Source of the DNA: a virus | Virus record (IMG/VR): IMGVR_UViG_3300020421_000006 | Coordinates: 34,449 to 98,448 of that record | Reading direction: 5' to 3' (one strand) | Length of the DNA: 64,000 nt | Part shown: positions 1 through 64,000 of the stretch, in pieces | Layout of the letters: the number at the start of each line of letters is the position of its first letter | Position numbering within the stretch: the stretch's first letter is position 1 | Notes under the pieces: model-generated | Told to the model about the DNA's origin: nothing | Database searches by the model: none | What the model saw: only the letters and a program-made list of their open reading frames with translations | Program-made: the position numbers and the translations under genes

Positions 1-460
1 CACTTAGATTATTTGAGATCATATCGTTAATCTCAAAAGATGCCATGTTCCACATTTGAAAATCAGCAAGTCCGTTCTTCATGTATTGTCTTGTTAATTC
101 TATAAGTCCTAAATCTCTCATTAGATAAAATCTATAATCAAACCAATCGTATACAAACTTAGCAGAGATATTATTTTGTGTTGTAATATTTCCTGATGTT
201 ATCCAATGTTTGTGCCTATATCTATCTTCACGTGTAACTGAACTCCACATAATAATAACTAAATCATCTTTGTTAAAATTATGTCTTAAATTTGCTTCTA
301 CTAGTTGATTAGAAATATAAAGATTACCTGCTCCGGCTTTTCCGTAGTTTATAGTTTCTGGTATTTCTTGTTTAATGATATCAGACCAAGTTGGCCATTT
401 GTATCTAGTAAAACTACAACCAAATGTAAAACATCTTTTATAGTTATTAAACTGTTTCAA
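1..460 (-). CDS. SGNH/GDSL-like hydrolase, partial (C-terminus outside window)
   Basis: This reading frame is open from the window edge up to a TTG start at 460-458. GGAG lies 6 nt upstream of the TTG, and the start overlaps the end of the 412-codon gene by 14 nt. No ATG in this frame lies before the conserved part. The N-terminus reads FTFGCSFTRYKWPTW, where GCSFT resembles block I (G-x-S-x-T) of SGNH/GDSL hydrolases; an LVIIMWSS strand follows. SGNH enzymes typically remove or transfer acyl groups on glycans or lipids. The position at the end of a glycosyltransferase/radical-SAM block suggests a sugar-modifying role, which is inference. The remaining catalytic Asp/His would lie beyond the window, so the family call is tentative. 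That the frame codes is well supported; function is moderate to weak. Confidence 0.55.
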   Translation of the reverse strand, partial: MKQFNNYKRCFTFGCSFTRYKWPTWSDIIKQEIPETINYGKAGAGNLYISNQLVEANLRHNFNKDDLVIIMWSSVTREDRYRHKHWITSGNITTQNNISAKFVYDWFDYRFYLMRDLGLIELTRQYMKNGLADFQMWNMASFEINDMISNNLS

Positions 461-1685
461 AGTATTTCTCCGCTGATTTTATACAATTAGTTATTGCATC
501 TTTATAAAAGTCTTGTGTTCTTGCATGTTCAAAGTTATGTTGTACAGCAGGATATGCATATAGCAAACGTCTTTGTTTAGTTTTAAAATCAAGACTAATC
601 CACTCTTTTAAATTTTGTTGCACAGTCTTAAAACGTTCTAATGGATCTACAATTAAGTCATAGGGCTTATTAAACAATTTAAAGTCTGTTCTAAATCCTA
701 ATGAACGTAAACCAGCAAGTGTTCCTCTTGATGCAAGTGTAATAAAAGGATGTCCTAGCATAATAGGTTTAAACAATTTTTCTGTTAAAAATACGCTGTC
801 GTCAAAGAATATAGTTTCAGTAACAACTGTTAAAAGCGTATTAGCATACAAGTCTGGATTAAAACTATTAGCAGCATTTGTAACACTCCAGTCTCCATCA
901 AAGAATCTTGGAGTAAATTCTTTATGTCTTGCATAATTCTCTTTACCAATCAAGTATTCTGCATTTAGATCTTCACCTTCTTTAACTTCGTTACATGTAA
1001 CAATCCCTTTGTCTAATAGCCCACTAATGCCTAAGTCTGTTACGTGTGCAGCTCTATGCGGTCTATGCACCCTATTTAAACTGTTAAATGCTTTGCTTTC
1101 TTCTCTATACATTGCACCTTTAATTAATGGCTTGTAGGGCATAGATTGATTCATAAATATCTTTAAGAAGTGATTTGAATATGCAACTTCAAACATACGT
1201 GGATTACCTGTTTTCTCTAACCAATCTTCGTAGTGTTTTTCAACTAGTTGACTTCCTTGCATAATGTAAACAGATAGAGGCGGCAGGCCTCTTTCGATTG
1301 CAGCATCGTGTATACGCTGCCACCCATCACCTAATGCTTTATGTATAAAAGGTCCTCCCTCTTTATCAGCACCAATTACAAGTCTTAATCTTTTTTTCTT
1401 TACTAGTTTTACAATATTCTTTGGCAGTGCAGATATAATATCTGTTGGACCATTATGTACAGAACTAAGTCCAGTCCACCAACAAGGATCTCCATTAACA
1501 TCAATATAATATATGCCAGGCGAATGTTGACAGTTTACTAATTCTTGTACAGGCTTCTTCATACTGCGCAATGTATTTTTAATAATTGTTCCTTTAGAAG
1601 TTAGATACCAATCAGTTTCATCTGTAGTAGAAAGATGAGCTAAATTTTCTGTTGATTCGTCCATGGTATCAAAATAAAAATTCAT
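447..1685 (-). CDS. Glycosyltransferase-like protein with GT10-like C-terminus
   Basis: This 412-residue protein has a C-terminal segment (about 295-345) with FLTEKLFKPIMLGHPFI followed by RSLGF. That pattern matches the nucleotide-sugar-binding half of fucosyltransferase-like GT10 proteins (EKxFKPI...PFI...GF). The N-terminal half is not recognised. It probably transfers a sugar in the host cytoplasm, but donor and acceptor are unknown. The ATG overlaps the stop of the upstream radical-SAM gene as TAATG, so the two are likely translationally coupled. The downstream partial hydrolase overlaps its end. Marine T4-like phages often carry such proteins near tail-fibre genes; decoration of virion proteins or host glycans is an inference. 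Confidence 0.6.
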   Translation of the reverse strand: MNFYFDTMDESTENLAHLSTTDETDWYLTSKGTIIKNTLRSMKKPVQELVNCQHSPGIYYIDVNGDPCWWTGLSSVHNGPTDIISALPKNIVKLVKKKRLRLVIGADKEGGPFIHKALGDGWQRIHDAAIERGLPPLSVYIMQGSQLVEKHYEDWLEKTGNPRMFEVAYSNHFLKIFMNQSMPYKPLIKGAMYREESKAFNSLNRVHRPHRAAHVTDLGISGLLDKGIVTCNEVKEGEDLNAEYLIGKENYARHKEFTPRFFDGDWSVTNAANSFNPDLYANTLLTVVTETIFFDDSVFLTEKLFKPIMLGHPFITLASRGTLAGLRSLGFRTDFKLFNKPYDLIVDPLERFKTVQQNLKEWISLDFKTKQRRLLYAYPAVQHNFEHARTQDFYKDAITNCIKSAEKYFETV

Positions 1686-2881
1686 TATATCAATCCTTTC
1701 AGTTCAGGAAATGTTTCCTCAAAGTTTTCATTTCTAATTATGTCATAGTGGTGTGTACGATTTTTAAACTGCTGTCTTGTTTTTTCATTAAACTTAGAAT
1801 TGTTTATATAACTTACAACACCTTTTAGCATATCGTCAATATGCTTGTTATATTTTTTGCTTTGTATCTTTTCAATAATTTCTGTTTTAAATGCATCATC
1901 TAATACTGATGCTGTGTAATATTCTGGATATTGTATATTATACATCTGTGGGAAATAATCTTCGATATCAAAGAAGCCCTCATTTAACACATAATCAAAA
2001 AAGTCTGTTAGTGTGTATAAATTAAAAACACTAACAACTGTATTGCTTTGCATTTTAATGTGCGGACATTCTTGCTTTATCTTTTGTATATTACTTTTAA
2101 TTAAATTCCAATCTGTTCCTGATCTAATATATTCTGCTCTGCTTCCATAATGATCTAAACTTGCACCTATGTGTATAGTATCAAAGTGTTTCCATAGCTC
2201 TAAGACGCTCTTAGACTTGTATTTTAGCACACTACAGTTACTATTATACTCTAACTTCACATTTGTTTTACCTATTGAAATAAGGTGTTCTAGTATATCA
2301 TAGTGCTTATCTGTAAGCAAAGGTTCGCCACCAGCAAAGTAAAATGTTTCAATGTCTTTAAAGTGTGGAAGGAATTGGTTATACAACTTATCGTTGTCAT
2401 TGCCATCTGCTAAAATGAAGATAGGTTTCTTTTCACCTTGTGCATTATCTTCTTGCGCCCATGTGCTAGAATATGTGCTACTACAACTACGGCATTTAAA
2501 GTTACAAATATTACTCCAGCGTACATCAAAGTGTTTTAGATGCATTACTGGCAATGTTCCGTCATCTTCTGTATGTGCTATTAGCCCTGTGGTATCACCA
2601 AAGTATGGATTGCTGTTAGCATGTATTCTTGAACTTTCTGCGCCGCCATCTTCTATGTTATAACATGCTTGGCATTCTACACAACGTTTTCCTTCAAGCA
2701 TGTTTTTACGCATCTGCTTATAAGGTTTATCATTCCAAATTTCTTTGATTGTGTGTTGTCTTACATTACCTAAGGGTTTGTCCCATTCACCAACACAACA
2801 AGGTAGTACTGACCCGTCTGGATTTACATACATGTGCAACCAAGGTAAAATGCAAAATGTATCAGACCTTTTCGCAGTCAT
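1685..2881 (-). CDS. Radical SAM enzyme with N-terminal SPASM/twitch-like cysteines
   Basis: This 398-residue protein has the radical-SAM cluster motif CNFKCRSC with cysteines at 126, 130 and 133, and the SAM-binding GGEP at 184-187. An N-terminal segment carries further cysteines (C10, C28, C29, C67, C70, C73) in the context CILPWLHMYVNPDG...LPCC. This is typical of SPASM/twitch proteins that hold an auxiliary 4Fe-4S cluster. Such enzymes start radical chemistry on peptides or sugars; the substrate here cannot be read from sequence. The start overlaps the end of a second radical-SAM gene by 20 nt and the stop is coupled as TAATG to a glycosyltransferase-like gene. The set therefore looks like one pathway. 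The family call is confident; the role is unknown. Confidence 0.85.
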   Translation of the reverse strand: MTAKRSDTFCILPWLHMYVNPDGSVLPCCVGEWDKPLGNVRQHTIKEIWNDKPYKQMRKNMLEGKRCVECQACYNIEDGGAESSRIHANSNPYFGDTTGLIAHTEDDGTLPVMHLKHFDVRWSNICNFKCRSCSSTYSSTWAQEDNAQGEKKPIFILADGNDNDKLYNQFLPHFKDIETFYFAGGEPLLTDKHYDILEHLISIGKTNVKLEYNSNCSVLKYKSKSVLELWKHFDTIHIGASLDHYGSRAEYIRSGTDWNLIKSNIQKIKQECPHIKMQSNTVVSVFNLYTLTDFFDYVLNEGFFDIEDYFPQMYNIQYPEYYTASVLDDAFKTEIIEKIQSKKYNKHIDDMLKGVVSYINNSKFNEKTRQQFKNRTHHYDIIRNENFEETFPELKGLI

Positions 2882-4229
2882 AGTAGAAGTCCTTTAAGTC
2901 TGGAAATGTATTAGTGAAGTTAACATTTCTTCTTTTGTCGTATTCAGTAAACCACTGATAAAAATCTTTTCGACCTTCTGTTAATCTGTTAACATCGTAC
3001 TGTGTTCTTTCCATATAGTCTACTACACGTCTAAACTTTTCATACTCTAGTTCACTAAATTTATGCCTATCTTGATCGTCCATGTTATCAACAATAAACT
3101 GTAAATGCTTTTTCATGTACGGCATAAATTTATCTTTAGGTAAGATGTTCATATCGTATTGTAGCGGCTCTTTTAAATACGGAGTATCAAATCTAATACG
3201 CTGCCACTTAGTTTGATTATCACTATTATACTTTATACGCCAGTCTAAAAACTTTTGCAATAATGTGCTAAAGTTAGTTACAGTTAAAATATTAAATGTA
3301 ACCATAAATGTTAAAGGCATATTAGTTCTAGTCATGTACATGTCTAGATTCTTTTCCCATAGCTCTAAGTCTAAGCCTGTTCTAATATACTCTGCTTGTG
3401 GTCCCCATGTATCAATACTAGTAAAGATTTTAAAGTCTTTGATACAGCCTTTTTCAACTAAACTGTTTACTTTGTCAGTGAACCGTTCAATAAGAATAGG
3501 CTTAACACCTAAGTTAGTATTAATGTTTAATTCTAAGTTAGGACAAGGATTCTTTTCAAGCTCGTCAAATACTCTCCATGTGCTTTGCTGTAATAAGGGT
3601 TCGCCTCCTGTAATACGTAAAATCGTAAGTGTCTTACGCAATTCAGGCCACCACTTCCACCATGCTTTAACATACGGATTTGTTTCTTCATCTTTGTGTA
3701 TTTTAAACCAGTCAATATCATTCCTATGATTCTTAACCATAGTGTACGGACCTTCTTTTTCAATTTCTTTGTAGTAACTGCTAGAATGTTTAGGGTGACA
3801 ATAACCGCACTTAAAATTACATTCATTACCAAACGAAACTTCAACATACTGTGGATTTACATTCGCCATTGGTTCTTGTTTAATTGCATTAAATCTTTCA
3901 GGCGTGTATATACTTGCGTTACGTTCTTTACGATCGCTTATATAGTCTTTACCCATACATTCAACATTCCAACAGTATTGACATCCGCTAGGCTTTTTGC
4001 CGTCCATCATTTCTTGGCGTTCTGCTTTTTTCTGCTGTGTATTATGTAACGCACTAGGATCTGCTTCTATTTCATGCAAAGGTATTTTGTGTGGTGCAGG
4101 GTGATAACAACTATGTGTTTCTCCTGTACCTAAATACAACGTTGTATGATGCCATTTGGCCATACAGAATGTAGGACTTAGCTCGTCCATAATAGGTATA
4201 AATTTTTCTATCCTATCTTTATCCTGCAT
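2862..4229 (-). CDS. Second radical SAM enzyme with SPASM/twitch-like N-terminus
   Basis: This 455-residue protein is distantly paralogous to the following gene. It has CNFKCGYC (C137, C141, C144) and GGEP at 208-211. Extra cysteines lie at 22, 41, 83, 86 and 91, with the order FCMAKWHH...CYHP...CQYCWNVEC matching the auxiliary-cluster segment placed before the core. The region after GGEP has the alternating helix/strand pattern of a partial TIM barrel. The start overlaps the end of the repeat-containing glycosyltransferase gene by 11 nt. Two non-identical radical-SAM enzymes side by side suggest successive steps on one substrate or a heteromer; this is inference. It might also act on a host molecule rather than on the virion. 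Confidence 0.85.
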   Translation of the reverse strand: MQDKDRIEKFIPIMDELSPTFCMAKWHHTTLYLGTGETHSCYHPAPHKIPLHEIEADPSALHNTQQKKAERQEMMDGKKPSGCQYCWNVECMGKDYISDRKERNASIYTPERFNAIKQEPMANVNPQYVEVSFGNECNFKCGYCHPKHSSSYYKEIEKEGPYTMVKNHRNDIDWFKIHKDEETNPYVKAWWKWWPELRKTLTILRITGGEPLLQQSTWRVFDELEKNPCPNLELNINTNLGVKPILIERFTDKVNSLVEKGCIKDFKIFTSIDTWGPQAEYIRTGLDLELWEKNLDMYMTRTNMPLTFMVTFNILTVTNFSTLLQKFLDWRIKYNSDNQTKWQRIRFDTPYLKEPLQYDMNILPKDKFMPYMKKHLQFIVDNMDDQDRHKFSELEYEKFRRVVDYMERTQYDVNRLTEGRKDFYQWFTEYDKRRNVNFTNTFPDLKDFYYDCEKV

Positions 4230-5859
4230 TAAACTTTTCCTTTAACCAATCAAAGTCATTTATCTTACGTAGATTTTCTGGCTTGTTACTATTTGCAACT
4301 CCGTATTCTCTACCAGCTTTTGCTCCTGTTAGTGCGTACTCTGCAAAAGGTCCTTTTGCTTCTTTACACCAGATATCTAAACGTTTCTCAGTTTCCATAT
4401 TATCCTGTCTGTTAATAGATCTACTAGCCAATTTAACACATTCTCTGAATGCACTTTTCCATGTACTGTATTCATCAGTATCAAACACACTAATGTTACT
4501 TACTTCGTTCATTGCTCTGAACTTTGTAGATAGGCTTGTTGTCATGTCTGTAGTAAAGTCTGTAATATCCATAACTGCTTGTCTTGGTAATAATTTTACA
4601 CCACCGTAACCATATTCTAAATCATTTACTGCGTTTTTACTTCTCCATACATGCACAGTGTCTTGATCCCAAAACGGAACAATATGATTAAATTTAAAGT
4701 GTTTAATTAATTGAGCATCGCCATCAACTACCCAAAACATATTTGTTTCACATAATCTTGCTGCTTCCATATGTGCTTGATGAATACCTTTTACATCACG
4801 TATCCAACGTAACTTTATACTAGGATCTTGTACCCTTATAATATCTTGTAATTCTTTAAAATGCTTATCTGCATTTTTTTCTTTATAACTTATAAACGCA
4901 ATATCATAAGGTGTTTGCTCACTACTATTTTCTTTTACATCTTTTTTGTTAGTAAAGAATCTTGATTTAAATTCACGTTCTGTTACAGGACGTTCTTTTG
5001 AAAACAATGTAACTCCGTCATAGAACTGGCCATTGTTTTGAAAACAGTGTGTAAGTTTTCTATGATAACTGTCATACTTAGGAATGTAATAATCAAACTT
5101 AAAACTATCAATAATATTTAGATCAGGATACACACCCCAGAACATATCACCTGTTGCTTTTTCTTGTGCGTTTTGATAATCTTCAAAAGTTGCTAATTGA
5201 AATATTTCCCACTTCTTGGGTTCACTTGCTACTATATTGATTTCTTTTTTATTTGTAAAAAATCTATAATCAAATTCACGTTTAGCAATTTTATTATCTT
5301 TATGACAAATAAAGATACCATCATACGTTTTGTTATTTTTAAAAACATGTACAACATCTTTATCCCAAAAAGGAACTTGGTATTGAGGTATATCGTTTGG
5401 AATTACGTCATCAGGTATACACAATATAAATTCTGATTGTGCAATTTCTTGTGCTGTAACAAGTCCTTCATAACTATCTAATTTAACAATATCATACGGC
5501 TTAGGTGTACTTGCTACTATATCAATCTCTTTCTTGTCTGTAAAAAATCTGTATTTCCATTCTTTGTTTGCTACATTTAAGTTTTTAGGAAATAAACATA
5601 CACCATCAAAATGTTCACCATTTTTAAATACATGAATGTACTGATCGTCCCATTCTGTAACTCTATATGTTAAATCGAAATCTTGTGTTAGATACAAATT
5701 GTCCCATACTACCCAAAAGTTTTTTGTAAGAGACTTTTTGTTTAGTGTTTCATAACTTTCACAATTTTCTATTTTTTGTGCGTGTGGAAATCTTGCCTTG
5801 AAATTACTCCATGCTATTTCATTAACGTTCCCGTCACTGACAAAAAAGATATCATACAT
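4219..5859 (-). CDS. Glycosyltransferase-like protein with three degenerate tandem modules
   Basis: This 546-residue protein is built from repeated units. RFFTDKKEIDIVAS (104-117), RFFTNKKEINIVAS (199-212) and RFFTNKKDV (300-308) mark the ends of three modules of about 95 residues. Each has a WD/HVFKN/YDG core. The last unit (about 317-546) is complete and resembles the 301-residue neighbour. It has an xDIAFISY start, VVDGDAQ (DGD at 379-381, DxD-like) and YGYGGVKLLP, compared with DAD and GNGGLKLW in the neighbour. The last module is therefore probably catalytic and the first three shortened copies, perhaps for acceptor binding. GT-A-type glycosyl transfer is inferred from the DxD and fold pattern only. 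The gene overlaps the next one (8 nt) and the following radical-SAM gene. Confidence 0.55.
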   Translation of the reverse strand: MYDIFFVSDGNVNEIAWSNFKARFPHAQKIENCESYETLNKKSLTKNFWVVWDNLYLTQDFDLTYRVTEWDDQYIHVFKNGEHFDGVCLFPKNLNVANKEWKYRFFTDKKEIDIVASTPKPYDIVKLDSYEGLVTAQEIAQSEFILCIPDDVIPNDIPQYQVPFWDKDVVHVFKNNKTYDGIFICHKDNKIAKREFDYRFFTNKKEINIVASEPKKWEIFQLATFEDYQNAQEKATGDMFWGVYPDLNIIDSFKFDYYIPKYDSYHRKLTHCFQNNGQFYDGVTLFSKERPVTEREFKSRFFTNKKDVKENSSEQTPYDIAFISYKEKNADKHFKELQDIIRVQDPSIKLRWIRDVKGIHQAHMEAARLCETNMFWVVDGDAQLIKHFKFNHIVPFWDQDTVHVWRSKNAVNDLEYGYGGVKLLPRQAVMDITDFTTDMTTSLSTKFRAMNEVSNISVFDTDEYSTWKSAFRECVKLASRSINRQDNMETEKRLDIWCKEAKGPFAEYALTGAKAGREYGVANSNKPENLRKINDFDWLKEKFNAG

Positions 5860-6757
5860 ATTTTTTACTATAATAAGTTTGGCCTAGGTTTAATGCTTCG
5901 TCATATAAATCCATTGTATACCTACTTGCATCAGGTTCTAACCAAACCCAATCAAGACCTAAGTTTATATTGATTTCATTACCTAACCGTTTAATTTCTG
6001 CAATACATGCTTCGCTGTCTTTTGAAAAGTGTTCTGCTTTTTCTTTCCATATATCGCCAAGTATTTCAAAGTCTCTAACTTGTATATGATCCCAGTCTGT
6101 ACAGTTAGTCATATATGTTCCTTGCCTTGCACCTAATATTGACATAATACCGTTTTCTACATGTGAGCCAACAGTTGACCACATTCTAAGTCTGTGAATA
6201 TTGTGCCACCAAATTCTTTCTTTAATTTCCATAGGCGGAAGTTTTAATCCATCGGACAGTGTCATTTTAACACCTTCTCGAAAACCTGCTCTCCATGCAT
6301 GGTATGGAGTTGCATTTACTTTTGTATCACTGTATGTCATAGGAAAGTTTCTGTAACCTGTTTCCCAACAAAAATCAACTTGAGCTCTTTCGCTATCTGC
6401 GTTTTCATGCGTTTTCATATTAAGTAAATGATCTTTAGACCATAACTTTAATCCGCCGTTACCGTAACGTAAACCATTAACAGTATTCTTTCCACACCAA
6501 CTATAAACTTTAATTTCTTCTTCTGACATGTCTAAGTCAAGATTAAAATATTCAGGATATACTATATTGTCTGCATCAACTGTAAGCAACCAATCAGTTT
6601 CAGATTGCTCTGCACATGCTTTATGTGCATGGTCACTTCCTTTTACACCATGTACACGTTTTGCCCAGGGTAATTTATTACACAGATCTGCATAATGCAA
6701 ATCAGCAAACGGTTCATCATACGATAAAAAGAATACGTCGAACTCGACTACTCTCAT
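5852..6757 (-). CDS. GT-A-like glycosyltransferase
   Basis: This 301-residue protein opens with FDVFFLSYDEP and continues to WLLTVDADNIV, with a DAD triplet at 61-63. That fits the metal/nucleotide-sugar site of GT-A glycosyltransferases. A GNGGLKLWS segment follows, as in the C-terminal module of the 546-residue neighbour. The acceptor is unknown. The ATG at 6757 has a clear upstream GAGGAG and directly follows the stop of the 216-residue gene. Sharing a module with its neighbour points to local duplication within the block. Confidence in a glycosyltransferase-type fold is moderate; no donor can be named. Confidence 0.6.
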   Translation of the reverse strand: MRVVEFDVFFLSYDEPFADLHYADLCNKLPWAKRVHGVKGSDHAHKACAEQSETDWLLTVDADNIVYPEYFNLDLDMSEEEIKVYSWCGKNTVNGLRYGNGGLKLWSKDHLLNMKTHENADSERAQVDFCWETGYRNFPMTYSDTKVNATPYHAWRAGFREGVKMTLSDGLKLPPMEIKERIWWHNIHRLRMWSTVGSHVENGIMSILGARQGTYMTNCTDWDHIQVRDFEILGDIWKEKAEHFSKDSEACIAEIKRLGNEININLGLDWVWLEPDASRYTMDLYDEALNLGQTYYSKKYV

Positions 6758-7408
6758 TTAAATCTCCTCTAGTACATAGTTTTTAAACAGTCTACGAGTA
6801 AACACACTAAACTTTCCTGTTATGTCTACATCATCTACTGTTACAGAATTACCTGTTAGCTCATCAAGTGTAACATCAAATGTTTTTTGCGGAAAGTGCG
6901 GATCGTTATAATCAGCTATTGTAAAAGATAAAGTTGTATCTCCTTGCCAAAAAACATTTCTTGGTGTTGCTGGTTGCCACTGATCATCTAAAACTTTTGT
7001 GCCGCCATATTCCTCGCTTAGTTCTACAGTAAGTTTACTACTACCTTTATTGTATGTAAGATAAATGTCTGGCTTTACTTCTTCATCTAAGTAACGTTTA
7101 TCAATAACTCTATGCAGTACATCATCAATCTTTGTTAAAGTTTTTTCTTCAGTGATTTCAAACTTACCTTCACTAGTGTCAAAGAAACAATTATTAATAT
7201 GAATCTCACCATTAATAATTTTAATAGCAAGATCCTCTTCAACCTCAGCGATGTTTTTACTGTATTCCATTTCTATCGAAGCATACGGGCCTACTGATAT
7301 TAACTGGCCTGTGTCTGCGTCAAATGCTGCTCCAAACCTACGCTCTGGCTCTTTATAATTCTTGAGCCATTCGTCGAAGTCTGGCATAAACTCTTCTATT
7401 TCTTCCAT
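6758..7408 (-). CDS. Hypothetical protein of the modification block
   Basis: I do not recognise this 216-residue protein. The N-terminus is acidic (MEEIEEFMPDFDEW). The middle reads as short beta strands (INGEIHINNCFF, DIYLTYNKGSSKLTVEL), and the C-terminal half contains TTLSFTIADYNDP and KFSVFTRRLF. There are no transmembrane segments, signal peptide or metal-binding cysteine pairs. It may be a beta-rich structural or carbohydrate-binding accessory protein. It lies between two glycosyltransferase genes, overlaps the upstream one by 13 nt and abuts the downstream start, so it is part of the same operon. That it codes is well supported by frame and spacing. Confidence 0.6.
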   Translation of the reverse strand: MEEIEEFMPDFDEWLKNYKEPERRFGAAFDADTGQLISVGPYASIEMEYSKNIAEVEEDLAIKIINGEIHINNCFFDTSEGKFEITEEKTLTKIDDVLHRVIDKRYLDEEVKPDIYLTYNKGSSKLTVELSEEYGGTKVLDDQWQPATPRNVFWQGDTTLSFTIADYNDPHFPQKTFDVTLDELTGNSVTVDDVDITGKFSVFTRRLFKNYVLEEI

Positions 7409-8235
7409 GCTATTTCCTCCAGTACATTAACTGTTTCTAAAGTCATTTTATTTTTTTCAACATAATGTACAATGTCGTTTTGTTGATAACTACCTATTTT
7501 TAATTTGCCTTTATCATTTAAGTAGTAGCCTACGTGATCTGAAAACTTATCAGCAGCCCAAGGCCAATTTTGTACAGCACCTTTCATGTGTACAACTCTT
7601 GGGAAGCTCAAAGGATACGCAATATCATCTGTAATATCTAATATTTTTGCAGCCATTGAAAATGCTTCATCTGTTCCAATTACTTTAGGTCTATGTTTTG
7701 TTAAAAACAAATTACTGTATTCGTTTGGATTGTCCATTATAGAACGTTGTAAAGCAAAGAACTCACTTGCTAGTTTACTATCTTTTTTGAAGAAAGTAAA
7801 AAATGAATATAAGTTAGGTAATTCATTTGCAGTAAATGTTCTTCTATAGTAATCGCTAGTTACTTCTTCACCTCTGTAAGTGTATGCTTTGTTAGCAACA
7901 TACAATTCAGAATGTTTAATAAAATAATCAATCCAATGACTATAATCTCTAAAGAACAACATGTCTGCATCTAAGCATACAGTATGTTCCCACGGTGAAA
8001 GCTCGTCCATGTAAGAACGGCCGTCCCAAAAACCTTTTTTATCCCATTCAATAACTTCATCAAACACCCATGTAGATTTAAAATTTTCTATTTGGGTTTT
8101 GTCATCAATTACTAATGCGACTTTATCGTAACCTTCTTTTTGTGTATTCTTAATACTTAATGCAAGTGCATACGCCATTTGTGCATAATTATATTCTTCA
8201 GAAGTTGCAACAACTATTAGATATCCAAAGTTCAT
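7396..8235 (-). CDS. GT8-like glycosyltransferase
   Basis: This 279-residue protein starts with a Rossmann-like GYLIVVATSEEY strand. It has HTVCLDADMLFFRDY, with DAD at 89-91 preceded by a hydrophobic strand and followed by the aromatic/Arg segment usual in glycogenin/GT8-type enzymes. Downstream are GTDEAFSMAA and FPRVVHMKG, matching the D-E and H-x-x-G positions near the donor site of that fold. It likely uses a nucleotide sugar and a divalent metal. The start overlaps the stop of the similar upstream gene as ATGA, so the two are probably coupled and may work in sequence. Acceptor unknown. Confidence 0.65.
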   Translation of the reverse strand: MNFGYLIVVATSEEYNYAQMAYALALSIKNTQKEGYDKVALVIDDKTQIENFKSTWVFDEVIEWDKKGFWDGRSYMDELSPWEHTVCLDADMLFFRDYSHWIDYFIKHSELYVANKAYTYRGEEVTSDYYRRTFTANELPNLYSFFTFFKKDSKLASEFFALQRSIMDNPNEYSNLFLTKHRPKVIGTDEAFSMAAKILDITDDIAYPLSFPRVVHMKGAVQNWPWAADKFSDHVGYYLNDKGKLKIGSYQQNDIVHYVEKNKMTLETVNVLEEIAWKK

Positions 8236-9080
8236 ATCAACTCCATTAGTTTATCGAAGTTTCTCTCAATGCTTTTTTTATTCATTACATGTACATCTCT
8301 ACCTGTAGATGAAGCAGCTACCTGCTCATTAGTTAATAAAAATTGTAATGTATTGTCTTTTACATCAAATAAAATATCTCTATCTATTGTAGAAAACACT
8401 GGCGGCATTTTATATTCAGTATCTACTTCTTGAAAACCATTTAGTATATGATTAGCAATTGCAAAACTAATATCATTTCTATACATTCTGCTATCAAATC
8501 TATATGTGTCTGCAAAGAACTTATAATTTTTTTGTATGTATTGCACTAAATCAAAAAGTACTTTTGTTTGTTCATTCTTGGTAAACATAACTGTTGTTGC
8601 CCAAAGTAGTTTAACTCCAGTATCCGAAACATACTTGTCATGGTAACCTGCTCGAGTTCCCATAATATCATTATACTCATGCGATATTAAAAAGTCTTGT
8701 TCAACATCCCAATAGTTGTTTAGTGTATCTGAAAATGTTAGATAATCGCAATCTAACAATAATGTTCTTTCATAAGGTGTAATATCCCAAACATTTGGTC
8801 TGTTTGAATTATCAAAAGGTACCGCTTCAAAATCATTTCCATCATGAAGGTTTCTGTATTGCTGTGTTGGAGGACGCTCTACAAAAATAATACTATCAAA
8901 GATTTCTTCTGCTTTATCTGCGGTACCGATTTCTTCCATATAATCAACAGTTGATTTATCTGTGATTAATGAAACTGGATAGCCGAGATGCTTTTTGGCA
9001 AGGCCGCCTGCTACCAATGCTAGTTTAGAATAATCTAAACTTCGGCTGTTATGAGCAAATATTACAATTCCTTTATTCAT
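8232..9080 (-). CDS. GT8-like glycosyltransferase, second copy
   Basis: I prefer the ATG at 9080 (282 residues). GAAG lies 6 nt upstream, and this start leaves a 1-nt gap to the upstream stop. A TTG at 9092 would add four residues. The protein begins MNKGIVIFAHNSRSL. It has YERTLLLDCDYLTF with DCD at 110-112 as the DxD metal site, and later MYRNDISFAIANHIL in place of the GTDEAF segment of its neighbour. It is distantly paralogous to the 279-residue protein. The metal-site replacement D-C-D is tolerated in such families. Substrates are unknown. Local glycosyltransferase duplication is a recurring feature of this block. Confidence 0.6.
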   Translation of the reverse strand: MNKGIVIFAHNSRSLDYSKLALVAGGLAKKHLGYPVSLITDKSTVDYMEEIGTADKAEEIFDSIIFVERPPTQQYRNLHDGNDFEAVPFDNSNRPNVWDITPYERTLLLDCDYLTFSDTLNNYWDVEQDFLISHEYNDIMGTRAGYHDKYVSDTGVKLLWATTVMFTKNEQTKVLFDLVQYIQKNYKFFADTYRFDSRMYRNDISFAIANHILNGFQEVDTEYKMPPVFSTIDRDILFDVKDNTLQFLLTNEQVAASSTGRDVHVMNKKSIERNFDKLMELI

Positions 9081-9081
9081 A

Positions 9082-9432
9082 CTACACTTCAATAAGTTTT
9101 TCTACAGATCTGCTCTTTTTGAGCTGCTGGTATTCTTCGTAATATTCTAATGTTGATGTGATGTATCTATCGAGTATGATATCTTTAAATTCTGCAAGAT
9201 CTTCAACCAATATAGGATTATCATTAATGTCAAGTAATACTACACCTTCAGTTCTATCTGCTGAAAGTAGCATTTGAACAAAGTTAATAAGCTCTCTATT
9301 GATTTTGAAAATTCCGCCGTTAACACCATAAGTTAATCTAGCGTCAATTTTTTCCTTTAGAGTTTTACGCTGTACAGCAAAAGTTTCTCTGTACTTGCTA
9401 AAATCCAAGGCTTGTTTTAATTGTTCTTCCAT
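9082..9432 (-). CDS. Conserved-looking small phage protein, first gene of the modification block
   Basis: This is a 116-residue protein of unknown function. It contains YGVNGGIFKINRELINF, then VVLLDINDNPILVEDLAEF and a charged helical C-terminus ending in LKKSRSVEKL. The pattern looks like a small mixed alpha/beta virion or assembly protein rather than an enzyme. The start is firm: GGAGGA sits just upstream of the ATG, and a CATAAATA late-promoter-like box lies at 9461-9468. It is therefore probably the first gene of the transcript that runs through the glycosyltransferases. This placement next to the tail-fibre cluster suggests late expression. Confidence 0.6.
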   Translation of the reverse strand: MEEQLKQALDFSKYRETFAVQRKTLKEKIDARLTYGVNGGIFKINRELINFVQMLLSADRTEGVVLLDINDNPILVEDLAEFKDIILDRYITSTLEYYEEYQQLKKSRSVEKLIEV

Positions 9433-9460
9433 ATGTCCTCCAAGTTATAGTAGCACTTAA

Positions 9461-9468
9461 TATTTATG
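9461..9468 (-). promoter_or_regulatory. Late-promoter-like box (CATAAATA)
   Basis: On the minus strand the box reads CATAAATA, a one-base variant of the T4 late consensus TATAAATA. It lies about 28 nt before the 9432 start, in the 58-nt gap after the 342-residue structural gene. It could drive the whole 9432-to-1 block. gp55, the sigma factor that reads such boxes, is encoded in the window. Confidence 0.5.
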
Positions 9469-9490
9469 CGCTGTACTACGGGGGAGGAAA

Positions 9491-10519
9491 TTAACTGACT
9501 ACGAATCCGCCTACAGTTACGGAAGGAGTTTGGATGTCAAATCCTTGTGATCCTGAAGGATAAAGATTGATGTTACCAACTGCTTTTCTGGTAACAGTTT
9601 GAAGATAAAGTGAAGCAGGGCCTACTAAATCAGGACCATAAGTACCTGGTCCTTGTTGTGGAGTACCTGATGTTGATGGTCCACCTAATCCAACGTGATC
9701 GTCATTGTAAACTGCTGCCATTTCGAGTTGATACGCAGTACCACTTGAATTATCTAATACTCCAGGTGTTCTTGCATATAATCTATAATAGTTTGCATTG
9801 TAAGGACTACTTGCAATAGCTGTGTACCAAGGTGTGCTGTAAACGTTTGTACATCTAAAAAAGTTTCCATTATCATTTGGATTAACACCTGTTGCTGGTT
9901 GTTGTCCTCCAAACGACTGTGTACTTGCTGTCTGTAGTAAACTTCTCCAAGAAGCATCTTGATCTGAACCGCTAATACTGCTCAAACTACTTGTAAGTTG
10001 AATTTGTCCACCACTATTAAAATAATGTCTAGCATCTGCTGCTGTTGGCCAAGTAAAAGTAACTATTACTTGTGCAGAAGTTGACCATGTTCCTGTATAT
10101 ACTGCATTACTGTGTGCTGTACCTGATGCTACTGATGCTGGTGGTATAGTATATTTTGCAGCCTCAAGTGCAATAATTAAATCATTCCATCTTCTGTAAG
10201 GCTGTGTATTATATGTTGCGTCATTAGTAACAGTATTTGCTTTAATTTTTTGAGAAGTACTAATGTTATTAGGCCAACTTCCCCAATTAGTAGGAGGATT
10301 TGAACCATATATATGCCTGTAAGCATTATACATATCTGTAATTAATCTACCATATTCTTCTACAGACACCTTATCCGAAACACCAACACCTGAAGAGTTC
10401 ATATATTGTCCCCATCCATATGTGGCATCACCGCCATCAGCAGGTCCCATCACTTGCTCAAGGCGAGTGTATAGCGCATTGTAGTCGTTTCTGCTAATTG
10501 TTGCGTGTACGGTTGTCAT
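9491..10519 (-). CDS. Tail/virion structural protein, paralogue of the 300-residue neighbour
   Basis: This 342-residue protein has an N-terminus TISRNDYNALYTRLEQVMG followed by YGWGQ. It aligns by eye with TDLNSLRNKIAEVMG and FGYGQ in the adjacent protein. Both then share a TWSTSAQVIVTFTWP / AWSTSAEYVLTVTF segment, an aromatic FNSG/WNSG turn and a Thr/Ser-rich beta C-terminus. These features fit phage structural proteins, possibly distal tail fibre or adhesion parts. No catalytic motif is visible. AAGGAT lies upstream of the ATG and a late-promoter-like box at 10539-10546. A tail-fibre or decoration role is inferred from neighbours. Confidence 0.6.
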   Translation of the reverse strand: MTTVHATISRNDYNALYTRLEQVMGPADGGDATYGWGQYMNSSGVGVSDKVSVEEYGRLITDMYNAYRHIYGSNPPTNWGSWPNNISTSQKIKANTVTNDATYNTQPYRRWNDLIIALEAAKYTIPPASVASGTAHSNAVYTGTWSTSAQVIVTFTWPTAADARHYFNSGGQIQLTSSLSSISGSDQDASWRSLLQTASTQSFGGQQPATGVNPNDNGNFFRCTNVYSTPWYTAIASSPYNANYYRLYARTPGVLDNSSGTAYQLEMAAVYNDDHVGLGGPSTSGTPQQGPGTYGPDLVGPASLYLQTVTRKAVGNINLYPSGSQGFDIQTPSVTVGGFVVS

Positions 10520-10538
10520 ATAATATCCTTAACAGCAG

Positions 10539-10546
10539 TATTTACT
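10539..10546 (-). promoter_or_regulatory. Late-promoter-like box (AGTAAATA)
   Basis: The minus strand reads AGTAAATA, sharing the TAAATA core of the other boxes. It lies in the 38-nt gap before the 342-residue structural gene, about 20 nt from its start. The weaker first two bases lower confidence. Confidence 0.4.
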
Positions 10547-10557
10547 ACAACAAGTGT

Positions 10558-11460
10558 CTATGTTGCACTAATGCTGGTTCCAGAATACGATGGACTCGTA
10601 ATAGAAAATGCAGCACCACTTGGTTGTAATGTTCCTGTAGCTTTTAATTCTTCTACATCAATACTAAGTGTGCCGTCGACTGAATCTCCTGGCGCAGGTG
10701 CACCTGGATCAACATAATTATCAGATAGTAAAACTTTAAAGTTAAACACTGAAGCTGTTCCTGCGGAATTACTTGCCACATCACACTTTGCTTGAATCTT
10801 GTAATTGTTGTTTGAGTATGGCGTACTGGCAGATAAGTTGTATAAATCTTGGTATGTATTAGTAAGCATGTATATGTTATTCAGCCCATCTGGTAATCTG
10901 CCGCCAATTGATTGCCTTCCTACAGTTGAAAGCAAACTTGTCCATGCACCGTTCTGTTGAGATGCTGTACCTAAACTTCTTCCTGTAGTAAATCTTAGTC
11001 TACTTCCAGAGTTCCAAAAATATCTTGCTTCGTTAGCATTACTAAATGTTACAGTTAGCACGTATTCTGCACTTGTACTCCAAGCAGACGTATAACTTTT
11101 TGTATCTTTAATAGATGTTGTTAATAATCCAGCATCACAATCAAATCTATCATTTCGACATTCGTCAGCAAGAGTGTTATATCCATTAAAAGGATCACTT
11201 GATGATGCTGTAATAGGATCACCAATAGCAGCAATAGTTGCTGCTGGTACTACACCGTTTTGATGAAAGTAAGCATTTACAATGTCAAATCTTATTGCAT
11301 CAAAGTGTGACTTTAATACTGTTTGACCTGAAATAACTGTTGTGCTATTAACTGTTTGTCCGTATCCAAACGTTCCAACGCCGGTACCCATGACTTCAGC
11401 AATCTTGTTTCGCAGGCTGTTGAGGTCTGTTGATAGGATCTGTGCGCCTGTTGTTACCAT
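10558..11460 (-). CDS. Tail/virion structural protein, paralogue of the 342-residue neighbour
   Basis: This 300-residue protein has the same plan as the next gene: TDLNSLRNKIAEVMG, FGYGQ, a central AWSTSAEYVLTV strand with FWNSGSRLRF, and a Ser/Thr-rich C-terminal region. It also has an FRCD/CDAG-type cysteine pair that the paralogue lacks. The start codon overlaps the stop of the 587-residue tail-fibre gene as TAATG, so production is likely coupled to that fibre protein. The function is probably structural, as an extra fibre or decoration subunit. The two copies differ enough that they may bind different targets or form a heteromer. Confidence 0.6.
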   Translation of the reverse strand: MVTTGAQILSTDLNSLRNKIAEVMGTGVGTFGYGQTVNSTTVISGQTVLKSHFDAIRFDIVNAYFHQNGVVPAATIAAIGDPITASSSDPFNGYNTLADECRNDRFDCDAGLLTTSIKDTKSYTSAWSTSAEYVLTVTFSNANEARYFWNSGSRLRFTTGRSLGTASQQNGAWTSLLSTVGRQSIGGRLPDGLNNIYMLTNTYQDLYNLSASTPYSNNNYKIQAKCDVASNSAGTASVFNFKVLLSDNYVDPGAPAPGDSVDGTLSIDVEELKATGTLQPSGAAFSITSPSYSGTSISAT

Positions 11461-13223
11461 TATAATACTACCGCTTCAATAACTTTTGTTCCTGAATTTG
11501 AATTGCTTTCTATTGCAATTGCAAACACGTCTGCATGACTGTCAGCTTTTGTAGCATAACCTTCCGCAGCAGCAACTAATCTATCTCCTTTAGCAATAGC
11601 GCCGAGCACCTTAACTGGTACACGCCCTTTAAGTGCAATATATGTTCCACCTTCTAACCATGAGTTCATCATAAACGCAGGCTGTTCTGAAACAACACCT
11701 AACGCTCTATCGCCTTCACTACATGCAGTAACTTCTGCGTTTCCGCCAACTGATACAACTGTACCAGGCTCATATTCTGCGTCTGCTAAATATTTCTCTG
11801 CTAAGTCAGCATATCTAGCTGCGGTTGCTGTACCTTGGAATAAGTTAGCAATTAAATCACCGCTTGAGTTTCTAGCAGCAATAGTATTTGCTGTCGCTGT
11901 TGTTTTAGCAGTTTTGTAATTAGGATCACTATCTGTTGCACTGTCATCAATTTTAATTCTATCTGCAAAAGTTGCTGTACCGTTAAAAGTATTTGCAAAA
12001 ATTACACCTGACGAATCTCTAACAACAATACTATTTCCTGAAGCAGGAACTGAAACAGATGGTGTAATACCATTCAATGCACTAGCGTCTGATGCTGTAC
12101 CAGTCAAGTTACCTTGTACTGATCCAAACAATGTACCGTAAATGTTTGCACCTACGTAACCAATGTTTTTAGTTGCACCGTCAACCATTACAGTTGAATC
12201 GTTAGCAAGTAAACTACCTTGTGTGTTACCTGTAACATTACCTGTTACATTACCTGTTAAAGGTCCTGTAAATGCATCAGCATGTACTGACGACCAAGCA
12301 AATTGTGCTGTACCTAAAGTAAACGAACTATCAATACCTGGAATAACACCTGCTGCGGTAATATCCATAATATTTTTTCTAGTTGAGCCGCCATCATTAA
12401 CAATGAACTGCATAGGATTACCAAGAACACTTTCAAAAACAATTTCGTCATCGTTTTCAACTCTTAATCTAAAGTCGCTTTGGTCACCTACTTTGTATCC
12501 TGAATCTTGGAAGTTAATTTCTTGGTTAAAAGTAATACTTCCTTTTTGTAAATATTCTGAAGCATCAATGCCGCCTAACTTTAATGCGTTAGATGAAGTT
12601 CCCCAGTATACATAATCGTCTGATGTAACACCGTTGGCATCTGCTTTAGCCATTGTAATACCTTTCTTGATCACTGTAAAGTCATCAATAGGGTTCAATG
12701 AACTGTTTAATGTAAATTCTGTTTGTGAAATAACTGCAACTGTTTTACCACCTGCATTAATTTTTAAAATTGAATGGTTTGTATTACCTGTGTCTTTAAC
12801 AACTTGTGCAATTGCTCCACTAGCACCAAGATCTGGTGATGCTTCAGGTCCTACAAGTACAAACTCTCCACCTGACCATGCATATAACTGCTTTGCAGAT
12901 GTGTCCCACCAAAGCTCACCTACTCCTAAACCTGACGGAGCAACTGATGCTACTTCAGCACCGTTGGTTGTTTTCCATTGTGAACCATCATAGAACTTAA
13001 TTTTCTTGTTTGATGCGTCAAACCATAGTTGACCTGTAACTGCTTTTGGAGGAGCAGTAGTATTTGCAAAGTTTTCTAGTAAATGTAAGAAGTTTTCATT
13101 CTGTACTTCACCGTATCCTGCGTAGTTTTTACCAACGAAACGTATATCCGTAGTGGTATCAATAGTTCCGTCTTCTACTGACGTTAAAAATGTTCCGTTA
13201 AATTTATCTACTTGGTATGCCAT
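11460..13223 (-). CDS. Tail-fibre-like protein 4 of 4, with conserved C-terminal domain
   Basis: This 587-residue protein carries the N-terminal module shared by four neighbours: TDIRFVGKNYAGYGEV (about 25-40), ENFLHLLENFAN, GQLWFD (64-69) and a second LGVGELWWD (99-107). The middle has VTGNVTGNTQG repeats common in fibre shafts. The C-terminal domain (about 470-587) starts at ARYADLAEKYLADAEYEPG and contains ALGVVSEQPAFMMNS and ALKGRVPVKV. I associate this type of fibre end with marine T4-like phages. The shared module probably attaches to the baseplate or partner fibre, and the variable part faces the host. GGAAG precedes the ATG and a GATAAATA box lies at 13251-13258. Confidence 0.75.
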   Translation of the reverse strand: MAYQVDKFNGTFLTSVEDGTIDTTTDIRFVGKNYAGYGEVQNENFLHLLENFANTTAPPKAVTGQLWFDASNKKIKFYDGSQWKTTNGAEVASVAPSGLGVGELWWDTSAKQLYAWSGGEFVLVGPEASPDLGASGAIAQVVKDTGNTNHSILKINAGGKTVAVISQTEFTLNSSLNPIDDFTVIKKGITMAKADANGVTSDDYVYWGTSSNALKLGGIDASEYLQKGSITFNQEINFQDSGYKVGDQSDFRLRVENDDEIVFESVLGNPMQFIVNDGGSTRKNIMDITAAGVIPGIDSSFTLGTAQFAWSSVHADAFTGPLTGNVTGNVTGNTQGSLLANDSTVMVDGATKNIGYVGANIYGTLFGSVQGNLTGTASDASALNGITPSVSVPASGNSIVVRDSSGVIFANTFNGTATFADRIKIDDSATDSDPNYKTAKTTATANTIAARNSSGDLIANLFQGTATAARYADLAEKYLADAEYEPGTVVSVGGNAEVTACSEGDRALGVVSEQPAFMMNSWLEGGTYIALKGRVPVKVLGAIAKGDRLVAAAEGYATKADSHADVFAIAIESNSNSGTKVIEAVVL

Positions 13224-13250
13224 GTGTGTTTTCTTCCTAGTTTACTGTTG

Positions 13251-13258
13251 TATTTATC
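13251..13258 (-). promoter_or_regulatory. Late-promoter-like box (GATAAATA)
   Basis: The minus strand reads GATAAATA followed by C, about 28 nt upstream of the 587-residue fibre gene start and in the only sizeable gap (40 nt) of this stretch. It would let the last fibre gene be transcribed separately from the upstream cassette. Confidence 0.5.
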
Positions 13259-13263
13259 TACCT

Positions 13264-13704
13264 TTACTCGTCTTCTGGTGGTAACGGTTTAGGGTAAAAA
13301 CTGTATACACCTGGTTGATCTTTGTACGTTTGAACAGCATTATTATGGTTATTAACCTTCTGCTTAACGTAGTTACGCATAGCAACAAAGTCATCTGTAA
13401 GCGGAATACCTGCGTTTTCTAAGCATTCTGCAATGATATTAAGCTGCTTATGCACGGGATACTTAACAAGAATCTGCTTGTTTACTACTTCGTCAATTGC
13501 TACTTCTTCAATTAACGGTATATCATTAAGAGATCTTACTTCTCCACTAGCATAATCGCCCCACCAATATTCATTTGCGTCATCTAAATCAATAACTTTA
13601 TGAGGTACGCCTTGCTCAGTAAGTCTTTCAGCAAACTCGCTATTATAGTCCTGGGATGAGATCACTCTTGATCTATCAGCACTAAAAATAATAATGTTTT
13701 TCAT
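13264..13704 (-). CDS. Hypothetical protein in the tail-fibre array
   Basis: This 146-residue protein begins with a strand-like MKNIIIFSADRSRV. It has an acidic/aromatic middle (DANEYWWGDY) and a long helical C-terminal part with YPVHKQLNIIAECLENAG and NHNNAVQTYKDQPGVYSFY. I do not recognise the family. Position among fibre genes and size are compatible with a fibre-associated subunit or assembly factor. Its start overlaps the stop of the oxygenase gene as ATGA, so the two form a small coupled cassette between fibre genes. Confidence 0.55.
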   Translation of the reverse strand: MKNIIIFSADRSRVISSQDYNSEFAERLTEQGVPHKVIDLDDANEYWWGDYASGEVRSLNDIPLIEEVAIDEVVNKQILVKYPVHKQLNIIAECLENAGIPLTDDFVAMRNYVKQKVNNHNNAVQTYKDQPGVYSFYPKPLPPEDE

Positions 13705-14195
13705 CTAGTTCTTCCCCAACTTAATGCAAGACTTATCTTCGGTCTTTCATTTTGTTTAATTTCTGTTACTTCGTGTTCTAAGTTCACAGGCATATCAATT
13801 AACATACCTGGGCCTTCATCTACTAAATTTCCTTTGCCTTGTTCATCGTACCAACAAAAGTGCGGAGCATCAGCTCTTAAAAATATTAGTTTAAACTTCC
13901 AATACCCGCCTGCACTATCTCTATGCCTTTTAAGATAATCACCTGGATCATATTTGTTAATACAAAAACTATCACAAGTTCTATCTTCTTCTGGAATTGA
14001 TTCTGTAATCAACTCCTTTAATTCTTTTGGCATGTTCCAACGGAACATACTTTTTAACTTACTTTCACCATAGGCAGTTACAAAATTAAATTCTTCTCCT
14101 GGCTGCCTAATAAAAAAACTGTCTTCGTTTGCCTCTACTAATTCTACTATCTCGTCAACGTTCTTACAATAGTCCGGTACTAACTTTACTGTCAT
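13701..14195 (-). CDS. 2-oxoglutarate/Fe(II) oxygenase
   Basis: I use the ATG at 14195, which overlaps the upstream fibre stop as TAATG and gives 164 residues. A TTG at 14210 would add five. The 2OG-Fe(II) facial triad is visible: H91-x-D93 in YLKRHRDSAGG and H141 in NLEHEV. R151 in RPKISLALSW is the likely 2-oxoglutarate anchor. A beta strand with HFCWYDE lies between. Length fits single-domain prolyl/lysyl-hydroxylase-like enzymes. It needs oxygen, iron and 2-oxoglutarate. Its substrate is unknown; hydroxylation of a fibre residue or of a sugar is a guess from position. Confidence 0.75.
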   Translation of the reverse strand: MTVKLVPDYCKNVDEIVELVEANEDSFFIRQPGEEFNFVTAYGESKLKSMFRWNMPKELKELITESIPEEDRTCDSFCINKYDPGDYLKRHRDSAGGYWKFKLIFLRADAPHFCWYDEQGKGNLVDEGPGMLIDMPVNLEHEVTEIKQNERPKISLALSWGRTR

Positions 14196-16426
14196 TATAC
14201 ATATGACCAAGTACCAGTGTAACTCCAGTTACTACCGTTTGAACTATAAGTCAACTTGTAACCAGTATTACTATTATAAAGTGTAGTTGAAGTACTAACA
14301 CTAGCAGTAGCCCATCTGTATGCTAAAATCCATCTACCAGCACTAAAACTAGAACTTGAACCTGCATATATGTTATTAATTATCAATTCAAAGTTTAGTC
14401 CACTTGCTTGACTTGCAGGAAGATATGCTTCAATTAAATCAATATACTGCGCATCTGGTGAACTTGTGTTTGGTGCAGGTGAGCTAATAACAAGTTGTCT
14501 TGTATTTGCTGATGCAACAACATTTTGTACAAACTCAGTAGTAGCAATAAACGTTGAACTGTCTGCGTTTGCTCTAGTTATACTATGCGTTGCATTGTCT
14601 GCACTGTTTGCGTTTGCTGCTTGTGTTGCATTAACTGCTGATGTTGCTGTACTTGCTGTTGTAGCCGTTGCAGCATTACCATTTAAGTCTGCTTGAATAA
14701 CATTTGCACTAAAGTCTCCATTAGCATCTCTTGCTACAACTTTATTTGCTGTAGGCAAGTTAGTTGCATCAACATCAAATGTTGTGTTTGTAATACCGTC
14801 ATAAACTAAACCAGTTAAGTAGTTGCCTGGTGTTAGGTTTGAAAATGCTATTGTATCCCATACAGGTTGTCCAGCACCAGTTGACTTTAAAAACTTGCCT
14901 GCTGTACCCGATGGTATATGTGCTGTTGAACCAGAAGCAGTTTGGTAAGGTATAGTTCCACCTGCACCGCCTGCAATGTTAGTTGCTGTTGTTGCTGATG
15001 TTGCATTACCTGTAACTGCACCTGTTAAGTCACCGTAAAATTTTTCTGAATATGTATCTTTATATCTTAACGCACTTGAACCAAGGTCAAGTACTACATC
15101 TGTGTTCGGAAGCAGTCCTGCTCTTGCGCTAGGAGATCTTGTAGGTCCAAATAAATCAAGTTGATAATCTACACCTTCTGTTGCTGCTAAACTAATTTGA
15201 TTTGCTGCTTTTATTTCTGTAGAATTAATTGTTCCGTCAATAGTTAAGTTTGAACCAACTGTAATATTTCCAGCAACACCTAAAGATGTTAATGTTCCTA
15301 AACTTGTTAGTGCTGAACTAGTAACAGTATTATGTAAGTTTGTACCTGTTAGTGTGTTAGCATCTGCTGTAACTGTTATATCTGCTGTGCCGTCAAACCC
15401 AACTCCATTAATATTTGCTGGTGTTGATAATCTTTGTGCTGCGGCTGCTGTTCCACTTAGTGTTGCACCAATAAAGTTTGCTGCTGTTACACTTCCTGTA
15501 AATGATCCTGTCTCTCCTGTAATGTTACCTGTAACATTACCAACTAAATCTGAAGTAATTTGATTTGCTACAAAGTTACCTGTAGTATCTCTTGATACAA
15601 TTTTACCAATTTGATTTAAATGTGTAGCATCAACTGACCATGTAGTAGGATTACCACCATCAAAATCTGTTCCTACTAAAAATTCTCCTGCAACTAAACT
15701 GTTAGGTGTTTGTGCTGTAATTGTAAGATTTTCTGAACCGTCAAATGCAACACCGTTAACTAATATAGGTGAATTAAGTCTTATTGCTTTATCTGCAACA
15801 CCCTGTAATGTTCCCATTACTTTTGCCATTGCATTTAAATTAATACCTGTAATTAATTCTGAAAATCCGCTTACTTCATTACTTGGATCAATAGTAAATG
15901 CATTTGAAGATACAATACCTATTGTAACACCATTTACTTTAAGTTCAATTACTGGATATGTTGATCCATTAGTTGCTAGTAACGTTGTTGTTACTGCTCT
16001 AGTTGGTAAGTAGCCGTCTGCTGTTTCAGGTCCAATTTTAATCCAGTTAGATCCATCATATACATGCAGTGAAGGATCAGCTGGTGCGTTTGCAGTTGTT
16101 TCATTCTTTAACCAAAATGTTCCAAGAGCTGGAGTTACTGGAGCAGTAGGACTTACATTTGCAGAACCAACTTCAACCCAATTCTCTCCATCATAAACTT
16201 TTAATATACTGTTTGTTGTATCAAACCAAACTTGCCCTGTAATAGGAGTTCCTGGTGCAGAAATATTTGCAAAGTTTTCTAATAAGAATAAAAAGTTTTC
16301 GTTTTGAATTTCACCATAGCCAACATAATTTCTACCAACAAAAGATAAACTAGTGGTTGAGTCAACTGCTGCGTCTTGTAATACTACAAGTTGAGTTCCG
16401 TCAGTTTTGTTAATTACATAAGCCAT
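14195..16426 (-). CDS. Tail-fibre-like protein 3 of 4
   Basis: This 743-residue member of the fibre family has the N-terminal module INKTDGTQLVV...TTSLSFVGRNYVGYGEI, ENFLFLLENFAN, GQVWFD, then LGTFWLKN and VYDGSNW. The shaft contains LVGNVTGNITGETGSF repeats and several NGVGFDGTADITVTA-type segments with regular spacing, as in trimeric fibre shafts. The C-terminal about 110 residues are a different Ser/Tyr/Trp-rich domain ending in a SNWSYTG segment, a candidate receptor-binding tip. AGGAG precedes the ATG. No late box is evident in the 21-nt gap upstream, so it is probably read from further upstream. No chaperone or collar domain was seen. Confidence 0.7.
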   Translation of the reverse strand: MAYVINKTDGTQLVVLQDAAVDSTTSLSFVGRNYVGYGEIQNENFLFLLENFANISAPGTPITGQVWFDTTNSILKVYDGENWVEVGSANVSPTAPVTPALGTFWLKNETTANAPADPSLHVYDGSNWIKIGPETADGYLPTRAVTTTLLATNGSTYPVIELKVNGVTIGIVSSNAFTIDPSNEVSGFSELITGINLNAMAKVMGTLQGVADKAIRLNSPILVNGVAFDGSENLTITAQTPNSLVAGEFLVGTDFDGGNPTTWSVDATHLNQIGKIVSRDTTGNFVANQITSDLVGNVTGNITGETGSFTGSVTAANFIGATLSGTAAAAQRLSTPANINGVGFDGTADITVTADANTLTGTNLHNTVTSSALTSLGTLTSLGVAGNITVGSNLTIDGTINSTEIKAANQISLAATEGVDYQLDLFGPTRSPSARAGLLPNTDVVLDLGSSALRYKDTYSEKFYGDLTGAVTGNATSATTATNIAGGAGGTIPYQTASGSTAHIPSGTAGKFLKSTGAGQPVWDTIAFSNLTPGNYLTGLVYDGITNTTFDVDATNLPTANKVVARDANGDFSANVIQADLNGNAATATTASTATSAVNATQAANANSADNATHSITRANADSSTFIATTEFVQNVVASANTRQLVISSPAPNTSSPDAQYIDLIEAYLPASQASGLNFELIINNIYAGSSSSFSAGRWILAYRWATASVSTSTTLYNSNTGYKLTYSSNGSNWSYTGTWSYV

Positions 16427-16447
16427 TTATACGCTCCTATTTTCATC

Positions 16448-18316
16448 TTATGGTAATACCTCATCTGAAACGTGTGTCCAGTTACCTGACAACAACTGGA
16501 ATACTTTAATAATTCTAGATGTTGTAATACCAGCTGCTGGTATAGATGCAATGGCTCCGTTTACTGCTGTAACAGCAGGTGCTGTTCCTGAAGGTGTATT
16601 AAATGTGTCTGTTGAAATACTAATTTCAGGTGCTAAATTAAAGTTAACTGTTGAGTTACTTAATAGTGTAACAAGAATTCTTGCAAAAGTACCGGATCTG
16701 TATTCAGCCGGTGGAGCCAACTTGGCTAAAATCTCTGATGCAATATAACTGTTTGGTTTACCATCTGATAAGTCCATGCTAAATGCTAATGATCTAGTTT
16801 GTGCAATATCATCAACGTATTCTTTTGTTGCAGCATCTTGTGCTGTTGTAGGATCAGCAAGTCCTGTAATTTTTGGACTACCTATTAATGCAATGTTACC
16901 TGAACCGTGTGCTTCTAATTGAATATCATCATTGTTATCAAGCGTTGAAATCTTTTGATTCTCAAGTCTTAATTGTGCTACTGGAGGTAATCCAGGACCA
17001 ATGTTAACAACGTTCTGAGCACCAAAGGCTGTAACACCTGGAATACTTGTAATACCTGTACCTAACGAAGTTCCACTTAGTACTGTTACTCCGTTAATCT
17101 TAAATTCTTTACCTGTTGCTAGGTTAATGTGTTCTGAACTTGTAAACGCTTGTGAAGCAAGTGCAGGATATTCTGCTGTTGCGCCTAAGCCGTCTTTACT
17201 ATATAAAATTGCTTTGTCAGTAGTACCTTTAATTACTAGTCCACCGCCATCTGCAATTTCATCTGAGTTAGATCCACTGTCGCCTGTTTGTGCAAGAACA
17301 ATGTATTTGTCCTCAACAACTAATTCTGTTTGTCTAATTGTAGCAAGGTCACCGTCATTAATAACAAGGTTACCTCTAATAGTAAGGTCGCCTGCTAGTT
17401 CCATGCTACCACCAGTCTTAACTATACTATCTGGTGCGCCTTCATATAAATCAATTTGTCTTATATCAGGACTAATCTTAACTGCAATCTCCTGCGAGAT
17501 ACCTTTTCTAACATCTAAGATTAAAAGTTTATCTTCAGCAGCGTTTGATAATTTAACGTTACCGTTATCAACTGACAAGTTAGCCTGCGAAGCAGAACCA
17601 ACAACAAGTCCTAGATCACTTTCAATTCTAAGTGTGTTTGTTAAAGAGTTAGCAGTATCTTTTCTAACGTAGTTTGTAGAATCAATGTTTGCTAGTTTTT
17701 CTGAGTTTGTACAAGTTACATCAAACTTGATGCCTGACAATGTACCTTGGTTAAATCCTGGTCCAATGTCTCCACTAAATCCTTCAATAGCATTTTTAGG
17801 TGTAAATGAATCTTTAGCAAATATACCTAACAAGATACCGTTGTTGTAAAGTGATGTAATAACACGAGTTTGGTTTAGTGTATCAAGTATGCTTGAAACA
17901 ATAAGTCCACTAGTTCCTTGTGCGTCTGAATACGCAGGACCTAGCAATATAGTGCTAGTACCATCAAAGAAATATAACTGTTTAGCAGTATCATTAAACC
18001 AAAGGTCACCAACACCAAGTGTTGTTGGTTGTGAGTTAGCAATTGTTGCAGAACTTACTGGAACAAATGCTGTACCACTGTATACTTTAAGTTTTGATTC
18101 TGTACTGTCAAACCAAATCTGTCCTTTAATAGGCGCCGTAGGCGCAGTCACGTTAGCAAAATTTTCTAGTATCTTAATAAAGTTTTCATTAAGTACTTCA
18201 CCAAATCCGCTAAAGTTTTTACCAATTAGTGTAATGTCAGTAGAGATATTATCAATTTGACCATCGGCTACTGTTGAAACTATTGTACCATCTGTTTTAT
18301 TAATCTGATATGCCAT
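16448..18316 (-). CDS. Tail-fibre-like protein 2 of 4
   Basis: This 622-residue fibre-family protein has the shared N-terminal module (INKTDGTIVSTV, TLIGKNFSGFGEV, ENFIKILENFAN, GQIWFD, LGVGDLWFND). The middle has MELAGDLTIRGNLVINDGD and TELVVEDKYIVLAQTG. A pattern like this is often seen in phage fibre proteins before a chaperone-like or tip domain. Near the C-terminus, DPTTAQDAATKEYVDD is a very common fibre motif preceding a helical trimer junction, followed by about 115 residues of beta-rich tip. It lies 13 nt after the 713-residue gene and 21 nt before the next. Likely a baseplate-attached fibre. Confidence 0.72.
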   Translation of the reverse strand: MAYQINKTDGTIVSTVADGQIDNISTDITLIGKNFSGFGEVLNENFIKILENFANVTAPTAPIKGQIWFDSTESKLKVYSGTAFVPVSSATIANSQPTTLGVGDLWFNDTAKQLYFFDGTSTILLGPAYSDAQGTSGLIVSSILDTLNQTRVITSLYNNGILLGIFAKDSFTPKNAIEGFSGDIGPGFNQGTLSGIKFDVTCTNSEKLANIDSTNYVRKDTANSLTNTLRIESDLGLVVGSASQANLSVDNGNVKLSNAAEDKLLILDVRKGISQEIAVKISPDIRQIDLYEGAPDSIVKTGGSMELAGDLTIRGNLVINDGDLATIRQTELVVEDKYIVLAQTGDSGSNSDEIADGGGLVIKGTTDKAILYSKDGLGATAEYPALASQAFTSSEHINLATGKEFKINGVTVLSGTSLGTGITSIPGVTAFGAQNVVNIGPGLPPVAQLRLENQKISTLDNNDDIQLEAHGSGNIALIGSPKITGLADPTTAQDAATKEYVDDIAQTRSLAFSMDLSDGKPNSYIASEILAKLAPPAEYRSGTFARILVTLLSNSTVNFNLAPEISISTDTFNTPSGTAPAVTAVNGAIASIPAAGITTSRIIKVFQLLSGNWTHVSDEVLP

Positions 18317-18329
18317 TTAATATCTCATC

Positions 18330-20471
18330 CTACGTTGTTGTAAACGCTGGTGGACCCGAACGTATAATATAGTTAATTGTCAAGAACGGATTCATAATAC
18401 CAACTAATGACCCTAACGTAAAGTCTGTACTTGGTTTCTTAATACCGCCCGATTGTTGTAAGTACTGTGCTTGTCCTGGAGCAGTAGGTCCTAAACCTGT
18501 TGTACCTGGACTGTTAATAGCACTATCAACTCTAACAGCCGAATACTGTATTCCATTTGCTGTCATATCGTGTTCGTGGTCTGGTAGGTTACCTAATGTT
18601 AACGCTACCGCACTTGCGCCTGCTGCACCTGCAAGTGTTTGAGCTTCTGTACCTTCAACTCTTGCTGGCGATGGTTCACCTCCGCCGTTATCAACAAATC
18701 CACCAACTGCATTTGGTACGTTGATATTGTTGTCCATGTTGTGCCTACCTAGTGCAAATCTACCACGTAAATCTGGTAATCTAAATGTGCCAACACCATT
18801 AAGTGCTGCTGAACCGTTATATGTTGTTCCTATAATGTCAAATAATTCTGGAAACTTAGATCTTTCAACTTCACCACCATCACAGAATAAAAATCCTGTT
18901 GGTGGATTTGTACCTGCATATGGAAGAATACCTCCCAACGGAATTCCTAAGTCACCTACAAATGTATCACGTGTTTCTTTAAGAAGTCCTGTTGCTCCGC
19001 CTGATTCAGCTGAAGCTCTATATACTAGTACAAAGTCGTTTTTGTCTGATTGGTTTGGTGCAGGTTCATCTCTATCTTTAACAATGTTAGCAGTCAATGT
19101 AGTAGCAAATGTCTTAGTTGCACTACCTACTTGTCCGTCAAACTGTATTGCGGGTGAAACAACGTCACCTGTTAGTGCAAAACTTGTAACATTTTTTAAG
19201 TTAGTTGCAGTATTTGCATTACCTGTAATGTTACCGTTAATTGTACCAACAATTTCATCTGCTTGAATTGATTTAGCATAAACTGTTTTCCAACGATTTG
19301 TTAGTTCACCTAAGTCATGTGTATCATTAACTTGAGGTTTTAAAGTTGAAGATGTAATTGTTCCTGTAACATTTGCTGCGCCACCAATTATAATGTTTTT
19401 AGAAAACGCTGCGCCACCTGCTGAAACAATACTACCTGTTGATAAGTTAGTTGTTTCAGATGTACTTGAAATCTTTAGTGCGCCAGTTAAGCCAATGTTA
19501 CCATCAACATCAAGTGCTTCATCTGGTGCTGCAATATTAATACCAACTTTGTTATCAAGCACTCTAAGTACTGTAGTTGGAATACCGTTTCTGTTAACTT
19601 GTAAATCTACTGAACTACCTGCTGATGAATTATAAAGTTTCGCAGCAGTCGCTGATGTTGTTACTTGGAAGTTTCCGTCAACACCAATTGTTAAACCTGC
19701 GTTGTTTCTTACATTAAGTCCTTGGTCAGTTGTGTTAACAATATCACTTCTTAAAAACTTACCTGCTGATACTTCAACTCCACCAACGTTAAGTGCATCT
19801 GCATTTTTAGCAGTACCAATAAGTTTAGGTAGTTCGCCTCCTAAAAATATAGAAGCAAATTCTGTTTTCTCAGTATCGTTTGCTGGCGTTGCAACATTAA
19901 GTCCTGCTTTGACTGTTGCAAATCCTTTAATATTAACTTTAGGTGTAAATGTGTCTTTGGAAACAATTGCAACCGGTTGGTCTGCAATATATAAAATTAA
20001 AATACTTTTTGTTTGGTTGTCTGAGTCAGCAATGTTTTCTACTGCTGGTCCATAACGTAAACCGTCAATTGAACTTTCTGCTGGTCCAACTAGTAACCAT
20101 CTTGTACCTGTGTAAATTCTTAACTGTTGGTTTGTAGTATCAACCCAAAGTTCACCAACTTTAGAATTTTCAACACTAGGTTCTGTAACACTCTTTTGAA
20201 TGTTTGATGCTGCTTTCCATGCTGTGTTGTCAAACAACTGTAGCACACCATTTTGTGTGTCATACCAAAGTTGTCCTTCAACTGGATTTACAGGTGCATT
20301 TGCACTTGCAAAGTTTTCTAATACAGATAAAAAGTTTTCAGCAATAATTTGTCCGTATCCAGTAACGTTACGTCCTGGAAATGTTAAACTTGTATCTTGG
20401 CTTGATGTATTATCAAAGACTGTGATCGGAGTTTTGTTTTCGCTATCTGTAAAATTTACAATATATGGCAT
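18330..20471 (-). CDS. Tail-fibre-like protein 1 of 4, with phage tail collar domain
   Basis: This 713-residue protein is the most divergent member in its N-terminal module (FTDSENKTPITVFDN, LTFPGRNVTGYGQI, ENFLSVLENFAS, GQLWYD). Near residues 505-570 it has a phage tail collar domain: GGILPYAGTNPPTGFLFCDG, then a fibre turn and TFRLPDLRGRFALG. This domain occurs in T4 gp12-type and related fibres. Downstream are His-rich segments (LPDHEHDM) and a FLTINYIIRSG end, typical of collar-containing fibres. It is first of the fibre array, only 3 nt after the 233-codon gene. It could be the short-fibre (gp12-like) counterpart; that equivalence is inferred. Confidence 0.78.
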   Translation of the reverse strand: MPYIVNFTDSENKTPITVFDNTSSQDTSLTFPGRNVTGYGQIIAENFLSVLENFASANAPVNPVEGQLWYDTQNGVLQLFDNTAWKAASNIQKSVTEPSVENSKVGELWVDTTNQQLRIYTGTRWLLVGPAESSIDGLRYGPAVENIADSDNQTKSILILYIADQPVAIVSKDTFTPKVNIKGFATVKAGLNVATPANDTEKTEFASIFLGGELPKLIGTAKNADALNVGGVEVSAGKFLRSDIVNTTDQGLNVRNNAGLTIGVDGNFQVTTSATAAKLYNSSAGSSVDLQVNRNGIPTTVLRVLDNKVGINIAAPDEALDVDGNIGLTGALKISSTSETTNLSTGSIVSAGGAAFSKNIIIGGAANVTGTITSSTLKPQVNDTHDLGELTNRWKTVYAKSIQADEIVGTINGNITGNANTATNLKNVTSFALTGDVVSPAIQFDGQVGSATKTFATTLTANIVKDRDEPAPNQSDKNDFVLVYRASAESGGATGLLKETRDTFVGDLGIPLGGILPYAGTNPPTGFLFCDGGEVERSKFPELFDIIGTTYNGSAALNGVGTFRLPDLRGRFALGRHNMDNNINVPNAVGGFVDNGGGEPSPARVEGTEAQTLAGAAGASAVALTLGNLPDHEHDMTANGIQYSAVRVDSAINSPGTTGLGPTAPGQAQYLQQSGGIKKPSTDFTLGSLVGIMNPFLTINYIIRSGPPAFTTT

Positions 20472-20474
20472 TTA

Positions 20475-21116
20475 TTAAACCTCCGTAAAGCCTGTTAAAC
20501 TCTGTACTCTGATTGTATAATCAACTTGCAAGAGTCTGTTCAAAGACTTTTGTACAGGGTGGAAAACCACGTGTGTTAAAAGTTTGCCTGTTCCGTTAGG
20601 ATTATACCATTTAAGTCCAAGCTCGTCGAAAACAAAGTTACTGTCCATATTAACACTATTATCAAATGCTTGTTGATCATCTGGCTCACCATAATCAAGT
20701 GTACATGTAATTACAATGTCACTGTATGTTGCTCCACTAATATGTCTAACTTCCATTTTGTTACGCACTGGATCAGCGTTTGCAATAGAGCTTTGATCAA
20801 TAACTTTAGTGTATGTTTGATTGTAAAGACTGGAGTTTGACCCAACTGTGTTAGGTGTCAAATATGTAATTAATCCTGTAGGGTCAACTGTGGTACCACC
20901 GCTACCAAACGCCATTTCGTAGACTGTACCTTCCCCTTGATTTGAAAGACTGTTAACTATTGCAACACTCATATTTTCATAGTGTATTGCATTGCGTTTA
21001 TCCTGATAAACTTCTCCAGTTTCAGGATCAAAAATCTTAATATGCCCTTCAAAATGGAACCCGCCGGTTTCATTCAATCCAGGTGCTTTTGGCGTTTTGT
21101 TTTCTTTGTTTGACAT
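20475..21116 (-). CDS. Structural protein between the giant tail protein and the fibres
   Basis: The start is placed at the ATG at 21116 (MSNKENKTP), which has GGAAG 8 nt upstream. Longer frames reach ATG 21137 and 21176. A late-promoter-like box at 21142-21149 would start RNA near 21136, downstream of those alternatives. The product (about 213 residues) has a beta-rich pattern: HFEGHIKIFDPETGEV, MAFGSGGTTVD, VFDELGLKWYNPNG and VDYTIRVQSLTG. I cannot assign it to a T4 gene. Its position suggests a baseplate or fibre-attachment component. It is followed after 3 nt by the collar-domain fibre. Confidence 0.6.
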   Translation of the reverse strand: MSNKENKTPKAPGLNETGGFHFEGHIKIFDPETGEVYQDKRNAIHYENMSVAIVNSLSNQGEGTVYEMAFGSGGTTVDPTGLITYLTPNTVGSNSSLYNQTYTKVIDQSSIANADPVRNKMEVRHISGATYSDIVITCTLDYGEPDDQQAFDNSVNMDSNFVFDELGLKWYNPNGTGKLLTHVVFHPVQKSLNRLLQVDYTIRVQSLTGFTEV

Positions 21117-21141
21117 ATTTTTATCTTCCAGTTTCATAGTG

Positions 21142-21149
21142 TATTTATT
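21142..21149 (-). promoter_or_regulatory. Late-promoter-like box (AATAAATA)
   Basis: The minus strand reads AATAAATA followed by CAC, overlapping the stop codon of the giant gene (TAA at 21147-21145). It would give the 21116 gene and the fibre genes their own late transcript. Its position decides the start choice for the downstream gene. Confidence 0.55.
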
Positions 21150-24100
21150 CAGGTAACTTCGATGTATTGGCAGCAATGAACTGACTAATTGGAGTGCTGT
21201 TTTTAAGCAGCGTAACGCCTGATGTAGCAGTATTTTGGCCTCTATCGTACCATACTTGTCCTTGTTGTTTTATAATACTAATTCGTGTACCTGCCGGAGG
21301 TACATTTGTTAGTCTAATATATGCTGACGACCCGTCAACACTAAATTCAGCTTCAACCTTCTCATCGCCTGCTGGGCTAGTTGAACCTTTAGTTTCGTTG
21401 TATTGATCAATATATGTTTTGCGTAGTCTTTTACCGCCAACAAATACTTCAATTGAGTCACATCTTCCATAAATTGCTGGAATTGTTCCTTCATACCAAT
21501 CACTAACAGTACTTAGCTTAGGAACAAAAGGTAGTGGTCCAATGAGTTGACTGCTACCATCACTAACAAAATCTGTTCTTGATTGGGTATCTTTATATGG
21601 AATTGTTTGGTCTGTACTCAAATCAACTACATATGATCCTACAGGATTCAGTGTTTTAATTGCTGTACCCTGTGTACCTCTTCTCAAGTTGCTTAGTACA
21701 TTACCATTCTTGTTCATGTACTCAATTTTCTCACCATCTATTTCAATAATACCTGGTATATTTTTGCCTGCAACAGGGTTAAACAATGTAGAAGCATCTG
21801 CAAGTGTAATACTTTCATCATAGTAAGTTAATTCTTTTGCCAATACTAAATTATCAGTAATTGCATATCTAGTGTAACGATTGATGTTTAACATATCTTT
21901 ACTAACTTGATATGCACTTGGTAATGCAAATACATTAGACCCAAACGCTACAATTTCAAAACTATCTGTATCTTTATTAGAACCTTCAATATATACAGCA
22001 CCTCGTTCAACATCTAAGCGATAATCAACATCTTGTATAAGTTTAGTTTTGTTTCTGTAAACCCATACATAACTTACACCCAATGGTTTAAATGCAATAG
22101 GATAAAATGCTTTACCACCTGTATACTGATCACTAACAATTTCCATTGAAGGATATTCACTAAACCAAGTTACATCAATTGTATCACCTAGTGTTAATGC
22201 TGTCGAATCATTAATAACAATGTTGTTACCTACCACAGAGTACTCTGCATTTAGGTTATTTTCAATTTTAATAACATCTCCGACCGTCAAATTTTCCGCA
22301 GTAACCTCAAGCTCTTTAGTTGTACCATTATAAACATAGTCTGTAATAAATGTTTTTAGCTCGTTGTTAATATAAACTTTAATGTTGTTTGGAACAATAG
22401 AACCTGCTGATGCAATAGGATCAACACCTAGTACATATTTTTTAGTTACTCCATCGTAAACATTGTAAACTGTGTCAACACTTTTTAGTTTTTTGTTGTT
22501 TACTTCAACAATAGTTGATGCTAATGCACTTTCTCTAGATAACTGAACAAATGTATCTAGGTCATAACTCTTAGTGCTACCATCATATGTAAATTCTTGT
22601 TGGTTAACTCTAATTAAAGATTGCAATGAACTATCAACGTCTGCTGCTGCGCCAAATGCAACAATTCTAATCACTGCTAATCTATCAGGCTTTGTACCAA
22701 ACTGTACAAGTGTTCTGTTTGGCGTGTCAGGTAATAAGTCTGTGCTGTCAATAAATCCTGTATCAGATTGTACACCGTTGACTGATACAAAAATATTTGA
22801 AGTATCAATGTAGTTTGCGTTAGTTAAGAATAATGTTGTGTCACCGTCTGCAATAAACTCTTGGTAATCAAGTATTGACACACCGCCTAATCCTATTGAA
22901 ACTATTTCAATTTTAGAATTTTCTGCTGGAACACTTGCAAATTCAATTGTACTATTTGTAATGTTAACAGTATAAGTTGCTGGTGCAGATTTTATTCCGT
23001 CAATATAAACAATTACTGATTTGTTTTCAATAATTTTTTGTCCTATTGGATATACTAATGTTGATCCGTCACCGATTCTAACATTAGATTTAACTGTTGC
23101 ACCCGCTGCATCTTTGTTTGAGTGGAATACTTTAATACTTAAACTATCTAAAACCTGTCCAGGAATGTTTTCTTCTGTTGCAGGAACTTGATCTGGACTA
23201 GTATATTCACCACCGTCTATTGAAATGTCTTCTGCATTTAATCCTGTTGCTGTTGCATAAGCACCTTCCATTGCTGACAATGTTCCACCTGATAACTTTG
23301 TATCTAATAAGTTGTTATCATTAATAGTTACAGCACCATCACTCTCTGCAGGACGGAAAATTAAAATATCACCGGGCTGCGTTGACACATAAGCACCAAC
23401 TTCAACAATGTTTGTGCTACCGTCACCAATAAATGTTGGCATCTGTGCATGTGGATTCGTTGAAACTGAGCTATCCCAGTTATCAGTGTAATTAGGATCG
23501 TCAATTCTATGTGTTGGCGGTTCTTCAACCCCTTCTTCAACTTGTAAATTTAAAATATCGTCAGGTACTACTGTGCCTGCACGTTTTAAGTAGATATTAA
23601 GAACTTGTCCATCTACAGGAGTATAAGGAAGTGTTACATTAATTGTGCTTCCGTCTGCAACATAGTAATAATCTGCTGCTGACTCAACACTATCCCAACT
23701 ATCAGTAAACCAAGGTAATGCGTCCCAACCACCTGTAACATCAAATGTGGTACCTTGTACTTGAACACCACCAAAGTCAATACCTGTCATTAGCTGATTC
23801 AGTTCTTTACCTACCATTCCTGATGATGGATTGTAATATTTTTCAATTCTGCTTACACTATCTAAGATTTCATCATTCTTTGCATACGTTATATTAATAA
23901 CTTCGTCTTTTGCTGGTGGAATTTTAAAAGTAATCTTACCTCTAAGTTGTTTATACACATCTGTTTCTAATGTAAACAAAGCAATATCGTATTCATTATT
24001 AAGAACTACTTGACCGTCTTTAATAATTGAAATATTTGACTTATCTCTAGTTGGTGGATAAGTTAAATTAAACACTGCTGTTGAACCTGTAGCAGTAAAC

Positions 24101-27100
24101 GACTCAGTTTGTGTAAAGTTACTATAAATTCCTGTTTTAGAAATTCTATCGAACTTCATATTAACATTTATAGAACGTGTTTTACCATTACCTAACACTG
24201 CAACTGCTCTTGCAACTGATGGCGAAGTACCATTACCACCTACAAGGGAAACAGTTGGTGTTGATGTGTATCCTGAACCGTGTTCTGTTAATTTGATTCC
24301 AGTAACTTTACCGTTTGAAACATATGCAGTTGCTTTAGCACCGCTTCCGCCTCCACCAGTAATTAATACTTTAGGTGCTTCTGTGTAATCTGCGCCTTTA
24401 CCAGCAACACTTATTTCAATAATCTGGTAACCTTTGTTATCGTTCCAGAATTTATAAGGATACGTTGCTAATATATCGTCAGTACTTTCAACAGGAACAA
24501 TTTTTCCTTGTGCTTCTGAATAGTAAGGAGGTAAATCAAAGTCTGAAATAGCAGAATTTGTATTATCTATAGTGTCATACTTACTAATATATTCTCTTAC
24601 TGTTGTACTGTAAGGTTTTACTTCGTTAATATAGTCTAAGTAACTTTCAAGACTGTCATTTTTGTAATTAGTTTTTTGTTTTAGTGTGCCAACATTGTGT
24701 GTTGCATTTAAGAAACTAGATTTAAACGCCCAATCTACATAAGTTTGTTCTTTAAACACATATCTAATTGATGTAAAGAATAAGTTGTTCCACTCAACTG
24801 CATAATTTCCAGTTAAAACATCTTCTTTCAATGCTTGTAAAATAAATCTAAGTTCATTTGAAACTTCTTTATCATAAAAGTCAATATCAAATGAGTCTAC
24901 GTTGTCATATCCAACACCACTTGTTGCTGTATCATATAAGTCTGATGAGAATTGAATAGTTCCTTGGTACCTACCAATCATCTCGTAGTTGTTCATAGAC
25001 TCGGTACTAACATCAGTAGTTTTCTTAAACACTGCCCAGCCACCTGAACCGTATTCTTTGATTCTAATCAAGTCTCCAATTTCAACATTTATAGTTGGTT
25101 CTTCGTATACACTAACTATTTCTTTTACTATTCTTGAAGTAGGACCAAAGTCATTGTCCCACCAGTCAGCATATGACCAATATAACGGTGTGTTATACGC
25201 TTGTGATCTACTTCTGTACCATGATTTTCTTACATCGTCCCAAGCATAAATGCTCCAGAAATTATTTGCAGTAGAATCGTTATTAACAAGCACACTAAAC
25301 TGTCTTGGTTTAGTAGAAATGTATGTGTATAGTTTACCTTTATTAGTAATTGTTACACTGTTAACTCTACCTTGGTTGTCAATTGTAGTAACTGCTTCTG
25401 CACCTGTTCCGTCACCTTCAAATTCAATAGTTGGAGGTATCTTATATCCAAACCCTGCATCTAAAATATCAATAGAGTTGACTTCATTATCAATAATATT
25501 TGCACGTAAGTTACATTGTTTAATTCTAGATGTACCTACTTCAAGTAATTCAATATAGCTATCAACTGTTGTGTCATAAAGGTTTAATAAAGAACTTGGA
25601 ATACTGTCTACTGAATTTAACGTTGTAAAGTTTAATGAATCAGCAAATGCTTCTTTGTGCATGATTGCGTTAACATTTGTAATTAAAGTTCTTAAGATAG
25701 ACTTTCTATCAACAAACATACTTTGTCTTGGTCTGTAACTTATACCATATCGTTGTTTAGCTGGCAAGTTAGGATCAGGTATTCTATTACCTTGTCTATC
25801 GTACCCAATTAAACTATCAATCCATTTATTTTCTAATGATGTAGTTGGTAAACTATCTGCAACACCTTCAGTTAGAAGTTGATACTCGTTGTGTACTTGA
25901 TTTTGATTTTCTTCTTGTGTAAAGTATTCAACATTTAGTACAGCAGAGCTTTCTGCTACTGATGCTTTGTAATTGAATAATAAAAATTTGTCTTTGTCAA
26001 TAAATGCTGCATATGTTTGTCCTAGTGCAGAAGGATCACTAATCAAATTAAACACATCTGCTGCTGAAATAGATCTATCAGTATTACCTTCAGGAACAGT
26101 AACTTTATTTCTTACCCAATAGTAATAATAAACTTCTGTTTGTTCTCCTGTATTAGGATTAAATTCTGCTTTTATACTGTAAGCACTATCATCTGCATAC
26201 AATGGTTGCCCAGATATGCCTAGTGGTAAACCTTCATTAGTATCTGCAACTACTGCCCACTCCGAAGGAAGTAATTTAGACTGTACCCATTCATAAACAT
26301 CAATTGATGCTCCAGGAGCCAATGCTCCCCATGCACCTACTCTATATGAAACTTCGCCTTGCTCATAGTCAAACCATTTAGCTGTTGAAATATCCCACCA
26401 TAGTTTACCTACGTTTTTAGTTTTCCAACAAATAGAATCATCAACAACAGCACCTTCTGCTGTTCCTGTTGTATAAATTGCAGGATCGTATGGAACTTTA
26501 TATGTAAGTTCTCTTTCTGCTTGTGCTAACAGTTTCATTTTAGCAGGATCAAAAATTTCTATGTCAAGAATTTTTATATCATCTTCAGTATCATAAAGTG
26601 AAATACGTTTAAACTTATCAATGTCAACTGTTTGTGGTTGTGAGCCAATAACGTTTAGTGCATTTTGACCTTCAGTTTTTTCAAACAATCTAGCTGTACC
26701 TGTTTTGTCTCCTTCAAATGCAATATCAACTCCGTGAGGTGCAGGAGAAATATAGTTAGGCGATCCAACTACAATAGCGTTTCTTGTAGCATATAAACTG
26801 TAACCAAAAGACTCGTTTAAAGAAAGTGTTTCGTCAATTTTCTCTGATAGGAAGTATCTCTCAGACTTACCTTTTTTCTCAAACACATAAACTGCTCCAG
26901 CAAATCCGTCATAATCTCTAAACGTAGTTCTGTTACTGTCGTATGATGTTTGTGATCCATCAAATCTTGTCTGTAATGTAAACGGAGAATTAGTTGCACC
27001 AATTGCAATTATTTCAGTACCGCTTGAGATTGAAATATCTTGACCAAACATTTCATTTGGATAATCTGAGTAACTTGTTAATTTTTGTTTTAGTCTATAA

Positions 27101-30100
27101 GCAAATTCTGTTGAATCACTATCAAACTTAAACACATAAGCACTACCTTGATTCTGGAAGTTTTTATCTGCTAAAGGACTTGTAACAACTAATGTGTTAC
27201 CTGAATAGTCTAATCCAATAGCATAACCAAACTTGTCACCTGAGCTTATTGCTTCACTTGGATCAAGATCACTTAGGTATGGAAGAGAGTCTGCATTTAT
27301 TTGCTGTAGTAATCTATAAACACCAGCTGCATTCTTTTTGTATATGTAAACTTTACCTGAAGCAACGTCTGTGCTATCGCCTACGTTTACCCAAGGCTCG
27401 CCAGCATCTGGTGCTTCGTTATAACTTCTAATTGTACTATCTGCACCTACTGCACTTGGTCCTAAATTTTGTAATTGATGATAACTGCCTTGATACTTAA
27501 CTGTATCGCCTTGCATATATTCGTAGTTAGGTCTCCACTGACCTTTAAAGTTATTAAAGTATTGTCCGTCACTGTTTGGTGCGCCTACTGCAAGTACTGT
27601 ACCGTCATAGTTCATTGCTAAAGAAGTACCAAAACGATCATCTACTTTAACTAACTCAACAAGTTGTTCGTCATCAAGTATTCCTGCATCAAGTGTTGAA
27701 CCATCATCGTTAGTTGCTATTGACATTGGAAGTGAAGCACCTGTTGTTACTTCGTCCATCTTAACCCAATCGTTTGAGTAAATTGTTAATGAACTTCCGT
27801 CTGCAACATTATCAACTAATGCTTTCCACATATCTCCATTTGAAAATACTATTGAGTCCTTAGGATAAAAAGTAGAATCATCAGCAGCATAAATGCCTCT
27901 ATAATTTTTATTATAGTCTAAGCGCCAACCATCTGTTGTATCATACGTGTAAAGATATACACGACCTTTTGCATCTTGTGAACCAGGTGCTGATACTGAC
28001 ATGTAATAAGGGCCTGTTGATGTTGCTTGGCTAACTGCAATCTTTTCACCAAATCTTTCATTGTCATAAGTTCTAGGACTTACTTGTATGTCGTATAAGT
28101 TCCACTGTTGTGACTGGTACTTGTAAATGAATATTACACCTGTTTCAAAACCACCTGTGTTTGATCCATCGCTTTCTGCATCAATCTTCTGTACTTCAAC
28201 CCATTCATTGCTGTACACATCAATTGTGCTGCCGTCACCGTTAATATTATCAGTTGCTTTATAAAGTCTACCTGCAAATAAAACAATGTCATTAATTAAG
28301 TAGTTTGCATTTACATCAAATGCACCTTGATATCTGCTAGGGATTCCACTTGCTGTTGGAGCACCGACCATCAACCACTGGCTATCTGGGCTAAGTGCTA
28401 ATTCAAGACCAAATGATCCTGTAACATCTGTTGTTAACCATGACGGTGGTTCAAGCAATTGCTTAGACGATAGGCCTGTTGCACCTTGAATATAAATTCC
28501 TACTCTTGCTGCATCAGGTATGCCAACTATAACCTGTTTAAGTGTATCACTGTAAACTGTTTTCTTACCAACACTTGTTGGATCAGTAATACCAAAGTCA
28601 ACAATTTTATTACCTGTAAACTGTTTTTTCTTTTCAACAACTTCCCAGTGTGAGTTTACATTAGAGTCTACAAATAGTTTTGATCCGTCAGTTAGTAGTG
28701 CTACCTTCTCTGGGTCAACAGTGTCGTAAGAACTAAACCGTGCTTCAGTTAGTAACATTGGATAAGCGCCTGTGCTAGGTTCGAATCCTTGATCTGCATC
28801 ATACTTTTCTGTATGCTGTACTGTAACTGTATTAGTTGTTGCTGCTTTTACTTTCCAAAACTGATTTAGTCCTGCTATTGTTTTGATACCAAATATATCA
28901 TCAACTTTTAACAAGTGTGCTTTTTCAAAAGTAAAGATCACTTCGTTATCATCATTACTTTCTAAGTTTGTAATTTTTAAATCGAATACTGTGTTTGCTC
29001 TAAGAACGGTCCATGAAGGTCCATCAAATGTAACCCATATATGATTATTATCTTGTACTGAAGCAATTGCAAGATTTAATATTTCATCTCTGTTTGTAAC
29101 TGTAAAGTCTGTTTGACCTACTGATACATATCCTGCTGTTAATACAGGCTTAGAATCATAACTAGTTGGGTTGATGTCTGTTGTAAACGGGCTTGGACCA
29201 AACTCAAAATTAGTCGAATCAATTCTATAATACCTATCAACTTTATCTTCTGCAGACGCTTCAACTAATACAGGCTGAGGATTTAATTTAAACTTGTCAG
29301 TATCTAATCTAATTTCAATTCTTTCTGACTGATCAACTCCTCCAACTTGTCCTAACTTGAATCCCCACTCTTCATTAAGATCAACAGCGGCATTGCTAGT
29401 ATTATCACCTAGTTTTGTAAACAGTTTAGTAATTGCATTTGGTGTACCTTTCTCTCTGATGAATCCTTGGTACAATTTAAACTGTGTTGTTGGATCTTCA
29501 GATAAATTTTCTAAATATTCTCTGCTTTGGTATCCTACAGTATGCCTTGCAAGATCTCTCTGGCTCTTTCCTAATCCTTCTGATGACACATCAAAATAAT
29601 CTTCCATTTGATTAATTCTATAATCAAAGTTAGGAATAAGTTGTTTCTCAGGTGTTGAGTCTAGTTGTGTCCAGTTAGCGTCATTAAACTCTTCATCACT
29701 AGTATGATTAAATCTTGCGGTATACTTGTATGCTCTGTAAGATACAATGTCTCCTAATTTATAATCATAATAAGGTATCCAAGTATCAAATGATACATTA
29801 TCAAATAAGAAGCCAGGGCTAGTATAATCACCGTCCCAATCTGTTGTTCTAAATCCTTGTGCTTTAATTCTTTCTTGTCTATAACCTGTTGCTTTATCAA
29901 ATATAGTATCATTGAAAACTGTTTTATCATCAAATACAACAACATGTTCTTTTAGAACATAATTTAATTTTAGTAAGTAGATACCTTCAGTTGTGTTTGT
30001 TGTGTTAACTTGAATTTTTTGAAAAGATCTTGATACATTTATAAATTTAGGATCAAGTGCTGAGCCGTCTGCTTTCAACACATTATAATCATAGAAACTA

Positions 30101-33100
30101 TCTAATAAGTTATCAGCAACTCCAACAGCAAGATTAATTTCCATACTTGCTGCACCTGGACTCATCGATAATACAGAACCAACTGCCCAGTTATGGACTG
30201 TCCAGTACATAAATTCTTTTGCTGCTGTTGTAAAATCTTGTACTACTTGATTAGTGCCGTCATAGTTTGCAAAGTCAAACCCTTGACTTTTTAAGTGTGC
30301 TTGATATCCTAGTAAGAAGTCAACTACACTTTGTATACTGTTAAACTCTGTTCCGTAACTTACTTTCTTAACTTTGAAACTATTAAAGTTTCTACGTTGT
30401 TGAGCAACAACAGCATTCTCAACTGGTAAGTCGGGTAGCTGTACTAAGTTACTTTTATCAAACGTTTCTCCAGAGGTAAATGTTTGTGTTGCTCTATAGA
30501 ATGTTCCTCTGTACTCAACAATACCACCGTTGTTAAATGTTTTTTCTTGATCCCATTCAGTAAAAGGTTCTGAAGTTCCTGCAACTGAAATTACAGGATC
30601 AGCTTGTTGTGGATACGCTTCAAACGTATTAAAGTAAGGATTAATATCATCGTATCCATTTACTACCCAACCCTGTGTTGTTTTTTCAAATATAACACCA
30701 CTGTAAGTAACCGAAGCTATTGGAGAACTTACATTAAAGATAATATCGTAGTTCTCAGGTGGAATAAACACACTTGCACTTGCCGAGCTTGGATTTTTAC
30801 TATCAAGTAAATATTTTTGTTGCTGCTTATCAACAAACCCGCTTACTCTTGAAGTTAATCTAACATTTATACAATCAATATTTTTCTGAGCATCAGCAAC
30901 TGCTCCGCCCACTGACTTAATATATGAAGCAATGTAAATTGCAAGTCCTGCTACCTGTGTCTTTCCTGCGATAGGAAACTTTAAGTCTGTTGGTGTTAAA
31001 AATGTTTCTGATGTTACATTTACTAACTGGTCAATAATGTTTCTTTTAGTAACAGCTCTGTCAAAGTTTAGTACTAGATAATCAAACGGTTTTAATAATG
31101 CTAGTGCTGTTGTTATTGCAAAAGGATATTCTGAACTAGTTTTCCATGCGTTTTCAACTGGACTATCATCACCTAGTTTAAAAGGACCTCTATTGTTAAC
31201 AAGTTGAAAATTACCTGCAAGACCTGAAGTCAAAGGATCAACTAAATTACCGTCACAATCACAAGGAATATGATTTAGAATTGTTGTTCTGGCATATCTT
31301 GGATATATCCCTGCTCGATCTCCTTGAGCAATCTTACCAGCAGCAATATCTTCCCACAACACCAAGTTACCATTAGTATAAGGTGCTGCTCCGTACTCAG
31401 TCTCCCACCATGTTGGCTTTATTGTAAAGCCTAGCATTTCCCATGGATGTGTATGCGGTCTATCAGTATCGTAAAAATATTTGTAAACACCTCTCCAATA
31501 TCCAGGCAAGTTTTCTTTGCCTGTTGGATCTGTCATACTTGAATATGTATATGTAAACGGTTCTGTTTCTACAAAATAATCGTTTGTTGTATAACCTAGG
31601 TTAGTATTTTGCACCCATGATAAAAACTCTTGATTGATTACGCTATCTAGTTCTTCTTTTACAAATGTACTATTACCGTAATATCCACCCAACGCTTTTT
31701 GAACATCAAAAATCTTAGCATCGTATTCTTGTTTGATGTTATTAAATACACGCTTTTCAAATTCTAAAAGTAAGTCATCTCTATAATCGCCATAGGCAGT
31801 AGTTTTACTACCATCGTGTCCTTGTATTATATCTTTAGGTACTCTGTAAGTGTCATCTAAATATTTTGTAGGTTCGTACTTAGGGTAAAGTCCTAGTGAT
31901 GTTGGAGTTGGCGGTACATGGCTAAATGCTGTTGACACATACTCTCTAATCTCAATTCTATCACCTTCAACTAACGTACCTGTAATTGTAATAAAGCCCA
32001 ATGCTCCATTAACTGTGTAATCTTTGTTTACAATAAGTTGTACATCATTAAGGTAAACATATACTGCTCTTCTGCTTAATGTTTCTAAATCAAAATCTTC
32101 AGTAAGTGTAAATGTTTTAATACCCGGATCGTCAACAACATAATCTGTTCTTGTAAACGCTCCAGCACCAATCATATCAGAGTCTGCAAAAGGACTGTCA
32201 ATAGTTTTAGTCTTTGTAATAATTTCTATAATACTATCTAAAAAGTCTGAAGTATTTTCGTTGAACTCAACTTCGGTTGCTTTCTTAATAATATTTTGTT
32301 TAAAAATAGTATATGCTGACTTAGCATATCTTAAAGATTTAACAATGTTAATATCTTTGTCATTAATTAACAAAGTAGACACTGCTGCGAAACCTGAATG
32401 TTTCATAAACCTTGTTGAGTGTTTTTGATACTGATCTAAGTCCCTTAGATTTGAAACACCCGGAACAGTTCCTACAACTCTTCTATCAAATTCAAGAGAT
32501 GATTTTAAATGATCTGTTGCTTGTCCTAACGTAAATGTTTTTAATTGTTCATTCAGAGGATTTTTTTCTAGCCCTGCAGGTATTTGATAATACCCTTGAT
32601 CTGGTTTAATTGCTGCAACTATTTTTATAGTTACTACATCATTAATATTAAATGTTCTATTAAACGTAAACTGATTAGTACTTCTAGTATATGTGTCAGT
32701 AATATATTCGCCGTTTAGATAAAAATTAATTACTGCATCGTCTGGTAACACATCCCAATCAACAGTATTGAATATTGCAATAGAATCTGCTGTAGTAAAC
32801 GTGTACTGATCAATAATTGGCTGAATAAATGTTTTGTCTGTTGCTATCCAACCGTTGGCATATTTTCCATTAATTTTATAGAATCCAGTGTTAGTATTCT
32901 TGGTATATTGTTTTTGCGTTAGTGTGTAAACAAATTTTTCTGTTTCAAAGTTCCAATCAAATACAATGTCACCTACATTATCAATATTTGCATAACTTAA
33001 TGCAAATCCTAATTCTTTATCTACAACACCTGTGCCAACTTTATAACTTAAAAGATTGCTACCTACAAAACTTGATACTGGATATATTGTTGGGTCTGAA

Positions 33101-34929
33101 AATGCAACACCAACTGAATCGTATAATTCAAACTTAGGTGCTTGGTTAGCACTAGTTTTTTCTTGGCTTGATTTCCAAACTGTACCATCATAATGATACA
33201 TCTTACCTGCGTTAGTTGTACCACGTCTTACTAGAACACCTTCATTAAATGCTGATAATGAATCAGCAGTTTCTTTTAAATTAATTTGTGTAGTGTTATT
33301 GTGTTTTACAAACCTTACTTCATAAATTCTGTTATTTGCTAAACTATCTGTATCTGCAATAACTAGAATCCTTGCTCCTTCAAACAAGAACTCACCGTCA
33401 ATATTATAACCCTGTGACCCTTCAATTTTAGAAAACACATCATCTGTAAATGTATCTACGTAGTCAACTGTTTGTTTTGCAATGCCACCGTGATTATATA
33501 ATTGTATATCAGGTTGGAATTCAATAATAGGTCTTTTAGCTCTAGCTGATTCTAATGAATCAAAGTCTTGACTTCTAAATTTATATGCAGACTCTAAAAC
33601 AGATCTATGGAACCATCTGTTATATCTGGACCAAGGGTTAGAGTCTTTACTGTTTCTAGCAATTGTAATATAATCTTTATTACCAGGATACTGTGTTGCA
33701 TCATCAAAAGGCTGTGTATCAAATCCTTGATTATCAAATAATATATCAGGCGAATCTGTATCTAATGGCGGAGGTACTAAGTCAGCAAAATTAATTAATC
33801 TAATCTCTGAACCAACACCTTCAACTAACCATTGTCCGTCTGCATATTTCGATGGTTGCACTTGGCCTCTAAATGCTACAACCATTCCGTTTGTAAAACT
33901 AATTCCGTCTGCGGTTGTGTATTCTTTTTTACCTACAACTTCTTTTTCAACATCAATAAAAGTATTTGTATCAATGTCTGAAATAATAAATCTACCTAAC
34001 CTATTAGGTTCAACATCACTTTGATAATATAATATATCTGGCGAGTCTTGTGGAATTTTAAATGTTAACGTTCCTACTTTTACACCATTATTTTCTACAC
34101 CATCTCTATATAGTAGAGAAGCAAATCCTGCATCGTTAGCAACCAATTGCCAATCTTGTGAATCAATTGTAATACTACTTCCGTCTAATGGACTTGTTTC
34201 GTTAACACACTTCCAAAGTTGTTTGTCGAATACTGCTAGTTCTCCAGGAAAGTATGATTTGTTAGGATTAAATTCTAAAGATCCTGTATCATAATTGTTT
34301 CTAATATAGAAACCTTCATCAGGAGAGTTAACTTCAAACTTATATTCTTGTCCTCTATATAAAGTAATATCAGGATTATTAGTTACACTGTCTGGTGTAA
34401 GTATCCAACTGTTTATACCAGTTCCTACTTTATATGTACTTTGAATATTTGCTGCTTGTCCATATACATCTACTGATGGTGGGCCGCCTGGAATCCAATA
34501 ATATTCTCTGTAGTTAATAAACTTGTCCCATACAATAGGAGGATTCCAACTGTAATGTTCTTGCTCTGTAGTTTTATCATCTCTTTCATTGGCATTGCCA
34601 AAGAACTCAACCATGCTTTTAAGATCAATATAGTCTTTAAATTTTAAAATCTTTTGATCTTCTTCAACTGTAACAGCTGGCTCAAGTTGATAACGACTTC
34701 TTAGTGTTTGGTCTGTATCAAGATAAACATCTTTTCCTGTAAAAGTTTTTCCGTAACGCTTACCAATATAACCTACAGTCTTGTCAACAACACCCGGCTG
34801 TATTAAAGGATCAAGTACTCCTGATAAAAATTTATCATTGACTGGGGTTTGGAAGACGTTAGGTAATAAGTCTGAACTTTTTCTAATTGGAATGTCGCTA
34901 TTAGGAAACTTTTTGTTATCAGCAGCCAT
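21145..34929 (-). CDS. Giant tail/baseplate protein with beta-propeller and binding modules
   Basis: This 4594-residue frame covers 13.8 kb, over a fifth of the window. It follows gp6 as TAATG, where T4 has gp7. About residues 2130-2730 hold seven FG-GAP-like blades with cores such as GAPT, SAPG, GAPN, TSPL, GATN and GSPN, each preceded by FGxxLAxxxDG-like turns, suggesting one seven-bladed propeller. Several short Trp/Tyr modules with the pattern YxxGDxVxYxGxxYxA...W recur (near 216-260, 1713-1760, 2205-2246, 2340-2388 and 2460-2486). They resemble chitin-binding CBM5/12 folds. Glycine-rich DAGFGYKIPPTIEF and GSGYTSTPTVSL repeats follow near 3150 and 3500-3580. Many VYVNGV/DGSTxxF beta repeats fill the C-terminal quarter. 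It is probably a large adhesin-like baseplate protein. It is not a typical T4 gp7 by size. Confidence 0.7.
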   Translation of the reverse strand: MAADNKKFPNSDIPIRKSSDLLPNVFQTPVNDKFLSGVLDPLIQPGVVDKTVGYIGKRYGKTFTGKDVYLDTDQTLRSRYQLEPAVTVEEDQKILKFKDYIDLKSMVEFFGNANERDDKTTEQEHYSWNPPIVWDKFINYREYYWIPGGPPSVDVYGQAANIQSTYKVGTGINSWILTPDSVTNNPDITLYRGQEYKFEVNSPDEGFYIRNNYDTGSLEFNPNKSYFPGELAVFDKQLWKCVNETSPLDGSSITIDSQDWQLVANDAGFASLLYRDGVENNGVKVGTLTFKIPQDSPDILYYQSDVEPNRLGRFIISDIDTNTFIDVEKEVVGKKEYTTADGISFTNGMVVAFRGQVQPSKYADGQWLVEGVGSEIRLINFADLVPPPLDTDSPDILFDNQGFDTQPFDDATQYPGNKDYITIARNSKDSNPWSRYNRWFHRSVLESAYKFRSQDFDSLESARAKRPIIEFQPDIQLYNHGGIAKQTVDYVDTFTDDVFSKIEGSQGYNIDGEFLFEGARILVIADTDSLANNRIYEVRFVKHNNTTQINLKETADSLSAFNEGVLVRRGTTNAGKMYHYDGTVWKSSQEKTSANQAPKFELYDSVGVAFSDPTIYPVSSFVGSNLLSYKVGTGVVDKELGFALSYANIDNVGDIVFDWNFETEKFVYTLTQKQYTKNTNTGFYKINGKYANGWIATDKTFIQPIIDQYTFTTADSIAIFNTVDWDVLPDDAVINFYLNGEYITDTYTRSTNQFTFNRTFNINDVVTIKIVAAIKPDQGYYQIPAGLEKNPLNEQLKTFTLGQATDHLKSSLEFDRRVVGTVPGVSNLRDLDQYQKHSTRFMKHSGFAAVSTLLINDKDINIVKSLRYAKSAYTIFKQNIIKKATEVEFNENTSDFLDSIIEIITKTKTIDSPFADSDMIGAGAFTRTDYVVDDPGIKTFTLTEDFDLETLSRRAVYVYLNDVQLIVNKDYTVNGALGFITITGTLVEGDRIEIREYVSTAFSHVPPTPTSLGLYPKYEPTKYLDDTYRVPKDIIQGHDGSKTTAYGDYRDDLLLEFEKRVFNNIKQEYDAKIFDVQKALGGYYGNSTFVKEELDSVINQEFLSWVQNTNLGYTTNDYFVETEPFTYTYSSMTDPTGKENLPGYWRGVYKYFYDTDRPHTHPWEMLGFTIKPTWWETEYGAAPYTNGNLVLWEDIAAGKIAQGDRAGIYPRYARTTILNHIPCDCDGNLVDPLTSGLAGNFQLVNNRGPFKLGDDSPVENAWKTSSEYPFAITTALALLKPFDYLVLNFDRAVTKRNIIDQLVNVTSETFLTPTDLKFPIAGKTQVAGLAIYIASYIKSVGGAVADAQKNIDCINVRLTSRVSGFVDKQQQKYLLDSKNPSSASASVFIPPENYDIIFNVSSPIASVTYSGVIFEKTTQGWVVNGYDDINPYFNTFEAYPQQADPVISVAGTSEPFTEWDQEKTFNNGGIVEYRGTFYRATQTFTSGETFDKSNLVQLPDLPVENAVVAQQRRNFNSFKVKKVSYGTEFNSIQSVVDFLLGYQAHLKSQGFDFANYDGTNQVVQDFTTAAKEFMYWTVHNWAVGSVLSMSPGAASMEINLAVGVADNLLDSFYDYNVLKADGSALDPKFINVSRSFQKIQVNTTNTTEGIYLLKLNYVLKEHVVVFDDKTVFNDTIFDKATGYRQERIKAQGFRTTDWDGDYTSPGFLFDNVSFDTWIPYYDYKLGDIVSYRAYKYTARFNHTSDEEFNDANWTQLDSTPEKQLIPNFDYRINQMEDYFDVSSEGLGKSQRDLARHTVGYQSREYLENLSEDPTTQFKLYQGFIREKGTPNAITKLFTKLGDNTSNAAVDLNEEWGFKLGQVGGVDQSERIEIRLDTDKFKLNPQPVLVEASAEDKVDRYYRIDSTNFEFGPSPFTTDINPTSYDSKPVLTAGYVSVGQTDFTVTNRDEILNLAIASVQDNNHIWVTFDGPSWTVLRANTVFDLKITNLESNDDNEVIFTFEKAHLLKVDDIFGIKTIAGLNQFWKVKAATTNTVTVQHTEKYDADQGFEPSTGAYPMLLTEARFSSYDTVDPEKVALLTDGSKLFVDSNVNSHWEVVEKKKQFTGNKIVDFGITDPTSVGKKTVYSDTLKQVIVGIPDAARVGIYIQGATGLSSKQLLEPPSWLTTDVTGSFGLELALSPDSQWLMVGAPTASGIPSRYQGAFDVNANYLINDIVLFAGRLYKATDNINGDGSTIDVYSNEWVEVQKIDAESDGSNTGGFETGVIFIYKYQSQQWNLYDIQVSPRTYDNERFGEKIAVSQATSTGPYYMSVSAPGSQDAKGRVYLYTYDTTDGWRLDYNKNYRGIYAADDSTFYPKDSIVFSNGDMWKALVDNVADGSSLTIYSNDWVKMDEVTTGASLPMSIATNDDGSTLDAGILDDEQLVELVKVDDRFGTSLAMNYDGTVLAVGAPNSDGQYFNNFKGQWRPNYEYMQGDTVKYQGSYHQLQNLGPSAVGADSTIRSYNEAPDAGEPWVNVGDSTDVASGKVYIYKKNAAGVYRLLQQINADSLPYLSDLDPSEAISSGDKFGYAIGLDYSGNTLVVTSPLADKNFQNQGSAYVFKFDSDSTEFAYRLKQKLTSYSDYPNEMFGQDISISSGTEIIAIGATNSPFTLQTRFDGSQTSYDSNRTTFRDYDGFAGAVYVFEKKGKSERYFLSEKIDETLSLNESFGYSLYATRNAIVVGSPNYISPAPHGVDIAFEGDKTGTARLFEKTEGQNALNVIGSQPQTVDIDKFKRISLYDTEDDIKILDIEIFDPAKMKLLAQAERELTYKVPYDPAIYTTGTAEGAVVDDSICWKTKNVGKLWWDISTAKWFDYEQGEVSYRVGAWGALAPGASIDVYEWVQSKLLPSEWAVVADTNEGLPLGISGQPLYADDSAYSIKAEFNPNTGEQTEVYYYYWVRNKVTVPEGNTDRSISAADVFNLISDPSALGQTYAAFIDKDKFLLFNYKASVAESSAVLNVEYFTQEENQNQVHNEYQLLTEGVADSLPTTSLENKWIDSLIGYDRQGNRIPDPNLPAKQRYGISYRPRQSMFVDRKSILRTLITNVNAIMHKEAFADSLNFTTLNSVDSIPSSLLNLYDTTVDSYIELLEVGTSRIKQCNLRANIIDNEVNSIDILDAGFGYKIPPTIEFEGDGTGAEAVTTIDNQGRVNSVTITNKGKLYTYISTKPRQFSVLVNNDSTANNFWSIYAWDDVRKSWYRSRSQAYNTPLYWSYADWWDNDFGPTSRIVKEIVSVYEEPTINVEIGDLIRIKEYGSGGWAVFKKTTDVSTESMNNYEMIGRYQGTIQFSSDLYDTATSGVGYDNVDSFDIDFYDKEVSNELRFILQALKEDVLTGNYAVEWNNLFFTSIRYVFKEQTYVDWAFKSSFLNATHNVGTLKQKTNYKNDSLESYLDYINEVKPYSTTVREYISKYDTIDNTNSAISDFDLPPYYSEAQGKIVPVESTDDILATYPYKFWNDNKGYQIIEISVAGKGADYTEAPKVLITGGGGSGAKATAYVSNGKVTGIKLTEHGSGYTSTPTVSLVGGNGTSPSVARAVAVLGNGKTRSINVNMKFDRISKTGIYSNFTQTESFTATGSTAVFNLTYPPTRDKSNISIIKDGQVVLNNEYDIALFTLETDVYKQLRGKITFKIPPAKDEVINITYAKNDEILDSVSRIEKYYNPSSGMVGKELNQLMTGIDFGGVQVQGTTFDVTGGWDALPWFTDSWDSVESAADYYYVADGSTINVTLPYTPVDGQVLNIYLKRAGTVVPDDILNLQVEEGVEEPPTHRIDDPNYTDNWDSSVSTNPHAQMPTFIGDGSTNIVEVGAYVSTQPGDILIFRPAESDGAVTINDNNLLDTKLSGGTLSAMEGAYATATGLNAEDISIDGGEYTSPDQVPATEENIPGQVLDSLSIKVFHSNKDAAGATVKSNVRIGDGSTLVYPIGQKIIENKSVIVYIDGIKSAPATYTVNITNSTIEFASVPAENSKIEIVSIGLGGVSILDYQEFIADGDTTLFLTNANYIDTSNIFVSVNGVQSDTGFIDSTDLLPDTPNRTLVQFGTKPDRLAVIRIVAFGAAADVDSSLQSLIRVNQQEFTYDGSTKSYDLDTFVQLSRESALASTIVEVNNKKLKSVDTVYNVYDGVTKKYVLGVDPIASAGSIVPNNIKVYINNELKTFITDYVYNGTTKELEVTAENLTVGDVIKIENNLNAEYSVVGNNIVINDSTALTLGDTIDVTWFSEYPSMEIVSDQYTGGKAFYPIAFKPLGVSYVWVYRNKTKLIQDVDYRLDVERGAVYIEGSNKDTDSFEIVAFGSNVFALPSAYQVSKDMLNINRYTRYAITDNLVLAKELTYYDESITLADASTLFNPVAGKNIPGIIEIDGEKIEYMNKNGNVLSNLRRGTQGTAIKTLNPVGSYVVDLSTDQTIPYKDTQSRTDFVSDGSSQLIGPLPFVPKLSTVSDWYEGTIPAIYGRCDSIEVFVGGKRLRKTYIDQYNETKGSTSPAGDEKVEAEFSVDGSSAYIRLTNVPPAGTRISIIKQQGQVWYDRGQNTATSGVTLLKNSTPISQFIAANTSKLPE

Positions 34930-37900
34930 TATGTGTCACTCACTATTGAATTATTTGCTGAGTTAATTTCAGCAGCCGTAATAGAAGATACAATCTCTAT
35001 GTCATCAACAGTGGCACCACTAACAAAAATTTCGTCTGGTTTACTTTGTATTTCAAACAGGCTTCCGAATGCCTGTGATGTCTGTCTTGGCAATATAACA
35101 ATGTTTGATATATCAGGCGAAACTACATTTAATATATAAGTTGTAAGTTCGCTTAGATAGAATCTATCTCCAAAGTCCCAGTTGTTTACATCAAAGAATT
35201 GATTCATTGCATTTACAATTCTTACTTTTAAATCGTTATTGTTAACAGTTTTATTAGGATTCTTAACAACCTTAAACTGAGCTTGTAATTTAGTGTCAGC
35301 ATTACTGCCAAATAAAACTTTATACTTCACAGGATGATAAACTACTTCATCGCTAATTGACTTAATAGAGTTTAGTCCTGTTCCAAACGTTACTCTAAGT
35401 TCGTCATTTGTTGGTGCAGTTGGTTCTGTTGTACGTGCACCTGCTAGATAATTTCTAAATTCTGTATCATAAGATCTAGTTAAAAGATAAAGATCAATAA
35501 TGTTTGTTACACTAGGATCAAGTCTTCTATCTTCACTTGCTGAATGTGTGTATTGGAACTTAATATTGTCTCTACCAATATTTGCTCTGTATGTGCTTTC
35601 TAGTACAAGTGTATTTGTTGTTCTGTCAACTCTTTTAACTCTATTTTCTGCACTATCGTAAAAATAAATTAATTGTCCGTCGCTATAGTTATTAACGTTA
35701 ACTAGTGATTCTTTTTCAATAACCAAAATAGGAGTTACTGTTGTGTCAACTAGGTTATAAACAGTTGTACCATAATCGTCTTTTTCTGCTTTGAAGAAAA
35801 GATATTTTAAATCAAGGTCTTCGCCAACTACATTAACAAACGACTCTGGGTTGTCAATAACACCGTCTGCGTCAGAATCCCTAAAGCCTAATCTAATTTC
35901 TTTAGTACTTTCATATCCGTCATCAAATTTAATTACATCTGCAACTTCAAATGGGTAATCTTGTATCAACGATCCTGTGCCAACATTTTTACTATTAATA
36001 CCTAAAACATTTACAACGTCTTTTTCAACTTTACCAGTTAGACTGTTGTATGCTTTTTCGCTTTTATCAAAATAAAATCTGTTTTGTTTTTTACTACCAA
36101 ACACATAGTTAAGTGTACGTGTTCGTACAATGTATTGATCATTATCCTTTACAAATGCCATAATCCATGAACTATCTAAATTATTATTAGTTACATCACC
36201 GGATTTACCTAAACTAAATGCTGACGTTAAATCTAAGTTTTGATTTTGAATAATTTTCCAACTTGATTCTTTATCATCATATCTTAGGCCAAAGTTTAAA
36301 TTTGCAAATGCTTGGTTAACCATTGAAGACTCAAGTGCGTCTGAAAGATCTGTTACAAACTTAGGAACAATTCTAGAAGCAACTGCGCCTGAAGGAACAT
36401 TATCGTTAAACACAATAGGACCAATGCCTTTTGCGTTAGCACCAGTACCTGCGTTTGTACCATCACCTGCAACACTAATAACTTTTGTCCATATAACACT
36501 TTTTTGTGAAGAATCTGTATCGTCTGTTGTTACTAGTAATCCGTCTTTAAATGATTGTCCTGTCGGAGCAGTAAATTTAACATTTGCTCCTGGAGTAATA
36601 TATTTTAAGTTATTGGTAGAATATGTTCCTACTTTAAGCAACGACAGATCAACTTTGTTTGTAAAGTATCCTGTGCCTTCATTAATGTTGTTAGTTGATG
36701 CATTCCACACAATGTTGTCACTTGTAAATAAAATTTTGTCATATTTTGTAAAGTAGAAATTATAAACATCTGTTTCTGTAAATATACCTTCTACTTTTTG
36801 TTTAATAAAATTAATAATATCTGATCTATTTGAGAATTTAAAAGAAAGAGATTGTTCATCTTCTTCTTTATACATATATCCGTCTGTACCAAATACGTTA
36901 ACTGAACTGTACTTTCCACTTGCATCAATAAGATCAAAGTTACGTGACAATCCACTTGATGTTCTGTTTGATGCTTTTACTTTTAAAATATTTTGTGATG
37001 TTGCTAAAGGTGCAAGGTTATAGTCCTCACCTGTAATCATTCTATTTTGTGTATAATAGTTTGCTGGTGCATTCCTTTTAATCGATGCAACTGATTCTGT
37101 AGGTGTTGATGTTGAAACTGTAGACTGTAAAGCCATTCCAATTGTTAATGTGTGTGCAATACCTGCTTGGTTAACATAGTCAACTGAGATATTAACATTT
37201 TTCATTTCATTAGGTGAAATTGTATAACTTAATCCATTACTAATTCTATAGTAAGTTCTAAAAGATCCTTTAGGTAAGTTACCATATACACCGTCAGCAA
37301 AAACTAAATCAATCATATCATTCTGTTTAGTTTCAACACCGTAAATATTTCTAATGTCTCCTGACAAACTGTTGTAAGCAATATTGTTTCCTGTAAGGCT
37401 TGATACTTTTGTCCACTCTTGAGCTTGGCTTCCATTTGCAAGTAATTCAAACAACCAAACATCATCGTTGTTAATTCCTTTTGCATCAACTGCAACTTTT
37501 TCATTTGTTGATGGTGCATCAATTGTGAAGTCAGCTAACTCCAAAGAACCTTGTTTGAAGTGCATGAAAAATCCTGTATTAGGACTTGCTGGACCTTTGT
37601 TATCTTGTCTGTAAAGAAATCCTAGTTGGTTACCAGGTGTAGGTGCTTCCTCGTAAATCTCTTCTGCACCTTTAAAAGTTGTGCTTAAGATTTCAAACAC
37701 CATTTGTCTGCCTGCAACGTTTTTATTAAAAGTAAACATTGGCACATCAGTACTAGCAGTTCTAAATCTGTACTGTTCTGTTGGGATACCTTGAATAACA
37801 TCTGTACCTTGGCTTCTGCCAAATTTTGTGTTATCAGACATAGCAGCATCAAGAAGCAAAATAAACTGTTCTGCCCAGTTTGTATTAGTTGGGTCATTCC

Positions 37901-38330
37901 ATTTAACTGTTTGACTTGCTAAATTACGCCCATTACTATCAACTAATTGTTCTGTAGTTGAAACTGATGTAAATTTAAGTAAACCTTTTGATGGTAAGTT
38001 ACGCTTTGCATTATAACTAAGCATTTTAGCAATACGTAGTACACTTTCTTTACGTTCAGCAAGTTCAATAAAGTTTTCTCTACTTGCTAAATCAATACGG
38101 AAAGATAAACTTTGCCCTAAAAACGCAATAGCATCAATTAGTGCAAGATACTCTGAGCTTTCAATGTAATCGTTAAAATCTTCTGGATAGTTTTCTCTTA
38201 GGTAAGTGATGATCACACGTCTTAGATTTTCAAAATCGTAAGATTTGAAATCAGCATTAGCGAAAGTCTGGTAGATTCTTGTCCAGTCTTCGTTAAGTAA
38301 TAAATTGTTTTGTCTTGACGTTGTGCTCAT
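34929..38330 (-). CDS. 6: Baseplate wedge protein gp6-like
   Basis: This 1133-residue protein starts with NEDWTRIYQTFANADF and continues YDFENLRRVIITYLRENYPE, then EYLALIDAIAFLGQSLSFRIDL and RENFIELAERKESV. That N-terminal pattern is characteristic of T4 gp6 and baseplate-J proteins. gp6 forms the wedge ring that links the hub to the fibre attachment parts and changes shape during contraction. It is longer than T4 gp6 (660 residues); the extra length lies in the middle beta-rich part. The order gp25-gp6 supports the call. AGGAAC precedes the ATG, and a GGTAAATA box lies at 38348-38355. Confidence 0.88.
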   Translation of the reverse strand: MSTTSRQNNLLLNEDWTRIYQTFANADFKSYDFENLRRVIITYLRENYPEDFNDYIESSEYLALIDAIAFLGQSLSFRIDLASRENFIELAERKESVLRIAKMLSYNAKRNLPSKGLLKFTSVSTTEQLVDSNGRNLASQTVKWNDPTNTNWAEQFILLLDAAMSDNTKFGRSQGTDVIQGIPTEQYRFRTASTDVPMFTFNKNVAGRQMVFEILSTTFKGAEEIYEEAPTPGNQLGFLYRQDNKGPASPNTGFFMHFKQGSLELADFTIDAPSTNEKVAVDAKGINNDDVWLFELLANGSQAQEWTKVSSLTGNNIAYNSLSGDIRNIYGVETKQNDMIDLVFADGVYGNLPKGSFRTYYRISNGLSYTISPNEMKNVNISVDYVNQAGIAHTLTIGMALQSTVSTSTPTESVASIKRNAPANYYTQNRMITGEDYNLAPLATSQNILKVKASNRTSSGLSRNFDLIDASGKYSSVNVFGTDGYMYKEEDEQSLSFKFSNRSDIINFIKQKVEGIFTETDVYNFYFTKYDKILFTSDNIVWNASTNNINEGTGYFTNKVDLSLLKVGTYSTNNLKYITPGANVKFTAPTGQSFKDGLLVTTDDTDSSQKSVIWTKVISVAGDGTNAGTGANAKGIGPIVFNDNVPSGAVASRIVPKFVTDLSDALESSMVNQAFANLNFGLRYDDKESSWKIIQNQNLDLTSAFSLGKSGDVTNNNLDSSWIMAFVKDNDQYIVRTRTLNYVFGSKKQNRFYFDKSEKAYNSLTGKVEKDVVNVLGINSKNVGTGSLIQDYPFEVADVIKFDDGYESTKEIRLGFRDSDADGVIDNPESFVNVVGEDLDLKYLFFKAEKDDYGTTVYNLVDTTVTPILVIEKESLVNVNNYSDGQLIYFYDSAENRVKRVDRTTNTLVLESTYRANIGRDNIKFQYTHSASEDRRLDPSVTNIIDLYLLTRSYDTEFRNYLAGARTTEPTAPTNDELRVTFGTGLNSIKSISDEVVYHPVKYKVLFGSNADTKLQAQFKVVKNPNKTVNNNDLKVRIVNAMNQFFDVNNWDFGDRFYLSELTTYILNVVSPDISNIVILPRQTSQAFGSLFEIQSKPDEIFVSGATVDDIEIVSSITAAEINSANNSIVSDT

Positions 38331-38347
38331 TATTAGTTCCTATGCTG

Positions 38348-38355
38348 TATTTACC
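38348..38355 (-). promoter_or_regulatory. Late-promoter-like box (GGTAAATA)
   Basis: The minus strand reads GGTAAATA followed by CAG, in the 41-nt gap between gp25 and gp6 and about 18 nt from the gp6 start. It would add transcription for the long gp6-giant protein segment. The GG at the first two positions is unlike the T4 consensus. Confidence 0.4.
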
Positions 38356-38371
38356 AATGTTTATAATATGC

Positions 38372-38809
38372 TCAGTTTATAACGGAGTTATCTCTATCAA
38401 AATTAAACTTCATTCTCTCCTTAACATTGAACGGTATGTATGTTACATCGGCTTCGATTCTAATTCCCTGCTCAGTGCTGTCAATTCCTACAGCATTAAC
38501 TTGTATTCTTGGGTCGTAATTAATAATATCCTGTACATCTTTAGCAATCATTTCTTTAACTTGCGGTGTAAATTGCTCAAAGATCATATCCCAGATAATT
38601 GTTCCAAAGTTTGGATTTTCTAATTTTTCGCCTTTTCTAATGTAAAAATGATTGATAATATCCTGCTTAACTAAATCTATGTCATAGAGCTTGAAGTTAT
38701 CAACTGAATTCGCTGAACTAAATCCTTTGTAAGCATAAGTTGTTGCGCCTGATGCTCCTATTGATGCTTGATCGACTGCTACTGTTTTCTGATTGTATAA
38801 CTTAGCCAT
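38372..38809 (-). CDS. 25: Baseplate wedge protein gp25-like
   Basis: This 145-residue protein belongs to the gp25/gpW family. It has the hallmark GEKLENPNFGTIIWDMIFE (about 60-78), including the E-x-P-x-F-G-T core at 64-70, and DPRIQVNAVGID further on. Length is close to T4 gp25 (132). gp25 sits at the hub-wedge interface and is thought to start sheath polymerisation in contractile tails. Its start overlaps gp5 by 8 nt. Residues 1-40 are Ala/Ser-rich and beyond the T4 protein. Confidence 0.9.
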   Translation of the reverse strand: MAKLYNQKTVAVDQASIGASGATTYAYKGFSSANSVDNFKLYDIDLVKQDIINHFYIRKGEKLENPNFGTIIWDMIFEQFTPQVKEMIAKDVQDIINYDPRIQVNAVGIDSTEQGIRIEADVTYIPFNVKERMKFNFDRDNSVIN

Positions 38810-40583
38810 CTTGTTTCTCCTCTCTATCTGTTGCTAGTGCTGTAACAAACTGAGGTGCTTGGTTTTCATGCAGTAACCACGGCTCGTGCATAGGAATACG
38901 CCTCATGATAGATGTTATTGTTCCGTCTTGCCATTTCGTAGTAGCCCAGTCTTTTAATGGGTTTACTAATGGGTTATCGTATTTAATTAAATCTGTAATT
39001 GTTAGTGCTGTGTCAGCTTGTGCTGCTCCTGTTGCAGCTGGACCGTTAAAGTGTATGTTAGGACTTGCTGACATAATAATGTCTCCACCTGATGCAACTT
39101 CTGTATTGGCGCCTGATGTTAAGTAATTGTAACCACCTGTAAGTATGTCCCAATTTGCTTGTGTATCTGATCTGTCACCAATTGTTTGAATATCTGTAGT
39201 TCCGCCAACAAAGTGTCTGTGGTTGCCAGCAACTGAAATATCTAAATCTCCAGCAAGAGGAAGATCTTCTGCATTTGTATACATTCTTGTTTCAATTTTT
39301 CCGTTGGCGCCAATTAGTATATTAGTATTAAATGCACTTTCTATTTGTACTCTACCATTTTCTTGTTTAAGAGCATCTTCAATTTTTGCATCTTGATGTA
39401 AACTGTCAGGTGCTTGATATTCAGCAGTTGCTTTAATGTTTACATTACGACCGGCTTCCATGTTGATATCTCTATCTGCTTTAATATTAATATCATTCAT
39501 TGAGTGAACACTTACACTGTCGTTTGCAAACACATCTACTTTACCATTAGATGTTAACTCAACCCACGAAGTTCCTTTTGAATTACCTATGTAAATTAAA
39601 TCTTCTGAATTATGTAAAAGAAGTTGATGTCCTGTTCTTGTTCTAAGTCTTGTGTATTCGTTATATGGTAAGTCAAGTAATCCTGCACTAGTATTTGCAT
39701 CTGACGCTTCAACATATTCTACTGGACCTTCTTGCGGAGAAGTTTTTCTAATATAGCGATCATCACCATCGTCCATAACAAACTGTGTTCCACCTAATCT
39801 TGTAACAGGAATCTCAACACTTAGATTTTCTTTTGTACCACGTCTCATACGTTTACCGTTTGGACCGTAGTCTAAAGGTCCAGGAGTACTAATACCAAAT
39901 ACTGCATTAGGATTGTTACGCCTACTAGTTGTAGTAGTAACCCCTCTTGCATCATCTTCTAATAATCCTTGAAGGAAGAATCTATCTGTTATAGGATGTA
40001 CAGGCTTTGGAATCTTTTCAGCGTCAATTTCTTGATCTCCTTGACCATTAAATCGTTTGTTAATTTCTCCAACTGGCAAAGGCATTTTTGTATTGAATTT
40101 TTTCTTGTCATCTTCTGATAATGCAGCCAATGACGCTCTATTGCTTGTTTGATCTTCACCCCTAGCACCTGTTGGATCTGTATCTGCTGCACCTATTGCA
40201 GGAACCATATGATTAGCAAACCTTGGAGGAACACAAGCAAACCAATAACCCGATGATGGATTACCTTCTATGAACATTACCATAACAGTTACACCAACAT
40301 CTGGTGGAACTGCCCACATACCATAACTTTGTTGTGTATCTTTAAAGTCGTCTTGGTTCATTCCTAATGCTTCGTATGGTGTGTGTCCGAAGAATGGAGA
40401 TGCATAATTTACAAGATATGTTTGTCCGTCAACGTTACCTGCGTTACCAGATTCTCTGAGTAGCGAAACTTTTAGTCTACCATTGAATGTAGGATCAAGT
40501 ACATCAATTACTGTAGCAAGATAAGCACCCGAGCCTAATGCTCCTGCCTGAGTATTATATCTGGTTCTCTTTTCAACTGGCAT
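38802..40583 (-). CDS. 5: Baseplate hub spike gp5-like, no lysozyme domain seen
   Basis: This 593-residue protein has an N-terminal OB fold like gp5/VgrG: YLATVIDVLDPTFNGRLKV, then VSPFFGHTP-type and MWAVPPDVGVTVMVMFIEG segments. The C-terminal part shows WVELTSNGKVDVFANDS and DINIKADRDINMEAGRN repeats, typical of the triple beta-helix of the gp5 spike. The region between (about 130-330), where T4 gp5 has its lysozyme, contains no lysozyme E-D-T pattern that I can find; it holds a Gly/Pro-rich linker instead. The start overlaps the hub gene stop as TAATG. It forms the central membrane-piercing spike. Confidence 0.85.
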   Translation of the reverse strand: MPVEKRTRYNTQAGALGSGAYLATVIDVLDPTFNGRLKVSLLRESGNAGNVDGQTYLVNYASPFFGHTPYEALGMNQDDFKDTQQSYGMWAVPPDVGVTVMVMFIEGNPSSGYWFACVPPRFANHMVPAIGAADTDPTGARGEDQTSNRASLAALSEDDKKKFNTKMPLPVGEINKRFNGQGDQEIDAEKIPKPVHPITDRFFLQGLLEDDARGVTTTTSRRNNPNAVFGISTPGPLDYGPNGKRMRRGTKENLSVEIPVTRLGGTQFVMDDGDDRYIRKTSPQEGPVEYVEASDANTSAGLLDLPYNEYTRLRTRTGHQLLLHNSEDLIYIGNSKGTSWVELTSNGKVDVFANDSVSVHSMNDINIKADRDINMEAGRNVNIKATAEYQAPDSLHQDAKIEDALKQENGRVQIESAFNTNILIGANGKIETRMYTNAEDLPLAGDLDISVAGNHRHFVGGTTDIQTIGDRSDTQANWDILTGGYNYLTSGANTEVASGGDIIMSASPNIHFNGPAATGAAQADTALTITDLIKYDNPLVNPLKDWATTKWQDGTITSIMRRIPMHEPWLLHENQAPQFVTALATDREEKQDG

Positions 40584-43459
40584 TAAGTTTTAACTCCGTC
40601 AAGTAGTTTAGGATCATAAACTCTAATAGTGTTTCCTTCTCTATCTTTGCTTTCTTCAAATGGTTGTTTTCTGTCAATATTAAAGTTAACTAACGAACCG
40701 TTGGCTTGTCTTCTGTATTCTTTTAAGACAGGTTTCTTAGGCTTAGATTTAAACTCGCCATCACCTTTAGGTAATTTTGCGGCCCATTTTTCTATACCAT
40801 CTACACTCAAGCCAAAGTTAGCAAGGAAATTATTAGCAAATTGCTCTCCTGCTTTTTCTACTTCTTCGATTGTTATTGTCCTATCAACTTTTACTGGTGG
40901 AGGAGTTTCTCCAACTTCTGTTTTTTCTTTTTGTGCGGAACCAATTTCTGTTTGGAATCCTTCTTTAGAACCATCTGGAATTTTACCACCGTAATCAATT
41001 GGTTGACCTGACATTCTAATACATCTAAGTTTTTGTGTAAACTGCCCGCCTTTAAATTCACTATCACATTTCAATACTTTATAAATTCCGCTAAAAGGAC
41101 TTGGATTTTCATTTGCAAATTCGTAAAGTCCAGTGTCAGTATTTGTATCAATCGGAGTTCTAAAACTAATAAAGATATAAATTTCGCCTCCTGTGTAATT
41201 AGCTTCTCCGCCATCAGTTGTCTGCGAACGTGGTGCTGCTCCGTCTATGTGATTTCCTTGGCCGCTTTCAACCATCCAGTACGTATCGCCGAGTATATCT
41301 AAATCAATTGTAATCAAGTCACCTGCGCTGTTGTCAACAAATGCTTTCTGGAAATTTTCAGCAACTAATTGTTCAACATCTTTGAATCCGCTACCACCTT
41401 TCTGACTTTCGTGTAATATAGATACATCACGTTTTAGTTTTTTCTTACCTAGGTTAGGTGCTTTTGCTTCTGCTGTACCTTCTGGAGTGTTTGTAGTTAA
41501 TGTTTTGTTAGTACCTGTACCGTTAATATTTTTGTTAAATTCACTTGAAGTATTAGCTTCAGGGGTTGGTCGAGAACCTGCAAAGAATAAATTATTAATC
41601 TTGATATCAAATTTAAGTACGTCAACGTTTTGTCCTGAATATATGTAGTCGTATCTTTTAGCAATTGTTTTTTGTAATGCTGCTGTGTCAACTCCTTCGC
41701 CAGGCGCTTTAAAAATACTGTGATGCACAAAATATGGAACAATTCTAAATGTATATTGTTTAGCAAAGTCTCCTATCTGTGGATCGTAATCTAAGAACGC
41801 TACTTGAACATCAATTTTAAACCACTTAATATATCCTTCTGGTGTAAGGTTATGGTTATCAGGAGTTCCGCTAATAGCGTCTTTTGCATATCTTGAACTT
41901 AATATAGTCTGTGTAATAACATCAGTTAAGGGCTGTTTCTGTGTAAAGAAAAATTCACGCTGTTTAGGATCTAATTGCATTTTATAACGATCAATACGAC
42001 CTGTTTCTTCATTGTACTTAGAATCTCCTGCTCTATACATTGCAGAACTTTCCCAGTTAAAGTTACCACCTGATGTTGAATCAAAACCAAACGTTGATTT
42101 TCCTATGTGGTTAGATTCAAAAGACGTCTTGGTTATTTGAGAAGGAGCAGCAGCATTTTTTCCAAATGCCTTAGAACTTTCCGGCGGTGGAGTGTCTGCG
42201 TCAACTATTGCTCCGGGATCTCCGTCAGTAAATGTGTCAGATGTTTTTCTAGCACCTGTTATAAAGTCTGTCGATTTCTCAGGAAAATCAATGATGTAAA
42301 CATCTGGAATTGAATATGCTCCTGATTCTACTAACAATTTTTCATTATCGTTAAGTACTTTCTCTAAGCTCTTAGGTCCTGTTTTTAACATTTCTTCAAC
42401 TGTACCTTTTTCCGGAGCAGTAATTGAAATGTCATTGAACAGCATATTAACTGTGTCCAAGTAAGCAGAATGGTTGTAAGGAAACGCTTGAACCTTGTAC
42501 GTAGTTCCTGATTCGTTTGTATCAAAGGTAACTCTCTTTAATTTCATTACAAAGTATTTTGGATTCAGCCCTTGGGTACCTATGGTTTTTTCTTCTGTAC
42601 CATCTGCACTAAATCCTACAAAGTCTAAACGCAATACAAACGGAGCATCTAAGTAGTTAGGATACCCTGCTTTAAGTGCAGAAACTTGCAACGACTCTAA
42701 TAACAATCCCATGCTGTATGGTTCAAATATATCAAAGTCAAAGTTAATTGCATTTGTATTACCTGTGTTTTTTGTTGCTGACATTACTGTAGTCATTTTA
42801 AAGTTGTCAACAAAATATTCAGGTGATTTGCCACCTTGAATTTTTGTTCTATATTTGTCGCCACGCCCTGCGGCAGAAAAAACAATTCCGGATTTAACTG
42901 TTATACCACCACCTTCAAAATCTTGTCCTGCAAATCCTAGATCTCCTGTCCTATATGAACTTGGATCATTATACTGCATTGGTGTTAGCACAGCCATCGT
43001 CCATAACGAACTAACTGTTGAAAATTTTTCTAACGGATTTTGAATTAGATTTGGTGTTTCTGAATCTCTTCTAGGACTTGGTGTTCCTGGTCCTACTGGT
43101 GCATCATTTTTCTTATCAGCAAAATCATCTACATTAGAAATTGCAGCATCAACTGTTTTTGTTTTGTCATTTATTACTTGTGCTATTGCGTTTTCTGCAA
43201 GTTCTATTGTTTCTAACTGAGCATCAAGACTGAAAACTTTTATTTTCTCTCTTAGTTCTGCACTTCCTACAGGAATATTTGATGCTTGAAAAGTATTAGA
43301 TGCATTAATCGTTGGTGAGCCGTCCGGCTTTTTTATTTCTGCTGGAACAACAAAACTTTTTCCGTTTATGTTTCTAATTTTTTCACCAGACCTCAAAGTT
43401 CCTTTGAAAGGCTTTAACTTATTATCTGGTATGCTTGGAGGTCTATTAAACGCACTCAT
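40583..43459 (-). CDS. Large baseplate hub protein, gp27-like
   Basis: This 958-residue protein lies between gp53 and gp5, where a hub protein is expected. The recognisable part (about 490-630) has QPLTDVITQTILSSRYA, WFKIDVQVAFLDYDP and FRIVPYFVH; next to gp5 this best fits a gp27-like hub (391 residues in T4). The N-terminal 450 residues are separate beta-rich sequence with VLRLDFVGFS. The C-terminal part is Lys/Glu-rich with TPPPVKVDRTITIEE and may bind partners. gp27 forms the trimeric base for the gp5 spike. Size argues for an extended or fused hub. The gp27 equivalence is inferred mainly from context. Confidence 0.55.
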   Translation of the reverse strand: MSAFNRPPSIPDNKLKPFKGTLRSGEKIRNINGKSFVVPAEIKKPDGSPTINASNTFQASNIPVGSAELREKIKVFSLDAQLETIELAENAIAQVINDKTKTVDAAISNVDDFADKKNDAPVGPGTPSPRRDSETPNLIQNPLEKFSTVSSLWTMAVLTPMQYNDPSSYRTGDLGFAGQDFEGGGITVKSGIVFSAAGRGDKYRTKIQGGKSPEYFVDNFKMTTVMSATKNTGNTNAINFDFDIFEPYSMGLLLESLQVSALKAGYPNYLDAPFVLRLDFVGFSADGTEEKTIGTQGLNPKYFVMKLKRVTFDTNESGTTYKVQAFPYNHSAYLDTVNMLFNDISITAPEKGTVEEMLKTGPKSLEKVLNDNEKLLVESGAYSIPDVYIIDFPEKSTDFITGARKTSDTFTDGDPGAIVDADTPPPESSKAFGKNAAAPSQITKTSFESNHIGKSTFGFDSTSGGNFNWESSAMYRAGDSKYNEETGRIDRYKMQLDPKQREFFFTQKQPLTDVITQTILSSRYAKDAISGTPDNHNLTPEGYIKWFKIDVQVAFLDYDPQIGDFAKQYTFRIVPYFVHHSIFKAPGEGVDTAALQKTIAKRYDYIYSGQNVDVLKFDIKINNLFFAGSRPTPEANTSSEFNKNINGTGTNKTLTTNTPEGTAEAKAPNLGKKKLKRDVSILHESQKGGSGFKDVEQLVAENFQKAFVDNSAGDLITIDLDILGDTYWMVESGQGNHIDGAAPRSQTTDGGEANYTGGEIYIFISFRTPIDTNTDTGLYEFANENPSPFSGIYKVLKCDSEFKGGQFTQKLRCIRMSGQPIDYGGKIPDGSKEGFQTEIGSAQKEKTEVGETPPPVKVDRTITIEEVEKAGEQFANNFLANFGLSVDGIEKWAAKLPKGDGEFKSKPKKPVLKEYRRQANGSLVNFNIDRKQPFEESKDREGNTIRVYDPKLLDGVKT

Positions 43460-43460
43460 G

Positions 43461-43760
43461 CTATATTCCTAAGAACTTTTTTAGATTTGATAGTTTAGGA
43501 ATGTAAATTGAATTTCCTGCTTTGAAATCGTATATAGGATCTTTGATTGTATCCATGTTTCTTTGTACAAACACCCACCAAAGTTTTGGATCTTCGTATA
43601 AATCAAATGCTAACAAATCGGGTCTATTATTATAGTGTGGTTCGATTGTATATAATACATCACTTGCTGATGCTGGTACAGCTCTAATATTCATTAATTC
43701 TAAATACAAAGAATTTTGAGGTGTATCTCTATATGGAGAATTGTTTTTGTATATGGCCAT
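43461..43760 (-). CDS. 53: Baseplate wedge protein gp53-like
   Basis: This 99-residue protein has IEPHYNNRPDLLAFDLYEDPKLWWVF, shown here as separate motifs: RPDLLAFDLYED, then WWVFVQRN and IYIPKL. That LysM-like pattern of attachment followed by an AGNxIYIP end is the core of gp53. T4 gp53 is 196 residues, so this is a short, core-only version. gp53 clamps wedges together in the baseplate. It is encoded in the order gp48-gp53-hub-gp5. The start is coupled to the gp48 stop as TAATG, and the hub gene begins 1 nt later. Confidence 0.85.
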   Translation of the reverse strand: MAIYKNNSPYRDTPQNSLYLELMNIRAVPASASDVLYTIEPHYNNRPDLLAFDLYEDPKLWWVFVQRNMDTIKDPIYDFKAGNSIYIPKLSNLKKFLGI

Positions 43761-44926
43761 TATAAAAATCCTCCTCCGCCCATTGAGCCTTTAGCATATT
43801 GCTCCAATGAAAACTTGCGTAAACTTTCTCTGTTGTAGATCGGCTGTACTGAAACAGTAATGTTACTTTTTCTTGGTACCCAAGTTGGTTTAGGACCTTG
43901 AGTTGCTTCTGTACATCTAATATAGTCAACATCAGTAGGTAGTGTAACTGAGAAGTTTTTAACTACAACCGGAACTCCTTCAAAGACGTTTGCACCATAT
44001 CCATACAGTCTACATATGATAGGTGGATTACCTGCTAGGTTACCTGTTCCAAAGAACATTTTTGTTGATGCTTTAAAGAATGTTGTTGCTGCAATCCAGT
44101 ACGCAGCATCTTTACTTGACTCTGCTGTAAAGTCTCCTGAAATCGATATCTCGTCCACTTGTGAGTTCTTGTAAGCCTGGAAGGGATAATTATTATGTAC
44201 AGGATCTATTTGTGTATAGTTTGCGGTTGTTGAAAATGTTATTTCTGGCAAGTATGGAAAAACTACTCCACCAGTCTGTTCTAGAATTTTAAATAACGGA
44301 TTTGCACCAAAGTGTGCAAAGTTAGCATTAATTTTTACCCGCCAATCATTTGGATTCTGAGGATCTAGTTTAACACCGGCGCCTTCTTCGAATTCGAAAA
44401 GTTCGCCACCAGCAGGGAGATTTACGCCTCTTTTGAGACTTAATAAATTATTTAAAACACCAGCTGCTTTGCCAACATTTGATGCAAAGTCTTGGAAACC
44501 AGATGCTAAGTTGCCTCCAATACCTAATTTAGATATTGCAGATGATATTTCAGCTGTGGTTCCGGCTACTGCATTAAGTCCATCTTGTGCAGCACCAAAT
44601 GCTGTTCCAACATTATCAGCTATATTACTTAATGAACCACTACCAACTTTAGATGTTATTGTAGATAACGGAGCACCAGCAGCACCAACTACACCGTCAA
44701 CATTAAATGCAGCATCTGCTGCCGCCAAGGCACTGTTTAAATCGCCTGACGCTTGGTTTAATGCTGAGCCAATATCACCGCCTAGGTCGCTAGTTAACTT
44801 GTCCAAATCGGCTTTGGCTTGGTCCGAAACCTGTTTGAGATTGGCTTGGTTCTTCTGTTGCTGGTCAACGGCGACCGCAACGCCAGCTACAAGTACGGCT
44901 AAAGGTGCTATTTTTGGTAAACTCAT
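43760..44926 (-). CDS. 48: Baseplate tail-tube cap gp48-like
   Basis: This 388-residue protein has a C-terminal half with ITFSTTANYTQIDP, ISISGDFTAESSKDAAYW and FFKASTKMFFG. Then follow CRLYGYGANVFEGVPVVVK and SVQPIYNRESLRKFSL. This matches T4 gp48 (compare its DLTPRSTEDLMAIINIY and TLNRASL). The related gp54 has the same fold, so gp54 is the alternative. It starts the tail tube on the hub. The N-terminal about 190 residues are Ala/Gly/Asn-rich, with a hydrophobic LAVLVAGVAVAV start that may interact with the tape measure. AAGGAAA and a late-promoter box precede it. Confidence 0.75.
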   Translation of the reverse strand: MSLPKIAPLAVLVAGVAVAVDQQQKNQANLKQVSDQAKADLDKLTSDLGGDIGSALNQASGDLNSALAAADAAFNVDGVVGAAGAPLSTITSKVGSGSLSNIADNVGTAFGAAQDGLNAVAGTTAEISSAISKLGIGGNLASGFQDFASNVGKAAGVLNNLLSLKRGVNLPAGGELFEFEEGAGVKLDPQNPNDWRVKINANFAHFGANPLFKILEQTGGVVFPYLPEITFSTTANYTQIDPVHNNYPFQAYKNSQVDEISISGDFTAESSKDAAYWIAATTFFKASTKMFFGTGNLAGNPPIICRLYGYGANVFEGVPVVVKNFSVTLPTDVDYIRCTEATQGPKPTWVPRKSNITVSVQPIYNRESLRKFSLEQYAKGSMGGGGFL

Positions 44927-44953
44927 TTTGGTAAAATTTCCTTTTAATAATAC

Positions 44954-44961
44954 TATTTATT
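44954..44961 (-). promoter_or_regulatory. Late-promoter-like box (AATAAATA) for the baseplate operon
   Basis: The minus strand reads AATAAATA followed by G, 28 nt before the gp48 start, in the divergent gap with gp55. It is well placed to drive the baseplate operon gp48 to gp25. Confidence 0.6.
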
Positions 44962-45010
44962 TCTGTAATAATGTGCTATTATATTACTTATATAACCGGA
45001 GAAATTACGT

Positions 45011-45856
45011 ATGACAATTGGGCAACCAAAAAAGATAAAATATCTAACAAATAAGGATTTATTAGCGGAAATACACCGCAGTAAGTCTACTTTCTGTTCT
45101 TTTACTGACGATAGCTATGCACAGTACGATATTATACTGCCATCATTAGAAAAAATTAACATTAGAACCGTAGCAGAAGCAAAACGCAACCGTGCTGCTA
45201 GACTATCTAAACTTGCACATGCTGAAGCAGTTGAAGCCGCAGGTAAAAAGATGCCTGCAAAAGGGTTTGATATAGACTACCGTAAAATGCAAAAAGAAGA
45301 TTTAATTTTTAGAATTATGACATTTGATCATGTTCCAGAAGAACCTGGTCGCAAGAAAACAATTAAGACTGTTGCAGACAAGCACGAAAAAGTAAACTTT
45401 CCTCCTTTCCAGCATTGGAAGTTTGATGACAAAGGAAATTTGATTTGTGTAGGCAAAAGCCATTGGGTTGGTGGTATGGAAAACGGATACTTCGATAAGA
45501 AGTGTGGACAGATGACTAACGACCTTGCAAGAATGTTTATGAAATTGTGTGATAGGTACGCAACAAGAGGTAATGTTAGAGGATATACATATAACGACGA
45601 AATGAAAGGTCAGGCAATTTTGCAATTAGCACAGATAGGTTTACAATTTGACGAGTCAAAAAGTAATAACCCATTTGCTTATTACACTGCGGCTGTAACA
45701 AATAGTTTTGTTCGTATTATTAATATTGAAAAACGCAACCAAAATATCAGAGATGATATTTTAGAGATGAACGGCATGAATCCTAGTTGGACTAGACAAA
45801 ATGCTGATGCACACCCTAACAAACATAAAGATTCCAAAGCAAAGAAAAAGACTTGA
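45011..45856 (+). CDS. 55: Late-transcription sigma factor gp55
   Basis: This 281-residue protein resembles T4 gp55. It has an N-terminal KYLTNKDLLAEI (compare YNYVNNKELLQAI) and, near 213-250, FDESKSNNPFAYYTAAV followed by NSFVRIINIEKRNQN, matching the region-2-like core that binds RNA polymerase and the TATAAATA -10 element. It is longer than T4 gp55 (185) because of an insertion between these parts. The C-terminus ends in a Lys-rich tail (KHKDSKAKKKT); the acidic/hydrophobic sliding-clamp-binding end of T4 gp55 is not visible. GGAG precedes the ATG. The late boxes found across the window are its likely targets. Confidence 0.85.
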   Translation: MTIGQPKKIKYLTNKDLLAEIHRSKSTFCSFTDDSYAQYDIILPSLEKINIRTVAEAKRNRAARLSKLAHAEAVEAAGKKMPAKGFDIDYRKMQKEDLIFRIMTFDHVPEEPGRKKTIKTVADKHEKVNFPPFQHWKFDDKGNLICVGKSHWVGGMENGYFDKKCGQMTNDLARMFMKLCDRYATRGNVRGYTYNDEMKGQAILQLAQIGLQFDESKSNNPFAYYTAAVTNSFVRIINIEKRNQNIRDDILEMNGMNPSWTRQNADAHPNKHKDSKAKKKT

Positions 45857-45881
45857 CAAACTGCTTAAAGTTAGTTACAAT
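45853..45881 (+). promoter_or_regulatory. Sigma70-type promoter for gp47-gp46
   Basis: TTGACA at 45853-45858 and TACAAT at 45876-45881 are separated by exactly 17 nt. The -35 box overlaps the gp55 stop codon. AAGGAG follows at 45887-45892 before the ATG at 45898. This would allow recombination genes to be transcribed early by host polymerase, independently of gp55. Confidence 0.8.
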
Positions 45882-45897
45882 AACATAAGGAGTAAAA

Positions 45898-46920
45898 ATG
45901 CCGTTATTTAAGAAAGCAGCCTGCTTCACTGATATACACTTTGGTATGAAAGGTGGCAGCAGAACGCATAACATGGACTGCGAGGAATTCGTAAAGTGGT
46001 TTTGTGATGAAGCAAAAGCCGCTGGTGCAGAAACTTGCATATTTTTAGGAGACTGGCATCATAATCGTGCTACTACAGATGTTAGCACAATGAACTACAC
46101 AGTTTCTAATTTAGAAAGAATTAACGAAACATTCGAGAAGACTTACTTCATGGTAGGTAACCATGATTTATTTTACAAAGACAAACGTGAAATTAACTCT
46201 ATTGAGTTTATGCGATTGTTTCCAAACATCATTCCTATTACAGATATTTTTACAGAAGGCGAAGTAACATTACTTCCTTGGTTAGTAGGTGAAGAATGGA
46301 AGATGGTGCCTAAAATTAAAAGTAGGTATGTATTTGGACACTTTGAACTTCCTCTGTTTTATATGAATGCTATGGTACAGATGCCTGACCATGGAACACT
46401 TCAGGCAGATCATTTTGTAAATCAAGAATATGTGTTTAGCGGACACTTTCATAAAAGACAAACTAAAGGTAATGTAACATACATCGGTAATGCATTTCCA
46501 CACAACTATGCAGATGCATGGGATGATGAACGTGGCATGATGTTTTTAGATTGGGGAGGAACTCCTGAATATAAAACATGGCCAAAGCAACCTGTGTTTA
46601 GAACATACAAATTAAGTCAGCTTCTTGAAGATCCTGATTCTAACTTAGGTGAAAATATGCACTGTCGAGTTACAATTGATGTGCCTATTAGTTTTGAAGA
46701 AGCAAACTTTATTAGAGAAACTTTTATTCCACAATACAAACTTAGAGAACTAAGTCTTATACCAGAAAAGGTAGAAGTAGAATCAAACGTTGATCCTATT
46801 GATCTTACGTTTGAAAGTGTTGACACTATTGTTATGAATCAAATCGAAGCAATTGATAGTGATACTGTTGACAAACGTATGCTGGTAGAGATATATAGGG
46901 ACCTTGGACGTAATCAATGA
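45898..46920 (+). CDS. 47: Recombination endonuclease subunit gp47 (Mre11/SbcD-like)
   Basis: This 340-residue protein carries the metallophosphoesterase motifs in order: D12-x-H14 (FTDIHFG), GDWHH at 51-55, VGNHDL at 86-91, FGHFE at 146-150 and SGHFHK at 181-186. These bind two metal ions. Length equals T4 gp47 (339). With gp46 it forms the nuclease/ATPase that processes DNA ends for recombination-dependent replication and host DNA degradation. The gene ends in ATGA overlap with gp46. A near-perfect sigma70 promoter lies upstream. The assignment is firm. Confidence 0.95.
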   Translation: MPLFKKAACFTDIHFGMKGGSRTHNMDCEEFVKWFCDEAKAAGAETCIFLGDWHHNRATTDVSTMNYTVSNLERINETFEKTYFMVGNHDLFYKDKREINSIEFMRLFPNIIPITDIFTEGEVTLLPWLVGEEWKMVPKIKSRYVFGHFELPLFYMNAMVQMPDHGTLQADHFVNQEYVFSGHFHKRQTKGNVTYIGNAFPHNYADAWDDERGMMFLDWGGTPEYKTWPKQPVFRTYKLSQLLEDPDSNLGENMHCRVTIDVPISFEEANFIRETFIPQYKLRELSLIPEKVEVESNVDPIDLTFESVDTIVMNQIEAIDSDTVDKRMLVEIYRDLGRNQ

Positions 46921-48692
46921 TAAAAATTAAAGACCTAACAGTAAAGAATTTTATGAGTGTGGGCAACCAGACTCAAGCAATTAATTTTGACAAAGGTGAA
47001 TTAACGCTTGTACTAGGTGAGAACCTAGACCTAGGTGGTGACGATAGCGGTTCTAGAAACGGCACTGGTAAAACTACTATCGTCAACGCACTTAGTTACG
47101 CAATCTATGGTAATGCATTAACAAACATTAAGCGTGATAATCTTATTAATAAGATCAACGGCAAAGGAATGCTTGTTACAATCAACTTTGAAAAAGATGG
47201 AGTTGACTATAAGATTGAGCGTGGTAGAAAGCCTAATATTACAAAGTTTACTATTAACGGTAAAGACTTTGAAGAAGATTCTGATGAAAGTCAAGGCGAT
47301 AGTAGAGAAACACAAAAAGTAATTGAAGAACTATTTGGTATGTCGCATGATATGTTTAAGCATCTCATTGCACTAAACACATACACTGAACCTTTCCTTG
47401 CATTAAAAAATAATGATCAGCGGGCAATTATTGAACAGTTGCTAGGTATTACATTGTTATCTGAAAAAGCTGAGTGTCTTAAAGAAGAAATGAAAATTAA
47501 CAGAGACAAGATGAGCTCTGAGAATACAAGAATTGAAACTGTTAAAATATCTAACGAAAAAATTCAACAAAACATCGAATCGTTAGAACGCAAACAGCGT
47601 ATGTGGGAAGATCAAAAGGTATCTGCAATTGACGAACTTGAGTCAAGTATTAAAATTTTACAAGAAATTGATATTGATGCAGAAATTGAAGCACACAAAT
47701 GTTTAGACGATTTTAATAAAAAGCAGTCAGCGATTGCAGAAGCAAAACGTTGGATTGCTAACATTGAAGCTGATGATTCTAAACAAGAAAAACTAATTGA
47801 AAAATTAGATAATGAAATTGTATTGCTTAAAGAACACAAGTGTCATACTTGTGGACAAGAATTACATGATAAAAAGCAAGAAGAAATTCTCGGTGCTAAA
47901 GAAGAACAAAAGCAAGAAGCGGCTGAGCAAATTCTTGCTAATAGTACACAACTAGAAGAACATCAAACTGTTATTGCAGACATTGGTGAGCTAGAAGGTT
48001 GTCCACCTACACAATATGACACACTTGAACAAGCATTGCAACATAGAAGCACAGTTGAAGGATTAGAAAAAGATTTACAAGCAAAGAAAGATGATATTAA
48101 TCCTTATAGCGAGCAAATTACAGAATTAAAAGATACTGCAATACAGGAAGTAAGTTTTGATCTACTTAATGAATTAACAAAAGTAAAAGATCATCAGGAC
48201 TTTTTGTACAAACTGTTAACAAACAAAGACAGTTTTGTTCGTAAGAAAATTATTGAGCAAAATCTTGCATATCTAAATCAGCGTATTACATATTACTTGG
48301 CAAAAATTGGTTTGCCGCATATTGTTGAGTTTCAAAATGATCTTAGCGTTGTAATTACACAGCTAGGACAAGATTTAGACTTTGACAATTTAAGTAGAGG
48401 TGAACGTAACAGACTTATTTTATCTATGAGTTGGGCATTCCGTGATGTATGGGAAAGTTTATATCACAGCATTAACTTATTATTCATAGATGAGCTTGTA
48501 GATAGTGGTATGGATAGTGCTGGAGTAGAATCTAGTATTGGTATCCTTAAGAAAATGACTAGAGAAAGACAGAAAAATGTGTTCTTAATCAGTCATAGAG
48601 ATGATTTAACAAGTCGTGTTAATCACGTACTAAAAGTAATCAAAGAAAACGGTTTTACATCTTATAGTAATGATGTTGAAATTGTGGAATAG
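46917..48692 (+). CDS. 46: Recombination endonuclease ATPase gp46 (Rad50/SbcC-like)
   Basis: This 591-residue SMC-like protein has a P-loop SRNGTGKTT ending near residue 54, preceded by the phage-typical GENLDLGG insertion. A zinc hook CHTCG sits at C309/C312 between two long charged helical regions (about 175-305 and 315-430). The ABC signature LSRGER is near 492 and Walker B LLFIDEL near 521. These match T4 gp46 (560 residues). It opens and holds DNA ends for gp47. The start overlaps the gp47 stop. Lys/Glu-rich arms are typical. The assignment is firm. Confidence 0.95.
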   Translation: MIKIKDLTVKNFMSVGNQTQAINFDKGELTLVLGENLDLGGDDSGSRNGTGKTTIVNALSYAIYGNALTNIKRDNLINKINGKGMLVTINFEKDGVDYKIERGRKPNITKFTINGKDFEEDSDESQGDSRETQKVIEELFGMSHDMFKHLIALNTYTEPFLALKNNDQRAIIEQLLGITLLSEKAECLKEEMKINRDKMSSENTRIETVKISNEKIQQNIESLERKQRMWEDQKVSAIDELESSIKILQEIDIDAEIEAHKCLDDFNKKQSAIAEAKRWIANIEADDSKQEKLIEKLDNEIVLLKEHKCHTCGQELHDKKQEEILGAKEEQKQEAAEQILANSTQLEEHQTVIADIGELEGCPPTQYDTLEQALQHRSTVEGLEKDLQAKKDDINPYSEQITELKDTAIQEVSFDLLNELTKVKDHQDFLYKLLTNKDSFVRKKIIEQNLAYLNQRITYYLAKIGLPHIVEFQNDLSVVITQLGQDLDFDNLSRGERNRLILSMSWAFRDVWESLYHSINLLFIDELVDSGMDSAGVESSIGILKKMTRERQKNVFLISHRDDLTSRVNHVLKVIKENGFTSYSNDVEIVE

Positions 48693-48694
48693 GT

Positions 48695-48964
48695 ATGGCA
48701 ACAGATTCACATGACCAGATGATTGAAGCATTTCAGAAATACTTTAAGTGGCAGGATCGCTTTGAGTATCATGGTAGTGATGAAGCAGGAATTAAGGCAA
48801 GATTTTGGCTGAGTGAAATTAGAAAACATGCAAGTCAACGAAGGCTAGAAGTACAAGAGAAACGATCAGAGAGAAAGTTAGCCAGAAAAGGCCAGGTCGG
48901 ACGTCCCAAGAAAGTAACTACTAATGATGACGTCAGAATGGACTTACCAAAAGAAGAAGATTAA
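48695..48964 (+). CDS. Small basic hypothetical protein with AT-hook-like motif
   Basis: This 89-residue protein has an N-terminal helix with aromatic residues (FQKYFKWQDRFEYHG). A basic helical stretch (SQRRLEVQEKRSERKLARKG) follows, then GRPKK, the core of AT-hook DNA-binding motifs, and an acidic tail. It follows gp46 by 2 nt, so it is probably expressed with the recombination genes and may bind DNA. No T4 counterpart is recognised. Its last 41 nt overlap the start of the next gene in another frame. Confidence 0.55.
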   Translation: MATDSHDQMIEAFQKYFKWQDRFEYHGSDEAGIKARFWLSEIRKHASQRRLEVQEKRSERKLARKGQVGRPKKVTTNDDVRMDLPKEED

Positions 48965-49364
48965 AGAACTTCCAGAAGACTGTGAAGGGTTTGTCTATCT
49001 GATTACAAATCTTACTAACGACAGAAAATACATAGGCAAAAAACTAGCAAAATTCAAAAAAACACGCCCACCACTCAAGGGCAAAAAAAATAAAAGACGT
49101 TCAAAAGTAGAAAGTGACTGGAGAGACTATTGGGGATCTAGTGAACATCTACTAGCAGATGTAGAGAAGTTAGGCAAAGAAAAATTTACCAGAGAAATAT
49201 TACACTACTGTCCAAGCAGAGGCGTACTTAGTTACATAGAGGCAAAGGAACAATTTGATCGTAGAGTATTAGAATCAGACGAATATTACAATGGAATAAT
49301 CAATGTAAGAGTAGGCAGTTCTAAACTATTAAAAGAAGAAATTAAACGATTAAATGACTCTTAA
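48924..49364 (+). CDS. GIY-YIG-like endonuclease
   Basis: This 146-residue protein has GFVYLITNLTNDRKYIGKK (about 22-40), where VYLI and KYIGKK take the places of the GIY and YIG motifs. A basic KTRPPLKGKKNKRR follows, then WRDYWGSS, a conserved LGKEKFTREIL helix and a Glu in YIEAKE that could be the catalytic acid. Similar proteins in T4-like phages are annotated as Seg-type or GIY-YIG nucleases. The predicted role is double-strand cleavage. No DNA-binding C-terminal domain is present, so homing activity is uncertain. The start lies inside the preceding gene; no clear ribosome-binding site is seen. Confidence 0.6.
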   Translation: MMTSEWTYQKKKIKELPEDCEGFVYLITNLTNDRKYIGKKLAKFKKTRPPLKGKKNKRRSKVESDWRDYWGSSEHLLADVEKLGKEKFTREILHYCPSRGVLSYIEAKEQFDRRVLESDEYYNGIINVRVGSSKLLKEEIKRLNDS

Positions 49365-49968
49365 TTTGCATTTTATACAGAACCACAACTAATACACAAT
49401 ATATCCCAAGGCTAACAAAACAGCTCAAACACCGTTAAATAAGCCCGCCACGGCGCAATTATGTGGCCCTAAGCCCGTTCTGATGTGTGACGGTAAGGAA
49501 TTCTGGTTAACGGCAGAGGTATAACAGCACTATCCTTAACAGGACGCTGATCGGATACGCCTACGTAGAACCGGTTTGCTGTATATTAATAGAAGTAATT
49601 TAAATAGGCTAAATGAGCGAGTAATTCTCGCAGGTTTATTATATAAGTTAGCGTTTGTATAGTAAACTGCCGTTGTACATAAGATACTAAGACGGATTGA
49701 GTAGGTAACGGATAACCGCCTACGCTATGTAAAATTAAATGCATTGTAGATCTAACGCTATTGTGACTGTGCGAACTCAGATAATGTTCAAAACACACCT
49801 TTGGCCCCGACAACGGGCTAATTGTGACCATACAATCTAGATAATGCTAAAACTGCTTCGCAGTTAATAGTTAAAATAATTTTAACACTGAATCACTTTC
49901 ACATAAGTAATAGCGAAGCAAGTGCGTTGAGCGATAGCGAAAACGCAGAACAGCTTTAGCTGTTCTTT
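49365..49968. other. Noncoding region with many hairpins and direct repeats
   Basis: No credible coding frame spans this gap. It holds many inverted repeats: GCCAC/GTGGC (49447-49467), TCTG/CAGA (49502-49517), GCGAG/CTCGC (49617-49631), GTAGG-CGG/CCG-CCTAC (49701-49723), CCCG/CGGG (49806-49817), AACTGC/GCAGTT (49851-49865) and GTTAAAA/TTTTAAC (49870-49886). TAAGCCCG occurs twice (49440-49447 and 49470-49477). A longer repeat, ATTGTGAC then AGATAATG then AAAAC, occurs at 49760-49794 and 49821-49853. No tRNA fold was found. It may be a structured RNA, a control region or a replication element. The region ends in a terminator-like hairpin. Confidence 0.5.
49947..49968 (+). terminator. Terminator-like hairpin before the 50006 gene
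   Basis: AGAACAGC and GCTGTTCT form an 8-bp stem around TTTA, followed by TT and AAATAAATA. The U run is short, so termination may be partial. It would end a transcript from the noncoding region just before a late-promoter box. Confidence 0.5.
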
Positions 49969-49969
49969 A

Positions 49970-49977
49970 AATAAATA
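49970..49977 (+). promoter_or_regulatory. Late-promoter-like box (AATAAATA)
   Basis: AATAAATA followed by CATAT lies 29 nt before the 50006 start and immediately after the terminator-like hairpin. It would drive the two putative internal head genes late in infection. Confidence 0.6.
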
Positions 49978-50005
49978 CATATATGGATTACATGGAACTA
50001 TCGGC

Positions 50006-50866
50006 ATGAAACTTAATGAGATAATTAGCGAACAACAATTAGATGAACGTCCTATGGGCGTATTAGGTAAGCTCGGTGCTAAAGCACAGACATTTGTACC
50101 TGGTAGAACTGGACGTAGGGCTAAAGGTAAACTTGAAGTTGGTGCTATGGCTAACGAGATATCAGATAAGTTCGATTTATTTCTAGGTAAAGTGGGTGGC
50201 GCTGAAGGTGCAACTCCAGAACTTGTAATTTCCTTTCTAAGAAAAAACGGATACCCTACTAAAGGTGCAGAAGCAGCAATGAAAGATCCTACTATGGCAC
50301 AAAAAGCTGGTGCAGCAGTAGGAGCAGCGGCAAAAGGTGTTAAAAAAGCAGCTTCCGCGGCGGCTGGCGCCGCAACTAACGTTGCACAGGGAGCAAAAAA
50401 TGCGGCCGCAAAGGTAGGCGATAAGCCTGCGCCGATTCCAACACAAACAGATCAAGCACAAGCAAAAGCAGGTAACACAAATTTAGCAGCAAGTATTGAT
50501 CGTTCAAGCATGACAACTATTGCAGAAGGCTTTAGTGGTGCACAACTAGACAAAATTTTTATGGCAGCAGCCAAAGACAAGATTGCATCAGACGAAGGTG
50601 GCATTGCAGCACCTAGTGCAGGCAAAGTAGATCCAGCTGATGCAGGTAAGCCAGGTGCAGGTGGCTTTGCTTCAAGTTTTAAACAAGCATATAACAAAGC
50701 TAAAACAGGCACAGATGGTGCCACAGACGCGAATACAGCGTCAACAGCAGGCGATCAACCCGCAGCACAAGCAACAGCAGCCCCAGGTGAAATTCCAGCG
50801 GAAATACAGAAGCAAATTGACGAGCTAAATCCTGCGGACAAAAAACAATTGGCGATGATGATATGA
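50006..50866 (+). CDS. Putative internal virion protein, Ala/Lys-rich
   Basis: This 286-residue protein is not recognised. The N-terminus is MKLNEIISEQQLDERPMG. A helical segment with KNGYPTKGAEAAMKD resembles part of the following protein. Then comes an Ala/Gly/Lys-rich stretch (about 100-140: KGVKKAASAAAGAA) and later TTIAEGFSG, in which I-A-E|G fits the gp21 cleavage consensus. The C-terminus is Pro/Ala-rich with EIQKQIDELN. It ends in ATGA overlap with the next gene. These features fit an internal head protein processed by the prohead protease and packed with DNA. This is inference; no family is assigned. Confidence 0.5.
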   Translation: MKLNEIISEQQLDERPMGVLGKLGAKAQTFVPGRTGRRAKGKLEVGAMANEISDKFDLFLGKVGGAEGATPELVISFLRKNGYPTKGAEAAMKDPTMAQKAGAAVGAAAKGVKKAASAAAGAATNVAQGAKNAAAKVGDKPAPIPTQTDQAQAKAGNTNLAASIDRSSMTTIAEGFSGAQLDKIFMAAAKDKIASDEGGIAAPSAGKVDPADAGKPGAGGFASSFKQAYNKAKTGTDGATDANTASTAGDQPAAQATAAPGEIPAEIQKQIDELNPADKKQLAMMI

Positions 50867-53313
50867 GATTAGCACAACTAGAACAAAAATATATTACCGA
50901 ATCTTGGAATGATCCTGAAATGCTTCTATTGGAGCAAAAGGTTATTCAGCCTTGGGTAGCAGATCTTGAGCGTATGGTTGCTGAAGCAACACTTACACCA
51001 GATCAAATTAACAATCTATTCACAAGCATTGAACAAGGTGCTACTGCCGCAGGCGGTAATAGAACAGCAATAGGTAAAGGTACTGATGCTGTAGGTAAGT
51101 TTGCAAGTGCAATCAACAAAAAAATTGACGATCTTGGCGGTGCTATTCAAAAGGCAGGTCCTGTACAAAACATGGATGCCAAGTTCAATGAACTTAAACA
51201 AAAAATTGGCGACAAAGATTCTAAAGTAGTACAAGGCGTAAAAGCGGTTAGTGACTGGGCAAAAGAAAATCCAGGAAAAGCAACTGTAGCGGTTGCTATT
51301 TTAACTTCGGCTGCTGCACTAGCAGGCGGACCACTAGGCGGTGCTGTAGCAGGTTTCTTAGCAAGAGCAACAAAAGACATTTTACAAGGTAAAGAACTTT
51401 CAACATCAATTGGTAAATCAGTTAAAACTGGTGCAGTTGGTTTTGCTGCTGGTGCTGCGATACAAGCAGTTGGCGATCTTATCGATCCAGACATTTCACA
51501 GGCTATTATTGCTACTGATGGACAAACGATTGACGTTAACGGACTAGAAGCGATGAGTGCAACTAGCCTTGAAGACGTTTCACCAGAAGCAATTGAAGAT
51601 TTACTTAAAACACAAAACGCACTAGAAACAGCAGCAAAGAATCTTTCCGGCGAAGAACAAGATCTTGTAATGCAACAGTTTTCTGAGACATCAAAGAAAA
51701 TCGGTGAGCTAGGTGGTAGAGATGCACTTGCTGATTATGCTGGACTAGAAGGACAGGATCTAGCAAGAGATACAACCACTACTACATCAGTTGACTCACA
51801 AAAAACTGATCTACCAGGCGATGACGGCCAGTATGGTGATCAAGATGCAGGCAGCAGTGGTACAGATAGTTCATTTGATGTTAAAACAGTAGACGCAGAA
51901 ACAGTTACGGCTGATCGATTAAAAGAAGCAGGTATTAATTTTGATACCGAACCAAATATTTCTCCAGAAGTAAAAGCATGGGCAGAAAGTAAAGGACTTG
52001 ATCCAGATGATGTACAAAAAATATTTCAAATGGAAAAAGGACTACAAGATGCTAAGTTTATGGGAACTGAAATTTCTGCTAACAAAGAACTTGCTACAAG
52101 TTGGACAGGAGATACTCCAACACTAACATCAACTACATTACCTGATGGTAACGAAATTAAAGTTGGTGACATGTTTAAATCAGAAATTACTTCAACGGTT
52201 GGAGATATTGAACCACCACTTACATTCTCAAGTACGGTTAGTGTTGAAGGTGTTGATGCTGATGGTAATCCTGTAATGATGATTAAGGAAGTGTTTACAA
52301 ATCCAACACACCCTTTATGGGACAACATTGATAAAGCAAACTTATCAGACGATGACTTTAAACAGTTAATGGATTTTATGGACCAGTATTCAGGTGTTGC
52401 GGCAGATTCTAAAGCAGATGTTGCTACACTCGTTGATACACTTAAACAAGATATTGCTAAAAGCATTGGTGCTGCTGCAACTGCGGTTGCAATGGGTACA
52501 GCAATGCAAGATAAAACTGTTGTTGGCGAAGGCGCAGTTGCTAAAGAAGAAAGTAAAATTAGTAAAGGTCAAAAATTATCAGAAGGACAAGTATACCTAC
52601 TGTTTAATAGACTAGAAAATGTTAACACACATATGCTTGAAAACAAACTTATGTTTGAAAGTGCATTTGATGCTGTACGTCATTACAATAGACAAGAACT
52701 TGAAGAGAATCCACTAGGCGCACTTGCCGGAGCAGCAGCAAAAGTAGGCGCAGCAGCGAAAGGTGTAGGCGGTGCAGTTGCTAAAGGTGCTAGAGCAGTA
52801 GGAGCAAAAGCAGCAAAAGGTGCTAAAATTGCAGGAGCCGCTATAGGCAAAGGTGCAAGAAAAGCAGGCGCAGGTATTGCAGGCGCTGCTAAACAAGTTA
52901 CAACAGCAGTAACAGCAGAAAAATTAATGACTGCTTGGAAAAAAGCAGGAAGTCCTACAGATTCAGATGAAGTATATAATATAATTAAAGGCTTAGGTGT
53001 TAATGATGATGTAATCAAAGGTACATATGATTCTATGAAAATTAAAGCACCAGCAACAGCAGCGGCAACAGCACAACAGCCGGCAGCAGCAGGTCAAGAA
53101 CCAGAAGCACCTGTCGATGCTAACAACGATGGAAAGAATGATGCAACTGGTGAACCGATGCCAGTTAGTAAAGATGGAGAACAACCAGCAGCAGGTGGTG
53201 AACAACCAGCAACACCAGCTAAGCCAGTTGACCTGAAAGCATTAGCAACTGAAATTTCTAAATTACAACAACCTGTAAAAGATAAGATTAAGCAACAATT
53301 AGTTGCTGTTTAG
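50863..53313 (+). CDS. Putative large internal virion protein, Ala/Lys/Gly-rich
   Basis: This 816-residue protein starts MRLAQLEQKYITES, where I-T-E|S (residues 11-14) fits a gp21 cleavage site. A hydrophobic Gly/Ala segment (about 140-175) could span a membrane. The middle is acidic and mixed. At 615-690 there is a long (A/G)-K repeat segment (GALAGAAAKVGAAAKGVGG and similar) like histone-H1-type tails. A short SDEVYNIIKGLGV helix resembles the 286-residue neighbour, and DANNDGKND near the end looks like a calcium-binding loop. It may be an internal or ejected DNA-binding protein. Its stop overlaps the stop of the opposite-strand ORF by 3 nt. Confidence 0.5.
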   Translation: MRLAQLEQKYITESWNDPEMLLLEQKVIQPWVADLERMVAEATLTPDQINNLFTSIEQGATAAGGNRTAIGKGTDAVGKFASAINKKIDDLGGAIQKAGPVQNMDAKFNELKQKIGDKDSKVVQGVKAVSDWAKENPGKATVAVAILTSAAALAGGPLGGAVAGFLARATKDILQGKELSTSIGKSVKTGAVGFAAGAAIQAVGDLIDPDISQAIIATDGQTIDVNGLEAMSATSLEDVSPEAIEDLLKTQNALETAAKNLSGEEQDLVMQQFSETSKKIGELGGRDALADYAGLEGQDLARDTTTTTSVDSQKTDLPGDDGQYGDQDAGSSGTDSSFDVKTVDAETVTADRLKEAGINFDTEPNISPEVKAWAESKGLDPDDVQKIFQMEKGLQDAKFMGTEISANKELATSWTGDTPTLTSTTLPDGNEIKVGDMFKSEITSTVGDIEPPLTFSSTVSVEGVDADGNPVMMIKEVFTNPTHPLWDNIDKANLSDDDFKQLMDFMDQYSGVAADSKADVATLVDTLKQDIAKSIGAAATAVAMGTAMQDKTVVGEGAVAKEESKISKGQKLSEGQVYLLFNRLENVNTHMLENKLMFESAFDAVRHYNRQELEENPLGALAGAAAKVGAAAKGVGGAVAKGARAVGAKAAKGAKIAGAAIGKGARKAGAGIAGAAKQVTTAVTAEKLMTAWKKAGSPTDSDEVYNIIKGLGVNDDVIKGTYDSMKIKAPATAAATAQQPAAAGQEPEAPVDANNDGKNDATGEPMPVSKDGEQPAAGGEQPATPAKPVDLKALATEISKLQQPVKDKIKQQLVAV

Positions 53314-53576
53314 AAGAAAGGCAAACCACTTGTTTTAGTGGTTTCTAAATTACTCTTAATAATATCACCAATAATTTTACGTTCTTCAAACGATAGATGC
53401 ATAGCGGCAGTATAATCCATTCCTCTCATATACCAGCAGATTTGTAGAATGTCTTTTTTAAGTGCCCTTGCATCCTTATCTAAATTATTGGATAGTTCAA
53501 CGATCTCTGATACGGGCAGGGTCAGGATCTGTCTGCGAAAAAATTTGCTTGATCCATTGTTACAGGTAAATCCCAT
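53310..53576 (-). CDS. Small hub-assembly ORF, probably expressed as a -1 frameshift extension of gp26
   Basis: The frame is open for 88 codons from an ATG at 53576, but that ATG has no ribosome-binding site and lies 55 nt inside gp26. From LPVSEIVELSN onward it looks like a real helical protein (ALKKDILQICWYMRG, LSFEERKIIGDII, KTSGLPFF). There is no ATG, GTG or TTG between the gp26 stop and this part. In the -1 frame the 76 residues after the slippery site would extend gp26 to 374 residues. By position it could serve the role of T4 gp51 or of a lambda T-like chaperone domain. Independent translation remains possible. Confidence 0.6.
   Translation of the reverse strand: MGFTCNNGSSKFFRRQILTLPVSEIVELSNNLDKDARALKKDILQICWYMRGMDYTAAMHLSFEERKIIGDIIKSNLETTKTSGLPFF
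53323..53344. terminator. Possible bidirectional terminator between convergent genes
   Basis: AAACCACT and AGTGGTTT form an 8-bp stem around TGTTTT. It lies just after the 816-residue gene and inside the last codons of the opposite-strand ORF. No long U run follows on either strand, so activity is uncertain. The two converging genes share their stop bases. Confidence 0.35.
53502..53546 (-). promoter_or_regulatory. Candidate -1 ribosomal frameshift signal in gp26
   Basis: A AAT TTT (53546-53540, in the gp26 frame) is an X XXY YYZ slippery heptamer. Ten nt later GATCCTGA (53529-53522) can pair with TCAG-A-GATC (53510-53502) across an 11-nt loop, giving 8 bp with one bulge. The gp26 stop TGA is inside the stem. 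A -1 slip at this point joins gp26 in frame to the small downstream ORF. The spacing is slightly long. Confidence 0.5.
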
Positions 53577-54433
53577 TCGTGACTACATTTTTCACATTTA
53601 ACCTTCTGATCTGGAATACCCTGTCTTCCCTTAATATCTGACAAGTGATCAGTAAGACCTTGGAAAATTTCCTTATCACAGTTGTTAAGGAAATCTCTTA
53701 TTTGGTCCTTATTGTCTGTTTTACCTTGAGGAGTTTCAATAGCAGTAACTACATCAGCGATAGTATCAACAGTCATGTTTGTTAGTTTAACAAAACTCTC
53801 TTGAAACTTTTCCATCTTTTCTGTATCTGACATTTCTTCGTCATTAACAATACTAAACACTCTTTGTTCCTCGAGTGTTTTAATATTAGCCTTTGTCATT
53901 TGTTTATAATCGTAAGGTACAAGATTAAAAATTAAATCACCTACTGTAATTTGATCCTTCCATGCAGCCGGACCTTGGTTAACATATGGTGTTAAAGGTA
54001 TTGTGTATTTGTTTTCTTCTTTACAACTCGGACAGTTAGCAAATACATCCATGTCTTCACCGTAAGTAGCAATTCTAATACCGAGCAATGCTGAGTCAAC
54101 ATCAATAGTAGGCATTTTCCAAGGTTGTCTAATGGCAGGTATACAACTCTTAATAACCGATACTGTGCTTTCTCCTGATAGTAAAGCATCTGGTGTTTTT
54201 AACATTAGTTCGTCTTTTGCAGTCATTGCAAAAACAGGATAGTCTCCGTTTTCACTAACGTCTAATGAACCTTCAGGATAGTAATTTCCTTGTGATGGTA
54301 ATCTAATATAAATTTTAGGCTGTCTATAATACCCACTTAGTGGATTTGCAGGCGCCTGTGTAACTGTTACTGTTGGAGCAATATCAACTTGCTCATCTTT
54401 TTTTGCATCATTTGATACATTTTGTTCTGCCAT
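53522..54433 (-). CDS. 26: Baseplate hub/tail assembly protein gp26-like
   Basis: This 303-residue protein has the T4 baseplate (gp26-type) core: IRLPSQGNYYPEG, DYPVFAMTAKDEL and PDALLSGESTVSVI, then CIPAIRQPW. These residues are typical of hub-assembly proteins in T4-like phages. It adds a CxxC pair (CPSCKEEN near 134) and another (CEKCSHEWD near 282), which may bind zinc. T4 gp26 is 208 residues. CCGGAGA precedes the ATG and an exact TATAAATA box lies at 54481-54488. It sits beside the tape measure, as in T4 where gp26, gp51, gp27, gp28 and gp29 cluster. A possible -1 frameshift near its end would fuse it to the small ORF. Confidence 0.8.
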   Translation of the reverse strand: MAEQNVSNDAKKDEQVDIAPTVTVTQAPANPLSGYYRQPKIYIRLPSQGNYYPEGSLDVSENGDYPVFAMTAKDELMLKTPDALLSGESTVSVIKSCIPAIRQPWKMPTIDVDSALLGIRIATYGEDMDVFANCPSCKEENKYTIPLTPYVNQGPAAWKDQITVGDLIFNLVPYDYKQMTKANIKTLEEQRVFSIVNDEEMSDTEKMEKFQESFVKLTNMTVDTIADVVTAIETPQGKTDNKDQIRDFLNNCDKEIFQGLTDHLSDIKGRQGIPDQKVKCEKCSHEWDLPVTMDQANFFADRS

Positions 54434-54480
54434 GGTTTTATCTCCGGTAAATACATTATATATTGCATACTTAGTATAAC

Positions 54481-54488
54481 TATTTATA
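54481..54488 (-). promoter_or_regulatory. Late-promoter box, exact T4 consensus (TATAAATA)
   Basis: The minus strand reads TATAAATA followed by G, about 48 nt before the gp26 start in the divergent gap with the tape measure. It is the only exact match to the T4 late consensus among the boxes listed. Confidence 0.7.
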
Positions 54489-54516
54489 TGCGCAGTTAAC
54501 TGGACAAAAATAAATT

Positions 54517-57273
54517 ATGGCAGTAATGATCGACATACCCGGAGTTGGGCAAGTAGAAGCGGAAAACGCGGCTTCTGAAGCTACTCTACAGGCAATACTG
54601 AAGCAACTTGGGGGTAAAGGTAATAGCCCCGGTGCTAAAGGCAATGCAGCCAATGCCGCAGCAGCAAAATCAGCCGATGCTCTAGCAAAAGGTAATTCAA
54701 AAGCTGCATCAAACTCAAGCAAAATGGGCAAAGCATTAGGTACAGCAATGGGCACAGTTGCCAAATTTGCCGGAGGTGTTGCTTTTGCTGCAAAAGTTGC
54801 TGTTGATTTTAGTAATGCTATTTCAGCTAATTTGGCTGGTTTTTCAGATTTAGACAACAGCGTTACTGGTGCAGCAAGTAAAATTCCTTTCTTTAGTGGA
54901 ACATTCCAAGCGGCAGCAGCAGCAACAGAAAAACTAGTTAACGCAACTCAAAATGCTTCAAACAGCGGAGCAACGTTCGGCGGTAGTGTTATGGAAATGT
55001 CAAATGCTGCAAGTAGAGCTGGTATGACAATAAACGAATACGGTAATTTTGTTAGAAAGAGTGGTGAAGCATTTAGGCTGCTAGGCGGAGATGTTGAAAC
55101 AGGACGTAAACGTTTTGATAGTTTATCTAAAGATTTACGTAAGAGTGGATTCATGCGTGAACTTAACAACATGGGGTTCACATCTTTACAAGTAAATGAA
55201 AGCATGGCACGTTATACTAGTATACTCGGTAGAACTGGTAAACTGCAAGGTATGTCAACAAGAGATTTAACAAAAGCATCAGCCAACTACATGAAAGAAA
55301 TTGACCTACTTGCAAAAGTAACAGGTGAAGAAAGAAGTGCAGTTGAAGAAAGAGCTCAACAACTATTAGCAGACGGTCAGTTCCAAGCAAAAATTACAGG
55401 ACTAAGCAGAGAAGCTGGAGAAAGTTTACAAAATACAATTCTAGGGTTAAGACCTTCTTTACAAGGTGTTGCGAAAGATATTCTTGCTACAGGAAACGCA
55501 ACAACTGAAGAAGCTCAGCTGTATGCAGCAACAATGCCAGATACATTTGCAAAGCTAGTTGAATTTGCCAATATTACAGAAGCAGGCGGAGTAATTAGTC
55601 AAAAACAAAGAAACGAGTTGAACAATTTAATAGCGCATGAAAGTACTCTGAAAAAAGACCAGTTTAAAGATGTTGCAAAATACGATGCTGCAATGGCTGA
55701 TCATTTTAAAAAGCTAGTTGACGGTGCTGCTATGGGAGAAGATGCAGTCAAAAAAGCTGCCGAAGCACAAGACGTAAACAGAATAGCTACTGATAAAGTA
55801 CAGGCATCAATGGAAGCAATGCGCAGACGTGTTAATGAAATAAGTCAATCATTTACTAGAATGTTAGCATCAACAGGAATTATGGATACCTTAATGATGG
55901 CATTTGAAACTGTAGCATCATTTTCGGAAAACTTTTTATTCCCTACATTAAGAATATTAAACTCTATCTTTATGCCTATAATTGAAATTATTAGTGGAGT
56001 TCTTAATCCAGTGCTTGAAGCTACAGGTTATGCTTTAGGTTTATTTGGTCAGTATGTTGAGTTTGTAATGACTCCTTTTAGAGCGTTAGCAGACGGTATA
56101 CAATATGTAACTGGAATATTCAAACCATTAGCAGAGGTAGTTGGAATAAAATTAATGGGTGCATTTAACTCAACTAAAGATCTTTTAGAACGTACTTTTG
56201 CACCACCAATAGAATTTGTTGGTAGAATGGCAGACGATGTAGGTAATATGATAGATAAAAATTTATATCCTGCAATTGAAGGTGTTAGTGACTTCTTTAT
56301 GGGAAGTTTCAAAAATGCATTGAATTGGGTAACAGACGGTTTAAATTGGTTTGGTGATACGTTTGAACCTGTAATAAAGCCAATTGCAGATGCATTCGGT
56401 TGGTTAGGAGAAAAGATTGATGCAATTGGAAAGTATTTTACTGATTTCTTTAATAGCTTTAGAACATTAGGTGATGTATTTGACAGTTTCAAATTAGCAA
56501 TAGCAGATATGAGAATATCATTTTATGAGCTAGGTCTGCAATTAAAGTCATGGGGTGATTCATTAACATTTGGTACAAGTGATGAAGAACAAGCCGAGCA
56601 AGATGCGATGCGTGAAAACATCAAAATCATGCGAGAAAAAAATGATGCAGACAAAATAGCACTTGCTAATAGATTTGCTATAAACCGTTACGAATCTGAA
56701 CAAGAAGCATTAGCAATTAAACAAGCAAAATTAGCAGAACGCGGTGAGCGTGATAAAGAACTTGATAAGAAACTAGCAATAGCCAAAGAAAATTTAGCCA
56801 GAGCTCTTAAAGGTGAATTGCAAAAAACAGAAGACCAAATCGCTGCTGATGCTCTCCTTAATAAGCAAAAAGAAGCAGAATTAGAACTTAACCAAAGTTT
56901 GAGCAATGCAACAGATGTCTTAAAAGATTTTGCCCAAAACGAAGATAGCTTTTTGGTATCACCGGATGGTACAGTAATTAAAGATACTAGAGCAAGTGTA
57001 CCGGTTGGACAGTACAGTAGTGCTAGAGATAATGGCGTAAGAGGCCTTATTAAAGCAGGTGACGAAACTAATGCTTTGGATGTTATTTCTGAACAGAACC
57101 TTCGCCAAAAGAAAATGGACAATCCAGACTACGTTCCTGGAAAGTCAGAAAAAGAAGCGGCAGATGCGGCTGCACTAAATACACAAGCAAGTCTGCAGAT
57201 GCAATCTGAGACATTAAAAGTCCAATATCGAATATTGGATGCATTAGAAGAAATAAACATGACAAGGGCATAA
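54517..57273 (+). CDS. Tail tape measure protein (gp29-like role)
   Basis: This 918-residue protein is largely helical, with Ala-rich N-terminal repeats (about 35-85). Hydrophobic segments near 460-560 include FPTLRILNSIFMPIIEII. A long charged coiled coil follows (about 690-800, with ENIKIMREKNDAD and ALKGELQKTED). Such proteins set tail length and line the tube. Length gives a predicted tail of about 135-140 nm if 1.5 Å per residue applies, longer than T4 (gp29 is 590 residues). It is divergent from gp26 and precedes gp20. Homology to gp29 is not visible by eye; the role is assigned from architecture and position. Confidence 0.7.
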   Translation: MAVMIDIPGVGQVEAENAASEATLQAILKQLGGKGNSPGAKGNAANAAAAKSADALAKGNSKAASNSSKMGKALGTAMGTVAKFAGGVAFAAKVAVDFSNAISANLAGFSDLDNSVTGAASKIPFFSGTFQAAAAATEKLVNATQNASNSGATFGGSVMEMSNAASRAGMTINEYGNFVRKSGEAFRLLGGDVETGRKRFDSLSKDLRKSGFMRELNNMGFTSLQVNESMARYTSILGRTGKLQGMSTRDLTKASANYMKEIDLLAKVTGEERSAVEERAQQLLADGQFQAKITGLSREAGESLQNTILGLRPSLQGVAKDILATGNATTEEAQLYAATMPDTFAKLVEFANITEAGGVISQKQRNELNNLIAHESTLKKDQFKDVAKYDAAMADHFKKLVDGAAMGEDAVKKAAEAQDVNRIATDKVQASMEAMRRRVNEISQSFTRMLASTGIMDTLMMAFETVASFSENFLFPTLRILNSIFMPIIEIISGVLNPVLEATGYALGLFGQYVEFVMTPFRALADGIQYVTGIFKPLAEVVGIKLMGAFNSTKDLLERTFAPPIEFVGRMADDVGNMIDKNLYPAIEGVSDFFMGSFKNALNWVTDGLNWFGDTFEPVIKPIADAFGWLGEKIDAIGKYFTDFFNSFRTLGDVFDSFKLAIADMRISFYELGLQLKSWGDSLTFGTSDEEQAEQDAMRENIKIMREKNDADKIALANRFAINRYESEQEALAIKQAKLAERGERDKELDKKLAIAKENLARALKGELQKTEDQIAADALLNKQKEAELELNQSLSNATDVLKDFAQNEDSFLVSPDGTVIKDTRASVPVGQYSSARDNGVRGLIKAGDETNALDVISEQNLRQKKMDNPDYVPGKSEKEAADAAALNTQASLQMQSETLKVQYRILDALEEINMTRA

Positions 57274-57280
57274 AAAGTAT

Positions 57281-58975
57281 ATGAGTTGGAAAAAATATTT
57301 TACACCTGTAGCAGTTGATAATAACTCGGGTAGTTACAGCCCAATAAGTGGAGGAGGCCGTCCTGGTCCTGCACGTTCAAACTACAGTTCGTATCTTCCA
57401 GACGTATATGCTGGTAGTCCAAACCGTATTGAAAAATACATGCAGTACGACACCATGGATATGGATTCAGAAGTAAACGCAGCACTAGATATTCTTGCAG
57501 AATTTTGTACAGGAAAAGACAGCGGTAATTTAAGTAATTTTAACTTTAACTTTAGAGGACAACCTTCCGGTACTGAAACTAAACTTCTTAAAGAAGCAAT
57601 GCAGAAGTGGAGCAAGTCGCAACAGTTTGAAACACGTATGTTTCGTATTGTGCGTAACACTTTCAAGTACGGTGATGCATTCTTTTTAAGAGATCCAGAA
57701 ACTAAAAAATTACTTTATATTGATAACGCAAAAGTTTCTAAAATTATTGTTAACGAATCTTTAGGAAAGATTCCAGAGCAGTATGTAATTAAAGATATTA
57801 ATTTTAATTTTAAAGATTTAGTTGCAACTACACCACACGGCACAACAAATACATCACCAAGCGGAACAAGTTCATATACAAGCGGTGGCGGATTTGCACG
57901 TGGCATGGTAGGTGATGCAGCACAGCCAACAGGCACACGTTTTCAAAACGGACAAAACGAAATTACAGTAGACGCAAAACATATTGTACACATTTCGTTA
58001 TCAGAAGGATTAGATAACAATTATCCTTTTGGTAACTCATTACTCGAAAGTGTGTTTAAAGTTTACAAGCAAAAAGAATTGCTAGAAGATGCAATTATCA
58101 TTTATAGAATTCAACGTGCTCCAGAAAGAAGAATTTTTTATGTTGATGTAGGTAACATGCCTGCACACATGGCAATGAGCTTTGTTGAAAAAGTTAAAAA
58201 TGAAATCCAACAAAGACGTATTCCTAGTTCGACAGGCGGTGGAACTAGTGTTATTGACGCAAGTTATAATCCACTATCAACCAATGAAGATTACTTCTTT
58301 CCACAAACAGCAGAAGGAAGAGGATCTAAAGTTGAAACATTACCAGGTGGTACTAACCTAGGTGAAATTACAGACTTAAAATATTTTACAAATAAACTGT
58401 TTAGAGCATTACGTATTCCTGCAAGTTATTTGCCAACATCAATTGATGAACAAGCAAACACTGTTTCAGACGGTAAAGTAGGAACAGCATATATCCAAGA
58501 ATTAAGATTTAACAAATACTGTGAAAGACTTCAAAGCATTATGTGTGAAGCGTTTGACAAAGAGTTTAAACTTTGGTTAGACGGTAACGGCTATAACATT
58601 GATGCATCACTGTTTAATATTAACTTCCAACCACCACAAAACTTTGCGGCATACAGACAAGCAGAACTTGATACTACTAGAGCGAACATCTTTAGTGTTG
58701 TAGACGCAATTCCACATTTAAGTAAACGTTTTGCAATGAAGCGTTACTTAGGATTAACGCAAGAAGAAATTGTAGAAAATGAAAAATTGTGGAGAGAAGA
58801 AAATGCAGGTAATTTACAAGAGCCTGGAGACGCAGGCGGTGAATTAAGATCGGTGGGTGTTACACCTACAGGAATGGCAGCAGACGGCGCAGCTGAAGAA
58901 ACAGAAGCACCAACTGAAGCACCTCCTGCTGATGATGTAAGTGGCGGAGAAACAGCAGAAACACCTGCAGTTTAA
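57281..58975 (+). CDS. 20: Portal vertex protein gp20
   Basis: This 564-residue portal starts MSWKKYFTPV, a typical gp20 start in these phages. It contains MDSEVNAALDILAEFCT, FKYGDAFFLRD, DAIIIYRIQRAPERRIFYVD and LPGGTNLGEITDLKYF with FRALRIPASYL. These match the gp20 core (T4 524 residues). The C-terminus has an acidic Pro/Ala tail. It forms the 12-subunit ring for DNA entry and for neck attachment. It is first of the head operon, 7 nt after the tape-measure gene. AATAAATA overlaps its stop codon. Confidence 0.92.
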   Translation: MSWKKYFTPVAVDNNSGSYSPISGGGRPGPARSNYSSYLPDVYAGSPNRIEKYMQYDTMDMDSEVNAALDILAEFCTGKDSGNLSNFNFNFRGQPSGTETKLLKEAMQKWSKSQQFETRMFRIVRNTFKYGDAFFLRDPETKKLLYIDNAKVSKIIVNESLGKIPEQYVIKDINFNFKDLVATTPHGTTNTSPSGTSSYTSGGGFARGMVGDAAQPTGTRFQNGQNEITVDAKHIVHISLSEGLDNNYPFGNSLLESVFKVYKQKELLEDAIIIYRIQRAPERRIFYVDVGNMPAHMAMSFVEKVKNEIQQRRIPSSTGGGTSVIDASYNPLSTNEDYFFPQTAEGRGSKVETLPGGTNLGEITDLKYFTNKLFRALRIPASYLPTSIDEQANTVSDGKVGTAYIQELRFNKYCERLQSIMCEAFDKEFKLWLDGNGYNIDASLFNINFQPPQNFAAYRQAELDTTRANIFSVVDAIPHLSKRFAMKRYLGLTQEEIVENEKLWREENAGNLQEPGDAGGELRSVGVTPTGMAADGAAEETEAPTEAPPADDVSGGETAETPAV

Positions 58976-58981
58976 TAAATA
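58974..58981 (+). promoter_or_regulatory. Late-promoter-like box (AATAAATA) overlapping the gp20 stop
   Basis: AATAAATA followed by C covers the gp20 stop and ends 5 nt before the ATG of the 79-residue gene. If transcription starts at the usual T4 distance, the mRNA would begin at or just inside that ATG. Confidence 0.5.
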
Positions 58982-58986
58982 CTAGT

Positions 58987-59226
58987 ATGCTTTTGAGAGA
59001 ATTTTTATATTTTAATGATGACGTTAACGACTTTTCCGTCGACCGTCGTTACGACAACAAGAAAGATGACGATGTCCTTTCAAAAGATGACACTAGAAAA
59101 GTACGCCTTACATTACGTCAGATTAATCAATTAAGATTACAATCCGAAGCTCATGTTGCTGAAAAAGAATCAGAGCTAGATTTTATTAGACAAATGTACG
59201 GGGCGAAGCTTGAGCAAGAAGAATAA
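58987..59226 (+). CDS. Small protein conserved after gp20 in T4-like phages (unknown)
   Basis: This 79-residue protein begins MLLREFLYFND, then a charged region and the helix TRKVRLTLRQINQLRLQSEA. Small proteins of this type follow gp20 in related phages, but the function is unknown to me. No ribosome-binding site is seen. The late-promoter box ends only 5 nt upstream, so it may be leaderless or read from longer transcripts. Its end overlaps the next gene by 17 nt. Possibly a head or neck assembly component, by position only. Confidence 0.6.
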   Translation: MLLREFLYFNDDVNDFSVDRRYDNKKDDDVLSKDDTRKVRLTLRQINQLRLQSEAHVAEKESELDFIRQMYGAKLEQEE

Positions 59227-59857
59227 AAAACACCACAAAGATATAGCATTCGTATTAGGCAACGGCATGAGCCGCGGCACCATTAACTGTGAAAAACTTT
59301 TAAACATTGGAACAGTATATGGTTGTAATGCACAATACAGAGAGTTTGATCCTCATTACGTTGTAGCAGTAGATGTTAAAATGGTTAATGAGATGATTGA
59401 AGCAAACTACCATCAAAAGGGTACAGTATGGACTAATCCTAACAAAGGGATTAAAACTAATAGTAATATTAACTATTTTAGTCCACACAAAGGATGGAGT
59501 AGCGGTCCTACTGCACTATGGTTTGCAGCACAAAACGGCCATAGACACATTTATATTGCTGGATTTGACTATCAAGGACTTAAAGGAAAGTTTAATAATG
59601 TATACGCAGACACCTTTAATTACAAGAAAACTACTGATTCTGCAACGTTTTTTGGCAATTGGCTAAGCCAAACAGAAAAGGTAATTAAGGAATTTACCAA
59701 GGTAACCTTTTATAGAATCATTGATGATGGCGCATTTATACCCGATAAACTAGGTCCACAGCATACAAATTTAAAACACATTAGTATGCGTGATTTTGAG
59801 AATACCTTCGAAGGAACTATATATCAACACAAAATGAGTCAAAATAATACCATTTAA
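59210..59857 (+). CDS. Hypothetical protein with DUF115-like Rossmann pattern
   Basis: This 215-residue protein starts at TTG 59210; no in-frame ATG lies before its first conserved part. It has AFVLGNGMSRGTIN, then VYGCNAQYREFDPHYVVAVD and a GWSSGPTALWFAAQNGHRHIY segment followed by IAGFDYQG. The GNGxS...GCN...D layout resembles DUF115-type proteins linked to glycosyl or pterin chemistry. The call is weak. It interrupts the usual head-gene order between the 79-residue gene and the core protein, so it looks like an added cargo gene. Function unknown. Confidence 0.5.
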   Translation: MSKKNKKHHKDIAFVLGNGMSRGTINCEKLLNIGTVYGCNAQYREFDPHYVVAVDVKMVNEMIEANYHQKGTVWTNPNKGIKTNSNINYFSPHKGWSSGPTALWFAAQNGHRHIYIAGFDYQGLKGKFNNVYADTFNYKKTTDSATFFGNWLSQTEKVIKEFTKVTFYRIIDDGAFIPDKLGPQHTNLKHISMRDFENTFEGTIYQHKMSQNNTI

Positions 59858-59877
59858 CCCTATTTTTACAACAATTA

Positions 59878-59885
59878 TGTAAATA
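59878..59885 (+). promoter_or_regulatory. Late-promoter-like box (TGTAAATA)
   Basis: TGTAAATA followed by TATAAC lies about 40 nt before the gene at 59927, which has AAGGAG at 59914-59919. It would renew late transcription of the head core genes. Confidence 0.4.
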
Positions 59886-59926
59886 TATAACAAACAGCCT
59901 TACCGATAATTTCAAGGAGAACAAAA

Positions 59927-60865
59927 ATGGCAGATAAATCTACATTAGAACAAATGCTTGAGAACTTGGTTAACGATAACCAAGAGAAAGCAGAAGAATT
60001 ATTTCACGAGTACGTGGTTTCTAAATCACGTGAAATCTACGAAAACCTTATTGAAGAAGAAATGAAAGATGAGGAAGTAGACGAAACTTCAGATAACGAA
60101 GACGAAGCAGTTGACGAAGCATCTAAAGATGATGATGCAGCAGAAGACAAAGTTGATGAAGCATCAGACGATGACGCAGAAGACAAAGTTGACGAAGCTA
60201 CTGACGAAGACGAAGTTAAAGAAGACTCAAAAGACGAAGAAGTCGACGAAGAGTTTGAAGACGTTGCAATTGAAGGCGAAGACGATATGCCTGATATGGG
60301 TGGCGACGCTACAGACGATTTAGAATCAGAAGTTGATGCAGACTCAGAAGAAGGCGATAAAGAGCCAGAAGAGTTATTCCAAGATCTAGATTCAATCGTT
60401 GATGAGTTACAAGCAAAATTTGACGAAATCAAAGGTGAAGACGGAGAAGAAGGCGACATGGATTCAGAAGAAGAAGCTTTTGCTCCAGAAGCTGCTCCAG
60501 AAGCTGCTCCAGAAGTTGACGAATTAGATACTTTTAGAGAGTACGTAGAAAAAGTTGCTGGCGGACACGGTGCTGAAACAAAAGGTGCTGCTGAAGGCGC
60601 AGACAACAAGAAGTCAGTTGTTGACAATATGAAAAACGACATGGGCGGAACTACAGCTAATATCGTAAAAGGCGGCGAAGAGTCAGGTAAAAATGACGGT
60701 GGCCTAGCTGATATTACACCTAAAGAAGAGAATGCAGGAAACGTTAACACACCTGGTTCAAAGAATGCAACTAAAATGGACAGCACAAAAGGACATGGTG
60801 CTGAAAAGAAAGGTGCAGGCGAATCAGCTGATAACAAGCAATCGATTTTCCGTAGCAAACGATAG
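59927..60865 (+). CDS. Acidic prohead core protein, gp67/68-like
   Basis: This 312-residue protein has an N-terminal helix EQMLENLVNDNQEKAEELF resembling T4 gp67/gp68 core proteins. A very acidic Asp/Glu stretch (about 48-175) follows. The C-terminal part repeats GHGAETKGAAEGADNK (about 221-236) as GHGAEKKGAGESADNK (about 293-308). Such acidic core proteins fill the prohead and are cleaved away by gp21. T4 gp67 has 80 and gp68 141 residues, so this is a much longer version. It precedes gp21 as expected. The duplicated tail is not known to me from T4. Confidence 0.6.
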   Translation: MADKSTLEQMLENLVNDNQEKAEELFHEYVVSKSREIYENLIEEEMKDEEVDETSDNEDEAVDEASKDDDAAEDKVDEASDDDAEDKVDEATDEDEVKEDSKDEEVDEEFEDVAIEGEDDMPDMGGDATDDLESEVDADSEEGDKEPEELFQDLDSIVDELQAKFDEIKGEDGEEGDMDSEEEAFAPEAAPEAAPEVDELDTFREYVEKVAGGHGAETKGAAEGADNKKSVVDNMKNDMGGTTANIVKGGEESGKNDGGLADITPKEENAGNVNTPGSKNATKMDSTKGHGAEKKGAGESADNKQSIFRSKR

Positions 60866-60883
60866 TAAAAAGGAAGACTATAA

Positions 60884-61516
60884 GTGAAAACTACACTAGC
60901 AGAACATCTGAGCTTCGATCAGGCTAAAATCGTAATTGAGCGTGATGAGCAGGCGGACGGTAAGTCGTTACATTTGAGTGGAATCTGTATTCAAGGTGAC
61001 ATTCGTAACGCTAATCAGCGTGTTTATTCTTCTAAAGAAATTGATAGGGCTGTCAAGACGCTCAACGAACAGATTTCTGGGGGGTATTCAGTGCTAGGTG
61101 AAGTTGATCACCCACAAGATTTACGCATCAATTTGGACAGGGTCAGTCACATGATTACAAAAATGTGGATGGATGGTCCAAATGGCTACGGAAAACTTAA
61201 AATGTTACCAACGCCGATGGGACAAATTGTTTCATCGATGTTGGAATCAGGAGTCAAGTTGGGAGTCTCAAGCAGAGGTTCAGGGGAAGTTGACGGAGAT
61301 GGTAATGTTCAAGGATTTGAAATTATTACTGTTGATGTTGTAGCTCAACCATCTGCCCCGGGAGCATATCCAACACCAGTTTACGAACACCTTATGAATG
61401 CACAAGGTGGCTACAAGGCATTTCAAGTGGCACAAGAAGTCCAAGGCGACACACAGGCACAAAGATATATAGCAGAGAGCTTGAAAAACTTCATTTCAAG
61501 TCTTAATAAAACGTAG
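60884..61516 (+). CDS. 21: Prohead maturation protease gp21
   Basis: The start is GTG at 60884, preceded by AGGAAG. The 210-residue product matches T4 gp21 (212). It has SVLGEVDHPQ with H76, LGVSSRGSG with S129/S130 (one is the likely nucleophile), and VDVVAQPSAPG with D151 as the candidate third residue. It also has the PNxRVYxS-like NQRVYSSKEID start. It is a serine protease that cleaves core and capsid proteins at (I/L)xE sites during maturation. It sits between the core protein and gp22 as in T4. Confidence 0.92.
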   Translation: MKTTLAEHLSFDQAKIVIERDEQADGKSLHLSGICIQGDIRNANQRVYSSKEIDRAVKTLNEQISGGYSVLGEVDHPQDLRINLDRVSHMITKMWMDGPNGYGKLKMLPTPMGQIVSSMLESGVKLGVSSRGSGEVDGDGNVQGFEIITVDVVAQPSAPGAYPTPVYEHLMNAQGGYKAFQVAQEVQGDTQAQRYIAESLKNFISSLNKT

Positions 61517-61526
61517 GAGAATCACA

Positions 61527-62621
61527 ATGCTAGAGTTTGTAAAACAACTATTTGAAAACAATGTGATTTCCGAAGAAGTCAAGTCGGAAATTGAGACCGC
61601 TTGGGAAAAAACCGTTCAAGATAACCGTGATAATGTTACTACACAATTGCGTGAAGAATATGCACAGAAGTACGAACACGATAAGACCGCAATGGTTGAA
61701 GCAGTTGAGAAAATGCTGGCTGACAGAATTACAGCAGAGCTTTCTGAGTTTGCTGAAGACCGCCAAGGACTTATTGAAGCTAAAGCAAAATATGCTGAAA
61801 AAATCGTAAAAGATTCTAAAGCTATGGAAGCATTTGTTCTTAAAAATCTTAAGAATGAATTAGCAGAACTTCGTGAAGATCGTAAAGCAGTTGCAGGTAA
61901 TGTTGCTAAACTTGAATCTTTTATTGTTGATGCACTTTCGAAAGAAATTGCAGAATTCCATGCTGATAAGAAAGACTTAGCAGAAACCAAAGTTAAACTT
62001 GTTAGAGATAGCAAGGCTAAATTTGAAGAAGTTAAGAAAGACTTTATCAATAAAGCATCGAAAATCGTTGAAGGTACAGTATCGAAAGGTATTAAATCTG
62101 AAATGGTACAATTGAAAGAAGATATTCAGGCAGCGAGAGAAAACGACTTCGGTCGCAGACTTTTTGAATCATTCGCAAGTGAATATGCTACTAGCCATTT
62201 AAATGAAAAATCTGAAACTTCAAAACTTCTTAAAGTTGTAAAACAGAAAGAAGCAGAAGTAGCAGAAGCAGCGAAAGTTGTTGCAGAGTCTAAAGAGTTA
62301 GTAGAAAGTCGAGATGCAGAGATTGCTCGTATCAAAGATAGCGCAGCTAGACAAGAAGTAATGGCAGAATTGCTAGGACCATTGTCAGCAGAGAAGCGTG
62401 AGGTAATGGGTGAGTTACTAGAATCTGTACAGACTAATAAATTACACGCAGCTTTTGACAAGTACATTAATTCCGTAATGGAAGGAAGTGCTCCAACTAA
62501 AGTGGCGTTGACAGAGGCAAAAGAAATAACAGGCGATAAAGCACAAGGCAATCAAATTAGCAGTGGAGAAAAAACTGCTGAGATATTTGACATCCGCAGG
62601 CTTGCGGGCTTAAAAGTTTAA
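61527..62621 (+). CDS. 22: Prohead scaffold core protein gp22
   Basis: This 364-residue, almost fully helical protein is rich in Lys, Glu and Ala, with heptad patterns from about 60 to 270. It begins LEFVKQLFENNVISEEV and ends IFDIRRLAGLKV, a typical gp22 C-terminus. T4 gp22 has 269 residues. It forms the scaffold on which gp23 assembles and is then degraded by gp21. The order gp21-gp22-gp23 confirms the call. Confidence 0.88.
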   Translation: MLEFVKQLFENNVISEEVKSEIETAWEKTVQDNRDNVTTQLREEYAQKYEHDKTAMVEAVEKMLADRITAELSEFAEDRQGLIEAKAKYAEKIVKDSKAMEAFVLKNLKNELAELREDRKAVAGNVAKLESFIVDALSKEIAEFHADKKDLAETKVKLVRDSKAKFEEVKKDFINKASKIVEGTVSKGIKSEMVQLKEDIQAARENDFGRRLFESFASEYATSHLNEKSETSKLLKVVKQKEAEVAEAAKVVAESKELVESRDAEIARIKDSAARQEVMAELLGPLSAEKREVMGELLESVQTNKLHAAFDKYINSVMEGSAPTKVALTEAKEITGDKAQGNQISSGEKTAEIFDIRRLAGLKV

Positions 62622-62632
62622 GGAGAAAAACA

Positions 62633-63805
62633 ATGTCACAACTACTAGAAAGTCGCTGGTCAGAAACCAAAGATGCCCTTTTAGAAGGACTTCAAGGTAA
62701 CAAGCGTACTGTTATGGCAACAACTCTAGAGAATACCCGCACGTATTTGAACGAGTCTGCCACTGCAGGTGCTACTTCTGCCGGTAACGTTGCAACACTA
62801 AACCGTGTGATCCTTCCAGTGATCAGACGTGTGATGCCAACTGTCATCGCAAACGAATTGGTTGGTGTACAGCCAATGACTGGACCTGTTGGTCAAATCC
62901 ACACATTAAGAGTACGTTATGCTGATGCATTCAACTCTGCAAGTGGAACTGACACTACAGCAGGTGATGAAGCACTATCACCATTCAAGATTGCAGAAGG
63001 TTATTCTGGTGCTACTAATGATAAAGCAGCTTCTACAGCAGCTTTAGAAGGTGTAGCTGGAAACAGATTAAGCATTCAAATCTTGAAACAAACTGTTGAA
63101 GCGAAAACTCGTAAGTTGAGTGCTCGTTGGACGTTTGAAGCTGCTCAAGATGCACAAGCTCAACAGGGCATTGACATCGAAGCAGAAGTAATGGCTGCTT
63201 TAGCACAAGAAATAACAGCTGAAATTGACCAAGAAGTTATTCAATCATTGAAAACACTTGCTGGTACGGCTGCTTTAACTTATGACCAAGGTGCAGTATC
63301 AGGTACTGCTACTTTCGTTGGTGACGAACATGCTGCTTTAGCTGTTCAAATCAACAGAGTTGCAAACTTAATTGCACAGCGTACAAGACGTGGCGCAGGT
63401 AACTACGCTGTTGTTTCACCAACAGTATTAACGTTGTTACAATCTGCTACAACTTCAGCGTTCGCAAGAACAACTGAAGGTACTTTTGAAGCACCAACAA
63501 ACACTAAGTTTGTAGGAACTTTAAACAGTGCAATGCGTGTGTACGTAAACGGTTATGCAACTGACGACGATGTGTTGATCGGTTACAAAGGTTCTTCGGA
63601 ATCAGACGCACCTGCGTTCTACTGCCCATACATTCCTTTGATGTCAAGCGGTGTTGTACTTGATCCAGGTACATTTGAGCCAGTTGTAAGTTTCATGACA
63701 AGATATGGTTATGTAGAGTTAACAAACACTGCATCATCTCTTGGTAATGCGGCTGACTACTTAGGCAAAGTTGCAGTAACATCTGCAAACCTAAGATTTG
63801 CGTAA
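62633..63805 (+). CDS. 23: Major capsid protein gp23
   Basis: This 390-residue protein has the gp23 pattern: VLPVIRRVMPTVIANELVG-like (ILPVIRRVMPTVIANELVG) and PMTGPVGQIHTLRVRYA. Then come RKLSARWTFEAAQD and RGAGNYAVVSP near the end. T4 gp23 has 521 residues, so the inserted domain and part of the N-terminus are shorter. A gp21 site fits L39-N40-E41|S42. Together with gp22 it builds the prohead. The gene has a close ribosome-binding site (AAGGAG) and is followed by a strong terminator. Confidence 0.93.
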   Translation: MSQLLESRWSETKDALLEGLQGNKRTVMATTLENTRTYLNESATAGATSAGNVATLNRVILPVIRRVMPTVIANELVGVQPMTGPVGQIHTLRVRYADAFNSASGTDTTAGDEALSPFKIAEGYSGATNDKAASTAALEGVAGNRLSIQILKQTVEAKTRKLSARWTFEAAQDAQAQQGIDIEAEVMAALAQEITAEIDQEVIQSLKTLAGTAALTYDQGAVSGTATFVGDEHAALAVQINRVANLIAQRTRRGAGNYAVVSPTVLTLLQSATTSAFARTTEGTFEAPTNTKFVGTLNSAMRVYVNGYATDDDVLIGYKGSSESDAPAFYCPYIPLMSSGVVLDPGTFEPVVSFMTRYGYVELTNTASSLGNAADYLGKVAVTSANLRFA

Positions 63806-63831
63806 GCAAGTTTAGATTTTTTAAATCTACT

Positions 63832-63863
63832 AAAGGGCGGTATTTTTATATCGCCCTTTTTTT
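63832..63863 (+). terminator. Strong intrinsic terminator after gp23
   Basis: AAAGGGCGGTAT (63832-63843) pairs with ATATCGCCCTTT (63848-63859) around TTTT, giving a 12-bp stem with one G-T pair, followed by TTTT. A second hairpin AGATTT/AAATCT lies just before at 63814-63828. It would end the head operon. Confidence 0.85.
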
Positions 63864-63866
63864 ATG

Positions 63867-63874
63867 ACTAAATA
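63867..63874 (+). promoter_or_regulatory. Late-promoter-like box (ACTAAATA)
   Basis: ACTAAATA lies 3 nt after the gp23 terminator. It would start the transcript of the following gene with a leader of roughly 70 nt. The first two bases differ from the T4 consensus. Confidence 0.4.
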
Positions 63875-63883
63875 ATAGTATCG

Positions 63884-63927
63884 TTCATCCCAATCGGGAC
63901 GGAAGTAGCATTATGCGAAGGAACGCA
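63884..63927 (+). promoter_or_regulatory. Two leader hairpins before the last gene
   Basis: TTC-A-TCCC (63884-63891) pairs with GGGA-C-GGA (63896-63903), hiding part of GGAAG at 63901-63905. TGCG (63914-63917) pairs with CGCA (63924-63927) over the first in-frame ATG at 63913. The structure could control which start is used. This is a prediction only. Confidence 0.35.
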
Positions 63928-63951
63928 CCTAACTTTAAAAAGGAGGGTGTT

Positions 63952-64000
63952 ATGAACAGATTCGATCATTTACACAAAACATACCGCGAGGCAAAAATGA
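63952..64000 (+). CDS. Unknown protein, partial (N-terminus only)
   Basis: Sixteen codons from ATG 63952 to the window edge read MNRFDHLHKTYREAKM. AGGAGG lies 5 nt upstream, a near-perfect ribosome-binding site. An upstream ATG at 63913 is in the same frame with its own GGAAG; it would add 13 residues. A leader hairpin may hide that upstream site. No function can be inferred from this short part. Confidence 0.5.
   Translation, partial: MNRFDHLHKTYREAKM

Follow-up and report, generated by a model that had tools for sequence, protein, structure and literature searches.

A conserved gene block pairing glycosyltransferase-like and radical-SAM proteins beside the tail-fibre genes of uncultured T4-like viruses

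There is good support for assigning a block of genes at one end of the analysed window (the whole stretch of viral DNA under study, 64 kb in length) to a modification pathway associated with the tail fibres. This assignment is based on the tail-fibre-like gene found directly upstream of the block in all 82 loci, on the conserved late promoter box in front of it, on strong purifying selection and on the presence of glycosyltransferase (GT) and sugar-nucleotide genes. Our preferred reading, to which we give a probability of roughly 0.45, is that the block encodes a cytosolic glycan pathway in which a sugar altered by radical chemistry is used, probably to decorate the tail fibres.

Within the window, the block comprises nine complete genes and one cut by the window edge, all encoded on the minus strand in head-to-tail order; neighbouring open reading frames (ORFs) overlap by 1-20 bases or abut. 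The first-pass annotation had described ten genes with coupled starts, and the ORF positions agree with it in coordinates, strand, gene number and coupling. The operon runs 2.7 kb past the left window edge and contains 12 genes in total; the stretch that reaches beyond the window (L002:15652-18909) includes an SGNH-like gene (263 aa), a second GT10-like gene, GT10b (381 aa), and a UDP-glucose/GDP-mannose dehydrogenase gene (392 aa). The only gaps measure 58 bp, which holds the promoter, and 142 bp. Since the identical gene order recurs in dozens of loci at protein identities of 35-90%, the block is not a product of chance.

The late-promoter-like box, (C)ATAAATA, is located on the minus strand at 9461..9467, 29 nt upstream of unk116, the first gene of the block. 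ATAAATA occurs five times on the minus strand of the window, each time just upstream of a gene start, and a TAAATA box is found at the equivalent place upstream of unk116 in nearly all relatives. The late box previously placed at 9461 is therefore real and conserved, but its sequence is CATAAATA and not TATAAATA; the latter has a single exact copy in the window and was rejected as the late box in favour of ATAAATA.

A scan of viral GT301 loci revealed an invariant core in the order unk116-GT286-GT279-unk216-GT301-GTrep-rSAM2, and this set is present in hundreds of uncultured T4-like viruses. rSAM2 was found downstream of GT301 in 42 of 42 viral loci, namely those with more than 3.5 kb of sequence downstream of GT301. 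The dN/dS values of the seven core genes range from 0.01 to 0.11, with rSAM2 as the slowest-evolving gene (0.01-0.04). The variable part of the block consists of rSAM1, GT10, SGNH and dehydrogenase genes. Searches of 50,697 cultured-phage records yielded no match for rSAM2, GT301, unk216, unk116 or GT279, and for rSAM1 only distant proteins (20-26% identity) from jumbo phages of Vibrio and from a single marine contig. Portal and capsid proteins of the virus match about 2500 records, mainly of T4-like phages, which identifies it as a T4-like myovirus. The best of these matches are jumbo T4-like phages (capsid identity 69-72%). As evidence on the host, the two proteins indicate only jumbo T4-like phages of several proteobacteria.

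Four proteins of the block had been noted as glycosyltransferase-like on account of DxD motifs. The aspartates are indeed invariant in all four, which form two paralogue pairs, GT301/GTrep and GT279/GT286. GT301 (5852..6757, minus strand; invariant D61 and D63) was modelled with AlphaFold2 (AF2) at a pLDDT of 85 and a pTM of 0.85, and the model confirms a predicted GT-A fold with a DxD metal-binding motif. A fold search of the PDB gave 59 hits with E <= 0.001, headed by GT-A enzymes, with TM-scores of only 0.3-0.45. The best PDB match is the PBCV-1 capsid glycosyltransferase 2p6w (E 1.9e-5), which shares the GT-A fold and comes from a virus that itself attaches glycans to its virion protein; the similarity amounts to 15% identity and a TM-score of 0.33-0.45, and PBCV-1 is an algal virus whose enzyme has no radical-SAM partner. 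GTrep (4219..5859, minus strand) carries a glycosyltransferase domain homologous to GT301 at residues 318-544, with a VDGDA motif; N-terminal to this domain lie incomplete, degenerate copies of it. GT279 (7396..8235, minus strand; invariant D89 and D91; phrog_1903 match at 2e-6) and its distant paralogue GT286 (8232..9092, minus strand; invariant D114 and D116; true start probably the internal ATG at 9080) are putative glycosyltransferases that are homologous to each other; neither has a Pfam match, and PDB profile searches with them gave nothing of note.

The fifth putative glycosyltransferase, GT10a (447..1685, minus strand), belongs to the variable part. Its earlier description as GT10-like stands as a motif resemblance to GT10 fucosyltransferases (TETIF...TEKxFKP...GHP, with invariant E290, E302, K303 and P313); neither GT10a nor GT10b matches the GT10 Pfam family. 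Much the same applies to the protein first labelled a GCSFT hydrolase (2..460, minus strand; whole gene L002:18118-18909), of which the window holds the N-terminal 153 of 263 aa. It has the SGNH-like motifs GCS and D204xH206 and evolves fast (dN/dS about 0.35), and the label reflects motif resemblance, with no match in Pfam. That GT279, GT286, GT10a, GT10b and the SGNH-like protein are without curated family support counts against the glycan reading.

Both rSAM1 (1685..2881, minus strand; 398 aa) and rSAM2 (2862..4229, minus strand) are genuine radical-SAM proteins. They had been called SPASM-type; they are, more precisely, N-terminal-twitch enzymes. The NCBIfam model N_Twi_rSAM (NF033640; curated cut-off 170 bits) matches both over their full length, rSAM1 with 389.4 bits over residues 6-397 and rSAM2 with 317.7 bits over 18-449. 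The classical SPASM domain lies C-terminal to the radical-SAM core and has seven cysteines for two auxiliary clusters, whereas in the phage proteins the auxiliary-cluster cysteines precede the CxxxCxxC motif and only four or five are conserved, four of them invariantly. In rSAM1, cysteines 10/28/70/73 and 126/130/133 (CxxxCxxC) are invariant in the alignment, and PF13186 (SPASM) matches residues 10-73, ahead of the core at 123-274. In rSAM2, for which the Pfam search gave no PF13186 match, cysteines 22/41/83/86 are followed by 137/141/144 (CxxxCxxC) and a GGEP motif; these cysteines too are invariant in the alignment, and they are kept at 95% or more in one that takes in bacterial homologues. 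Within the N_Twi_rSAM family, phage rSAM2 branches as a separate clade (100/100 support). rSAM1 occurs in roughly half of the relatives that were examined, and in one phage population (L082) the two enzymes are fused into a protein of 862 aa (rSAM2-rSAM1). Among solved structures, the rSAM1 twitch domain is nearest to BtrN (E 1.4e-7), whose twitch-type auxiliary cluster domain resembles the rSAM1 N-terminus; in BtrN this domain is C-terminal and the rSAM1 core has no match to BtrN, and the reactions may differ. BtrN is the twitch radical-SAM dehydrogenase of butirosin biosynthesis and oxidises an aminocyclitol, a sugar-like ring.

Homologous radical-SAM/GT clusters are also carried on Bdellovibrionota chromosomes. 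Of 144 genomes, 41 are positive for rSAM2, and all nine GT301-positive genomes are among these 41 (p = 6e-6). The gene order is GT301>GTrep>one gene>rSAM2 in one locus (L136) and GT301>GTrep>rSAM1 in another (L133), while in a third (L138:16386-18293) a radical-SAM-SPASM protein is fused to a GTrep domain. Since the pairing recurs in bacteria and includes gene fusions, the question of the substrate is testable with defined proteins. These homologues were not accepted as evidence on the host, as Bdellovibrionota was the only phylum sampled with the profiles. A more far-reaching proposal, in which the radical-SAM enzyme is an obligatory partner of dedicated glycosyltransferases, places a radical-modified sugar on tail fibres and shares common descent with a Bdellovibrionota radical-SAM/GT glycan system, appears rather unlikely to us.

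Peptides are the commonest substrates of SPASM/twitch radical-SAM enzymes. It might be proposed that the two radical-SAM enzymes behave as RiPP maturases towards the tail fibre, unk216 or unk116, introducing cross-links, epimers or an attachment point for later glycosylation. The two unknown proteins are invariant partners in the core; their genes are real and evolve under purifying selection (dN/dS 0.05-0.11 for both; 0.05-0.08 for unk116). unk116 (9082..9432, minus strand) is a soluble protein of 116 aa. unk216 (6758..7408, minus strand) is beta-rich, with C74 among its invariant residues and with conservation at its C-terminal end, and may itself serve as a protein substrate for the radical-SAM enzymes. 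Its model (pLDDT 76, pTM 0.55) had no significant match in a PDB fold search, its sequence matches uncharacterised phage proteins only, and a viral fold library returned only uncharacterised proteins at large rmsd, which were not counted as evidence on function. Both proteins are absent from the Bdellovibrionota clusters examined, and the N_Twi_rSAM domain order is unlike that of RiPP maturases with their C-terminal SPASM domain. The block is unlike a RiPP cluster also in that its tightly packed genes leave no candidate precursor gene beside the radical-SAM genes. A screen for a precursor peptide encoded elsewhere was likewise negative: a listing of all gaps and small ORFs in the record analysed gave no candidate within the block or next to it, and nothing obvious or convincing in the remainder. 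Taken together, we consider peptide or protein modification improbable.

The earlier interpretation, a virion- or host-directed pathway yielding an unusual sugar or modified peptide, is supported in part, as a fibre-linked pathway. The unusual sugar is favoured over the modified peptide because no precursor ORF was found, because the operon also codes for glycosyltransferases, a UDP-sugar dehydrogenase and an SGNH-like protein, and because genes for a KdsA-like synthase (PF00793), a nucleotidyltransferase and a HAD phosphatase are inserted in some relatives. The GT-A fold of GT301, the BtrN-like twitch domain of rSAM1, radical-SAM/GT linkage outside phages, the rSAM2-rSAM1 fusion and the finding of no transmembrane segments in the block proteins were also counted in favour of the glycan reading.

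In such a glycan pathway, the block would act as a single late-expressed operon that makes and attaches a chemically unusual glycan. GT286 and GT279, soluble in the cytosol, may start or extend a sugar chain, to which GT301 and GTrep would then add further sugars. rSAM2, alone or partnered by rSAM1, might use a 5'-deoxyadenosyl radical and its auxiliary iron-sulphur cluster to modify a sugar of the chain or a nucleotide precursor, candidate reactions being oxidation (as in BtrN), epimerisation and deoxygenation. unk116 and unk216 would most simply be acceptors, adaptors or specificity factors, and the variable tail (GT10 proteins, SGNH and UDP-sugar dehydrogenase) may put on lineage-specific ends. 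The likeliest acceptor would be the phage tail fibre, whose gene or genes lie immediately upstream at 9491-13223, which would make the virion the target, followed by a host surface glycan.

The fibre-gene neighbourhood is no proof of fibre modification, as host-recognition clusters gather many cargo genes. The block may instead act late on host lipopolysaccharide or capsule, directly or via nucleotide sugars, and thereby block superinfection or free progeny from receptors, a role that has been suggested for the glycosyltransferases in the host-recognition clusters of pelagimyophages (PMC7029224). In line with this, the KdsA-like gene sits within the core in one relative (L049). One Bdellovibrionota counterpart (L132) adjoins family-2 glycosyltransferases and a UDP-galactopyranose-mutase-like oxidoreductase, neighbours typical of cell-surface glycan loci, and no fibre genes occur near the bacterial counterparts, observations that fit a cell-surface glycan equally well. 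However, the block contains no membrane-bound glycosyltransferase, flippase, polymerase or lipid-carrier enzyme, the core is constant over very diverse phages although host surfaces vary, and its position after the fibre genes is fixed. Host-surface remodelling is the less probable reading, though a serious competitor.

A further alternative is that the glycosyltransferases and radical-SAM enzymes modify the DNA of the phage or produce a diffusible metabolite, with no relation to fibres. The phage does encode QueE and GTP cyclohydrolase I of the 7-deazaguanine route, where radical-SAM chemistry already acts on nucleotides, but more than 4 kb separates these genes from the block, and their region is read from the opposite strand. 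The block itself is late and fibre-linked, and no domain for DNA binding or base modification was detected in it, which makes this alternative very improbable.

If tail fibres are indeed decorated in this way, hundreds of uncultured aquatic viruses would share a constant enzymatic sugar modification, and the understanding of their adsorption would change, since host range depends on phage fibres and host escape is directed at them. It would also be the first functional lead for the N-twitch radical-SAM family.

The host-recognition cluster of pelagimyophages and marine T4-like phages has been described as a hypervariable island (PMC7029224). Like the block, it belongs to T4-like phages, lies by the tail fibres and contains many glycosyltransferases, a UDP-glucose dehydrogenase and radical-SAM cassettes. 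The block differs in its invariant seven-gene core, in a radical-SAM gene always coupled to two related glycosyltransferases and in having a bacterial counterpart. Many radical-SAM genes have also been described in T4-like marine environmental viral genomes, with 12 in TARA_ERS488813_N000010, which the available portion of the report ties to Fe-S metabolism (PMC5332604); glycosyltransferase pairing and the N-twitch family are features of the block that this portion does not describe. Several radical-SAM genes per uncultured T4-like phage are common to both, relatives of the block having up to ten matches.

Portal and capsid comparison grouped the virus, whose IMG/VR record comprises 98,448 bases (the window being its positions 34449-98448), with T4-like myoviruses. 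The nearest relatives by these proteins were the jumbo T4-like phages Phosso, 2.275.O, CBB and GAP32 (48-72% identity), joined by PA5oct for the portal. The contiguous ten-gene block described in the first-pass annotation was recovered in full, with all ten ORFs on the minus strand and either abutting or overlapping by 1-20 bases. The operon extends to the left past the window edge with an SGNH-like protein (263 aa), a GT10-like protein (381 aa), the GT10 and SGNH labels being motif-based, and a UDP-glucose/GDP-mannose dehydrogenase (PF00984, 2e-18). The late box suggested near 9461 also held up: promoter box CATAAATA is located at 9461 and is kept 5′ of the first gene in relatives, and all five minus-strand ATAAATA motifs of the window sit ahead of gene starts. 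No transmembrane segments were found in the block proteins, indicating a soluble enzyme set. Four paralogue pairs are present in the block, namely rSAM1/rSAM2 (3e-39), GT301/GTrep (8e-36), GT279/GT286 (about 1e-7) and GT10a/GT10b (3e-42).

Both radical-SAM proteins match NCBIfam NF033640 over their whole length (rSAM1 389 bits, rSAM2 318 bits; cut-off 170). They had been annotated as SPASM-type enzymes, of which the radical-SAM assignment stands; since the domain for their auxiliary iron-sulphur cluster, which has four invariant cysteines, lies at the N-terminus, ahead of CxxxCxxC and GGEP, they are N-terminal-twitch rather than classical SPASM proteins. The closest PDB match of the rSAM1 N-terminal domain is the BtrN twitch domain (1.4e-7), and that of its core, in part, is viperin. 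In one phage population, represented by L081 and L082, whose sequences are identical across 9 kb, rSAM2 and rSAM1 are fused into a single 862-aa protein.

GT301 (window 5852-6757) has a predicted GT-A fold (pLDDT 85), and its top PDB match, at E 1.9e-5, is 2p6w, a capsid glycosyltransferase of PBCV-1. Residues 318-544 of GTrep (window 4219-5859) form a complete domain of the GT301 family, preceded by degenerate partial copies of it; many relatives are shorter (about 350 vs 546 aa), with fewer repeats. For unk216, the structure model was moderate (pLDDT 76, pTM 0.55) and a PDB fold search gave no significant match. Peptide modification with unk216 as the substrate appears less likely; the small precursor peptide whose search had been proposed was found neither in nor beside the block, and the virus record contained no obvious one.

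Viral stretches recruited numbered 185 for rSAM1 and at least 597 for GT301. Because of near-duplicates among the viral loci, independence is overstated by two counts: rSAM2 lies downstream of GT301, with GTrep between, in 42/42 GT301 loci with more than 3.5 kb downstream, and a tail-fibre-like gene precedes the core in 82/82 loci. As rSAM1 occurs in only 20 of those 42, the invariant core is unk116-GT286-GT279-unk216-GT301-GTrep-rSAM2. Just one strong N-twitch radical-SAM protein is present in some of the long records, among them one spanning 186 kb. In a deeper viral lineage (L049, L062, L066, L082), other genes break up the core and the GTrep domain is found farther downstream, and the stretch L063 has rSAM2 and rSAM1 without the glycosyltransferase part directly upstream. 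Against three close relatives, dN/dS was 0.01-0.04 for rSAM2, 0.04-0.06 for rSAM1, 0.04-0.11 for other core genes, 0.15 for GT10b and 0.35-0.39 for SGNH. Judged by sequence comparison, the core of the block stays constant while its end changes. Among the cultured phages searched, rSAM2, GT301, unk216, unk116 and GT279 had no matches and rSAM1 had five, all distant.

A pattern scan for rSAM2 across 84,980 bacterial and archaeal genomes yielded four contigs from Bdellovibrionota-type MAGs (38-40% identity). Profile sampling of bacteria covered this one phylum: 41 of 144 genomes matched rSAM2 and nine GT301, all nine within the 41 (hypergeometric p = 6e-6, to be read as a guide since genomes are not independent). 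Gene orders include GT301>GTrep>one gene>rSAM2 (L136) and GT301>GTrep>rSAM1 (L133); rSAM1 and rSAM2 overlap in L108, a GTrep domain is fused to a radical-SAM/SPASM protein in L138, and the L132 cluster adjoins family-2 glycosyltransferases and a UDP-galactopyranose-mutase-like oxidoreductase. These linkages and the fusion imply that a functional tie between the two enzyme families exists outside phages, independent of fibre genes. In the tree, all phage rSAM2 proteins group in a single clade (100/100 support), which sits on a long stem and is separate from bacterial rSAM2. Bacteriovorax-type genomes (L084-L087, L117) carry the rSAM2 homologue as a fixed, housekeeping-like chromosomal gene, with neighbours named by eye as PEP-synthase-like, nucleotidyltransferase-like and Obg.

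The enzyme set is late-box-associated, fibre-linked and soluble, and its glycosyltransferases and radical-SAM enzymes are strongly constrained. Sugar-nucleotide genes accompany it, namely the dehydrogenase in the block and a KdsA-like synthase, a nucleotidyltransferase and a HAD phosphatase in relatives. The radical-SAM enzymes would alter a sugar which the glycosyltransferases would place on an acceptor, probably the tail fibres encoded just upstream, and the variable tail of the block may supply lineage-specific end groups. The main rival to fibre modification is modification of the host surface, as proposed for similar clusters in PMC7029224, where glycosyltransferase-rich host-recognition clusters and radical-SAM cassettes are described from marine T4-like phages. 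One marine T4-like genome has 12 radical-SAM genes according to PMC5332604. A limited literature search, which does not prove novelty, turned up no account of the invariant core, of its N-twitch assignment, of the fusions or of a counterpart in Bdellovibrionota.

Several other genes were observed in this phage and its relatives. In the whole records behind L049, L063, L066 and L082 (G007, G010, G011, G012), radical-SAM matches number 8-10 per record; these include a B12-binding radical-SAM protein of 713 aa (L063:14399-16540) and, in G007 and G011, ORFs of roughly 830-860 aa with two weak matches apiece. L049 carries KdsA/DAHP-synthase-type, HemE and HemC genes in and near the core (2925-3698, 4693-5634, 20377-21168; PF00793 1e-50, uroporphyrinogen decarboxylase 5e-71, porphobilinogen deaminase 9e-66), the latter two being haem-pathway genes carried by a phage. 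To the left of the window, L002 of the same record encodes GTP cyclohydrolase I (6566-7249) and a QueE-like protein (10213-11250), both confirmed, and a 514-aa protein (2422-3966) presumably resembling the tRNA-guanine-transglycosylase-like DpdA; 7-deazaguanine DNA modification is probable in this phage. The tail region contains one 4594-aa ORF (window 21145-34929), very large for a T4-like phage. A 215-aa protein encoded between portal and prohead genes (window 59210-59857; phrog_30607, function unknown, 6e-25) looks enzyme-like rather than structural. Between two tail-fibre genes, a 169-aa protein (window 13701-14210; phrog_2297, 2e-6) has a 2-oxoglutarate/Fe(II) dioxygenase-like motif and, on that motif, is a possible fibre hydroxylase.
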